From assembly GCA_023701125.1 (NCBI GenBank), contig JAMPXO010000030.1, positions 1 to 44,983 on the forward strand: a stretch of DNA of 44,983 nt. The letters run 5' to 3'. The notes under the pieces are model-generated. The model worked only from the letters and a program-made list of their open reading frames with translations, had not been told where the DNA came from and made no database searches. The stretch is from Vicinamibacteria bacterium. GTDB taxonomy: Bacteria > Acidobacteriota > Vicinamibacteria > Fen-336. Position numbers and translations under genes: made by a program. How positions within the stretch are numbered: the stretch's first letter is position 1; every line of letters starts with the position of its first letter. Of this stretch, positions 1 to 44,983 are shown piece after piece.

Positions 1-210
1 CTCCGTCGGACAGCGCAGCCTCCTCCGCCCCCGCACGTTCCATCGGGTTCCAGCGCCGGGATGAACCCGTCGCCGGTCCCGCGGGGGCTCCGTCGGACAG
101 CGCAGCCTCCTCCGCCCCCGCACGTTCCATCGGGTTCCAGCGCCGGGATGAACCCGTCGCCGGTCCCGCGGGGGCTCCGTCGGACAGCGCAGCCTCCTCC
201 GCCCCCGCAC
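1..210. repeat. Tandem 87-bp hairpin repeat (two full units and a partial third)
   Basis: The sequence starting CTCCGTCGGACAGCGCAG recurs at 1, 88 and 175, an exact 87-bp period. The third unit is cut short near 210. Each full unit holds an imperfect inverted repeat, CCAGCGCCGGG-ATGAA-CCCGTCGCCGG, followed by a tract that is strongly G-rich on the minus strand. The array starts at the window edge and may extend further. It lies just downstream of the corA stop. A diverged copy sits at 8391-8473. It looks like a REP/MITE-like intergenic element; I do not recognise a named family. Confidence 0.9.
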
Positions 211-219
211 CCCCATCGG

Positions 220-1185
220 CTAGATCCAGCCGCGGTGGCGGAAGTACCAGACGAGACCGCCGGGCAGGGCGACCATCAGGCACAGCGCCCACAGGTAGCC
301 GAAGCGCCACTTCAGCTCGGGCATGAACTCGAAGTTCATGCCGTAGATGCCGGTGATCACGGTCAGGCAGGCCAGCACGGCCGTGACCACGGTCATCCGC
401 TTCATCGTCTCGTTGAGGCGGTTGTTGACCGCATTCAGGTACGCGTCGAGCGTGCCCTGGGTCATGTCCTGGTACGCGTAGGACGCATCCACGATGCGGT
501 ACAGGTTGTCGTAGATGTCGCGGAAGTAGATCGCCGCCTTGGCGCTGATCATCCGGAACTCGCCGCGCGAGAGGCGGTGCACGATCTCGCGCTGTGGCGT
601 GCAGATCCGCCGCAACTGGGCGACGTCGCGCTTGAGGTGGAAGATGTGGTCCAGCGTCTCCTTGCTCGGGTTCTCGAACACCTCGACCTGCACGAGCTGG
701 ATCTTGTCCTCCAGGCTGTCCAGGTTCGGGAAGTAGTGCTCGAACATCTGGTCCAGGATCTGGTGGAGCAGGAAGTCGACGCCCTTCGGCATCGCCGCCT
801 GCAGGTTCTTGCCGCACTGCTCGCGGGCCGCGGTGATCGAGCGCATCGGCCCGCGGTGGTGGGTGATCAGGAAGTTGCGGCCCAGGAACACGTCGAGCTC
901 GCGGGTCTCGAACTTGTCCGTCGGCGCGTCGAAGCGGATGCCGTGGACGATCATGAAGAGGTAGTCCTCGTAGTCGTCCACCTTCGGGTGGTTGACGTCG
1001 GACAGACAGTCCTCGATCGCCAGCGGGTGCAGGTGGAAGGGGTCCTCGAGGATCGTCGCTTCGCCGACGGTCGGGTCCTCGAGGTCGATCCAGTGCAGCG
1101 CGTCGGGCGCCTCCGTGTACAGCTCCGGCCGGAACTCCGCGTGCTGCTCGATGCGGCCGTGCGCGAAGCGGTAGTAGCTGAGCAC
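220..1185 (-). CDS. corA: CorA-family magnesium/cobalt transporter
   Basis: A 321-residue inner-membrane divalent cation channel, normal length for CorA. The large cytoplasmic N-terminal domain (about 1-260) includes a long predicted helix rich in charged residues. Two membrane segments follow at about 264-283 and 297-315. The family signature YGMN is at 281-284, at the end of the first membrane helix, and forms the selectivity loop. The C-terminus is short and basic (FRHRGWI), as in CorA. The gene begins 27 bp after the ppdK stop on the same strand, so it may be the last gene of the recO-glyQ-glyS-ppdK unit. The 87-bp repeat array lies directly downstream. Confidence 0.95.
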   Translation of the reverse strand: MLSYYRFAHGRIEQHAEFRPELYTEAPDALHWIDLEDPTVGEATILEDPFHLHPLAIEDCLSDVNHPKVDDYEDYLFMIVHGIRFDAPTDKFETRELDVFLGRNFLITHHRGPMRSITAAREQCGKNLQAAMPKGVDFLLHQILDQMFEHYFPNLDSLEDKIQLVQVEVFENPSKETLDHIFHLKRDVAQLRRICTPQREIVHRLSRGEFRMISAKAAIYFRDIYDNLYRIVDASYAYQDMTQGTLDAYLNAVNNRLNETMKRMTVVTAVLACLTVITGIYGMNFEFMPELKWRFGYLWALCLMVALPGGLVWYFRHRGWI

Positions 1186-1212
1186 GAAGGCGCCCTCTTG
1201 GCGTGTGCGGCG

Positions 1213-4049
<2,837 letters not shown>

Positions 4050-4053
<4 letters not shown>

Positions 4054-6210
4054 GCGATGCCTCCGAGTCGAGAAAGATCAGCGATGCGATAGAAGAGGCC
4101 GAGCGTCTCCCGCAGGAGTGCCAGCCGGTTGCCGCGGACCGAAGCGTCCTCGGCCATGACGAGTACCTGATCGAAGAAGCGGTCGACGGGCGCGCGCAGG
4201 CTCCGCAGCGCCACCAGCCGCTCCGCGTAGGCCCCTGCCCCGCGGCCGAGCGCCACGACGGCGGCGTGCAGCTCGCGCTCCGCGTCGTGGTCGAACAGCT
4301 TCGGGTCGACCGCCGTGGCGGGAGCGTCCTTGTCGAGGATGTTGCGGGCGCGCTTGAAGGCGACCGCGAGGCTCTGGAAGTCAGCCGCCGCCTCGCCCAG
4401 CACCTGGGCCAGGGCGCGGGCCCGCAGCAGCACCTCGCGCGGGTTCTCCAGCGCCGCCGGCTCGGCCGCCCCGACCGCCGCGCGGACCACGTCGACCGCG
4501 AAGCCGCGAGCGGCCAGCACGGCCTCCAGCCGCTCCAGCAGGAAGTTGTCGAGCGCCTCGGCGACAGGCATCGCGGGCGGCTTCGCCGGCGCCGGATACG
4601 CGGCGAGCGCCGCGCGCACGAGCGTCCGCAGGTCGGGCGACGAGCCCTGGGGCCAGAAGTCCAGCAACACGCGGATCACGCCCTGGCCTGCGCGGCGCAG
4701 GCCGAACGGGTCGCGGCTGCCGGTCGGCATCTCACCGATCGAGAAGTAGCCGGCGAGGGTGTCGAGCTTGTCGGCGAGCGATACGGCCGCGAACAGTCGC
4801 GCGGCCCGGCCGGCAACGGCGCCCGCGGGCGCTGCGGTCTCCTCCACCGAGACCGGGTGGTAGTGCCAGCGGACGGCGGCAGCGACATCCGCGTCAGCCC
4901 CGCCCTGGGCCTCGAGGTAGAGGCCGCCCATCACGCCCTGCAGCTCCGTGAACTCGCGCACCATCGCGGTCGTCAGGTCGGCCTTGCACAACCGGGCGGC
5001 CTCGCGCGCGCCGTCCACGTCGTCCTTCGCCAGCACGCCCGCCGCGGCCATCGCGTCGACCAGCTTCTCGAGCCGCTCCGCCTTCTGGCGATAGCTGCCG
5101 AGCTCGCGGTGGAAGGTCACGCCCTCGAGGTCTGCCACGCGGTCCGCGAGCGTGCGCTTGCGGTCCTCGCCCCAGAAGAACGCCGCATCGCGCAGCCGCG
5201 CGACGACCACCCGCTCCATGCCGGCGACGATCGCCGCACCGGCGGCACCGTCCGTGTTGGTGACGGCGGCAAATCGCGCGATCGTGTTCCCGTCGGGAAT
5301 CGGCACGTATTTCTGATGGTGGACGAGCACCGTTTCCAGCACGTCGACGGGCAACGAACGGAACTCCTCGGGCACCGAGCCGACCAGGACCGTCGGCCAC
5401 TCGACGAGATCGCGCCACTCGCCGGCGATCTCGTGGGCCGGGGCGCCCGCGGTCTGCAGCGAAGCGTCGATGCGGGCCGCGCGCTCGGCCGGATCGAGCA
5501 GCACGTGGCGCTCGCGCAGCCGCTTGATCAGGTCGTCGAAGCTCGCCACGTCGGCCGGCGCGCCGCCCGAGCCGCGGGGCAGGAAGCGATGACCGTGGGT
5601 GGCTCGACCGCTGCCGAGCAGCCGCGCGCCCTTCGCAGCGTTCACCAACTCGAAGATCTCGAACGGAATCACGGCGCCGTCGAGCAGCGCCACGATCCAG
5701 CGGATCGGCCGCCCGAACGGGAACGCGCCCTTGCCATCGTCGAGCCACGCGTCCCAGCTCATCCGCTTCGGGAACGCGAGCGAGCGCAGCAGCGCCGCCA
5801 GCAACTCGGGCAGCACCTCGCCCGCCGGCCGGCCGGGCACCGCCTTCACGAACAGCAGGTTCAGCTCGTCTGGCTTGTTCGCGTCCTTGGCCCGCGTCAG
5901 CAGCGCTTCCGGCGCGACACCGTTCTTCTTCGCGAAGCCGTCGGCGGCCTTCGTCCAGGCCCCCGTGGCGTCCTTCGCGGCCTTCAGCGCGGGCCCCCAC
6001 ACGAGGGTGTCGGCGTCGGCCTGGCGCTCGCTCACGCCCGCGCCCAGCGCCAGCCTGCGCGGCCCCCACATGACGCGGACGTCGGACGAGCCGCCGTCAC
6101 CCGACAGCCCGTGCTTCTCGCGCAGGCTGGCGAAGGAGGACGCCAGGCCCTCGCCCAGTCCGGGCAGCCACGACGCCGGCATCTCCTCGAAGCCGATCTC
6201 GATCAGGAGC

Positions 6211-6218
<8 letters not shown>
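4050..6218 (-). CDS. glyS: Glycyl-tRNA synthetase beta subunit
   Basis: A 722-residue beta subunit of the heterotetrameric (alpha2beta2) glycyl-tRNA synthetase, which charges tRNA-Gly in the cytoplasm. The N-terminus [15 protein letters not shown] is diagnostic for GlyS, as is the internal [14 protein letters not shown] segment of the HD-like region. The C-terminal part ([22 protein letters not shown]) is the anticodon-binding-like domain that recognises tRNA. Length is normal. The start overlaps the end of glyQ by 8 bp and the stop overlaps ppdK by 4 bp. Separate alpha and beta genes are the usual bacterial arrangement outside Actinobacteria and many Firmicutes. Confidence 0.97.
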
Positions 6219-7106
<888 letters not shown>

Positions 7107-7110
<4 letters not shown>

Positions 7111-7862
7111 CCAGTGACCTCGCGCGAGAGCTCGCGGAACACCCGCAACGAGCGCAACTCGCGTTCGAGATGGCGCTCGATCAGAGCGCGGTGAAAGGCC
7201 TCGAGACTCTCGAGGGCCGGGGGCGCATCGGCCACGAAAGTGGCAGGCGCTTCCTTGAACAGCCGCCGCAAGCCCTGCCGCGTCACCTCGGACAGGATCG
7301 GGCCCGAGGCCGGGCTGCAGCCGTCGCAGATGAAGCCGTGGGCCAGCGAGTGGTAGACGAGGCGGCCGCCCGGCAGCGCGCCGTCGCAGCGCGCGCAGCG
7401 GTCGATCGAGGGATACAGCCCGTGCAGCCGCAGCAACCACGCCTCGAGGTAACGCGCCAGCGGGGTGCACGCGCCGCCATCTTCGCCCGCCCGGGTGACG
7501 GCCACCGCCAGCCGGTAGACCGCGTCTTCGGTCTGCGCCTCCTGCGCGAAGGCGTCGAGCAGCTCGGCGAAGTACGACAGCGCGGCGGCCGCATCCGGCC
7601 CGCGTCCCGCCATCGGGAAGGCCGAGCGCAGCAGCTCGCACTCCCCCACCCGCAACAGGTCGGCGCCTTGCCGCCCGTACAGCCCGACCCGCACCTCGGA
7701 CAGCGTCTCCAGCGACGACTGGTAGCGGGAGCGTGGACCGCGCGCGCCGCGGGCGACAGCCCGCAGCTTGCCGTGGTCGCGGGTCAGCAGGACCACGACC
7801 TTGCTCGTCTCGCCGAGCTTGAACGTGCGCAGGACCAGGGCGTCGGAAGTGAAGGGGGGCAT
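7107..7862 (-). CDS. recO: DNA repair protein RecO
   Basis: A 251-residue recombination mediator. RecO works with RecR and RecF to load RecA on SSB-coated single-stranded DNA. The N-terminal OB fold is visible in [36 protein letters not shown]. The middle and C-terminal part is helical with a four-cysteine zinc site, CARC...CDGC. I chose the ATG at 7862 because it gives the conserved N-terminus; the open frame continues about 100 codons upstream into sequence unlike RecO. It is the first gene of the minus-strand recO-glyQ-glyS-ppdK-corA unit and is divergent from the rhodanese gene across an 85-bp gap. Confidence 0.95.
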
Positions 7863-7947
7863 CGGAGAAGGGGGCCTATTTCGCGCCGCGGAAACGCCTG
7901 AGTTTCGCACACCGGGGCAGGGCCGTGTTAGCTTGCCGGACAGTGCC

Positions 7948-8484
7948 ATGAAGCCCCTTCGCATCGCTCTGATCGTGCTCGGCGGCGCCGCCGCGGGTCT
8001 CGCGGGCAACGCCGTCCACCCCACCGGCCTCGAGCTGGGCCGCAATGCCTTCCTGCGCCAGGGCGACGAGGTGATCCCGGTCGCCGAGGCGAAGGTTCGC
8101 CACGAGCGGGGGGCGCTGTTCCTCGACGCCCGCGGCCGCATGTTCTGGGAGATGGCGCGCATCCCCGGCTCCGTGAACCTGCCGGACGAGGACTTCGACC
8201 GCGCCTTCGCGGCCCTGGAGCCTCAACTGCGGGCCCGCTTCGACCTCGTCGTGTACTGCTCGGGCTACGGCTGCGAGGCCAGCCACAAGGTCGCGGAACG
8301 CCTGCGCGACAAGGGCATCCACGCCGCCATCGTCGAGGAGGGCTTCCCCGCGTGGCAGGACGCCGGCTACCCGACCGAGCAAGGAGCGCCCATCGGGTTC
8401 TGGCGCCGAGATGAACTCGGCGCCAGTCCCGCGGGGGCTCCGTCGGGCAACGCAACCTCCTCCGCCCCCGCACCCCCGGCATGA
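7948..8484 (+). CDS. Membrane-anchored rhodanese-domain protein
   Basis: A 178-residue protein with an N-terminal hydrophobic segment (about 5-20, probably a membrane anchor or signal) and one rhodanese domain. The domain is seen in ALFLDAR, IPGSVNLP and the active-site loop VVYCSGYGCEAS, with catalytic Cys104. It is likely a periplasmic or membrane-attached sulfur/redox protein. Residues from about 148 are encoded by a copy of the dispersed hairpin repeat, giving a low-complexity Ala/Pro/Ser tail. The stop overlaps the start of the next gene (ATGA). Rhodanese plus DoxX/MauE-type pairs recur in bacteria, so a joint thiol/redox role is plausible; the exact substrate is unknown. Confidence 0.88.
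   Translation: MKPLRIALIVLGGAAAGLAGNAVHPTGLELGRNAFLRQGDEVIPVAEAKVRHERGALFLDARGRMFWEMARIPGSVNLPDEDFDRAFAALEPQLRARFDLVVYCSGYGCEASHKVAERLRDKGIHAAIVEEGFPAWQDAGYPTEQGAPIGFWRRDELGASPAGAPSGNATSSAPAPPA
8391..8473. repeat. Diverged copy of the 87-bp hairpin repeat inside the rhodanese 3' end
   Basis: It matches the unit at 1-210 over its whole length (CATCGGGTTC, hairpin, CCCGCGGGGGCTCCGTCGG, CTCCTCCGCCCCCGCAC). Here the hairpin is perfect: CTGGCGCCGAG (8400-8410), loop ATGAA (8411-8415), CTCGGCGCCAG (8416-8426). Relative to the first array, stem positions 2 and 10 are changed on both arms, so pairing is kept. The copy is read in frame as the rhodanese C-terminus. Confidence 0.88.
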
Positions 8485-8975
8485 TCGAACTGCTGCGTCG
8501 CGAGCCCGTGCACCGCGTGCTCAGCCTGGTCCTGGGCGTGGTCTTCGTCTTCGCGAGCCACGACAAGATCCTCGACCCGGTGGCCTTCGCGCGGATCGTC
8601 TACTACTACCGCCTGCTCGGCCCCAACGCGGAGATCCCGCCGTTCGTCGCCAACGCGTGGGCAGTGACGCTGCCGTGGATCGAGCTCGTCGCCGGCGGGC
8701 TGCTGATCCTCGGCACGGGCCGCGACGTGTGGCGGCGCGAGGCGGCCGCGGTGTGCGGCGCGCTGCTCGTCATCTTCATCGCGGCGGTGGGTTATGCGAT
8801 GGCCCAGGGCATCGACCTGCGCAACTGCGGCTGCTTCAGCCTCGACGGCGAGGGCCGCAGCGCGGGCCTGATGTTGATCGCGGGCGACCTCGGCCTGCTC
8901 GCCATGGCCGCCGTGCTGGCGCTGCTGCCGCCCCGCCCCGCTCAGGGCAAGGGCGGCGCCCAGTCCCCCTCGTAG
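8481..8975 (+). CDS. MauE/DoxX-family redox-associated membrane protein
   Basis: A 164-residue polytopic membrane protein with four hydrophobic segments at roughly 11-26, 62-79, 88-108 and 129-149. The motif NCGCFS (Cys116 and Cys118) follows the third segment, as in MauE/methylamine-utilisation-type DoxX proteins that carry a CGCF redox motif. Such proteins are thought to pass reducing equivalents or assist disulfide chemistry near thioredoxin-like or rhodanese partners. It is translationally coupled to the upstream rhodanese by an ATGA overlap. Its 3' end overlaps the convergent dapF gene by 34 bp. Confidence 0.85.
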   Translation: MIELLRREPVHRVLSLVLGVVFVFASHDKILDPVAFARIVYYYRLLGPNAEIPPFVANAWAVTLPWIELVAGGLLILGTGRDVWRREAAAVCGALLVIFIAAVGYAMAQGIDLRNCGCFSLDGEGRSAGLMLIAGDLGLLAMAAVLALLPPRPAQGKGGAQSPS

Positions 8976-9787
8976 AGCAGTTCGACCTCGCCCGTCTGCA
9001 CGACGTCGCTGCCTTCGGGCCAGGCGACCGACAACGTGCCGCCGTCGCAGACGGCCTTCACGCCGTCGCGCTCGACGAAATCGTGCAGGATCGCCGCGAC
9101 CACGGCGCTCGCCGAGCCGGTGCCCGAGGCCTCGGTCGGCCCCACGCCGCGCTCCCAGAAGCGGACCCGGATCTCCCGCCGCGAGAGCACGGTCACGAAC
9201 TCCACGTTCGTGCGTTCCGGGAAGAAGGAGTGACGCTCGAGCACGGGCCCCAGTCGGGCGATCAGCGCGTCGTCGGCGGGAGGCTCGCAGAACACGGCGC
9301 AGTGCGGATTGCCGAGCGACGTGGCCGTGATCCTGACCGTCACGCCCGCCGCCTCGAGCGGGTGATCCATCACCCACGGCGCCTCGGGCGACAACGTGGT
9401 CGGGATCTCGCGCGAGGCCAGGATCGCAGGACCGAGCCCCGTCTGCACGCGGAAGCGACCCGAGCCGAGCGGCTCGATACCGACGGGCCGCGGCCCCGGC
9501 GGCGGCAGCACGACGTGCTGCGCCGGCATCAGGCCGCTGGCGAAGGCCCACGCCGCGAGGCAGCGCACGCCGTTGCCCGACAGGCCGCCGTCACTGCCGT
9601 CGGCGTTCCACAACCGCATCCCGAGTTGGTCGGCGCCGAGCGGGCGCCAGGTGATGACGCCGTCGCCGCCCGCGCCGCGGTGGCGGTCGCACAACCGGCG
9701 AGCGGAGGCCCCGTGCGGCTGCGGCAGGACCGCCTCGGCGACCAGGATGAAGTCGTTGCCGAGCCCGTGGGCCTTGGCGAACTTCAC
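8942..9787 (-). CDS. dapF: Diaminopimelate epimerase (second catalytic Cys replaced by Ser)
   Basis: A 281-residue enzyme for LL- to meso-diaminopimelate in lysine and peptidoglycan synthesis. Signatures are FAKAHGLGNDFILV at the start, NADGSDGGLSGNGVRC with catalytic Cys76, LGNPHCAVF, and ERTNVEFV. The second active-site motif, usually ACGSGACA, reads ASGTGSASA, so the second catalytic cysteine is Ser221. This may alter or reduce classical two-base epimerase chemistry, or mark a subfamily. The GTG start at 9787 overlaps the upstream gene's stop (GTGA). It is the last gene of the rpsA-led minus-strand unit. Confidence 0.9.
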   Translation of the reverse strand: MKFAKAHGLGNDFILVAEAVLPQPHGASARRLCDRHRGAGGDGVITWRPLGADQLGMRLWNADGSDGGLSGNGVRCLAAWAFASGLMPAQHVVLPPPGPRPVGIEPLGSGRFRVQTGLGPAILASREIPTTLSPEAPWVMDHPLEAAGVTVRITATSLGNPHCAVFCEPPADDALIARLGPVLERHSFFPERTNVEFVTVLSRREIRVRFWERGVGPTEASGTGSASAVVAAILHDFVERDGVKAVCDGGTLSVAWPEGSDVVQTGEVELLYEGDWAPPLP

Positions 9788-10818
9788 TTCTTCTTGCCCT
9801 TGCCGAGGTCCGGCGGAGGCGGCGGGAACGTGCCCAGGGCCAGCACCCGACGCTCGCCCAGGCCCGCGAACACGAACCGTTCGCCCCCATCCTGGGTCTT
9901 GTAGACACCGTTCTGCGTGCCGATGAAGAACTCTGCCCCGGAGTCGGGGGCCAGCGGGAACAGCATGATCGAGGGCGTGCGGTCGCGCAGGTCGCGCTCC
10001 GACAGCCGCTCCCACCTCCGGCCGAGGTCGACCGTGCGGTACAACCCGTCGTGGGCACAGGCGTAGAGGAACGGCCCGAGCCAGAAGAGGTCGGAGACCG
10101 CCTTGCCCTCGAGGCCGATCGAGGCCCAGGTGGCGCCGGCGTCGCCAGAGCGGAACACGCCTGCGTCGCCCGTCGCGGCCAGGATCACGGGGTCGACGGC
10201 GAAGAAGCTGGACACGGCCAGCGCCCGCACGTCGCGCGCCGGCATTCCGTCGCCAGGCCCCGAAAACGTCTCCCCGTCCTCCGACACGAACACGCCGCCA
10301 CTGGTCGCGGCCACCAGGTGCGGACCCGGCCACTCCAGCCGGTACACGGCACCCGCCAGCGGCAGGCGCTTGAAGCCACGCATCGGATCGACCGAGCGGA
10401 ACAGCCCGCCACCCGTCGCCACGTAGACCGTGGGATCGGCCGGCGCGTAGCGCGAGGTGAGCACGGCGAAGGCGTTCTCCTCGAGCGGCAAGCGCTTCCA
10501 GGTCTCGCCGAAGTCGATCGAGTGGTACAGCCCGCGGTCGCCACCCACGTAGACCTCGAGCCCGTAGGGCCGCACCAGCCGGACCGGCGCGGCATCCGGC
10601 GGCGCCACGTCTTCGCCGGGCAGCGTGACCGGCTCCCACTTGCCGCCCCAGTCCCGGGTGCGGAACAGGCCGCCATCCGTCCCCGCGAACATGGTCAGTG
10701 TCGTGATCACGGGCGGGCCTGGCCGCGGCGTGGGGGTCGGCTCCGGCGTCGGCTGCTGGGCGCGGGCGCGGGCCGCGAGCGCGGCCGCGACCCCTGTCAG
10801 CCAGGTGCGACGCTTCAT
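9784..10818 (-). CDS. Exported BNR/YCF48-type beta-propeller repeat protein
   Basis: A 344-residue protein with an N-terminal signal sequence (MKRRTWLTGVAAALAARARA, Ala-rich core, cleavage probably after ARA), followed by a Pro/Thr linker. The rest consists of Asp-box repeats of the S/T-x-D-x-G-x-x-W type: SIDFGETWKRL, SGDAGATWASI, TVDLGRRWERL and TQDGGERF. These form beta-propellers in sialidase/sortilin/YCF48-like proteins. It is probably periplasmic or surface exposed; no catalytic residues can be assigned. The C-terminus is a Pro- and Lys-rich tail (PPPPPDLGKGKKK). It overlaps the HIT gene upstream and dapF downstream by 4 bp each. Confidence 0.8.
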   Translation of the reverse strand: MKRRTWLTGVAAALAARARAQQPTPEPTPTPRPGPPVITTLTMFAGTDGGLFRTRDWGGKWEPVTLPGEDVAPPDAAPVRLVRPYGLEVYVGGDRGLYHSIDFGETWKRLPLEENAFAVLTSRYAPADPTVYVATGGGLFRSVDPMRGFKRLPLAGAVYRLEWPGPHLVAATSGGVFVSEDGETFSGPGDGMPARDVRALAVSSFFAVDPVILAATGDAGVFRSGDAGATWASIGLEGKAVSDLFWLGPFLYACAHDGLYRTVDLGRRWERLSERDLRDRTPSIMLFPLAPDSGAEFFIGTQNGVYKTQDGGERFVFAGLGERRVLALGTFPPPPPDLGKGKKK

Positions 10819-11294
10819 GCGCCGAACGCCTCGCGCAAGCGGCGGGCCGTGATCACGGGCTCCTCCGGCACGACCCGGGTCTCGCCCACGGCGGTCATGA
10901 AGTTGGCGTCGCCGCTCCAGCGCGGCACGACGTGCATGTGGATGTGGTCGGCCACGCCGGCCCCCGCGACCTGGCCGAGGTTCATGCCGACGTTGAAGCC
11001 GTCGGGCCGATACAGCGAGCCCATCAGCCCCGTCAGTCGCCGCGAGAGCGCCATCATCTCGAGCAGCTCCGCGTCCGTGGCCTCGTCGAGCCGGCCGACG
11101 TGGCGGCGCGGCGCCACCATCACGTGGCCGCCCGTGTAGGGGTACAGGTTGGCGATCACGAAGCAGCCCTCGCCGACGTGGGCGATCAGGCTGGCGCCCT
11201 CGGGCGCCTTCAGCGCGTTGCAGAACACGCAGCCCGGCTCCTTCGATCCCCCGCTCACGTAGCGCAGCCTCCAGGGCGTGAACAGCCGTTCCAT
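10815..11294 (-). CDS. HIT-family nucleotide hydrolase
   Basis: A 159-residue histidine-triad protein. The catalytic motif is HIHMHVVPRW (His117, His119, His121). The N-terminus contains CVFC (Cys22, Cys25), a zinc-binding pair typical of the Ap4A-phosphorylase-like HIT branch. Proteins of this type hydrolyse dinucleoside polyphosphates or AMP-linked substrates in the cytoplasm. The ATG at 11294 starts the conserved MERLFTPWRLRYV segment and lies 2 bp after the adenylate cyclase stop, so the two are almost certainly cotranscribed. The stop overlaps the BNR-repeat gene. Confidence 0.92.
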   Translation of the reverse strand: MERLFTPWRLRYVSGGSKEPGCVFCNALKAPEGASLIAHVGEGCFVIANLYPYTGGHVMVAPRRHVGRLDEATDAELLEMMALSRRLTGLMGSLYRPDGFNVGMNLGQVAGAGVADHIHMHVVPRWSGDANFMTAVGETRVVPEEPVITARRLREAFGA

Positions 11295-11296
11295 CG

Positions 11297-13111
11297 TCAG
11301 AGGCGCGGAGCCTCGGGCTCGACCTCGAACACCGGAAAGGTCGCCCGCACGCCCTTGAACTTGGCGTCGCCCGCGTAGCGCAGCAGCACCCGACGGCCCA
11401 GCTCCTCGTCCGAGTATCCCATCAGCCGGACCGGGCCCTGGTAGACCTCCTTCAGCTCGACCAGCGTCTCGAGCTGCACGAAGCCCGCCCGCGACAGCGC
11501 GATGCCCTCGTTGAACAGCGCCCCGTCGGGTCCGACCGTGACGCTGATCTCCGGGTTGGCCGGCACGTGGGCCGCGCCCGGGTCGGTGAACTCGTCCTGG
11601 TCCATCGGCTTCTTGGCCGCGGACGAGAGCCGGCCCGCGAGATTCACGTTGCGGCCGATGACGGTGGTCTGGACCTCTTCTTCGTCCGCGATGAAGCGGG
11701 CGACATAGACCCGGCCGTAGTGGATCGAGACGCCCATGCGGAACGCGGTGCGTCCCTGCTGGCGCAGCCGGGCCAGCGCCTCCTGGCACAGTACCGCGGT
11801 GCGCACCGCGTGCAGCGGACCCTTGGCGTCGCCACGCTCGGCACCGTAGGTCACCATCATGCCGTCGCCGAGGAACTTGTCGACCAGGCCGTCGAAGCGG
11901 CGCACGATCGGCACGAAGGCATCGAACACGGTGTACAGCTCGCGGGTCAGCTCGCCTTCGGAGATCTGGCCCTCCGAGGTCTGGGTGAAGCCGCGCAGGT
12001 CGAGGAACAGCACCGTCGCGTTGACGGCGTTGTTCGAGACCTTGGCCGCCTCCGCGAACTCGAACACCCGGTCCCCCGCCCGCAGGCGGCGCTCGAACTC
12101 CTGTTCGGCCGCCAGGCCCTCGGCGACTCGTACCCGGTCGCGGAGGTGGCAGATGACCTCGAAGCGGCGGACCGCGGTCGCCAGGTCGAGGAACGCCGCG
12201 GCGACCTCCCACGACTTGCGGCGGTCGAGTTCCACGCGCACCCGCGGCGCCGCCGCCAGCCGCGCGGAGAGCGTCGACGCGTCCGCGAACAGGTACTCGA
12301 CGACCGCGTGGTGCAGGGCCACCCGGGCCGCGCCACCGGGTGCCGCCAGCAGCGCCGCATGGCCCGCGCCGAAGTGGCGCTCGAGGCGGACGACGAGCCC
12401 GCGCTCGCGCTCCTTGAAGCGGCGCTCCACCTCGGTGGCCAGCACCTGGTGGATCTCGCGGAAGACCTCGTCCGGCAACCGCAGCCCCCCCGGGGCGAGG
12501 TACGCGGAGAGGTCGAGCGGATCGATCGCCGTGTGCACGAACGCGAAGCCGTCTCCCACCACCGCGTCGGTGACGGCGTTGCCGGGGTGGATGCCCTGCA
12601 GCACGCGATCGCGGGCCTCCGGCGGCAGGCCGGTGGTCCGCGCCGACTCCTCCACGGCCTTGTGGATCGGCCCCAGCAGCGCGGGCAGCCGCGGCCGCAG
12701 CCGCTTCACGACCGGCTTCTTCGCCTCGTACTCCGCGAGGCAGGCTGCGGCGTCCTTCGAGTGGGCCAGCCAGAACAGCGAGACCAGGCCCTGGCGGCGG
12801 TCGGATCGCCGCGCCGCGCGCAACATGCGGCCGAGCGCGGCCTCGTACTCGGCCTGTTCCGCCGCGGGCGCGGGCGCGCGGGCGCCCATCGGCGCCTCCA
12901 GCCCCCTGACCATCGCCTCGAGCAGGCGCCGATACGTGATGCGGAGTTGCGGGTGCAGGCGGACGAACCACACGGGCTGGCGCCCGTCGAGCTCGCACGG
13001 CGGCAGCGGCGGCAGCGGCGCGCCGAACAGCGCCTCGGCTTCGTCGACGCCGCCCGCGGCGTAGTGGGCCGCGGTCGGGTCCTTCCCGTAGAGTGAGTCC
13101 CCGCTGATCAA
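11297..13111 (-). CDS. Class III adenylate/guanylate cyclase with a large unassigned N-terminal region
   Basis: A 604-residue, apparently soluble protein. The C-terminal cyclase domain (about 362-540) carries both metal-binding aspartates, in FLDLRGFT (Asp371) and KFLGDGMM (Asp416), and later GRNVNLAGRLSS. It should therefore be catalytically competent and make cAMP (or cGMP). The first ~350 residues are mostly helical and charged, with no membrane segment, and I cannot place them in a known sensor family. The gene sits between ihfB (10-bp gap) and the HIT gene (2-bp gap). The ending VFEVEPEAPRL is unremarkable. Confidence 0.88.
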   Translation of the reverse strand: MISGDSLYGKDPTAAHYAAGGVDEAEALFGAPLPPLPPCELDGRQPVWFVRLHPQLRITYRRLLEAMVRGLEAPMGARAPAPAAEQAEYEAALGRMLRAARRSDRRQGLVSLFWLAHSKDAAACLAEYEAKKPVVKRLRPRLPALLGPIHKAVEESARTTGLPPEARDRVLQGIHPGNAVTDAVVGDGFAFVHTAIDPLDLSAYLAPGGLRLPDEVFREIHQVLATEVERRFKERERGLVVRLERHFGAGHAALLAAPGGAARVALHHAVVEYLFADASTLSARLAAAPRVRVELDRRKSWEVAAAFLDLATAVRRFEVICHLRDRVRVAEGLAAEQEFERRLRAGDRVFEFAEAAKVSNNAVNATVLFLDLRGFTQTSEGQISEGELTRELYTVFDAFVPIVRRFDGLVDKFLGDGMMVTYGAERGDAKGPLHAVRTAVLCQEALARLRQQGRTAFRMGVSIHYGRVYVARFIADEEEVQTTVIGRNVNLAGRLSSAAKKPMDQDEFTDPGAAHVPANPEISVTVGPDGALFNEGIALSRAGFVQLETLVELKEVYQGPVRLMGYSDEELGRRVLLRYAGDAKFKGVRATFPVFEVEPEAPRL

Positions 13112-13121
13112 GTGGCGCCGG

Positions 13122-13400
13122 TCAGTCCCGGTTGATCAGCTCGCGCAGTTCCTTCCCCGGCTTGAAATGGGGGACGACCTTCTCGGGCACGACGACGCCC
13201 TCGCCGGTCTTGGGATTGCGCCCGCTGCGAGTGCTGCGGTGGCGCAGTCGGAAGCTGCCGAACCCGCGCAACTCCACCTTGTCGCCCTCGCGCAGCGCGT
13301 CGAGGATCGAGGTGAACACGGCCTCGACGATGACCTCCGTGTGCCGGCGGGACAGCTCGGAAGCCCGCGAGACCTCGTCGATCAGCTCAGCCTTCGTCAT
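13122..13400 (-). CDS. ihfB: Integration host factor beta subunit / HU-family DNA-binding protein
   Basis: A 92-residue member of the HU/IHF family that bends DNA as a dimer. The family signature is in GFGSFRLRHRSTRSGRNPKT, with the intercalating beta-arm residues following (GEGVVVPEKVVPHFKPGKELRE). Position directly after rpsA on the same strand, as in many proteobacteria, supports the beta subunit rather than HU. I chose the ATG at 13400, which gives the conserved MTKAELIDEV start; the frame stays open upstream without similarity. It is relevant to this window because sigma-54 promoters commonly need IHF to loop DNA. Confidence 0.92.
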   Translation of the reverse strand: MTKAELIDEVSRASELSRRHTEVIVEAVFTSILDALREGDKVELRGFGSFRLRHRSTRSGRNPKTGEGVVVPEKVVPHFKPGKELRELINRD

Positions 13401-13482
13401 CTCGAAAGCGCCTTTCCGCGCCGGTGCCCGTCTTCGGGGCGAGCCGGACGCGCCGACGATCCACAGTCCTGTGTGGGTCGGA

Positions 13483-13503
13483 CCGCCGCCACGCGGGCGG
13501 CGG
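13483..13503 (-). terminator. GC-rich hairpin between rpsA and ihfB
   Basis: CCGCCGCC (13483-13490) and GGCGGCGG (13496-13503) form a perfect 8-bp stem with a 5-base loop, just after the rpsA stop on the minus strand. No T tract follows, so it may be an attenuator or RNA-stability element rather than a full intrinsic terminator. Confidence 0.5.
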
Positions 13504-13527
13504 CCCGAACCCGTCTGGTCCCCGAGA

Positions 13528-15285
13528 CTACTCCTCGGAGTCCTTGCGCGCGCGGGCCTGGGCGGCACGCAGCGCCTCGCCCATGGCGGTCGACGACTCG
13601 CCGCCCGACGTCTCGCGGTAGCTATCGAGGTCCTTGCGTTCCTCGTCGTGCTTGACCGCGCGGATCGAGAGGCCGATCTTCTTCTCCTCGGCGTTGATCT
13701 TCAGGATCTTCATCGGGAAGGTGTCGCCGGGCTTGAACGCCTCTTCGGGCTTGTCGATCCGCTTCTCGTCCAGCTCGGAGACGTGAACGAGACCCTCGAT
13801 GCCCTCGGCCAGCTCGACGAACGCGCCGAAGTTGGTCATGCGGACGATCTTGCCCTCGACGACGTCACCCACCTTGTGGTGGTTGAAGAACTCGTCCCAG
13901 ATGTCGGTGGCGAGTTGCTTGAGGCCCAGCGAGAGGCGCTGATTCTCGGCGTCGATGTTGAGCACGACCGCGTCGACGACGTCGCCCTTCTTCAGGACCT
14001 CGGACGGGTGCTTGACGCGCTTGGTCCAGGACAGGTCGGAAATGTGGATCAGGCCGTCGATCCCCTCCTCGACCTCGACGAAGGCGCCGAACTCGGTCAG
14101 GTTGCGCACCTTGCCCTGGATCCGCGAGCCGACCGGGAACTTGTCGGCCAGCTGGCTCCACGGGTTCTGCTCGATCTGCTTGAGGCCGAGGCTGATGCGG
14201 TGCGCTTCCTGGTCGAGGCCCAGCACCTGGCAGTCGACTTCCTGGCCCACGGTCAGGATCTTCGACGGGTGCTTGATCTTCTTCGACCACGACATCTCGG
14301 AGACGTGGATCAGGCCCTCGATCCCCTCCTCGAGCTCGACGAAGGCGCCGTAGTCGGTGAGGCTGACCACCTTGCCCTTGACCCGGGCCGTCGCCGGGTA
14401 CTTGATCGTCGCGGTCGTCCACGGATCGGCCTTCAACTGCTTCATGCCGAGCGAGACGCGCTCGGACTCGCGGTCGAACTTGAGGACGATCACGCGGACC
14501 TCGTCGCCCACGTTGAGCACTTCGCTCGGGTGGTTGACGCGGCCCCACGACATGTCGGTGATGTGCAGCAGGCCGTCGAGGCCGCCGAGGTCGACGAACG
14601 CGCCGTACTCGGTGATGTTCTTGACGACACCCGTGAGGATCTTGCCCTCCTCGAGCGTCTCCAGCGTCTCGCGCTTGCGGGAGGCGTTCTCTTCCTCGAG
14701 AACGGCCTTGCGCGAGAGCACGATGTTGCCGCGCTTCTTGTTGACCTTGATCACGCGCATCCGGAGCTCCTGCCCCTTCAGCGCATCCAGGTTGCGCACC
14801 GGCCGCACGTCGACCTGGGAGCCCGGCAGGAACGCGCGCACGCCGATGTCCACGGCGAGGCCGCCCTTGACGCGTTCGATCACGCGGCCCACGACGACCC
14901 GGCGCTCCTGGTAGGCGCGCTCGACGTCGTCCCAGACCTTCATCTTCTCGGCCTTCTCGCGAGACAGGACCACGTAACCTTCGCGGTCTTCCGTCTTCTC
15001 GATCAGGACGTCCACGCTGTCGCCGGGCGCGATGGTGATCTTGCCCGTCTCGTCGCGGAACTCCTCGGCGGGGATCATCCCCTCCGACTTGTAGCCGACG
15101 TCGACGATCACCGCGGCGTCCGACACGCGCAGGACGATGCCGCGCACGACCTCGCCCTCCGCGAAATTGCGGAAGGACACGTCGTACATGTCGAGGAGCT
15201 TCTCGTACTCCTCCGGATCGAATCCGCCGTCCGCTACGGCGACGGCCTCGTCATCACTCAAGGGCTGGTTCTTGTTGTCCGACAT
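13528..15285 (-). CDS. rpsA: 30S ribosomal protein S1
   Basis: A 585-residue S1 with six OB-fold S1 repeats. The later ones are clear from the recurring patterns GAFVDLGGLDGLLHITDMSW, GAFVELEEGIEGLIHVSEMSW, GAFVEVEEGIDGLIHISDLSW and GAFVELAEGIEGLVHVSELD. S1 binds mRNA on the small subunit and helps initiation on structured or weak-SD messages. The ATG at 15285 gives MSDNKNQPLSDDEA, an acidic N-terminal lead common in S1. A good sigma-70 promoter lies about 75 bp upstream. The C-terminal ~40 residues are charged and variable. It leads the unit rpsA-ihfB-cyclase-HIT-BNR-dapF. Confidence 0.97.
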   Translation of the reverse strand: MSDNKNQPLSDDEAVAVADGGFDPEEYEKLLDMYDVSFRNFAEGEVVRGIVLRVSDAAVIVDVGYKSEGMIPAEEFRDETGKITIAPGDSVDVLIEKTEDREGYVVLSREKAEKMKVWDDVERAYQERRVVVGRVIERVKGGLAVDIGVRAFLPGSQVDVRPVRNLDALKGQELRMRVIKVNKKRGNIVLSRKAVLEEENASRKRETLETLEEGKILTGVVKNITEYGAFVDLGGLDGLLHITDMSWGRVNHPSEVLNVGDEVRVIVLKFDRESERVSLGMKQLKADPWTTATIKYPATARVKGKVVSLTDYGAFVELEEGIEGLIHVSEMSWSKKIKHPSKILTVGQEVDCQVLGLDQEAHRISLGLKQIEQNPWSQLADKFPVGSRIQGKVRNLTEFGAFVEVEEGIDGLIHISDLSWTKRVKHPSEVLKKGDVVDAVVLNIDAENQRLSLGLKQLATDIWDEFFNHHKVGDVVEGKIVRMTNFGAFVELAEGIEGLVHVSELDEKRIDKPEEAFKPGDTFPMKILKINAEEKKIGLSIRAVKHDEERKDLDSYRETSGGESSTAMGEALRAAQARARKDSEE

Positions 15286-15366
15286 GAAACTGTTAGGACC
15301 TCCGGGGTCTCTGGATTCTTCCGCCTGGCTCTCGGGGCAGACGGCTCCCGGGCGACGAAACGCTTG

Positions 15367-15396
15367 AGTGTATGGAACTTGCAGCCCCCGCGTCAA
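15367..15396 (-). promoter_or_regulatory. Sigma-70-type promoter for rpsA
   Basis: Read on the minus strand: TTGACG (15396-15391), an 18-bp spacer, then TACACT (15372-15367). This predicts a start near 15360 and a leader of about 75 nt before the rpsA ATG. It is the best housekeeping-type promoter I found in the window. Confidence 0.6.
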
Positions 15397-15422
15397 GGCA
15401 AGGGCCGGGGCCGGGGCGGGCC

Positions 15423-15887
15423 CTAGACGCCGGTGATCACGACCTCGTTGCCGGCGATCCGGGCCGGGAAGGTCGACAGCGCCCGCGGCGCCGGGCCGTT
15501 GACGAGCTGTCCGCCCACCTGGAAGCGCGAGCCGTGGCACGGGCACTCCAGCGCCGCCAGCGGCGAGGTCGGCAGGTTCACCGTGCAGGCCTCGTGGGTG
15601 CACACGCGGCTGACCGCGACCACCTGGGTCTCGCCCGTGCGCGTCACGGCCAGCGGCGTGACCAGCCCGCCGACCAGCCGGATCGAGGCGGCCACCGTCT
15701 CCCCCACGGCCATCAACGGCACCCGGACCTCGACGCCCGGCGTCGGCGTGGGCGTGGCGGACGTGCCGCCGCTGGGCGTCGTCGGCGTGCTGCCGCCGCC
15801 CCCGCCGCAAGAGGCCAGTGCCGCCACGGCGCCCGCTCCTGCACAGGCGACGAAGCAGCGCCGGGTCGCGCCGCCGGCCCGACTCAA
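15423..15887 (-). CDS. Rieske [2Fe-2S] lipoprotein
   Basis: A 154-residue small Rieske protein. The cluster ligands are in CTH (Cys96, His98) and CPCH (Cys115, His118). The N-terminus has a basic start, a hydrophobic stretch and a lipobox LASC (Cys27), followed by Gly and Thr/Pro-rich linkers, so it is probably a lipoprotein on the periplasmic side. I chose a TTG start at 15887 because it overlaps the upstream stop as TTGA and gives an intact signal peptide. No cytochrome b partner is adjacent; the neighbours are DUF1501/DUF1800 and a small beta-barrel. It may be an electron carrier for a secreted or periplasmic oxidoreductase. Confidence 0.85.
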   Translation of the reverse strand: MSRAGGATRRCFVACAGAGAVAALASCGGGGGSTPTTPSGGTSATPTPTPGVEVRVPLMAVGETVAASIRLVGGLVTPLAVTRTGETQVVAVSRVCTHEACTVNLPTSPLAALECPCHGSRFQVGGQLVNGPAPRALSTFPARIAGNEVVITGV

Positions 15888-16420
15888 TCGATCGACCCGA
15901 AGCGGTAGACGAACCCGGCCCCGGCGCGCACGCCGCCGCTGTCCCCCTGGTCGGTGTCGCGCCACAGGTAGTCGCCCTGCAGTCGCAGGTCGATCCGCCG
16001 CGCCAGGCGCACGTCGACGCCGCCGCCCGCCAGCACGCCCAGCCCCGACTCCGTTTCCGAGATGTCGGCCTCGAACACGGAAATCGAGGCCTTGTCCCGG
16101 AGCAGGCCGGCCATCGCCCGCACGAAGACCCGGGCCCGGCCCTTGCCGAAGCGAAGCCCGGGCCCGGCCATCAACGAACTCGTGGTCAGGTCGACGCCTT
16201 CGACGCTGGCCTTCTGGGTGGCCCCGTCGAGCCACAGCCGGACCCTGCCGAACGCGCGAAACGACAGCGCGCCCGAGACGCCGTGGCGCGTCTGGTCGTC
16301 GAGTTGCATCATCGAGTAGCCGGCCGCGAGGTCCGGGCCGTCGCCGGCAGCCGCCGGCAGCGGTACGAGGGCCAGGACCAGCGCCGCGGCGACCAGCGCG
16401 CCGCGAGAGTTCGTCGACAT
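15884..16420 (-). CDS. Small outer-membrane beta-barrel protein
   Basis: A 178-residue protein with a clear Sec signal peptide (about 1-25, ending LPAAA-GDG). Alternating hydrophobic/polar beta strands follow (VSGALSFRAF, VRLWLDGA, VDVRLARRIDLRLQGDYLW), ending in an aromatic-containing last strand (GAGFVYRFGSID). This resembles small 8-strand porin/OmpA-like barrels. It has no enzymatic motif. It lies 21 bp after the DUF1501 stop and overlaps the Rieske gene, so it belongs to the same operon. Confidence 0.72.
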   Translation of the reverse strand: MSTNSRGALVAAALVLALVPLPAAAGDGPDLAAGYSMMQLDDQTRHGVSGALSFRAFGRVRLWLDGATQKASVEGVDLTTSSLMAGPGLRFGKGRARVFVRAMAGLLRDKASISVFEADISETESGLGVLAGGGVDVRLARRIDLRLQGDYLWRDTDQGDSGGVRAGAGFVYRFGSID

Positions 16421-16441
16421 GGGGAGTTCCTTCCTCCGGTT

Positions 16442-17656
16442 CTAGACGACGCCCACGCCCGGGCCCGGCGTGTAGCCGGGGAACAACGATTCGGAGATGC
16501 CGAACTGGGCGCGCGCGAGTTCCTGGAACACGTCGCGGAAGTCCGTGGTCGCGGCCAGGTCGCGGTTGTCGCGCAGTTGCGAGGCCTCGAGCCCGGGCCA
16601 GCGCCCGAGCACGCGCCCGCCGCGCACGCCGCCGCCCATCACCAGCATCGCGTAGCCGGTGCCGTGGTCGGTGCCCGCGGCGCCGTTGACGGCCGCAGTG
16701 CGGCCGAACTCGGTCGTCACCATCACCACGACGTCGTCGAGCAGCCCGCCCAGATCGGTGGCGAACGCGGCCAGCGCCTGGCCGATGGCGCGGAAGTCGT
16801 TGGTGTTGTTGGTGAGCTGGCTGGAGTGGGTGTCGAAGCCGCCGGTGACGTTGACGTAGATGCAGCGGGTGCCGATGCCGGCCTTGATCAGCCGAGCCGC
16901 CTGACGCAACGAGCTGCCGACCGACTGGGTCGGGTAGGTCGCGCCGTTCGCCGGCGGCGGGCTCGGCGCGCGCTGCAACGTGTCGACCGCCTCGAACGTC
17001 TCCAGCGTGACGGTGCCGACGCGGGTCGAGTCCGCGGCGTACATCTGGCGCAGCAGGGCGTCCGCCTCGGCCTGCCAGTTGCGCGCGCGCAGGCTGAAGG
17101 TGGCCAGGTTCTGGCCGACCAGCACCGGCTCGGGGCCGAGGAACGAGCGCACCATCTGCGACGAGAACGACACGGCCTGGGTGACGTCGGCCCCGGGCAA
17201 CCGGGCGATCGTGCGATCGAGCCAGCCGGTGGGCGTGCTCTTGTCGCCGGGTGTGCCCGACTCCATGTAGTCCTGGGCGTCGAAGTGGGAGCGGGTCAGG
17301 TTCGGGTTGCCCACCGCGTGCACGAACGCGAGCCGCCCGTCGCGCCACCACGGCTCGAGCGGTGCGAACTCGGGGTGCATGCCGAAGTGGCCGTCGAGGT
17401 CGACGACGCCGCCTGCAGAGCCAGGCCGCGGCAGGGCGATCGCGCCCCGCAGCGTGTAGTAGCGCCCCTCGCCGTGCGGCACGCAGAAGTTGAGGCCGTC
17501 ACAGCCGCCGCGCAGGAACAGCTTGACCAGCACCTTGGGCCCGGCGCCGGCGGCGTGGGCGGTGCGGGTCAGCAGGCTGGTCGGCGCCAGGCCGACGCCG
17601 ATCGCGGCCAGCGAGGCGCCTTGCAGGAAGACGCGTCGCGAGGGATCGAACACCAT
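16442..17656 (-). CDS. DUF1501 family protein with Tat signal (sulfatase-like fold)
   Basis: A 404-residue exported protein. The N-terminus PSRRVFLQGASLAAIG is a twin-arginine signal, so it is probably exported folded. The body has family landmarks: VKLFLRGGCDGLNFCVPHGE, GMHPEFAPLEPWW, RSHFDAQDYMESGTP, GGFDTHSSQL, TTEFGRTAAVNGAAGTDHGTGY. DUF1501 proteins resemble the alkaline-phosphatase/sulfatase superfamily, and the D/H-rich motifs fit a metal centre, but the reaction is unknown. It follows a DUF1800 gene by 5 bp, the normal pairing of these two families. Confidence 0.92.
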   Translation of the reverse strand: MVFDPSRRVFLQGASLAAIGVGLAPTSLLTRTAHAAGAGPKVLVKLFLRGGCDGLNFCVPHGEGRYYTLRGAIALPRPGSAGGVVDLDGHFGMHPEFAPLEPWWRDGRLAFVHAVGNPNLTRSHFDAQDYMESGTPGDKSTPTGWLDRTIARLPGADVTQAVSFSSQMVRSFLGPEPVLVGQNLATFSLRARNWQAEADALLRQMYAADSTRVGTVTLETFEAVDTLQRAPSPPPANGATYPTQSVGSSLRQAARLIKAGIGTRCIYVNVTGGFDTHSSQLTNNTNDFRAIGQALAAFATDLGGLLDDVVVMVTTEFGRTAAVNGAAGTDHGTGYAMLVMGGGVRGGRVLGRWPGLEASQLRDNRDLAATTDFRDVFQELARAQFGISESLFPGYTPGPGVGVV

Positions 17657-17661
17657 GGCGC

Positions 17662-19071
<1,410 letters not shown>

Positions 19072-19238
19072 GAGTCCTCCCTGCTCCAGCAATCGGCGCC
19101 GCCATCTTGGACCGGGGCCCGGCCCGGAAGGTTGAAGCCCTCGCCGTTTCCGCTTTCTGCTATCCTTGCGCGTTTGCGGCGCCCGCCCGCCGGCCCTCTG
19201 GCCGGTGCGGTACGCCGCCCCGTCAAGGAACACGACCG

Positions 19239-19463
19239 ATGAAGGCTGACATCCACCCCGAGTACCCCGAGGTCAAGGTCCACTGCGCCTGCGGCGCCGA
19301 CTGGGTCACCCGGTCGACGATCAAGACGCCCGAGTTGCGCCTGGAGATCTGCTCCTCCTGCCACCCGTTCTTCACGGGCAAGCAGAAGCTGATCGACGCC
19401 GCCGGCCGCGTGGAGCGCTTCAACAAGCGCTACGGCAAGGCGACCAAGAAGGCCGAGGCCTAG
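19239..19463 (+). CDS. rpmE: 50S ribosomal protein L31
   Basis: A 74-residue L31. [22 protein letters not shown], together with [13 protein letters not shown], shows it is the zinc-binding (C+) form, with a CxC and a CxxC pair. The C-terminus [18 protein letters not shown] is typical. The upstream gap 19072-19238 is shared with the divergent DUF1800 gene. A TATCCT hexamer at 19161-19166 could be a -10 box, but I see no well-spaced -35. It is followed 37 bp later by prfA, a common bacterial pair. Confidence 0.97.
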
Positions 19464-19500
19464 GGCCCAGCCGTCCCCGGCCCGAGGGCCGATCCGCCTC

Positions 19501-20571
19501 ATGGACCCCCTCACCTTCGAGAAACTCCGCGACATCGAGAACCGCCTGGCCGCCCTCGAGGCGCAGATGGCCGACTCGAACATCGCCCAGGACCCGTCTG
19601 CCTGGCAGAAGCTGGCCAAGGAGTCCAAGGACCTGACGCCCGTGGTCGGCCTGTTCCGCGACTACAAGGCGACGCTCGGCGACATCGTCAAGTGCCAGGA
19701 GATGGCGAAGGCCGAGGGCGACCCCGACCTGCGGGCGATGGCGCAGGAGGAGGTCCACGCGCTGGAGGCGAAGCGCGACCAGCTCGACGCGGACATCCGG
19801 GTCCAGTTGATCCCGAGGGACCCCAACGACGAGAAGAACGTCCTGCTCGAGATCCGCGCGGGCACCGGCGGGGACGAGGCGGCGCTGTTCGCCGGCGACG
19901 TGTTCCGCATGTACTCGCGCTACGCCGAGCGCCACGGCTGGAAGGTCGACGTGGTGTCCTCGAACCGCTCGGGCGCGGGCGGTCTCAAGGAAGTGATCGC
20001 CATGATCGAGGGCGATCGCGTCTACTCCAAGCTCCGCTACGAGAGCGGCGTCCACCGCGTGCAGCGGGTGCCGGAGACCGAGGCCTCGGGCCGCATCCAC
20101 ACCTCCGCGATCACGGTCGCGGTGCTGCCGGAGGCGGAAGAGGTCGACGTCAAGATCGAGCAGAAGGACATCCGGGTCGACACGTTCTGCTCGTCGGGCC
20201 CCGGCGGCCAGAGTGTCAACACCACGTACTCGGCGGTCCGGCTCACCCACCTCCCCACCGGCCTCGTGGTCTCCTGCCAGGACGAGAAGAGCCAGATCAA
20301 GAACCGCGAGAAGGCGATGAAGGTGCTGCGCGCGCGGCTCTACGAGATCGCCCTCGACGAGCAGCAGAAGAAGATCTCGGCCGACCGCAAGAGCCAGGTC
20401 GGCAGCGGCGACCGCAGCGAGAAGATCCGGACCTACAACTTCCAGCAGGCTCGCGTCACGGACCACCGGATCGGCCTGACCATCCACCGCCTGCAGGACA
20501 TCCTCGACGGTGACCTGGACGAGGTGTTCGGGGCGCTGATCGCGTACGACCAGGCGCAGCGGCTGAAGTAG
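19501..20571 (+). CDS. prfA: Peptide chain release factor 1
   Basis: A 356-residue release factor that recognises UAA/UAG stop codons and triggers peptide release. The catalytic loop [18 protein letters not shown] contains the invariant GGQ. The conserved [23 protein letters not shown] and [19 protein letters not shown] segments are present. Domain 1 is a normal helical N-terminus. The GGQ glutamine is normally methylated by PrmC, whose gene usually follows prfA; here the next gene is an unrelated HEAT-repeat protein. Confidence 0.97.
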
Positions 20572-20699
20572 AACTCCGGGCGGCCCCGTTTCTGGTTGCT
20601 TCGCGCGGGGTGTAGGGTCTCGGCCAGAGCAGGCGGTACCAAGGGCTTGCACCCCGGGGCCCCCAGGGGAATCGCCGCGACCTGCAATTTGCCTCCAGC

Positions 20700-21893
20700 G
20701 TGACCGGTCAACCGGGGCCGAGCTGGCTCCGGCCGAGGCAGTGCACCGAACGCGCCGAACCGCCCCCCCGGCCCGACTTGCGGCTCGAACGCCTGCCCTT
20801 CGGGCAGCGCCGGTCGAGGCTAGCCCGGAAGTGGATCCAAATCTCCGGACAACACCACGGAGACAGGGTCCTGGAGACGGCCCTCACCGTCTTGTCCGAG
20901 TTCGGGTGCGAGACCTGCATCGTGCGCTTGACGGACGTCATGGAGAGGGGTTCGAGCCGACGGCTGCGACGGCATGCCATGGACCTGCTTTCCGGACGCG
21001 GGCACGCCGACGTGCTCGAAAAGGTCCGCAAGATCCTCAGGGAAGACACCGACGAGGATCTTCGCTACCACGCGGCGGTCGTCCTCGGGAAGTTGCAGGA
21101 CGAACAAAGCCTGGACGCAATCCTCGACATGGCCTCCCAGGCCGGGTGGAAGTGTGAACTCGTGGAAGTGGTCGGCCAGTTCAGCGGAGAACGCGCCACC
21201 CGGGCGCTCACGGCGGTCCTGACCGACAACACTGTGTCGTGGGGAGTCCGAACTGCTGCGGCGCGGGGCCTGAAGAACGTTCGAACGGACGAGGTCACTC
21301 TGGCGGTCATGGAGTACCTCGATGACTTGCTGAAGCGACTTTGTCGGGCCCTGGAACGGAAGGACAAAGGGGCGGACGAGTATTGGGAAACGGAGTTCCG
21401 ATGCGTGCTCTCTGTCCTGGGACAGATGGACTTACCAAGCAGGGATTCGTACGAGAAGAAGCTGCGAGACGAGAAGTGGCGTACCCTCCAGCATCGGGAC
21501 TCGGATGCGAAGAAGTGCACCGCCTGCGGCAAGGAGCTGCGCTTCAACCGCATGATCGGCGGCGAAGAACTGGTCGGGATGGTCTCCGGGAAGAGACGTG
21601 GGCTGGAAGCCGCCGCGTACAAATGCCGCCAGTGCGGCACCAACTCCTTGCTGCTCGAGCGCGAGTTGCGCAGCCGCAAGTGCAAGAACGTGGTCCAGGC
21701 GCGGTCGTTCTCGGAGATGCTGGAACAGACCTTGCGTCGCTGCCAGAACCGTGCGATCGAGTCCGCCCAGGTCATCGAGGAGCTCTCGGCCTCGACGAGG
21801 ACGATCTGGCTTTCTACGAGTGGGTCACCGCTTAGAGCCTCCTGGCGCCGAACGTGCAAGCTGGGATCGGCGACACCGGGAGGTGAGCTTTGA
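20700..21893 (+). CDS. HEAT-repeat protein with C-terminal zinc ribbon, probably frameshifted near its end
   Basis: As read, a 397-residue protein. Residues about 50-220 are helical pairs typical of HEAT/PBS-lyase repeats ([40 protein letters not shown]). Residues about 270-315 hold two CxxC pairs (CTACG and CRQCG), a likely zinc ribbon. Function is unknown; it may be a scaffold. The first ~50 residues look unlike the rest and have no ribosome-binding site, so the true start may lie downstream. Near 21783 a CT dinucleotide seems duplicated. Removing it gives [20 protein letters not shown] and a stop at 21835. Base composition is visibly lower in GC than its neighbours, which hints at transfer. 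Confidence 0.65.
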
Positions 21894-22018
21894 GCAAGCT
21901 ACTGCGTGGCGTCGCGGCCGGCTGGGGCGCCAAGAAGGCCGGGGGCGGCTGCTTCACGACAATCCTCATCTTCATGTTGCTGTGGTGGGCGCTCGGCAGC
22001 TTCGAGATCTTCAAGTAG
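21890..22018 (+). CDS. 42-residue single-pass membrane peptide
   Basis: A TTG-initiated small gene reading [20 protein letters not shown], then [20 protein letters not shown], then FK. It has a basic N-terminal segment, a Gly-rich turn with one Cys, and one strong membrane helix (about 22-37) ending in an amphipathic tail. The start is supported by GGGAGGTGAG 5-6 bases upstream. It overlaps the end of the HEAT-repeat reading frame as TTGA; if the frameshift there is real, the gap would be about 54 bp. I do not recognise a named family. It is followed by a strong hairpin at 22032-22087. Confidence 0.6.
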
Positions 22019-22031
22019 AGCGAGACGCCGA

Positions 22032-22087
22032 GGGGCTGCCCGGCCGCGGACCCGGGGCATTGTAGAAACGGGCGGCCGGGCGGCCCC
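22032..22087. terminator. Long inverted repeat between convergent genes (probable bidirectional terminator)
   Basis: GGGGCTGCCCGGCCGC (22032-22047) pairs with GCGGCCGGGCGGCCCC (22072-22087) at 15 of 16 positions plus one G-T wobble. The 24-base loop contains TTGTAGAAA, the same element found upstream of the sigma-54 promoters. It separates the 42-residue gene from the convergent glycine-zipper gene. No T tract is present on either side. Confidence 0.6.
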
Positions 22088-22093
22088 GGGCGA

Positions 22094-22591
22094 CTACAGG
22101 CTGTCCTTGTGGCCGTCGGCCTGGTGATCCCACGCGTCGCGCACGGCCGGGCTCGCGCTGTCCCAGTCGGCCCCGTCGGCGCCGACCACGTGGCGCCAGT
22201 CCTCCCGCAGGCGCGGCTCCGCGTTGGTCCAGTCGAGGGTCGCGTAGCGACCGCGGCCCTCCCAGCCGAGGCGATAGCTCGGCTGGTACGCCTCGTACGG
22301 GGCGCCCGCCGTCACGTAGGGTCGCGACGAGTAGTGCTCCCGCCAGTAGGCGTCCTCGAGGGTCGGATTGCCCGCCTCGGCGATGCCCTTGCCCGTCAGC
22401 CCGCCCGCGACGCCGCCGATGGCGGCACCGACCGCGGTGCCGATCGGCCCTCCCAGCGAGCCCACCACGGCTCCCAGCGTCGCGCCGCCGACCGACCCCA
22501 TGCCCACTCCCACCGGGTGCGCGCCGTGCGCGCCCGTGATCGGGTCGGGGTTCGCATCCGGCTGTTCCAGCTTGCTCGTCGACTCGTTCAT
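22094..22591 (-). CDS. Glycine-zipper protein
   Basis: A 165-residue protein. Residues about 28-72 are a glycine zipper (GVGMGSVGGATLGAVVGSLG, GPIGTAVGAAIGG), a motif that packs as paired helices in membranes. There is no signal peptide. The C-terminal half is hydrophilic and rich in Trp/Tyr/Arg (EDAYWREHYSSRPY, RLREDWRHV), resembling stress-related bacterial proteins with repeated W-x-x-x-E/H patterns. Start at 22591, with GGAGG 3-4 bases upstream. It is divergent from the encapsulin operon across 232 bp, and a possible minus-strand sigma-54 site lies in that gap. Function unknown. Confidence 0.8.
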   Translation of the reverse strand: MNESTSKLEQPDANPDPITGAHGAHPVGVGMGSVGGATLGAVVGSLGGPIGTAVGAAIGGVAGGLTGKGIAEAGNPTLEDAYWREHYSSRPYVTAGAPYEAYQPSYRLGWEGRGRYATLDWTNAEPRLREDWRHVVGADGADWDSASPAVRDAWDHQADGHKDSL

Positions 22592-22614
22592 GCTGCCTCC
22601 GCCGACCTGAGGGG

Positions 22615-22630
22615 TGCACGCGGCGTGCCC
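22615..22630 (-). promoter_or_regulatory. Possible sigma-54 promoter for the glycine-zipper gene
   Basis: Minus strand GGGCACGCCGCGTGCA has GG and GC at the correct 12-base offset and would start transcription near 22604, 13 nt before the ATG and including the GGAGG. The -12 element is GTGC rather than TTGC. The enhancer element lies only about 46 bp away on this side, so this is tentative. Confidence 0.35.
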
Positions 22631-22665
22631 ACTCCGGTCTGCGGCGACCGCGGCGCGACGTGCCC

Positions 22666-22676
22666 TTTCTACAAAG
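22666..22676 (+). promoter_or_regulatory. Shared upstream element TTTCTACAAAG (encapsulin operon)
   Basis: TTTCTACAAAG lies 80 bp before the T of the sigma-54 TGGC at 22746. The same element occurs at 29131, 31946 (reverse orientation) and 37347, with near-identical spacing. It is roughly palindromic (TTT-N-TA-N-AAA). It is a candidate enhancer site for one sigma-54 activator. Confidence 0.75.
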
Positions 22677-22745
22677 TTGCGCTGTCCGGCCCCGCGGCGA
22701 CCGCCGGTTCCGACGCCTTGCCGCGGCCTTTGGCGCCCGGGGCGG

Positions 22746-22761
22746 TGGCCCCGAGATTGCC
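22746..22761 (+). promoter_or_regulatory. Sigma-54 (RpoN) promoter of the encapsulin operon
   Basis: TGGCCCCGAGATTGCC matches the RpoN consensus TGGCAC-N5-TTGC, with GG at 22747-22748 and GC at 22759-22760. The predicted start is about 22772, giving a 52-nt leader with GGAGG at 22814-22818. The sequence from 22700 to 22800 is clearly similar to the promoter region at 29165-29267. Confidence 0.8.
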
Positions 22762-22823
22762 TTTCCTTCCAGCGGCCGGTCGTGATGCTCCGGCAAGGAG
22801 AAGGACCCGATACGGAGGAAGAG

Positions 22824-23186
22824 ATGTCCATTGACGATCATTCCGAGCCGCCGAGCCTCGTCACCGGCGAGACGCTGGACCTGCATCGCGCACTCATCAG
22901 CCTGAGGGAGGAGCTGGAGGCGATCGACTGGTACCAGCAGCGAGCCGATGCCTGCACAGATCCCGAGCTGAAGAACATCCTGCTGCACAACCGGAAAGAA
23001 GAGGTCGAGCACGCGGTGATGCTGATGGAGTGGGTCCGCCGTTGCGGCCGGGACTTCGACCAGCAGATGCGGACCTACCTGTTCACCGAGCGGCCGATCA
23101 CCATGATCGAGAGCGGCGCCGCGAACGGCGAGCCCGCGGCCTCCGCGAGCCAGAGCCTGGCCATCGGCAGCATGAAGGGGAAGTGA
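22824..23186 (+). CDS. Encapsulated ferritin-like protein (EncFtn), encapsulin cargo
   Basis: A 120-residue ferroxidase that oxidises Fe(II) inside an encapsulin shell. The two helices of an EncFtn protomer are visible. Expected metal ligands are Glu30 (in REELEAIDWYQQR), Glu60 and His63 (in NRKEEVEHAVMLMEWVRR); they sit two residues earlier than in the Rhodospirillum rubrum protein, and Trp36 is also shifted by two. The Ala/Ser-rich linker ends in SLAIGSMKGK, a good encapsulin-targeting peptide. The encapsulin gene begins 2 bp after the stop. Transcription appears sigma-54 dependent. Confidence 0.95.
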   Translation: MSIDDHSEPPSLVTGETLDLHRALISLREELEAIDWYQQRADACTDPELKNILLHNRKEEVEHAVMLMEWVRRCGRDFDQQMRTYLFTERPITMIESGAANGEPAASASQSLAIGSMKGK

Positions 23187-23188
23187 CC

Positions 23189-23998
23189 ATGGACATCCTG
23201 AAGCGAGAACAGGCGCCGATCACGCCCGAGGCCTGGAAGCAGATCGACGCCGAAGCCCGGCGCGTGCTCGAGATCAACCTGGCGGGACGCAAGCTGGTCG
23301 ACCTCGATGGCCCCCACGGCTGGCAGTACGCCGGGGTCAACACCGGCCACCTGCGCATGCGCAGCGAGAGCGGCCTCGGAGTGCCGTGGGGCATCCGCGA
23401 GGTGCTGCCCTTGATCGAGGTGAGGGTGCCGTTCGAGCTGCCGATCCAGCTGCTCGACAACGCCTCGCGCGGCGCGATCCTGGACCTGCCGGCGGTCGTG
23501 ACGGCCGCCGAGAAGGCCGCGCACGCCGAGGACAACGCCATCTTCAACGGCTTCAAGCCCGGGGCCATCGAGGGCATCATCCCGACCAGCGCGCATCCGT
23601 CGCTCGCCGTGCCGGACGACTACGCGAACTACCCGTTGGTCGTGGTGGACGCGGTCGAGACCCTGCGCCGCGCGGGCATCAACGGGCCGTATGCCCTGGC
23701 CCTCGGGCCGGTCTGCTACGCGGGCCTGGCCCAGGCGGCCCAGGACGGCTATCCGATCCGCCAGCGGGTCGAGCACTTCCTCGACGGGCCGATGGTGCTG
23801 GCGCCGATGGTGGACGGGGCGGTGCTGCTCTCGCACCGCGGGGGGGACTTCCAGTTGAGCGTCGGGCAGGACCTGTCCGTCGGCTACTCGGGGCGCGACC
23901 AGGAGAAGGCCTGGTTCTACCTGACCGAGTCTTTCACCTTCCGCGTCCTCGAGCAGCGCGCCGCCGTGTGCCTCAAGCCGAAGGGCCGCCGGAAGTAG
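23189..23998 (+). CDS. Encapsulin shell protein (family 1, HK97 fold)
   Basis: A 269-residue shell protein that self-assembles into an icosahedral nanocompartment. The N-terminus MDILKREQAPITPEAWKQID is the cargo-binding helix region. RKLVDLDGPHGWQYAGVNTG and GVPWGIREVLPLIEVRVPFEL are family hallmarks, and LSVGQDLSVGYSGRDQEKAW with YLTESFTFRVLEQ makes up the C-terminal part. Length is normal. With EncFtn just upstream this is an iron-storage encapsulin system, expected to mineralise iron in the lumen and protect against Fenton chemistry. Confidence 0.97.
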   Translation: MDILKREQAPITPEAWKQIDAEARRVLEINLAGRKLVDLDGPHGWQYAGVNTGHLRMRSESGLGVPWGIREVLPLIEVRVPFELPIQLLDNASRGAILDLPAVVTAAEKAAHAEDNAIFNGFKPGAIEGIIPTSAHPSLAVPDDYANYPLVVVDAVETLRRAGINGPYALALGPVCYAGLAQAAQDGYPIRQRVEHFLDGPMVLAPMVDGAVLLSHRGGDFQLSVGQDLSVGYSGRDQEKAWFYLTESFTFRVLEQRAAVCLKPKGRRK

Positions 23999-24005
23999 CG
24001 CCGGC

Positions 24006-25664
24006 TTGGAACCCGGCGCTCGCCACAAGTCGCCCAGCACCGGCGCCCTCACGGCTGAGGCGAGGGCGGTGCAGGACCGGCTCCACGAGTCGAATCCCCG
24101 CTACGACACCGTCATCATCGGCACGGGCATGGCCGCTCTCACCGTGGCGGCCCTGTTGGCCGAGAGCGGCCAGCGCGTCTGCATGCTGGAGGCCCACGAC
24201 CGGCCCGGCGGCTACGTCCACACGTTCGACTACGGGGACTTCTCCTTCTGTGCCCAGATCCACTACATCTGGGGCTGCGGACACGGCGACCGGGTCTGGC
24301 GCTTCCTGGACAAGCTCGGCCTGAACGCGGACATCGAGTTCGAAGCGCTCGACCCCGCTGGCTACGATCACGTGATCCTGCCGGATGGCAAACGAGTGAC
24401 CATCCCCTGTGGCTACGACCGGCTGGCCCGGAACATCGAGGCCGCATACCCGGGCCAGGGCGCCCGCGTGCGGGCGTTCACCGACATCCTCGACCGCCTG
24501 ACGGCGGAGGTGAGTCAACTCCCCGATTCCATCCGCTGGTGGCAGGTCCCCACCCTGGGCTGGCGCTTCCTGACCCTGCTCCGCTATCGCCACAAGACGG
24601 TGCAGCAGGTGTTCGACGAATGCGCGCTCAGCCGCGAGGCGCAGGCCGTCCTGATCGCCAACGCGGGCAACTTCATGTGCCCGCCCCGGGACCTCTCGAT
24701 CCTCGCCTACAACGGCCTGTTCTCCGGCTACAACCGCGGCGCCTATTACCCGCGCAAGCACTTCAAGCACCTGGTCGGGCGCCTGGTCGAGTTCATCACC
24801 TCCCATGCCGGCTGCCACGTCTACTACGAGCAGGAGGTGACCTCGCTCGCCGCCGGCGAGGACCGCGTCGAGTCCGTGGCCACCCGCGACGGGAAGGTCT
24901 TCAGCGCTCCCACCATCATCTGCAACGCCGACCCTCAGCAGATGGCCCGCGTGATCGGCCTCGAGAAGTTCCCGCGGCCCCATCGCAAGCCCCTGGAGTA
25001 CGAGTACTCGCAGACCGCGCTCACCGTCTATCTCGGGCTGCGCGGAGTGGACCTGCGGGAACACGGCTTCGGTCGCCACAACACCTGGCACCTCGAGCAG
25101 TGGGACATGAACGAGACCTGGGCCCAGGAGATGCGCCAGGACTGGAGCCGCCCCTGGGTCTTCATGGCGACCCCCTCGCTGCACACGGACGAACCGGGCA
25201 CCTGCCCGCCGGGCTCGCAGATCCTGGAACTCGCCACCACCGCCAACTACGACTACTTCCGCGAGCTGCGGGACCGCGACATCCGGGCCTACCGCCGCCA
25301 GAAGAAGGAAGTCGAAGACAAACTGATCGACATCGTCGAGCGTCACCACGTCCCCGACCTGCGCAAGCACATCGCCCTGCACGTGGCGGGCTCGCCCACC
25401 ACCAACGAGGACTTCTGCTGGGCGCCGCGCGGGCACTCCTACGGCCAGCAGCTCACCCCCGGGAACATGGGCCTCGGCCGGCTCAAGGCGAAGACGCCGT
25501 GGAAGAACTTCTACTGGTGCAATGCCGCGAGCGGTTACCCGGGCGTCAACGGCACGATCGGCACGGGGATGGAGCTGTACATGCGACTCACGGGCGATCG
25601 TTTCTGGAACCCGCGCGACACCCCCGACACGGCCACCTTGCTCCGTCAGTTGCCGGGCAGCTGA
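24006..25664 (+). CDS. CrtI-like FAD-dependent oxidoreductase (phytoene desaturase / retinol saturase superfamily)
   Basis: A protein of about 552 residues. The dinucleotide-binding motif VIIGTGMAALTVAALLAESG, then LEAHDRPGGYVHTF, begins near residue 41. The C-terminal FAD motif lies in NFYWCNAASGYPGVNGTIGTGMELYMRLTG. Such enzymes desaturate or saturate carotenoids and retinoids; the substrate is not evident. The start is uncertain: TTG at 24006 is 7 bp after the encapsulin stop, and GTG at 24069 is an alternative. It probably belongs to the encapsulin transcription unit. Its 3' end overlaps the convergent oxidoreductase by 19 bp. Confidence 0.85.
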   Translation: MEPGARHKSPSTGALTAEARAVQDRLHESNPRYDTVIIGTGMAALTVAALLAESGQRVCMLEAHDRPGGYVHTFDYGDFSFCAQIHYIWGCGHGDRVWRFLDKLGLNADIEFEALDPAGYDHVILPDGKRVTIPCGYDRLARNIEAAYPGQGARVRAFTDILDRLTAEVSQLPDSIRWWQVPTLGWRFLTLLRYRHKTVQQVFDECALSREAQAVLIANAGNFMCPPRDLSILAYNGLFSGYNRGAYYPRKHFKHLVGRLVEFITSHAGCHVYYEQEVTSLAAGEDRVESVATRDGKVFSAPTIICNADPQQMARVIGLEKFPRPHRKPLEYEYSQTALTVYLGLRGVDLREHGFGRHNTWHLEQWDMNETWAQEMRQDWSRPWVFMATPSLHTDEPGTCPPGSQILELATTANYDYFRELRDRDIRAYRRQKKEVEDKLIDIVERHHVPDLRKHIALHVAGSPTTNEDFCWAPRGHSYGQQLTPGNMGLGRLKAKTPWKNFYWCNAASGYPGVNGTIGTGMELYMRLTGDRFWNPRDTPDTATLLRQLPGS

Positions 25665-26980
25665 GCCAGGTCGCGAACCACCTGCCGGGCGGCCTTCTGC
25701 CCGCTGCGGCTCGCCCCTTCGATCCAGGGGCCGTTGAGGTAGTCGCCGCACAGGTAGAGCCCCTGCTGGCCCTGTCCGTCGCGCAGGAACTCCTTCACCC
25801 GCGCGATCTGCCCGCAGTCGTACTTCGGGATGGCCTCGGGCCAGCGCTCCAGGTCGTGGGCCCGCACCTGGTCGGCCACGGCCCGCAGCTCCGCGTTGAT
25901 CGTCAGCAACTCGGTCTTCACGACCTCGAAGATCTTGCCGTCCTCCTCGTTCATCAACTCGACCGCAGCCTCTTCGTGCAGCCCGACGTTGACGAGGGAC
26001 ATGCCGCCGCGGGTCGCGTGTTCCCCCTTCAGCGCCTCGTTGGTGAACTCCGAGATGACGGGGCTCTCCACGTAGGGGACGTAGAAACAATGGGTGTGCC
26101 CCAGCGTCTTCCTGGGGATGCGGAAGGACACGTTGATGGTCGAAGCGGAACGCGTCTGCTCGAGCAGGCGGCGGTGCGGACGGGGACCGCCGTCGAGCAT
26201 CCCGAGCGCGGCTTTCGGGGTGGCCGCCACGACCACGCGGTCGAAGACCCGGCTGGAGCCAGGCGTGTCGACCCGCCAACCGCCCTCGTGAGCCGCCAGC
26301 GCTTCGACCGCACAACGGCGATGGACGACCAGGCGGTCCGCCAGGGCTTCGGGAATCGCACGCATGTCGCCGTCGGCGTACACGACGCTGAAGTCGAAGG
26401 CCGCGTTCGCCATCATGCCGAACAGCGACAGGAAGGCGGCCACGCTGGTCTCGCTGGAGCGCGAGAACATCATGCAGGAGTTGAACGAATCCAGGACGTA
26501 GTCCGCGAACTCGTGGCCCACCTCGCGCCGGGCGAACGTGTAGGCATCTTCCTGGTTCAGGGCGTCAGGCGAGAGGCCGAGCTCGAAGAAGTCGAGCCCT
26601 GTGTGAGCCCTGCGGACCTTGATCAGGAACGCCAGGAATCGAAAGCGGCTGCGCAGGTTCAGCCCGTCCATGCGAAAGATGTCGCGCACCGAGCTGAAGT
26701 TCATCGGGCACGGGCGTCCACCCCGGTACACGACGTGGGTCACCGGACTGGCGTTCCGCAGCGAAACTCCCGTTTCTGCAGCCAGGGCGTTCACACCCCG
26801 GTAGGCGCCGATCAGGAAGTTGGCGCCCACGTCGAAGGCCAGGCCATCCTTCGTCCGCGTGTTCATGCGCCCCCCCACGCTGGAGTCGCGCTCGAACACC
26901 TGAACGGGGATGCCCGCCTTCTGGAGTTCCCATGCGCACGTCAAGCCGGCGATGCCGGCGCCGATCACCGCAACCCTCAT
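25646..26980 (-). CDS. FAD-dependent oxidoreductase, protoporphyrinogen-oxidase/amine-oxidase superfamily
   Basis: A 444-residue flavoprotein. The N-terminus MRVAVIGAGIAGLTCAWELQ, with FERDSSVGGRM, is the classical FAD-binding fold. The C-terminal GLYLCGDYLNGPWIEGASRSG is the second FAD-binding motif of amine oxidase/PPO-like enzymes. Candidate roles include porphyrin or carotenoid-type oxidations; the sequence does not decide. The ATG at 26980 is preceded directly by GGAGG, too close to serve as its ribosome-binding site. A sigma-54-like core at 26993-27008 predicts a start only 2 nt before the ATG. Divergent from the Ada-AlkA gene. Confidence 0.85.
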   Translation of the reverse strand: MRVAVIGAGIAGLTCAWELQKAGIPVQVFERDSSVGGRMNTRTKDGLAFDVGANFLIGAYRGVNALAAETGVSLRNASPVTHVVYRGGRPCPMNFSSVRDIFRMDGLNLRSRFRFLAFLIKVRRAHTGLDFFELGLSPDALNQEDAYTFARREVGHEFADYVLDSFNSCMMFSRSSETSVAAFLSLFGMMANAAFDFSVVYADGDMRAIPEALADRLVVHRRCAVEALAAHEGGWRVDTPGSSRVFDRVVVAATPKAALGMLDGGPRPHRRLLEQTRSASTINVSFRIPRKTLGHTHCFYVPYVESPVISEFTNEALKGEHATRGGMSLVNVGLHEEAAVELMNEEDGKIFEVVKTELLTINAELRAVADQVRAHDLERWPEAIPKYDCGQIARVKEFLRDGQGQQGLYLCGDYLNGPWIEGASRSGQKAARQVVRDLAQLPGN

Positions 26981-26992
26981 CCTCCACCCCCT

Positions 26993-27008
26993 AGCAAGAA
27001 CAGCGCCA
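26993..27008 (-). promoter_or_regulatory. Possible sigma-54 promoter (minus strand) for the FAD oxidoreductase
   Basis: Minus strand TGGCGCTGTTCTTGCT has exact GG/GC spacing and a TTGCT -12 element. Predicted +1 is near 26982, two bases before the ATG at 26980. No TTTCTACAAAG-type element occurs 80 bp upstream, so the activator would differ from the four-promoter group, or the match is chance. Confidence 0.4.
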
Positions 27009-27033
27009 GGGCCGGGGCGTTCATGTCCGAATC

Positions 27034-27049
27034 TGGCTAGCTCGTTGCC
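27034..27049 (+). promoter_or_regulatory. Possible sigma-54 promoter (plus strand) for the Ada-AlkA gene
   Basis: TGGCTAGCTCGTTGCC has GG and GC at the right offset, with +1 predicted near 27060, 14 nt before the ATG at 27074. No TTTCTACAAAG element is upstream. It forms a divergent pair with the site at 26993-27008 in the same 93-bp gap. Confidence 0.38.
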
Positions 27050-27073
27050 GGGTGGCGGCGTACTCTGCGGGGC

Positions 27074-28594
27074 ATGGAATCGGCCGTCGGACTCGACCGC
27101 AAGACGTGTGAACGGGCCAGTCGCGCGCGCGACCCGCGCTTCGACGGACGTTTCTTCATCGGGGTCACCACGACCCGCATCTACTGCCGGCCGATCTGCC
27201 CCGCGGTCGCGCCGCGACCCGCCAACAAGCACTACTTCCCCACCGCCGCTGCCGCGGCCGAGGCGGGGTTCCGGCCATGCCTGCGGTGCCGGCCCGAGGC
27301 CGCACCCGGCACGCCCGCGTGGCTGGGCACGAGCACGACCGTGCGGCGCGGGCTGGCCCTGATCCAGGCTGGCGCCCTCGACGAGGGCAGCGTCGACGAG
27401 TTGGCCGTCAGGCTCGGCGTCGGCTCCCGCCACCTGCACCGGCTGTTCGTGCAGCACCTCGGGGCGTCGCCGGTCGCGGTGGCGCAGACGCGCCGGCTGC
27501 ATTTCGCGAAGCGGCTGCTCGACGAGACCGACCTGGGGATGACCGAGATCGCGCTGGCCTCCGGCTTCGGCAGCGTGCGCCGCTTCAACGATGCGTTCCG
27601 CGACACGTACCAGCGCTCCCCCTCCGAGATCCGCCGCGGTCGCCCCGGCCCCCTGCCCAGCGGCCCCGAGAGCGGGATTCGCTCCCGGCACCAGCCCACC
27701 GCCGCGCTGCGTTTTCGGCTTGCCTACCGGCCCCCTTACGACTTCGACGGCGTGCTGTCCTTCCTGGCGACGCGCGCGGTGCCCGGCGTCGAGGGGGTCG
27801 AGAGCGGCGTGTACCGGCGCGTGGTCCGTGCCGGCGGGCAGCTCGGCACGATCGCCGTGCGGCACGTCGCGGCGGCGCGGGCGATCGAGCTCGAACTCCG
27901 TCACCCGGACCCGCGGGTCGCGTTCGGCGTGGTGCAGCGGGTGCGGGCGCTGTTCGATCTCGGCGCCGACCCGGCGCCCATCGCGTTGGCGTTTCGTGAC
28001 GACCCCATGCTCGCGGCCTGCGTCGCCGCCGCACCCGGCCAGCGGCTGCCCGGCGCGTTCGACCCGTTCGAGCTGGCCGTGCGCGCGGTCCTCGGCCAGC
28101 AGGTGAGCGTGGCGGCGGCGCGCACGTTCGCGGCGCGGCTCGCCGCCCGCCATGGCACAGCGCTGCCCACGCCCGCCGATGGCCTGACCCACGCGTTTCC
28201 CGATGCGGCGGCCCTGGCGGCGGCCCCGCTCGACGGTGTCGGCCTGACCGGGGCGCGGGTCCGCACGCTCCAGGGGCTCGCGCGCGCCGTCGCTGACGGA
28301 TCGGTCCGCTTCGACGACGATCCCGACGACGTGCGCCGGGCGCTGCTGGCGCTGCCCGGGTTCGGGCCGTGGACCGTCGAGTACGTGATGCTGCGCGGCG
28401 TCGGCGATCCCGACGCGTTCCCGGCAGGCGACCTCGCCCTGCGCAAGAGGCTGGCGGGCACGGGGCACGGGCCGGTGTCGGAGCGTGCGCTCGCCGCGCG
28501 GGCCGAGAGCTGGCGCCCGTGGCGAGGCTACGCGGTGTTCCACCTGTGGCGGTCGCTGGCCACAACCCCATCGAAGCGCGAGAGGAGCGTCTGA
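27074..28594 (+). CDS. Ada-AlkA fusion: methyl-sensing regulator plus DNA-3-methyladenine glycosylase II
   Basis: A 506-residue three-part protein. Residues 1-80 are the Ada zinc domain with four cysteines (Cys38, 42, 69, 72); Cys38 should accept methyl groups from phosphotriesters. About 88-185 is an AraC-type helix-turn-helix. About 205-300 is the AlkA N-terminal domain. About 305-495 is the HhH-GPD glycosylase domain with LPGFGPWTVEYVMLRG and catalytic Asp453. It senses and repairs alkylated DNA and probably activates its own operon. It overlaps the ogt start by one base (TGATG). This fusion is common in Actinobacteria and some Proteobacteria. Confidence 0.95.
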   Translation: MESAVGLDRKTCERASRARDPRFDGRFFIGVTTTRIYCRPICPAVAPRPANKHYFPTAAAAAEAGFRPCLRCRPEAAPGTPAWLGTSTTVRRGLALIQAGALDEGSVDELAVRLGVGSRHLHRLFVQHLGASPVAVAQTRRLHFAKRLLDETDLGMTEIALASGFGSVRRFNDAFRDTYQRSPSEIRRGRPGPLPSGPESGIRSRHQPTAALRFRLAYRPPYDFDGVLSFLATRAVPGVEGVESGVYRRVVRAGGQLGTIAVRHVAAARAIELELRHPDPRVAFGVVQRVRALFDLGADPAPIALAFRDDPMLAACVAAAPGQRLPGAFDPFELAVRAVLGQQVSVAAARTFAARLAARHGTALPTPADGLTHAFPDAAALAAAPLDGVGLTGARVRTLQGLARAVADGSVRFDDDPDDVRRALLALPGFGPWTVEYVMLRGVGDPDAFPAGDLALRKRLAGTGHGPVSERALAARAESWRPWRGYAVFHLWRSLATTPSKRERSV

Positions 28595-29115
28595 TGCGAA
28601 TGCTGTACACATACGTCGACACGCCGGTCGGTGATCTGCTGGTCGCGGGCGACGAAGGCGCGTTGCGCCTGGTGTCGTTCCCGACCGGCAAGATGCGGCG
28701 ACGGCCCGAGTCCGAGTGGGTCGAGGACGCGCGCCCGTTCAAGGCAGCGCGGCAGCAACTGCGCGAGTACTTCGCGGGCGCGCGCCAGCGCTTCGATTTG
28801 CCGCTCGAGCCCGTCGGCACTCCATTCCAGCGCCACGTGTGGGCGGAGTTACGGCGCATCCCGTACGGTCGCACGCGGACGTACGCCGAACTCGCCGCGC
28901 GCATCGGTCGGCCGCGCGCGATGCGGGCCGTCGGCACGGCCAACGGCGCCAACCCGCTGCCGATCGTGGTCCCGTGCCACCGCGTGATCGGCGCCGACGG
29001 CTCGCTCACCGGGTTCGGAGGTGGCCTTCCTGCCAAGCGCCTGCTCCTCGACCTCGAGGGCGCTCTGCCCCGCAACGACACCCACCCGGAGCGGGTCGCC
29101 CCGAAGCGGAAATAG
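28594..29115 (+). CDS. ogt: Methylated-DNA--protein-cysteine methyltransferase
   Basis: A 173-residue suicide repair protein that removes O6-alkyl groups from guanine. The active site PCHRVIGADGSLTGFGGGL contains acceptor Cys128. The upstream DNA-binding segment TPFQRHVWAELRRIPYGRTRTYAELA is conserved. The start at 28594 overlaps the Ada-AlkA stop; a second ATG six bases on is possible. GAGAGGAG lies just upstream. Together with the fusion gene it forms a two-gene adaptive-response operon. Confidence 0.95.
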   Translation: MRMLYTYVDTPVGDLLVAGDEGALRLVSFPTGKMRRRPESEWVEDARPFKAARQQLREYFAGARQRFDLPLEPVGTPFQRHVWAELRRIPYGRTRTYAELAARIGRPRAMRAVGTANGANPLPIVVPCHRVIGADGSLTGFGGGLPAKRLLLDLEGALPRNDTHPERVAPKRK

Positions 29116-29130
29116 CGGCGGCCGATCTCG

Positions 29131-29141
29131 TTTCTACAAAG
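29131..29141 (+). promoter_or_regulatory. Shared upstream element TTTCTACAAAG (peptide/peptidase/ligase operon)
   Basis: An exact TTTCTACAAAG, 81 bp before the T of the sigma-54 core at 29212. Identical to the copy at 22666. A secondary block TTATCG (29182-29187) lies 51 bp after it, corresponding to TTGCCG and TTACCG at the same offset in the encapsulin and kinase promoters. Confidence 0.75.
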
Positions 29142-29211
29142 ATGTGCCCTGCGGGCACCCTTCGCAGCCGGTTCCCGACGCTTATCGCGGCCTTTTGGGG
29201 GCCCGGACCGG

Positions 29212-29227
29212 TGGCCCCGCGTTTGCC
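29212..29227 (+). promoter_or_regulatory. Sigma-54 promoter of the peptide/peptidase/ligase operon
   Basis: TGGCCCCGCGTTTGCC, with GG at 29213-29214 and GC at 29225-29226, exact RpoN spacing. Predicted start is about 29238, giving a 40-nt leader that ends in CAAGGAG before the ATG at 29278. Confidence 0.8.
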
Positions 29228-29277
29228 CTTGCTTCCAGCGGCCGGGCCTCACGCTTCCGGCAAGGAGAACAAACCTG

Positions 29278-29487
29278 ATGGCCACCACTTCGAAGGTTCG
29301 GCAACTGCCCGACGGCGAAGAACTCGTCCGCCTCGACGATCTGGACGAGAACCTCTCAGGCCCCGAGGCTGACCCTCGGGAGCCCTGGTTCCAGCACAGG
29401 AGTGAGGCCGTCTCGAACCGGCGGCCTGCGGACGATCAGCCGGGCGGGCGCAAGGCGTCGCCGGCGACCGTCGGTGGCGGCCGATGA
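29278..29487 (+). CDS. 69-residue acidic small protein, first gene of the sigma-54 operon
   Basis: A hydrophilic peptide without signal or membrane segment. The N-terminal half is acidic (LPDGEELVRLDDLDENLSG), then PREPWFQHRS; the C-terminal half is basic and Gly-rich (PGGRKASPATVGGGR). I do not recognise a family. The start is well supported by CAAGGAGAA and the promoter 50 bp upstream. The stop overlaps the next gene (ATGA). Its position ahead of a metallopeptidase and an ATP-grasp ligase makes it a candidate substrate or partner, but this is inference. Confidence 0.65.
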   Translation: MATTSKVRQLPDGEELVRLDDLDENLSGPEADPREPWFQHRSEAVSNRRPADDQPGGRKASPATVGGGR

Positions 29488-29783
29488 AGAAGCCCCGCGG
29501 CAAGCCGAAGTCGACGAACCCGACGCCCGCGGAGGCGGGCCTGTCTGCCCTCGACCAGGACCGCTCGGCCTCGGTCGCCGACGAAGGCGGCGTCTCCGCG
29601 GCCCACGTCGAGGACCCGGACAAGGTCGAGGACCCGGACAGGATCGGGGACCCGGACCAGAACCCGGACAAGATCGGGGACCCGGACCAGAACCCGGACA
29701 GGATCGGGGACCCGGAGAAGGTCGCTCCCGCTGACGCCCCGCGGCTGACCCGAGCGAAGGCAGGCGCACCGAATCCGGCCTGA
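29484..29783 (+). CDS. 99-residue repeat protein with acidic GDPDQNP units
   Basis: A low-complexity small protein. The basic N-terminus MKKPRGKPKSTNPTP is followed by an acidic middle with repeated units: EDPDKV, EDPDRI, GDPDQNPDKI, GDPDQNPDRI, GDPEKV. The 30-nt DNA repeat is at about 29640-29725. The C-terminus is Ala/Pro-rich. There is no signal peptide. It is translationally coupled to the 69-residue gene. The pattern suggests a disordered, possibly cation-binding or processed peptide; no known family is recognised. Reading frames in such GC-rich repeats can be open by chance, so I hold this with moderate confidence. Confidence 0.55.
   Translation: MKKPRGKPKSTNPTPAEAGLSALDQDRSASVADEGGVSAAHVEDPDKVEDPDRIGDPDQNPDKIGDPDQNPDRIGDPEKVAPADAPRLTRAKAGAPNPA
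29640..29725. repeat. 30-nt in-frame tandem repeat
   Basis: GGGGACCCGGACCAGAACCC is repeated with a 30-base period inside the 99-residue gene, flanked by shorter GACCCGGAC variants. It encodes GDPDQNPDKI/GDPDQNPDRI. Confidence 0.8.
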
Positions 29784-29790
29784 GTACCCG

Positions 29791-30867
29791 ATGACGCTCG
29801 ACCGGCCCGACGACCTCGGCGCCTCGCCTGCTGGGCCTGCGTCTCGGGCCTTGCCGGCCGAGGTCTGGGAGAGCTGGACCGACGAGAAGCTGCTCGAGCT
29901 GCGGTTGTGCGCGCTCGCGCTGAAGATCGAGGGCAGCGCCCTCGAACCGAGCATCGCTCTTCTGCGGCGCGAGTTGCAGGCCAGCGGTCTCGGGTTCCGG
30001 CCCCATTTCTGGCTGTCGGACGAGTGGTTCACGCCGGACGGCATTCCCGGGATCGCGATCCCCTTCTACCTGGCGCATCCGCGGCTGGCGCGGCTGGAGC
30101 AGAGCCAGATGCTGGAGGTGGAGGGCGGCACCCCCGAGTGGTGCATGCGGATCCTGCGGCACGAGGCTGGCCACGCGATCGAGAACGCCTACCGGTTGCG
30201 GCGGCGACGGCAGCGCATCCGGCTGTTCGGCAAGAGCTCGGCACCCTACCCGGACCACTACGAGCCTCGACGCTACAGCAAGCGCTACGTGGTCCATCTC
30301 GAAGGGCGCTACGCGCAGAGCCATCCCGACGAGGACTTCGCAGAGACCTTCGCCGTGTGGCTCACGCCCGGCTCCGACTGGCGGGTGCGGTATGCCGGCT
30401 GGCCGGCACTCCACAAGCTGGAGTACGTCGACAGGCTGATGCGCGAGATCGGGCACAGCCCCCAGCTCGTGCGCTCGCGACGCCGCCCGGATGCGCTGCC
30501 GAGCCTGCGCCAGCGACTGCGCGAGCACTACGCGCGCAAGCGTCGGCACTACCGCGTCGACGTCGACGATTTCGACCAGCGCGACCTGCAGCGGGTGTTC
30601 TCGAGCGACGCGGCCTACGCGGGCAACCCGAGCGCAGCCGCGTTCCTCGCCCGCCACCGCCAGGAGCTGCGTCGGCGGGTGCGGCGCTTCACCGGCGAGT
30701 ACGCCTACACGATCGACCAGGTGCTGGCCGACATGATCGACCGCTGTCGGACCCAGAAGCTCCGCCTGATCGCGGCCGAAGCAGACGCCAAGCTGGACCT
30801 CGGCGTGCTGCTCGCCGCTCGGACCCTGAAGTACCGCCACAGCGGCCGGCACCGGGTGCCGCTGTGA
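29791..30867 (+). CDS. Putative zinc-dependent metallopeptidase (PF15887-like)
   Basis: A 358-residue soluble protein. The zinc site is HEAGH (His124-His128, catalytic Glu125). A downstream SHPDEDFAETFAVWL (Glu185) provides the likely third ligand. It resembles the HPxEDFAETxAxxL motif I recall for the putative zinc-binding metallopeptidase family PF15887. Substrate is unknown. The basic C-terminal ~140 residues are helical and rich in Arg. There is no signal peptide. It lies 7 bp after the repeat protein and overlaps the ATP-grasp gene (GTGA). Confidence 0.82.
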   Translation: MTLDRPDDLGASPAGPASRALPAEVWESWTDEKLLELRLCALALKIEGSALEPSIALLRRELQASGLGFRPHFWLSDEWFTPDGIPGIAIPFYLAHPRLARLEQSQMLEVEGGTPEWCMRILRHEAGHAIENAYRLRRRRQRIRLFGKSSAPYPDHYEPRRYSKRYVVHLEGRYAQSHPDEDFAETFAVWLTPGSDWRVRYAGWPALHKLEYVDRLMREIGHSPQLVRSRRRPDALPSLRQRLREHYARKRRHYRVDVDDFDQRDLQRVFSSDAAYAGNPSAAAFLARHRQELRRRVRRFTGEYAYTIDQVLADMIDRCRTQKLRLIAAEADAKLDLGVLLAARTLKYRHSGRHRVPL

Positions 30868-31907
30868 CCCGGCTGAGGGCGACCAGGCGGCCGCTGCGGA
30901 TCCTGGCGCTGATGCACGAGAGCCTGGTTCCGCCGGACGCGGCCGACGACGCCGAACGGGCGGCTGCGGAGTGGAAGACCGAGTACGACGTGGTGTCGAC
31001 GTTGCGCGAGCTGGGCCACGAAGTACACGCGCTGGGCGTGGGAGGCAGCCTGGGCGACATCCGCCACGCCGTCACGGCCTGGAAACCCCACATCGCCTTC
31101 AACCTGCTCGAGGGCTTCGACGACGTGGCCACCTGGGACCAGAACGTGGTGGCCTACCTCGAGCTGTCGGGCGTGCCCTACACAGGCTGCAACGCTCGCG
31201 GGCTGCTGCTGGGCCGCGACAAGGCGATCGCGAAGAGGCTGCTCACGTCGCACCGCATCGCGGTCGCCGACTTCGTGGTGGCGCCTCGCGGCCGGCAGTT
31301 CCGGCGCCCGCGGCGGCTGGTGTTCCCGCTGTTCGTCAAGTCGCTCACGCTCGACGCCTCGATCGGAATCTCCCAGGCCTCGGTGGTGGAGGACGACGAC
31401 AAGCTGCTCGAGCGCGTGCGCTTCATCCACGAGAGTACGGGCACCGACGCGCTGGTGGAGCGCTACATCGAGGGGCGCGAGCTGTACGTCGGCGTGCTCG
31501 GTAACGACCGGCTGCAGGTGCTGCCGATCTGGGAGCTCTACTTCGAGGACCTGCCGGAGGACAAGCGCCGGATCGCCACCGAGCGGTTGAAGTGGAGCCT
31601 CAGCTACCAGAAGAAACACGGCATCGACAGCGGCGCGGCCCGGGACCTGACGCCGGAGCTGGAGGCCCGCATCCGCGACACGTGCAAGCGGGTGTATCGC
31701 GCGCTGATGCTCTCGGGTTGCGCGCGCATCGACCTGCGGCTGACGGCGGCAGGACGGGTCTACGTGATCGAGGCCAATCCGAACCCCCAGATCTCGCGCG
31801 ACGAGGACTTCGCCCAGTCGGCACTCGTGGCCGGCCTGACGTACCCCGAGTTGCTGGAGCGGATCGTGAGACTGGGGCTGCGCTGGGAGCCCAGGCGCCT
31901 GGGCTGA
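30864..31907 (+). CDS. ATP-grasp ligase related to D-alanine--D-alanine ligases
   Basis: A 347-residue protein with the fold order of Ddl enzymes: an N-terminal Rossmann-like domain (LRILALMHESLVPP, FNLLEGFDD, GVPYTGCNARGLLLGRDKAIAK), a central ATP-binding domain (FPLFVKSLTLDASIGISQAS, VERYIEGRELYVGVLG) and a C-terminal metal-binding motif IEANPNPQISRDEDFAQSA. It should form an amide or peptide bond using ATP. It is not the cell-wall Ddl by context, since no mur genes are nearby. The GTG start overlaps the peptidase stop. It is the last gene of the operon. Confidence 0.85.
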   Translation: MTRLRATRRPLRILALMHESLVPPDAADDAERAAAEWKTEYDVVSTLRELGHEVHALGVGGSLGDIRHAVTAWKPHIAFNLLEGFDDVATWDQNVVAYLELSGVPYTGCNARGLLLGRDKAIAKRLLTSHRIAVADFVVAPRGRQFRRPRRLVFPLFVKSLTLDASIGISQASVVEDDDKLLERVRFIHESTGTDALVERYIEGRELYVGVLGNDRLQVLPIWELYFEDLPEDKRRIATERLKWSLSYQKKHGIDSGAARDLTPELEARIRDTCKRVYRALMLSGCARIDLRLTAAGRVYVIEANPNPQISRDEDFAQSALVAGLTYPELLERIVRLGLRWEPRRLG

Positions 31908-31945
31908 GGAGGCGCCTCGCGCTTCACCCGCCTGCTTCCTCACGT

Positions 31946-31955
31946 TTTGTAGAAA
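31946..31955 (-). promoter_or_regulatory. Shared upstream element, reverse orientation (histidine kinase/EPS unit)
   Basis: TTTGTAGAAA, the reverse complement of TTTCTACAAA, begins 79 bp before the sigma-54 core at 32025. A TTACCG block lies at 31997-32002, 51 bp after the element start. Confidence 0.7.
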
Positions 31956-32024
31956 TCGCCGGGAGCCGCGGGTGGACGGCGGGGGCCCACCTCGCGTTAC
32001 CGGCTCGCGCCAGGAAGACCTGCA

Positions 32025-32040
32025 CGGCACGCCGATTGCT
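32025..32040 (+). promoter_or_regulatory. Sigma-54 promoter of the histidine kinase/EPS unit
   Basis: CGGCACGCCGATTGCT is nearly a full match to the RpoN consensus, with GG at 32026-32027 and GC at 32038-32039. Predicted start is about 32051, 56 nt before the GTG at 32107. This is the best-scoring core of the group by eye. Confidence 0.85.
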
Positions 32041-32106
32041 CCTGTTCCTGGTGCCGGCGGACAGAAGGCAGGGGAACGCCATTCGCTGACGAGATAGGAC
32101 GACATC

Positions 32107-33171
32107 GTGCTGCACGAATTCCTGACCGCCAACACCGCGGAAATCATCGCCCGCACGCGGTTCAAGATCGCGGCGCGCACCTCGCCCGTCCCGACCGAGG
32201 CGGAGCTCAAGAACGGAGTCCCGCTCTTTCTCACGCAGCTGATCGACCGCTTGCGCCTGGCGACCACGAACAGCGATGCCATCGAACAGAGCGCCGGGCA
32301 CCACGGCGGCGAACTGGCCGCGATGGGCTTTTCCGTCAGCCAGGTCGTGCATGGCTACGGCGACATCTGCCAGGCCATCACCCAGCTCGCCGAAGAGACG
32401 AATGCCCCGATCACGGTCGAGGAGTTCAACACCTTCAACCGCTGCCAGGATGACGCCACCGCCGAGGCCGTCTCCGAATACGAGCGCTATCGCGACCGGT
32501 CAGCCGCCTACAACGGCATGGAACGCCAGGGAGCGCTGGCCCACGAAATGGGCAATCGAGTGGCCGCCGCCCTGATTGCCTTCAAGATCCTCAAGACGGG
32601 CGCGGTCGGCATCGGCGGCAGCACCGGCGCGGTGCTGGGCCGCAGTCTCCGCGCCCTGCGCTCCCTGATCAACAATTCCCTCGCCGAAGTGCGCCTCGAG
32701 TCCGGCCACACGGTCGTGACCCGGGTTCCGCTCGCCGACCTGATGGCGGAGGTGGAACTCGAGGCCTCGATGCGAGTCGGGGGCCCCGGTCAGCGGCTGG
32801 TGGTGTCCGAGGTCGACCCGGGCGTCGAGGTCCAGGCCGACGCGCAGATCCTCTCCGCCGCCCTTTCGAACCTGCTCCACAACGCCTTCAAGTTCGGCGG
32901 CGCCGACGGCCAGGTGTCGCTGATCACCAAGGTGACGGCCGATCGCGTCCTGTTCGAGGTCGAGGACGAGTGCGGAGGCCTTCCCCCCGGCAAGATCGAC
33001 CAGCTGTTCAAGCCCTTCAGGCAACAGGACGCCGACCGCTCGGGGCTCGGCCTCGGTCTCACCATCAGCCGCAGGGGCGTCGAGGCCATGGGGGGCCGCC
33101 TGTCGGTGCGGGACATGCCCGGTCACGGCTGTGTGTTCTCGATCGACCTGCCCAGGGCCCCTGTTGCCTGA
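32107..33171 (+). CDS. Soluble sensor histidine kinase
   Basis: A 354-residue cytoplasmic kinase without membrane segments. Residues 1-130 form a helical sensor region resembling the RsbRD N-terminal domain (FLTANTAEIIARTRFKIAAR). The phospho-acceptor is probably His146 in ALAHEMGNRVAAAL. The ATPase domain has an N box (SNLLHNAFKFGG), a G1-like DECGGLPPGKIDQLFKPF and a G2 GLGLGLTISRRGVEAMGG. No response regulator is adjacent. The GTG start has AGGA eight bases upstream. It opens the EPS cluster and is itself preceded by the shared sigma-54 promoter, so it may act in a feedback loop controlling EPS. Confidence 0.88.
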   Translation: MLHEFLTANTAEIIARTRFKIAARTSPVPTEAELKNGVPLFLTQLIDRLRLATTNSDAIEQSAGHHGGELAAMGFSVSQVVHGYGDICQAITQLAEETNAPITVEEFNTFNRCQDDATAEAVSEYERYRDRSAAYNGMERQGALAHEMGNRVAAALIAFKILKTGAVGIGGSTGAVLGRSLRALRSLINNSLAEVRLESGHTVVTRVPLADLMAEVELEASMRVGGPGQRLVVSEVDPGVEVQADAQILSAALSNLLHNAFKFGGADGQVSLITKVTADRVLFEVEDECGGLPPGKIDQLFKPFRQQDADRSGLGLGLTISRRGVEAMGGRLSVRDMPGHGCVFSIDLPRAPVA

Positions 33172-34723
33172 GTCGCTTCGCGACTCGGCGGCGGCGGCGT
33201 TCCCAGCAACGGCACCGCTGCCCCCCGCGGTCCTCGCCGAGTCCACGTTTCGACCGGCCGTCCGGCTGATGGCGGGGCGCGCGCTGGCTTCCATCACGAC
33301 GCTGCTGATCCCGGTGACCCTGGTCCGGGTCCTCGACCAGGCCGCGTACGGCACCTACAAGCAGCTCTTCCTGGTCTTCACCACGCTCTATTCGGTGGCC
33401 CTGGTCGGCCTCTCGGACAGCCTCTACTACTTCATCCCCCGCGACCCGGTACGCGGCGGGCGCTACGTGGCGAACGCGGTCGCAGGCTTGTCCATCGCCG
33501 GCCTCGCCTGCCTGGGCGGGCTCTACGCGACACGCTTCGCAATCGCCGGCTGGATGAAGAACGCGGCCCTGTCCGAACACCTCGTCTCGATCGGCCTGTT
33601 CCTGCTCTTCACCCTGGTCGCGACCGTGCTGGAGATCGCCCTGATCGCGCGCAAGCGCTACAGGCGCGCCGCCTCCGCGTACGTGGTCTCCGACGTGGTC
33701 CGGGCCGCGTGCTTCGTCGTGCCCATGCTGCTGCTGCCGACGCTGGACACGCTGATGTCGTGGGCGGTGGTGTTTTCGGCCGCCCGGCTGGTCGCCGCCC
33801 TGGTCATGCTCGAGAAGGAGTTCGGGAAGGACCTGCGGCTGGACCCTGGCCTGTGGCCGGCGCAGATCGCCTATGCGCTTCCGTTCGCGCTCTACGTCCT
33901 GGTGGAGATCCTCCAGGCCACGTTCCACCAGTACGCGGTGAGCTGGCACTTCGATGCCGTCACCTTCGCGATCTACTCGGTGGGCTGTTTCCAGGTCCCG
34001 TTCGTGGACTTCCTCGCGACCCCGGCCTCGAGCGTGATGATGGTGCGGATGAGCGAGGTGCAGCGCGAGGGCCGCCCGCAGGAGGCGCTCGCCATCTGGC
34101 TCGACGTCACCCGCAAGCTGGCGCTGATCTTCTTCCCGATGGTGGCGTTGCTGATCGCCACCTCGCGCGAGGTGATCACCTTCCTGTTCACCGACGCCTA
34201 CGCGGCGAGCGCTCCGATCTTCGCCCTGTGGTCGCTGACCATCGCCCTGTCGGTGCTGCAGACGGACGCCGTGATGAGGGTCCACGCCCAGATCCGTTTC
34301 CTGTTCTTCGTCAACCTGCTGCGACTGGCCGTGATCGTCGCCTCCATCCAGGCCCTGATGGGGGGATTCGGCCTGATCGGTCCGGTACTGGCCACCCTGT
34401 TCGCGATGGCCCTCGCCAAGGTCCTGCACCTCTGGCGGATGGGACGGGTCATGAACCTGAAGGCTTCACAGTTGCTGCCCTGGCCGGCGCTGGGCGCCAT
34501 CCTCGCGGTGAGCGCGATCGCCGTCGCGCCCTTGCTGGTGGTGCAGGCGCTCGCGGCAGGGTCGCGGCCCGTCGTCCTCCTGATCGGGACTGCGGGCTAC
34601 GGCCTGACCTACGTGCTGCTCCTGGTGACGACCGGAGTCGTCACCGTCGAGGAGCGCGCGAGCCTCGGCCGCTGGTGCCGCGTCAACCTGCTCGGCGCCC
34701 TGGCGCCGGCGGGCGTCCGGTAG
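33164..34723 (+). CDS. Polysaccharide flippase (MOP superfamily, Wzx-like)
   Basis: A polytopic inner-membrane protein of about 519 residues with 12-14 hydrophobic segments (GRALASITTLLIPVTLVRVL, FLVFTTLYSVALVGLSDSLYYF and others). It probably flips lipid-linked repeat units across the inner membrane. The start is uncertain: TTG at 33164 overlaps the kinase stop and gives a 35-residue leader, while ATG at 33269 begins just before the first membrane segment. PEP-CTERM/XrtA-type clusters often include such transporters. Confidence 0.85.
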   Translation: MPESLRDSAAAAFPATAPLPPAVLAESTFRPAVRLMAGRALASITTLLIPVTLVRVLDQAAYGTYKQLFLVFTTLYSVALVGLSDSLYYFIPRDPVRGGRYVANAVAGLSIAGLACLGGLYATRFAIAGWMKNAALSEHLVSIGLFLLFTLVATVLEIALIARKRYRRAASAYVVSDVVRAACFVVPMLLLPTLDTLMSWAVVFSAARLVAALVMLEKEFGKDLRLDPGLWPAQIAYALPFALYVLVEILQATFHQYAVSWHFDAVTFAIYSVGCFQVPFVDFLATPASSVMMVRMSEVQREGRPQEALAIWLDVTRKLALIFFPMVALLIATSREVITFLFTDAYAASAPIFALWSLTIALSVLQTDAVMRVHAQIRFLFFVNLLRLAVIVASIQALMGGFGLIGPVLATLFAMALAKVLHLWRMGRVMNLKASQLLPWPALGAILAVSAIAVAPLLVVQALAAGSRPVVLLIGTAGYGLTYVLLLVTTGVVTVEERASLGRWCRVNLLGALAPAGVR

Positions 34724-34730
34724 ACCGCCC

Positions 34731-36677
34731 ATGTGCGGCATCGCCGGCATCTTCCACCTGCGCGGAGGGCCCGTGGAGGAGCACGACATCGCCCGGATGT
34801 GCGATGCGCTCACCCACCGCGGACCGGACGAGGGCGGCGTCCATCTGGCGGCCGGGATCGGGATCGGCATGCGCCGTCTCAGCGTGATCGACGTCGCGGG
34901 TGGCTCGCAGCCGATCGGAAACGAGGACGGCTCCGTGTGGGTCGTGTTCAACGGCGAGATCTACAACTTCCGCGACCTGCGCCGGGAGCTGATCGGGTCG
35001 GGGCATGTCTTCCGCACCCAGACCGACACCGAGGTGATCGCCCATCTCTACGAGGAGCGCGGCGCCTCCTGCGTCGAACACCTTCGGGGCATGTTCGCCT
35101 TCGCGCTGTGGGACGCTGGACGGCGGCAGCTGCTCCTCGCCCGCGACCGGTTGGGCGTGAAGCCGCTCTACTGGACCGAAGCCGCGGGCCGGCTGGTGTT
35201 CGCGTCCGAGCTCAAGGCCATCCTCCAGCTTCGCGAGGTGGAGCGTCAGCTCGACTGGGGCTCCGTGGACCACCTCTTCACCCATCTCACCACTCCCGCG
35301 AGCGACAGCATCATCGAGGGTGTCCACAAGCTCGAGCCCGGCCATGTGCTGACCGCGAGTGTTGCGACGGGCGTTCGCCGCCACCGTTACTGGGCGCCGC
35401 GGTTCGAGCCCGATCGCAGCAAGGGCCTGGACCACTTCGTCGAGGGTGTCCGCGGGCTGCTCGAGGAGTCGGTGCGCCTGCGCCTCGTCAGCGACGTGCC
35501 GCTCGGCGCGTTTCTTTCCGGCGGCCTCGACAGCAGCGCCGTCGTCGCGACCATGGCGGGCGCGATGGATCAACCGGTCAGGACGTTTTCGATCGGATTC
35601 GCAGAACGCGCCTTCGACGAGCTCCGCTACGCGCGCCTGATCGCGGAGAAGTTCGGCACCCTCCACCGGGAACTGATCGTGGAGCCGAACGTCGTCGACA
35701 TCCTCGACGACATCGCCTGGTTCCTGGACGAGCCCTTCGGCGATTCCTCCGCCATCCCCACCTACCTGGTCTCGCAGATGGCGGCCGAACACGTGACCGT
35801 CGTGCTCTCCGGAGACGGCGGCGACGAGTTGTTCGCAGGCTACGACAAGTACCGGATCGAGGGCCGCGAGCGCGAGGCCCTGCCCGCGCTCTCGCGGGCC
35901 GCGCTGCGCGCCATCGGCCGGTACATGCCCGACGGGATGAGGGGTCGCAACTTCGTTCGTCACCATGGCCTCACCGGGGCGGAGCGCTACCTCGACGCCT
36001 CCACCCTCTTCCGTGAGGATCAGAAGCGCAGGCTGTTCCAGCCCGAGGCCTATGCGCGGCTCGCCGCGGGCGATGAAGCCCGCAACGAGGCGCGGGCCTT
36101 CCTGCGAGGCGGGGGGCACTGGTTGTCCGAGCTGCAGCAGCTCGACATCGAGCGCTCGCTCCCGCTCGACATCCTGACCAAGGTGGATCGCATGAGCATG
36201 GCGCACTCGCTCGAGGCGCGTGAGCCGCTGCTCGATCACAAGCTGGTCGAGTTCGCCGCCACCATACCGCCGGAGATGCAGATCCGGGACGGCTCCGGGA
36301 AGTCCGTGTTCAAGCAGGCCATGCGTGGCGTGCTGCCGGACACGGTGATCGATCGCCGCAAGCAGGGCTTCGGCGTCCCGCTCGGGAGCTGGTTCCGCGC
36401 TTCGCTCTCCGGCTTCCTGCGCGACCTCCTGCTCTCGGGGCCGGCCCGCGATCGCGGCATCTTCGAGCCCGCCTACGTGCTCAGGCTGATCGAGCGGCAT
36501 GAAGCGGGCCAGGACCTCGGCCTCCACCTGTGGACGCTCATCTCCTTCGAGCTCTGGTGCCGCGCGTTCCTCGACCGGACGACGACCAGGCCCCGGGTGC
36601 GACCCGCCCGCGGCTGCGTCATCGAACCACCTCGCTCCAGCGCTCCGCCGCTCGCCCGGGCCGCTCGGACCTGTTGA
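34731..36677 (+). CDS. Asparagine synthase-like amidotransferase of the exopolysaccharide cluster
   Basis: A 648-residue protein. The N-terminal class II glutamine amidotransferase domain begins MCGIAGIF, with catalytic Cys2 after Met removal, and has RLSVIDVAGGSQPI and FNGEIYN. The synthetase domain has the PP-loop SGGLDSSAVV starting at residue 263, then LSGDGGDELFAGYDKY. It should hydrolyse glutamine and transfer ammonia to an ATP-activated carboxylate, probably on a sugar or amino acid of the polymer rather than aspartate. It matches the amidotransferase commonly found in XrtA/PEP-CTERM EPS clusters. It starts 7 bp after the flippase stop. Confidence 0.92.
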   Translation: MCGIAGIFHLRGGPVEEHDIARMCDALTHRGPDEGGVHLAAGIGIGMRRLSVIDVAGGSQPIGNEDGSVWVVFNGEIYNFRDLRRELIGSGHVFRTQTDTEVIAHLYEERGASCVEHLRGMFAFALWDAGRRQLLLARDRLGVKPLYWTEAAGRLVFASELKAILQLREVERQLDWGSVDHLFTHLTTPASDSIIEGVHKLEPGHVLTASVATGVRRHRYWAPRFEPDRSKGLDHFVEGVRGLLEESVRLRLVSDVPLGAFLSGGLDSSAVVATMAGAMDQPVRTFSIGFAERAFDELRYARLIAEKFGTLHRELIVEPNVVDILDDIAWFLDEPFGDSSAIPTYLVSQMAAEHVTVVLSGDGGDELFAGYDKYRIEGREREALPALSRAALRAIGRYMPDGMRGRNFVRHHGLTGAERYLDASTLFREDQKRRLFQPEAYARLAAGDEARNEARAFLRGGGHWLSELQQLDIERSLPLDILTKVDRMSMAHSLEAREPLLDHKLVEFAATIPPEMQIRDGSGKSVFKQAMRGVLPDTVIDRRKQGFGVPLGSWFRASLSGFLRDLLLSGPARDRGIFEPAYVLRLIERHEAGQDLGLHLWTLISFELWCRAFLDRTTTRPRVRPARGCVIEPPRSSAPPLARAARTC

Positions 36678-36690
36678 TCGGAGGACCCTC

Positions 36691-37272
36691 ATGAACAAGA
36701 CCCTGTCCCTGCTCGCCGCTCTCGCCACGCTCGCCGTCTCCGGGACCGCGCTGGCCCAGCGCCCCGAGGCGTCCGACCGCGCGGTGCCGGCCGGCTATCG
36801 CATCGGTTCGGAGGACATCCTGCAGATCTCGGTGTTCGGAAACGAGGCGCTCAGTCGCACGGTGCCGGTGCGCCCCGACGGCAAGATCTCCCTGCCGCTC
36901 CTCAACGACGTGCAGGCGGCCGGCCTCACGCCGATGGAACTGCGCGAGGTCCTGATGAAGAGGCTCGTGGAGTTCGTGCCGTCGCCCGAGATCTCGGTGA
37001 TGGTGACCGAGGTGCGGAGCTTCATGATCTCGGTCATCGGTCAGGTGACGAAGCCCGGTCGGTACGATCTCCGGAGTTCGGCCACCGTCGTCGACGCGCT
37101 GGCCATGGCCGGGGGCTTCAAGGAGTTCGCGGGCCGGTCGAAAATCGTGGTGATTCGCCGCGAGGGAGGCACCTCGAGGCGCATCGCGTTCGACTACGAC
37201 AAGCTGAGCGACTCGAAGACACCCCAGGACAACTTCGAGCTGCGACCGGGCGACATCGTCATGGTCCCGTAG
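36691..37272 (+). CDS. Polysaccharide export lipoprotein-like protein (Wza/SLBB family)
   Basis: A 193-residue exported protein. The signal peptide is about 1-22 (ending GTALA-QRP), without a lipobox cysteine. The PES domain is RIGSEDILQISVFGNEALSRTVPVRPDGKISLPLL. One SLBB domain follows (ISVIGQVTKPGRYDLRSSATVVDALAMAGGFKEFA), then the typical end FELRPGDIVMVP. It is short for Wza and matches the compact export proteins of XrtA-type clusters. GGAGGA lies 6 bases before the ATG. It forms the periplasmic/outer-membrane part of the export channel. Confidence 0.92.
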   Translation: MNKTLSLLAALATLAVSGTALAQRPEASDRAVPAGYRIGSEDILQISVFGNEALSRTVPVRPDGKISLPLLNDVQAAGLTPMELREVLMKRLVEFVPSPEISVMVTEVRSFMISVIGQVTKPGRYDLRSSATVVDALAMAGGFKEFAGRSKIVVIRREGGTSRRIAFDYDKLSDSKTPQDNFELRPGDIVMVP

Positions 37273-37346
37273 TGCCGGAACCGCTCGCGGGTCGCGCCGG
37301 AAAACACCGATCGTCGGGCAGGGCGGCCCCGCCGTCGGTGAGCCGC

Positions 37347-37357
37347 AATCTACAAAG
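37347..37357 (+). promoter_or_regulatory. Shared upstream element AATCTACAAAG (beta-barrel/EPS unit)
   Basis: It differs from TTTCTACAAAG at the first two bases and lies 79 bp before the sigma-54 core at 37426. Confidence 0.65.
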
Positions 37358-37425
37358 CGCGCGGCCCCGCTCCCGGGCGTAAGCGGATCCCCGCGCCGGA
37401 TGCCGGCGTTTCGAGGGCCTGCCCG

Positions 37426-37441
37426 TGGCCGCCATATTGCA
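37426..37441 (+). promoter_or_regulatory. Internal sigma-54 promoter in the EPS cluster
   Basis: TGGCCGCCATATTGCA has GG at 37427-37428 and GC at 37439-37440, exact spacing and TTGCA. Predicted +1 is at about 37452, two bases before the likely GTG start of the beta-barrel gene, implying a nearly leaderless transcript. Confidence 0.75.
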
Positions 37442-37453
37442 GTACGAAGCAGT

Positions 37454-38647
37454 GTGGAGTCCGCCGGTCGGGTCCGTCTCTTCATTCTCGGTTTCGCCCT
37501 CGTGACCCTCGTGGTCCCGGGGGGCAGTGCCCAGGAGCTGGCGCCCCAGCCCCCGAAGCAGCTCGGCGCCTTCGTGGTTCCCATGCTCACCGTGGCCGAG
37601 ACCTGGGACGACAACCTCTTCTTCACCCAGTTCCCGGAGTCCGATCTCGTGACGCGGGCGATCCTCAGCGTCGAAGCCGGCTACCGCTCGACGGCGTTCA
37701 CCGTCAACCTGCAGGGCGCGCGCGCCGCCGACTACTTCGAGCGCCACTCGGAGTTCAACACCACTCGCGGCCGCACGCTCGCACAGGCGACCGTGACCGC
37801 GCTCCCGACGAGGTCACTGACCTTGTCCCTCTTCGCGTGCTATCTCGACACCAAGACGCCCAGCGAGTTGAACCTGATCTCCGGACTGGCTGTCGGCCGA
37901 TCGCTCGCCACCCGGGTCTCGGCCACGCCCATGATCGAGTATCGACTGGGCAGCGTATCGACCCTGACCGCCGCGTTCCCGCTGGCCCACGACACCCTCG
38001 ACGGCCGGACCTCCGACACCCAGTCCGGCGTCCTCGGGCTCGATCGCCGCATCACGCGCCGGGACGCCCTGGGCCTGCGCTACGAGCATCGCTGGTTCCA
38101 CTTCACCGGCGGCGACAAGACGGAGCGGTCCACGTCCGACGTCGTGACCCTCGGCTGGCTGGGCGAGGTTTCGGAGAACACCCTGCTCCTGATTCGCGCG
38201 GGGCCCCGCTACGCAAAGGGTGCCTTCACGGCGGAGATCCTGGCCACGATGAAGCGCCGCACGAGCCGCGGTCTGCTCACCGTCACCTACTCCAAGACCC
38301 AGGCCACCACGCTCGGCAAGACGGGCGCTCTCGACACCCAGTCGCTGGTGGCGTCGATGGCCTGGCGGGTCGCGAAACACCTCGAGATCGCTTCGGGTCC
38401 GGGCGTGTATCACAACTCCCTGCGCGGTCAGAACCTGAACGCCATGCGCTTGAACCTCGAATCGCTGTGGCACTTCTCGCCCTGGTTCCACCTCGGAGCC
38501 TCGTACTCTTTCGACCTCCAGCAGCCGGACTACGGCGTGCCCGGGCACATCCGGCGCGGCGCCTTCATGGTCAAGCTCCTCGCCTCGAAGGCCCAGCGAC
38601 GGCCGGAAGACACGACCGCGGAAGCCACCCCCTCGGAGTCGAACTAG
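37454..38647 (+). CDS. Outer-membrane beta-barrel protein of the exopolysaccharide cluster
   Basis: A protein of about 397 residues with a signal peptide (RVRLFILGFALVTLVVPGGSAQE). The rest consists of repeated amphipathic strands typical of large barrels (AFTVNLQGARAADYF, LGLRYEHRWFHFTG, HLGASYSFDLQQ). It is probably the outer-membrane component for polymer export, comparable to the barrel proteins (EpsL/TIGR03016-like) of other such clusters. The start is uncertain: GTG at 37454 fits the promoter, while ATG at 37400 lies upstream of the predicted transcription start. It ends 2 bp before the next gene. Confidence 0.75.
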   Translation: MESAGRVRLFILGFALVTLVVPGGSAQELAPQPPKQLGAFVVPMLTVAETWDDNLFFTQFPESDLVTRAILSVEAGYRSTAFTVNLQGARAADYFERHSEFNTTRGRTLAQATVTALPTRSLTLSLFACYLDTKTPSELNLISGLAVGRSLATRVSATPMIEYRLGSVSTLTAAFPLAHDTLDGRTSDTQSGVLGLDRRITRRDALGLRYEHRWFHFTGGDKTERSTSDVVTLGWLGEVSENTLLLIRAGPRYAKGAFTAEILATMKRRTSRGLLTVTYSKTQATTLGKTGALDTQSLVASMAWRVAKHLEIASGPGVYHNSLRGQNLNAMRLNLESLWHFSPWFHLGASYSFDLQQPDYGVPGHIRRGAFMVKLLASKAQRRPEDTTAEATPSESN

Positions 38648-38649
38648 CC

Positions 38650-40161
38650 GTGGTCCCGAACGCAAGGACGGGCATCGAGCAGGCGCTGGCCTCTTTTAGC
38701 CGCCGCAGGTGGGTCGCGCTCTCGATCTTCGCCCTCGTCCTGTCCGTGGCCCTGAGCTTCGCGAAGTCGCTGCCCAACCTCTACGAGTCCACGGCGACGC
38801 TCCTCGTCGAGCGACCGGCCAGCCAGGGCGGGGCCGACGACGTGGAGTCGCGGCTTCAGAGCATCCGTCAGGAGATCCTCAGCCGCACGCGGCTCGCCGA
38901 ACTGATCGGCCGCCTGGACCTGTACCCCGCCATGCGCACGGGGGCATGGTCGCAGGAGGCCGTGGTCGAACGCATGCGCCGGGATGTCCGCATCGGCGCG
39001 TCCGGTTCGGAGCTGGCCGCCGGGCGCGGCACGATCGCCTTCGCGCTGGCCTACCGCGGTCGGGACCCGGTGAAGGTGACGCTCGTCGCCAATGCCCTCG
39101 CCTCGTCGTACATCGAGGAGGAATCGGTCCTGCGCGAACGCCAGACGAGCGGGGCCGCGGGGGTCCTGCGCACCCAGCTCGACGAAGTCAAGAAGCGGCT
39201 CGCTCCCCAGGAGGCGCGGATCGCCGAGTTCAAGCGGCTCCACGCGGGGGAGCTTCCCCAGCAGGCGGATTCGAGCTTCCTCGCCGTCGAGCGCCTCAAC
39301 GGACAGCTCCAGCGGGTGAGCGACACGCGCGCAGCGGCGGTGGAAAGGCGCGCCACCCTGCTTCGCGAGGCAGGCGAACCCGGCGCCCTGGGTGACGCGT
39401 CGGATCCCGATCGGGTCCGGCTGGCCAGGCTGACCCAGGAGCTGGCGGCGCTGCGTACACGTTTCTCGGACCGCTACCCCGACGTCGCGAGCAAGAAGGC
39501 CGAGGTCGACAGCCTGTCGGCCGTGGTGGCCTCCAAGCCCCAGGTCGATCGCGCCCTGCCGCAGCTCGAACAGGCGAATCGCGAGATCCGCAGCCTGCAG
39601 GCCCAGGAGGCGCGCCTTCAGGCCGAGATCGGCCTGTATCAGCGCCGCGTCGAAGGGGCTCCGTTCCGCGAGCAGGAGTACCAGGTGCTCGCCCGTGACT
39701 ACCAGACCACCCGCGACTTCTACGACACCCTGCTCAAGCGGTACGAAGAAGCGCAGCTCGCCGAAGCGCGCGAGGACGGGCCCCAGGGGCAGCGCCTGCG
39801 GCTGCTCGACCCTGCGATCACGCCGGTGAGTGCCCTGGCTCCCGATCGCATCCGGCTCGCCATGTTCGGCCTGATCGCGGCACTCGCCCTGGCCGTCGTC
39901 GGCGTCGCCGGCGCCGAGAAGCTCGACTCCTCCTTCCACTCGGCCGAGGACCTCGGCCGGCATACGCGCGTGCCCGTCCTGGTGCGCATCCCGCGGATGT
40001 CGACCGATTCCGCCGCCGACCGAACGCGAGCGCGGCGAAGGGCCGCACTGCTGGCCCTGGGCCTCACGGCTGGCCTCGTCATCGCCGTCAGCGCTTCGCG
40101 GCTCGTGGCCCAGGACAACGAAACCGTCGTCGCCATCCTCGCCCCCCGGGGACGGCCATGA
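38650..40161 (+). CDS. Polysaccharide chain-length/co-polymerase protein (Wzz/GumC-like)
   Basis: A 503-residue inner-membrane protein. The first membrane helix is at about 20-38 (WVALSIFALVLSVALSF), then a Wzz domain (YESTATLLVERPA). A long coiled-coil periplasmic region runs from about 160 to 360, ending near the GNVR-like FREQEYQVLARDYQTTRDFYDTLL. Membrane helices lie near 400-420 (LAMFGLIAALALAVVGVAG) and 460-480. It sets polymer length and partners the BY-kinase. GTG start at 38650; the stop overlaps the kinase start (ATGA). It resembles the XrtA-system chain-length determinant. Confidence 0.9.
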   Translation: MVPNARTGIEQALASFSRRRWVALSIFALVLSVALSFAKSLPNLYESTATLLVERPASQGGADDVESRLQSIRQEILSRTRLAELIGRLDLYPAMRTGAWSQEAVVERMRRDVRIGASGSELAAGRGTIAFALAYRGRDPVKVTLVANALASSYIEEESVLRERQTSGAAGVLRTQLDEVKKRLAPQEARIAEFKRLHAGELPQQADSSFLAVERLNGQLQRVSDTRAAAVERRATLLREAGEPGALGDASDPDRVRLARLTQELAALRTRFSDRYPDVASKKAEVDSLSAVVASKPQVDRALPQLEQANREIRSLQAQEARLQAEIGLYQRRVEGAPFREQEYQVLARDYQTTRDFYDTLLKRYEEAQLAEAREDGPQGQRLRLLDPAITPVSALAPDRIRLAMFGLIAALALAVVGVAGAEKLDSSFHSAEDLGRHTRVPVLVRIPRMSTDSAADRTRARRRAALLALGLTAGLVIAVSASRLVAQDNETVVAILAPRGRP

Positions 40162-40946
40162 GCACGAGCAGCGGGATCCGCCCTGCCACGATCGCCGAGG
40201 CCTCCGGCCGCAGGCAGATCAGAAGCGTCGCGACCGCGCCTCACGCTCCGCAAGCCTATGCGGCCGAGCAGTACCGGGTGTTGAGCCACATCACCCAGCA
40301 ACTGGCGAAGGTCTCGCGCAAGGTGATCGCGATCTCGAGCCCGATCGCGGGCGACGGCAAGACCACGACCAGCATCAACCTGGCGCGTGCGCTCTCGCAG
40401 TCCGCGGGCGTACGGGTCCTGCTGATCGACGCCGACCTCCGGCGTGGCTCGCTCGGCGAGCAACTCGGCATCGCCCGCTCCGCGAGCCCTGGCCTCGGCG
40501 GGATGATCGCGGACCCTCTCTCTCGCCTCGACGAGGCGGTGCGCCGACGGCCGGGCCTGGGCTTCGCCGTGCTGCCCGCGGGGGTCTGCCCCGCGATGCC
40601 CTACGAGGCGCTCAGGTCGGCCCGGATCGGCGAGCTGATCGCCGAGGCGCGCGAGCGATTCGATCACGTGCTGCTCGACACGCCGCCGGTGGTTCCGGTA
40701 GCGGACCTGCGCGCGATCAGCGAGTGGGTGGACGGCATCTACCTGGTGGTGAGCGCGCACATCACCCCTCGCGGACTGCTCGACGAGGCGTTGTCCGCGA
40801 TGGACCCCGACAAGGTCGTGGGCATCGTCTACAACGGAGACGACCTGCCCTTGTCGAGGCGCCATCGGTCCTACTACTCCTACGGCGAGCCCGTCCCGAA
40901 GCCCGGCCTGTGGTCCTCGCTGCTGGGAGCGGGGCGGCGGCCGTGA
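40158..40946 (+). CDS. Cytoplasmic tyrosine autokinase (BY-kinase, CpsD/CapB type)
   Basis: A 262-residue P-loop kinase. The Walker A motif is SSPIAGDGKTTTS (Gly65-Thr70), Walker A' LLIDADLRRG and Walker B VLLDTPPV. The C-terminus carries a tyrosine cluster, YYSYGEP, the usual autophosphorylation site. It acts with the adjacent chain-length protein to control EPS polymerisation and export. Separate Wzz and kinase genes resemble the XrtA-associated tyrosine autokinase arrangement. It overlaps the preceding gene by 4 bp; the gap to the next gene is 28 bp. Confidence 0.93.
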   Translation: MSTSSGIRPATIAEASGRRQIRSVATAPHAPQAYAAEQYRVLSHITQQLAKVSRKVIAISSPIAGDGKTTTSINLARALSQSAGVRVLLIDADLRRGSLGEQLGIARSASPGLGGMIADPLSRLDEAVRRRPGLGFAVLPAGVCPAMPYEALRSARIGELIAEARERFDHVLLDTPPVVPVADLRAISEWVDGIYLVVSAHITPRGLLDEALSAMDPDKVVGIVYNGDDLPLSRRHRSYYSYGEPVPKPGLWSSLLGAGRRP

Positions 40947-40974
40947 GGTCGCGGAGGTCGCCGGGCAGGGCGCC

Positions 40975-42504
40975 ATGTCGGTGACCCTGGCGCTGTTCGA
41001 AGCAGGCCTCATGTTCCTCCTCGTCGGAGCGCGCCTGCTGGTCGGCGAGACCGCGCCCACGCCAGGCGACCTGGGCCTGGCGGCCACGCACGCGTTCGCG
41101 CTGACCCTGTGCGGTCTCTTCGCATTCCACTTCAACGACCTCTACGACCTGCGCCGCATCCGGGGCTTCGGCCCGTTCGTCCGGCGCCTTCCGCGGGCCC
41201 TGCTGCTCACCTTCGTCCTGGCAGGCCTGGTCGAGTGGAGCATCCCGGCCTTCCGCACCTCCGTGTCGGCCCTCGGCGGCACCGTCCTGCTCCTGGGTGT
41301 GCTGGTGCTGCCGCTGCGAGCGGGCCTGCATCACCTGTCGGCGGTTCATCCCTTCAGTCGGCGTGTCCTGGTCCTGGGCACCACCGCGCTCGCGGGCAAG
41401 CTGGTGCGGGAGATCCTGGTCGAGCCGGACCTCCGCGACGTGGTGGTGGGTGTCGCGGATGATGGATCGGGAGAGTTCACGCCGGCGCTGCCGAGCCTTC
41501 GGCTCGGAACCATCGAGAACCTGGGCCGGATCATCGAGGGATTCGAGCCGGACCTGATCGTGTGCGCGAGCGCTGCCCGCCACGACCCGCTCCTGATGCG
41601 GGAGTTGCTGAAGCCGCGGTCGCGCGGCATCCCCGTCGAGGATGGCATCGCCGCCTACGAACGCATCACCGGCAAGATCGCCATCGAGTTCGCGACGCCT
41701 CGCGCCATCCTCTTCGCCAGGCAGTCCGAGGTGTCCTCGATGACGCTGCTGCTGGCCCGCGCCCTGAGCGTCGCGGCGGCCTGCGTCGGCATCGTCCTGT
41801 TCAGCCCCCTCCTGCTTCCGGTCGCGCTGCTGATCAAGCTGGACTCGGACGGGCCCGTCTTCTTCCTGCACCAGCGAGTCGGCCTCGGCGGCCGGCCCTT
41901 CAATCTCATCAAGTTCCGCACCCTGAACACCGGGGTGGCCAGCTCCGAATGGGCCGCCGACAACGACCACCGCACCACGAGGGTGGGCCACTGGCTGCGT
42001 CGTTTCCGGATCGACGAGATCCCGCAGTTCCTGAACATCCTTCGCGGCGACATGAACCTGGTCGGACCGCGCCCGCACCCGCTGTCCAACATCGCACTCT
42101 TCACCGAGCACATTCCCTACTACGGCGTCCGCTGTTCGGTCCGCCCCGGGGTCACGGGCTGGGCGCAGATCCGCTACGGCTACGCGAACAACCTCGAGGA
42201 GGAGACGGAGAAGATGCGCTACGACCTGCACTACATCCGTAACCTCTCGCTCGGACTCGACCTGCGAATCCTGCTCGAGACCGTGAAGGTCGTGGTGACC
42301 GGGGGCCGCCCGGCGACGCTCGCCGAGGAGCCGGGGCCCCGGATCCTGCCCATCTACTTCGGGATCGAGCACGCCCGGCGGCCGCCGAGGCCGGTGGCGT
42401 CGGCGAGCGAGGCGACGGCCGACGGCGTCGTCTCGATCGAGGCGCAGCGCGCCAGGGGGCCCCGGGTGTCGAGGGACGCGGTGTGGGGTCGCGGCAAGCC
42501 GTGA
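40975..42504 (+). CDS. Undecaprenyl-phosphate sugar-1-phosphate transferase (initiating enzyme)
   Basis: A 509-residue polyprenyl glycosylphosphotransferase. The N-terminal ~120 residues hold about four membrane segments. A Rossmann-like CoA-binding-type domain follows (RRVLVLGTTALAGKLVREIL). The catalytic sugar-transferase domain starts near residue 255 with a membrane segment, then DSDGPVFFLHQRVGLGGRPF, IKFRTL, RRFRIDEIPQFLNILRGDMN and VGPRPHP. It starts EPS repeat-unit synthesis by loading the first sugar phosphate on the lipid carrier. It resembles the XrtA/PEP-CTERM system enzyme (TIGR03013 type). The 3' end continues in a Pro/Ala-rich tail. Confidence 0.93.
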   Translation: MSVTLALFEAGLMFLLVGARLLVGETAPTPGDLGLAATHAFALTLCGLFAFHFNDLYDLRRIRGFGPFVRRLPRALLLTFVLAGLVEWSIPAFRTSVSALGGTVLLLGVLVLPLRAGLHHLSAVHPFSRRVLVLGTTALAGKLVREILVEPDLRDVVVGVADDGSGEFTPALPSLRLGTIENLGRIIEGFEPDLIVCASAARHDPLLMRELLKPRSRGIPVEDGIAAYERITGKIAIEFATPRAILFARQSEVSSMTLLLARALSVAAACVGIVLFSPLLLPVALLIKLDSDGPVFFLHQRVGLGGRPFNLIKFRTLNTGVASSEWAADNDHRTTRVGHWLRRFRIDEIPQFLNILRGDMNLVGPRPHPLSNIALFTEHIPYYGVRCSVRPGVTGWAQIRYGYANNLEEETEKMRYDLHYIRNLSLGLDLRILLETVKVVVTGGRPATLAEEPGPRILPIYFGIEHARRPPRPVASASEATADGVVSIEAQRARGPRVSRDAVWGRGKP

Positions 42505-43814
42505 GGCCCGCGAGCGGCCTCCTCGCGCCGGACTGGTGGCGGCCTGCCGCCGCGAGCCGCGCTCTGCCGATCGCAGACGACCTCGCGCCTGCGCAGGTCG
42601 CGAATGCCAGTTCGCTGGCGTACGGGGCGCTGGTGGCCTTCACGTGTGTCCTGCTCCTGGCGCCGCAGAACTTCATTCCCGTTCTCGGCACGCTGCGGGT
42701 GGCGCTGCTCACGGGCGCCATCGCCATCGTCGCCCACGTGCGTGACCGCTGGGCGCTGGGCCTGCCGCTGACCCGGCCGGGCCGCGAGATGAGGCTCGCG
42801 CTCTGGATTCTGGCGTGGGCGCTCGCCGGGATACCGTTCTCGTTGTGGCCGGGTGGAAGCCTGGCCCTGCTGCTCGATCTCTTCCTCAAGGCGCTCGCCG
42901 TCTTCTGGCTGGTCGGCAACCTGGTCGACACCCGGCCCCGACTGCGCGGCATGGCGCTGACCCTGACCGTGCTCACCGTGACGCTCGGCGTGGTCGGGAT
43001 ATCGAACTACTTCTCGGGAGTGTTCGGGCCGACCCAGGACGTCCGGATCCTCGGCTACGACGCTGGGCTCGCCCGCAATCCCAACGATCTCGCCCTGATG
43101 ATCAACCTCATCATTCCCATCACGGTCGCCCTGCTGCTGTCTTCGTCGGGCCTGCCCATGAAGGCCGCCCTGTTCCTGGCCCTCGGGGTGCAGGCGATCG
43201 CGGTCGTGCTCACGTTCTCCCGCGCCGGGTTTCTCACTCTGGCGACGACCGCCGGACTCTTCGGCCTCCGCCTGCTGCGGCGTCCGAGCCGCGGCCTGGT
43301 CCTCGCCGCGGCGGCGTGCGTCCTGCTCGGCCTGCCCTTGATCCCCGCCAGCTACATCGACCGCCTTCTCACCATGGGGGCCGTGGATGCGGACATCACG
43401 GGCTCAGCCCAGGCCCGCTGGAACGGCACCGCCGCGGCCTTCGAGTTCGCGCTCGCGCACCCGCTCAAGGGAGCCGGGCTCGGCATGAACATCCTGGTCC
43501 TGAACGAGTCGGTGGGTGTGACCTGGCGCTCCGTGCACAACGTCTACCTGGAGTACGCCGTGGACCTCGGCCTGCCCGGGTTGATCCTGTTCGCCCTGCT
43601 GCTCCGCTCCTGCTGGCGCGGCGTCAGGGTGGCCAGACGCACCGCCGGCCCGGAGACCGCACAACTCGCGGAGGGGATCGAGATCAGCCTGCTCGCCTTC
43701 TCGATGGCCGCGCTCTTCCATCCTGCTGCCTACGCGTTCTACTTCTATTTCGTGGCCGGCCTGGCGGTTGCCGCCAGGGTCGTCAGCGAGCGTGAAGGCG
43801 CGGTGACCGCATGA
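42501..43814 (+). CDS. O-antigen ligase/polymerase-family membrane protein (Wzy/WaaL-like)
   Basis: A 437-residue integral membrane protein with about 10-12 hydrophobic segments. A larger periplasmic loop near residues 280-345 contains GAVDADITGSAQARWNGTAA and GAGLGMNILVLNE...VHNVYLEYAVDLGL, the typical region of the Wzy_C/O-antigen ligase domain with an invariant H near the end (VHNVYLEY). It probably polymerises or ligates EPS repeat units. I chose the GTG at 42501, which overlaps the upstream stop (GTGA); an in-frame GTG 18 bases earlier also exists. Confidence 0.88.
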   Translation: MRPASGLLAPDWWRPAAASRALPIADDLAPAQVANASSLAYGALVAFTCVLLLAPQNFIPVLGTLRVALLTGAIAIVAHVRDRWALGLPLTRPGREMRLALWILAWALAGIPFSLWPGGSLALLLDLFLKALAVFWLVGNLVDTRPRLRGMALTLTVLTVTLGVVGISNYFSGVFGPTQDVRILGYDAGLARNPNDLALMINLIIPITVALLLSSSGLPMKAALFLALGVQAIAVVLTFSRAGFLTLATTAGLFGLRLLRRPSRGLVLAAAACVLLGLPLIPASYIDRLLTMGAVDADITGSAQARWNGTAAAFEFALAHPLKGAGLGMNILVLNESVGVTWRSVHNVYLEYAVDLGLPGLILFALLLRSCWRGVRVARRTAGPETAQLAEGIEISLLAFSMAALFHPAAYAFYFYFVAGLAVAARVVSEREGAVTA

Positions 43815-44983
43815 CGACCTCGGCGCCGCCGGTCGGTCCCGTTCCCGTGCTCACCTTTCTCAGCAATTTCCTGATCGGTGGCACGGAGCGCCACGTCGTG
43901 AACCTCGTGCGCCACCACGACCGCGGCCGCTACGACATCCACCTCGCCTGCTTCCGGGTCGCTGGCCCACTGCTTCCGGAAGTCGATGCCTCGGTGGTCG
44001 CGCTCTCGGAATACCCCATCACTACCCTGAAAAGCCTGCGCACGCTCGGTCAGCAGTGGCGTCTCCTCCGTTACATGCGAAAGCACCACATCCGCATCGT
44101 CCATGCCTTCGGCTTCTACGCGAACGTGTTCGCGATTCCCGTCGCGCGGTTCGCTGGCGCCGACCTGGTGCTGGCCTCCATCAGGGACACTGGCGATCAC
44201 CTGAGCCGGCTGCAGAAGTTCTTGCAGAAATGGACGTGCCGCGCTGCCGATCACGTCCTGGTCAACGCCGAGGCCGTGCGCACCGTGCTCGTGCGGCAGG
44301 GGTACGCCGCCTCGCGGATCACGGTCATTCGCAACGGCATCGACGTGTCGCGCTTCGCGGAGCGCCGCGGAGGTACCGAGATCCGGAGTGCCCTCGGCTT
44401 TCCCCGGCTCGCCTCCGTGGTGGCCGTTTTCGCGCGGCTCAACCGGCTCAAGGGCATCGAGTACTTCCTGGAGGCGGCGGCCATCCTGCGCGCGCAGTTC
44501 GAGGACGCGCGCTTCCTCGTGGTCGGGGACAGCATTTCCGAGGCCTACCGCGCCGACCTCGAGGCGCGCGCCCGAGATCTCGGCCTCGGTGAGCGAGTGG
44601 TCTTCGCCGGATTCAGGAGCGATGTCCCCGAGCTCCTGCGCGAGGTGAGCGTGTCGGTCCTGCCGTCCCTGGCCGAGGGCCTGTCGAACGTGGTCCTGGA
44701 GGCCATGGCCGCGGGCGTGCCCGTGGTGGCGACCTCGGTGGGAGGCACGCCGGAAATGCTCGACGACGGCGTTCAGGGCCTGCTGGTGCCTCCACGCGAC
44801 GCGCCGGCGCTGGCCCGGGCCATCGGAGCCCTGCTCTCCGACCCGACCCGTCGCCAGGCCATGGGGCAGGCGGGTCGGGCGCGGGCGATGGCGCGGTTCT
44901 CGCTCGAGGCTGCCGTGCGCGAGACCGAACTGCTTTACGAGCGCCTGCTGCTCCCGGGGGCACCGCCGGCGCCGGCGGTGCCC
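43811..44983 (+). CDS. Glycosyltransferase family 4 (incomplete, runs off the window)
   Basis: 391 codons are visible without a stop. The N-terminal domain starts LTFLSNFLIGGTERHVVNLV, a GT-B acceptor-side motif (G-G-x-E-R). The C-terminal Rossmann domain has ITVIRNGIDVSRF, VVAVFARLNRLKGIEYFLEA, FLVVGDS, VVFAGFRSDVPELL and the donor-binding PSLAEGLSNVVLEAMAAGVP with the EX7E pattern. It is retaining, NDP-sugar dependent, and probably adds a sugar to the EPS unit. It overlaps the previous gene by ATGA, continuing the operon. The remaining visible end is Pro/Ala-rich, so the stop is probably close. Confidence 0.93.
   Translation, partial: MTTSAPPVGPVPVLTFLSNFLIGGTERHVVNLVRHHDRGRYDIHLACFRVAGPLLPEVDASVVALSEYPITTLKSLRTLGQQWRLLRYMRKHHIRIVHAFGFYANVFAIPVARFAGADLVLASIRDTGDHLSRLQKFLQKWTCRAADHVLVNAEAVRTVLVRQGYAASRITVIRNGIDVSRFAERRGGTEIRSALGFPRLASVVAVFARLNRLKGIEYFLEAAAILRAQFEDARFLVVGDSISEAYRADLEARARDLGLGERVVFAGFRSDVPELLREVSVSVLPSLAEGLSNVVLEAMAAGVPVVATSVGGTPEMLDDGVQGLLVPPRDAPALARAIGALLSDPTRRQAMGQAGRARAMARFSLEAAVRETELLYERLLLPGAPPAPAVP

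Follow-up and report, generated by a model that had tools for sequence, protein, structure and literature searches.

A soluble orphan histidine kinase at the head of an EPS gene cluster, behind a sigma-54 core and a rare candidate enhancer, in a Vicinamibacteria bacterium

Results and discussion

Computational analysis of a 44,983-nucleotide contig from a Vicinamibacteria bacterium (the window) showed that a soluble orphan histidine kinase is encoded first in a run of EPS genes, behind a sigma-54 core and a 9-mer, TTTGTAGAA, that is rare in the genome and co-located with sigma-54 cores. The occurrence of this 9-mer upstream of the kinase-EPS core is newly found here, and it also stands before the encapsulin and the peptidase/ATP-grasp operons of the same window. 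The reading that we favour, at about even probability, is that an orphan kinase with an RsbR-type globin fold is the first product of the EPS operon of a small sigma-54 regulon defined by TTTGTAGAA, and then modulates a receiver encoded elsewhere. Coordinates of all features are collected in Table 1.

Table 1 Features of the window (scores of cores are consensus positions matched)
Feature	Position	Strand	Remarks
Second TTTGTAGAA copy	22667-22675	-	Upstream of encapsulin operon
Divergent sigma-54-like core GGGCACGCCGCGTGCA	22615-22630	-	10/12; 45 bp from 22667 9-mer copy
Sigma-54-like core TGGCCCCGAGATTGCC	22746-22761	+	9/12; 79 bp from 9-mer
EncFtn encapsulated ferritin	22824-23186	+	PF22277, E 8.8e-38
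Family 1 encapsulin shell protein	23189-23998	+	
FAD amine oxidoreductase	24006-25664	+	7 bp after encapsulin gene
Third TTTGTAGAA copy (TTCTACAAA on + strand)	29132-29140	-	Upstream of peptidase/ATP-grasp operon
Sigma-54-like core TGGCCCCGCGTTTGCC	29212-29227	+	9/12; 80 bp from 9-mer
Small ORF, 69 aa	29278-29487	+	No Pfam match
Small repetitive ORF, 99 aa	29484-29783	+	DPDK/DPDQ repeats
Zinc-binding metallopeptidase-like	29791-30867	+	PF15887
ATP-grasp ligase, D-Ala-D-Ala ligase kind	30864-31907	+	Ends 199 bp before kinase
Candidate enhancer (activator-binding) 9-mer TTTGTAGAA	31946-31954	+	79 bp upstream of core CGGCACGCCGATTGCT, start to start
Sigma-54 core (-24/-12) CGGCACGCCGATTGCT	32025-32040	+	11/12
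Orphan soluble histidine kinase	32107-33171	+	N-domain ~1-135 with predicted globin fold; DHp with H146; HATPase_c 245-351
Wzx-like polysaccharide flippase (Polysacc_synt_3)	33131-34723	+	Longest ORF, overlaps kinase stop
Asparagine-synthase-like amidotransferase	34731-36677	+	TIGR01536 over cut-off; TIGR03108 650.3 bits, under cut-off 816.9
Polysaccharide export lipoprotein, TIGR03027-like	36691-37272	+	Start by eye
Outer-membrane protein, TIGR03016-like	37400-38647	+	Below cut-off
Chain-length determinant, TIGR03007-like	38650-40161	+	Start by eye
Tyrosine autokinase, TIGR03018-like	40158-40946	+	
Polyprenyl glycosylphosphotransferase, TIGR03025	40975-42504	+	Over cut-off
O-ligase-like protein, TIGR03097-like	42483-43814	+	
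Glycosyltransferase	43811-44983	+	Cut by contig end

The kinase and its EPS gene cluster

The kinase ORF comprises 354 amino acids, starts with GTG behind an AGGA 7 nt upstream, and is open throughout with its catalytic residues intact. A Pfam profile search matched HATPase_c at 80.2 bits (cut-off 26.4), the N, G1 and G2 boxes are visible by eye in an alignment of the kinase family, and H146, the phospho-acceptor of the DHp domain, is conserved at 90% or more among the 19 aligned members. Pfam HisKA was matched by 6 of these 19, the window kinase not being among the reported matches, and the C-terminal part of the structural model matches the DHp-CA cores of DivL (4q20, Z 15.2), CpxA and HK853. 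An initial reading made from the sequence alone had proposed an orphan histidine kinase, and the ORF, HATPase_c, H146 and the DHp-CA fold are all present. It had also described the protein as soluble, which agrees with a maximum 19-residue hydropathy of 1.66 versus 2.58 for the neighbouring flippase. The adjacent response regulator that it had reported missing was likewise not detected, a receiver HMM giving 0 matches across the whole window; this HMM is home-made and recovers 3, 4 and 1 ORFs at three loci that had helped to train it.

Downstream of the kinase, EPS genes from flippase to glycosyltransferase follow on the + strand up to the contig end, so that the kinase does head an EPS cluster, as first proposed. 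The largest gap between ORFs in this run is about 127 bp, before 37400. The true start of the flippase is uncertain (TTG 33164 or ATG 33268, by eye), and its overlap with the kinase is thus a statement about ORFs; with the flippase ORF beginning at or just past the kinase stop, the kinase and the EPS genes are likely to be co-transcribed. The contig stops 11.8 kb past the kinase, so that the cluster is visible only up to that point, and a search for the rest of it found the last 184 bases of the contig on no other contig of the genome. The contig closes with a self-complementary stretch of 26 bases (44958-44983), and it is here that the glycosyltransferase gene breaks off. Separately, a 9/12 core-like site, TGGCCGCCATATTGCA, lies at 37426, close to where the outer-membrane protein gene begins, at chance level.

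The EPS genes are similar to XrtA-system families, for the most part without reaching the cut-offs of those families, which raises the alternative that the kinase belongs to an XrtA/PEP-CTERM type of EPS control, in which PrsK and PrsR act with RpoN. The excerpted text of PMC9850573 ties PrsK-PrsR and RpoN to floc formation in Aquincola, and the window shares with such systems both XrtA-type EPS genes and sigma-54. Unlike them, the genome (95% complete) yielded 0 exosortase matches and neither PrsR (best match 418.3 bits against a cut-off of 502.6) nor PrsK over cut-off, and the window kinase matches PrsK in its C-terminal part only. Control by PrsK and PrsR was set aside as largely refuted, and we regard membership of the kinase in it as extremely unlikely. 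A PrsK-PrsR-like pair is found at C17:76149-80462, both members below cut-off, with an exact sigma-54 core upstream; its kinase has the highest PrsK score in the genome.

A sigma-54 core precedes the kinase gene

The core CGGCACGCCGATTGCT is the sole one-mismatch sigma-54 site of the window and ends 66 bp before the kinase start codon. Taken alone it is at chance level, since a site this good is expected 0.41 times on average in the window and 31 of 100 shuffles reach one, and its mismatch places C rather than T at -26. These two points would fit a chance match, with the EPS operon driven by another promoter. Against that, the exact class GGCACG-N4-TTGCW occurs at 19 sites genome-wide versus 2 in the reversed control, and the base preceding the core at these 19 sites is C in 9, T in 5, G in 3 and A in 2. 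As C is the commonest base there, the mismatch of CGGCACGCCGATTGCT is no mark against it. In addition, TTTGTAGAA is co-located with cores, as described below. A scan of 31600-44983 for a sigma-70-type promoter found none, an outcome of little weight, as 0.3 would be expected in shuffles and other promoter types lie outside the scan. A chance match is, on this evidence, very improbable, and the sigma-54 core that the sequence-only reading had placed before the kinase is upheld by its 11/12 score and the enrichment of its class. Two of the 19 exact cores are followed by genes that we take, from ORFs read by eye, to be PilA-like and Hsp70-like.

A rare 9-mer is associated with sigma-54 cores

TTTGTAGAA was found by comparing the 220 bp upstream of the kinase core with the corresponding stretches of the other 18 exact cores, and was chosen post hoc among the shared 9-mers as AT-rich and rare in a genome of 72% GC. 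Owing to this post hoc choice, the copy at the kinase and those at two other exact cores were kept separate in the tests. The 9-mer occurs 12 times in the 5,409,304 bases of the 5.41 Mb genome, versus once in the reversed control. With one mismatch allowed, it was found within 400 bp upstream of 3 of the 19 exact cores, exact in every case, at 80, 95 and 59 bp before the GG. For the 18 exact cores other than that of the kinase, two copies within 100 bp were seen versus 0.0022 expected (P 2.5e-6, or about 5e-4 after correction for the 212 9-mers of the kinase region).

The converse comparison starts from the 9-mer. A core-like site 40-100 bp away scores at least 9/12 at 7 of the 12 copies, at least 10 at 5 and at least 11 at 3; for the nine held-out copies, the corresponding counts are 4, 2 and 0. 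The held-out result at the threshold of 9 has P 3e-4 against 20,000 random places (400 kb of genome) and 6e-3 against 129 AT-rich places, and at the threshold of 10 the values are 6e-4 and 0.045, respectively. Two held-out promoters are diverged copies of each other and were therefore counted once, after which 3 of 8 copies qualify (P 0.003 random, 0.03 AT-rich). Anagrams of TTTGTAGAA reached core scores of 9, 10 and 11 in 2, 1 and 0 of 27 cases, and 3 of 19 reached 9/12 in an earlier locus set, some loci of which had been chosen for activators or cores. At five of the 12 copies, the range of 40-100 bp holds no core-like site. The ten directed pairings of 9-mer and core are spaced 58-94 bp apart with a single exception at 45. 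By these measures the association between TTTGTAGAA and sigma-54 cores is supported, yet not overwhelming, and we consider the 9-mer a plausible, moderately supported candidate for the enhancer of a small sigma-54 regulon. One exact core with TTTGTAGAA lies at C196:6544-6653, before an ABC1/UbiB-like kinase gene.

No copy of TTTGTAGAA was found in the 1.17 Mb (26%) covered of a genome of the same genus (G013), an absence that says little because the covered part has no encapsulin, peptidase, ATP-grasp or flippase matches. NtrC-type activators usually bind paired sites, according to the excerpt of PMC11841059, and a search of the kinase promoter found no second TTTGTAGAA copy there. A paired or palindromic activator site was also sought in this promoter and the candidates were rejected: several GC-rich palindromes are present, and the longest strings in common with other promoters (GC-rich, of 13 and 12 nt) do not exceed what is expected by chance, since strings of at least 13 nt arise in 59 of 300 random sets.

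Two further operons of the window carry the same candidate promoter elements

The earlier description of the promoter as shared, and of its core as the best RpoN core of a group whose members it does not list, agrees with our own count. Three + strand cores of the window lie behind the same 9-mer with spacings of 79, 80 and 79 bp (encapsulin, peptidase/ATP-grasp and kinase-EPS), and within this group the kinase core scores 11/12 versus 9/12 for the cores at 22746 and 29212, whose scores are at chance level for the window. The promoters at 22640-22800 and 29105-29272, separated by 6.5 kb, are a duplicated pair that has diverged (125 of 171 columns; score 63, with shuffles reaching 7 at most). 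The kinase promoter is no duplicate of this sort: compared with the encapsulin promoter, it scores lower than the best shuffle. What they have in common is the 9-mer, the core and the spacing.

The genes at 22824-25664 form an iron-storage compartment operon behind a sigma-54-like core. The C-terminal end of EncFtn, SLAIGSMKG, resembles an encapsulin targeting tail. The small ORFs, metallopeptidase-like gene and ATP-grasp gene at 29278-31907 might together form a modified-peptide system. Should the enhancer prove real, a single sigma-54 activator would govern both iron-storage encapsulins and EPS, and a search of full texts in the open-access literature listed no paper linking encapsulin, EPS and sigma-54. 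In an extended form of this idea, which we hold to be distinctly unlikely, a single enhancer-defined sigma-54 regulon would couple the EncFtn-encapsulin, the peptidase/ATP-grasp peptide system and EPS, the globin-fold kinase would feed back on the activator of the regulon, and surface coat and iron/redox defence would be switched as a unit that contains its own sensor.

The N-terminal domain has a predicted globin fold

The kinase had been called RsbRD-like from its sequence, a term that is fair for the predicted fold of the N-domain and does not extend to the protein as a whole. The Pfam RsbRD_N profile matches the first 135 residues weakly (13.9 bits, E 0.09, curated cut-off 24.3) and 8 of 19 kinase-family members at E 0.1 or better, the window kinase included, with a best E of 7.6e-11. 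No STAS domain was matched by Pfam in the kinase, the C-terminal half of which is DHp and HATPase where RsbRD has STAS; with STAS absent and the score below cut-off, the kinase is not an RsbRD. In a genome-wide search the sole RsbRD_N match lies elsewhere, on contig C8, and is below cut-off.

The prediction of a globin fold, as in the N-domains of RsbR, comes from a model with three underlying sequences, the best of five having a mean pLDDT of 80.0 and the other four 57.0 or less. Its Foldseek neighbours include BpeGReg, the RsbR N-domain 2bnl, pXO1-118 and the AfGcHK globin domain (5ohe), at E 0.018 or worse and none at 0.001. Structure comparison with VIA gave 3zta (Z 13.0, rmsd 2.5 over 126), Vitreoscilla haemoglobin (Z 13.0) and the Listeria stressosome 7b0u (Z 11.6), where a Z under about 13 may reflect a common helical arrangement. 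The top rows of both searches are mainly globins, phycobiliproteins and RsbR N-domains, to be read with the Foldseek E values and the four poor models in mind. A search of solved structures by sequence gave no credible match to the N-domain. H66, a candidate for a haem-binding proximal histidine, is kept across the family alignment except in the two Nostoc rows.

AfGcHK of Anaeromyxobacter and NmpU of Myxococcus are soluble globin-coupled histidine kinases (PMC11841059; related records PMC8697598 and PMC6211767); unlike these, the window kinase has no match to a globin or protoglobin Pfam family at E 1. RsbR-type globin domains may be haem-free or haem-binding (PMC4976288, as excerpted). A globin-type sensor like those of RsbR and NmpU, as suggested for this family, would narrow the search for a signal to a gas, redox or a hydrophobic ligand. 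Among papers naming RsbRD together with histidine kinase, none concerns this kinase family by its title, and a combined-term literature search on EPS control by sigma-54 gave no paper.

The kinase family is scattered

At E 1e-35 the kinase family was found in 1 of 17 genomes of the order, that of the window itself (the others are 63-100% complete), and in a sample of the phylum the N-domain was found in 10 of 396 genomes, own included (E 1e-6). Named records include a homologue in a Gemmatimonadales MAG (47%) and plasmid homologues in Caballeronia, Paraburkholderia, Polaromonas, Variovorax and Nostoc, with 11 records at least 97% covered at 42-46%. In a Gammaproteobacteria MAG, the homologue (L038:10001-10669) retains the sensor domain and ends before the kinase core. 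Viral contigs were searched for relatives of the kinase and contained none.

The family is mostly without a nearby receiver: a receiver ORF lies within 4.5 kb at 6 of 20 homologue loci, directly adjoining the kinase at three, and the other 14 have none in the flank examined, several flanks being short. Five annotated plasmid regions (of eight fetched) have no EPS genes beside the homologue, and one of the five has a divergent response regulator. In the upstream 220 bp of 22 homologue loci, the best sigma-54-like score is 9/12, seen once. The pair of flippase and amidotransferase genes was found in three relatives (G001-G003), in which another gene precedes the flippase (a glycosyltransferase gene in G001), and the stretches retrieved around these pairs gave no match to the kinase. 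Given the lack of EPS genes and strong sigma-54 cores at homologues, the link between kinase and EPS is specific to this genome among those examined, and given the scattered family and the absence of a match in 16 relatives of the order, the kinase appears to have joined the operon late.

The same observations bear on the possibility that the kinase is a passenger, which landed by chance between an existing sigma-54 promoter and EPS genes, acts on a receiver of some unrelated pathway and plays no part in EPS control. The scattered distribution, plasmids included, the position specific to this genome and the 14 of 20 loci lacking a receiver ORF all speak for it, set against an open frame with intact catalytic residues and a flippase ORF that abuts or overlaps the kinase. 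We judge a passenger somewhat unlikely.

Candidate activators and a possible feedback loop

The sigma-54 activator domain has 35 matches in the genome. In eighteen activators the match to the PrsR profile begins at one of its first two positions and extends across the receiver to the AAA domain, and 14 of these 18 have a kinase match within 3 kb on the same contig. The four receiver-bearing activators with no kinase match within 3 kb (C65:60044, C202:7809, C189:2025 and C200:91157) are equally open as partners for the kinase. The search for partner regulators suggested with the original reading returned 18 receiver-bearing activators. Two activators, on contigs C227 and C231, adjoin copies of TTTGTAGAA and are favoured for that reason as candidate activators of the regulon. 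On C227, an NtrC-type activator (receiver, AAA and HTH_8; 13785-15095) has as neighbours a PAS-HisKA-HATPase-receiver hybrid kinase and another ORF with a kinase match, and two TTTGTAGAA copies, at 13078 and 18769, flank this kinase/hybrid kinase/regulator locus (13078-18777). The C231 activator (72995-75940, in a locus at 72995-76445) matches Pfam GGDEF, GAF and AAA with no receiver match; TTTGTAGAA at 76396 lies between it and a divergent catalase-like gene, with 9/12 core-like sites on both sides.

In our favoured reading, a soluble, mostly orphan kinase of a scattered family would have become the first gene of the EPS operon in this lineage. The promoters of the regulon, which would also cover the EncFtn-encapsulin and peptidase/ATP-grasp operons in the same 10 kb, would carry TTTGTAGAA ahead of the core, at 58-94 bp in most cases. 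Binding of an NtrC-type activator to this 9-mer, with those of C227 and C231 as the likeliest candidates, would turn the promoters on. Sitting behind a promoter of the regulon, the kinase would be produced solely while the regulon is active, and once made it may modulate a receiver encoded elsewhere.

This arrangement recalls the NmpRSTU system, in which the soluble globin kinase NmpU of Myxococcus controls the NtrC-type regulator NmpR through the hybrid kinase NmpS (excerpt of PMC11841059). Both have a soluble kinase with a globin-fold sensor, predicted in the present case, NtrC-type regulators and sigma-54 promoters behind a common enhancer, here a candidate one. Unlike its counterpart there, the window kinase is not beside a hybrid kinase or an NtrC regulator, with no receiver domain in the window, and the NmpR site given in the same excerpt, GCGCA-N5-TGCGC, differs from TTTGTAGAA, GCGCA being absent from the 220 bp upstream of the kinase core. 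A sigma-54 EPS locus is also found in the syp system of Vibrio fischeri (SypG/SypF), where several kinases feed an NtrC-type regulator (PMC10162802 and PMC12369376, both as excerpted); unlike syp, the window kinase lacks a built-in receiver domain and the visible part of the EPS cluster encodes no activator.

The initial reading had raised the possibility of a feedback loop. In such a closed loop, the activator acting at the kinase promoter would itself be a phosphorylation target of the kinase, either directly or by way of the C227 hybrid kinase, with NmpU-NmpS-NmpR as a precedent (PMC11841059). The position of the kinase behind the common promoter elements is consistent with such a loop, as are the receiver of the C227 activator, the two TTTGTAGAA copies near it and its adjoining hybrid kinase. 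We nevertheless consider a closed loop unlikely, since C227 already has kinases of its own, no receiver was matched in the C231 activator, the homologue regions examined show no link between the kinase family and such loci, and a search of the order's 16 other genomes at E 1e-35 gave no member of the family. The 12 genomic sites and two candidate activators allow the loop to be tested directly, rather than among 18 receiver-bearing NtrC-type regulators. Beside activators without kinases, ORFs read by eye include what we take to be sugar-nucleotide and glycosyltransferase genes.
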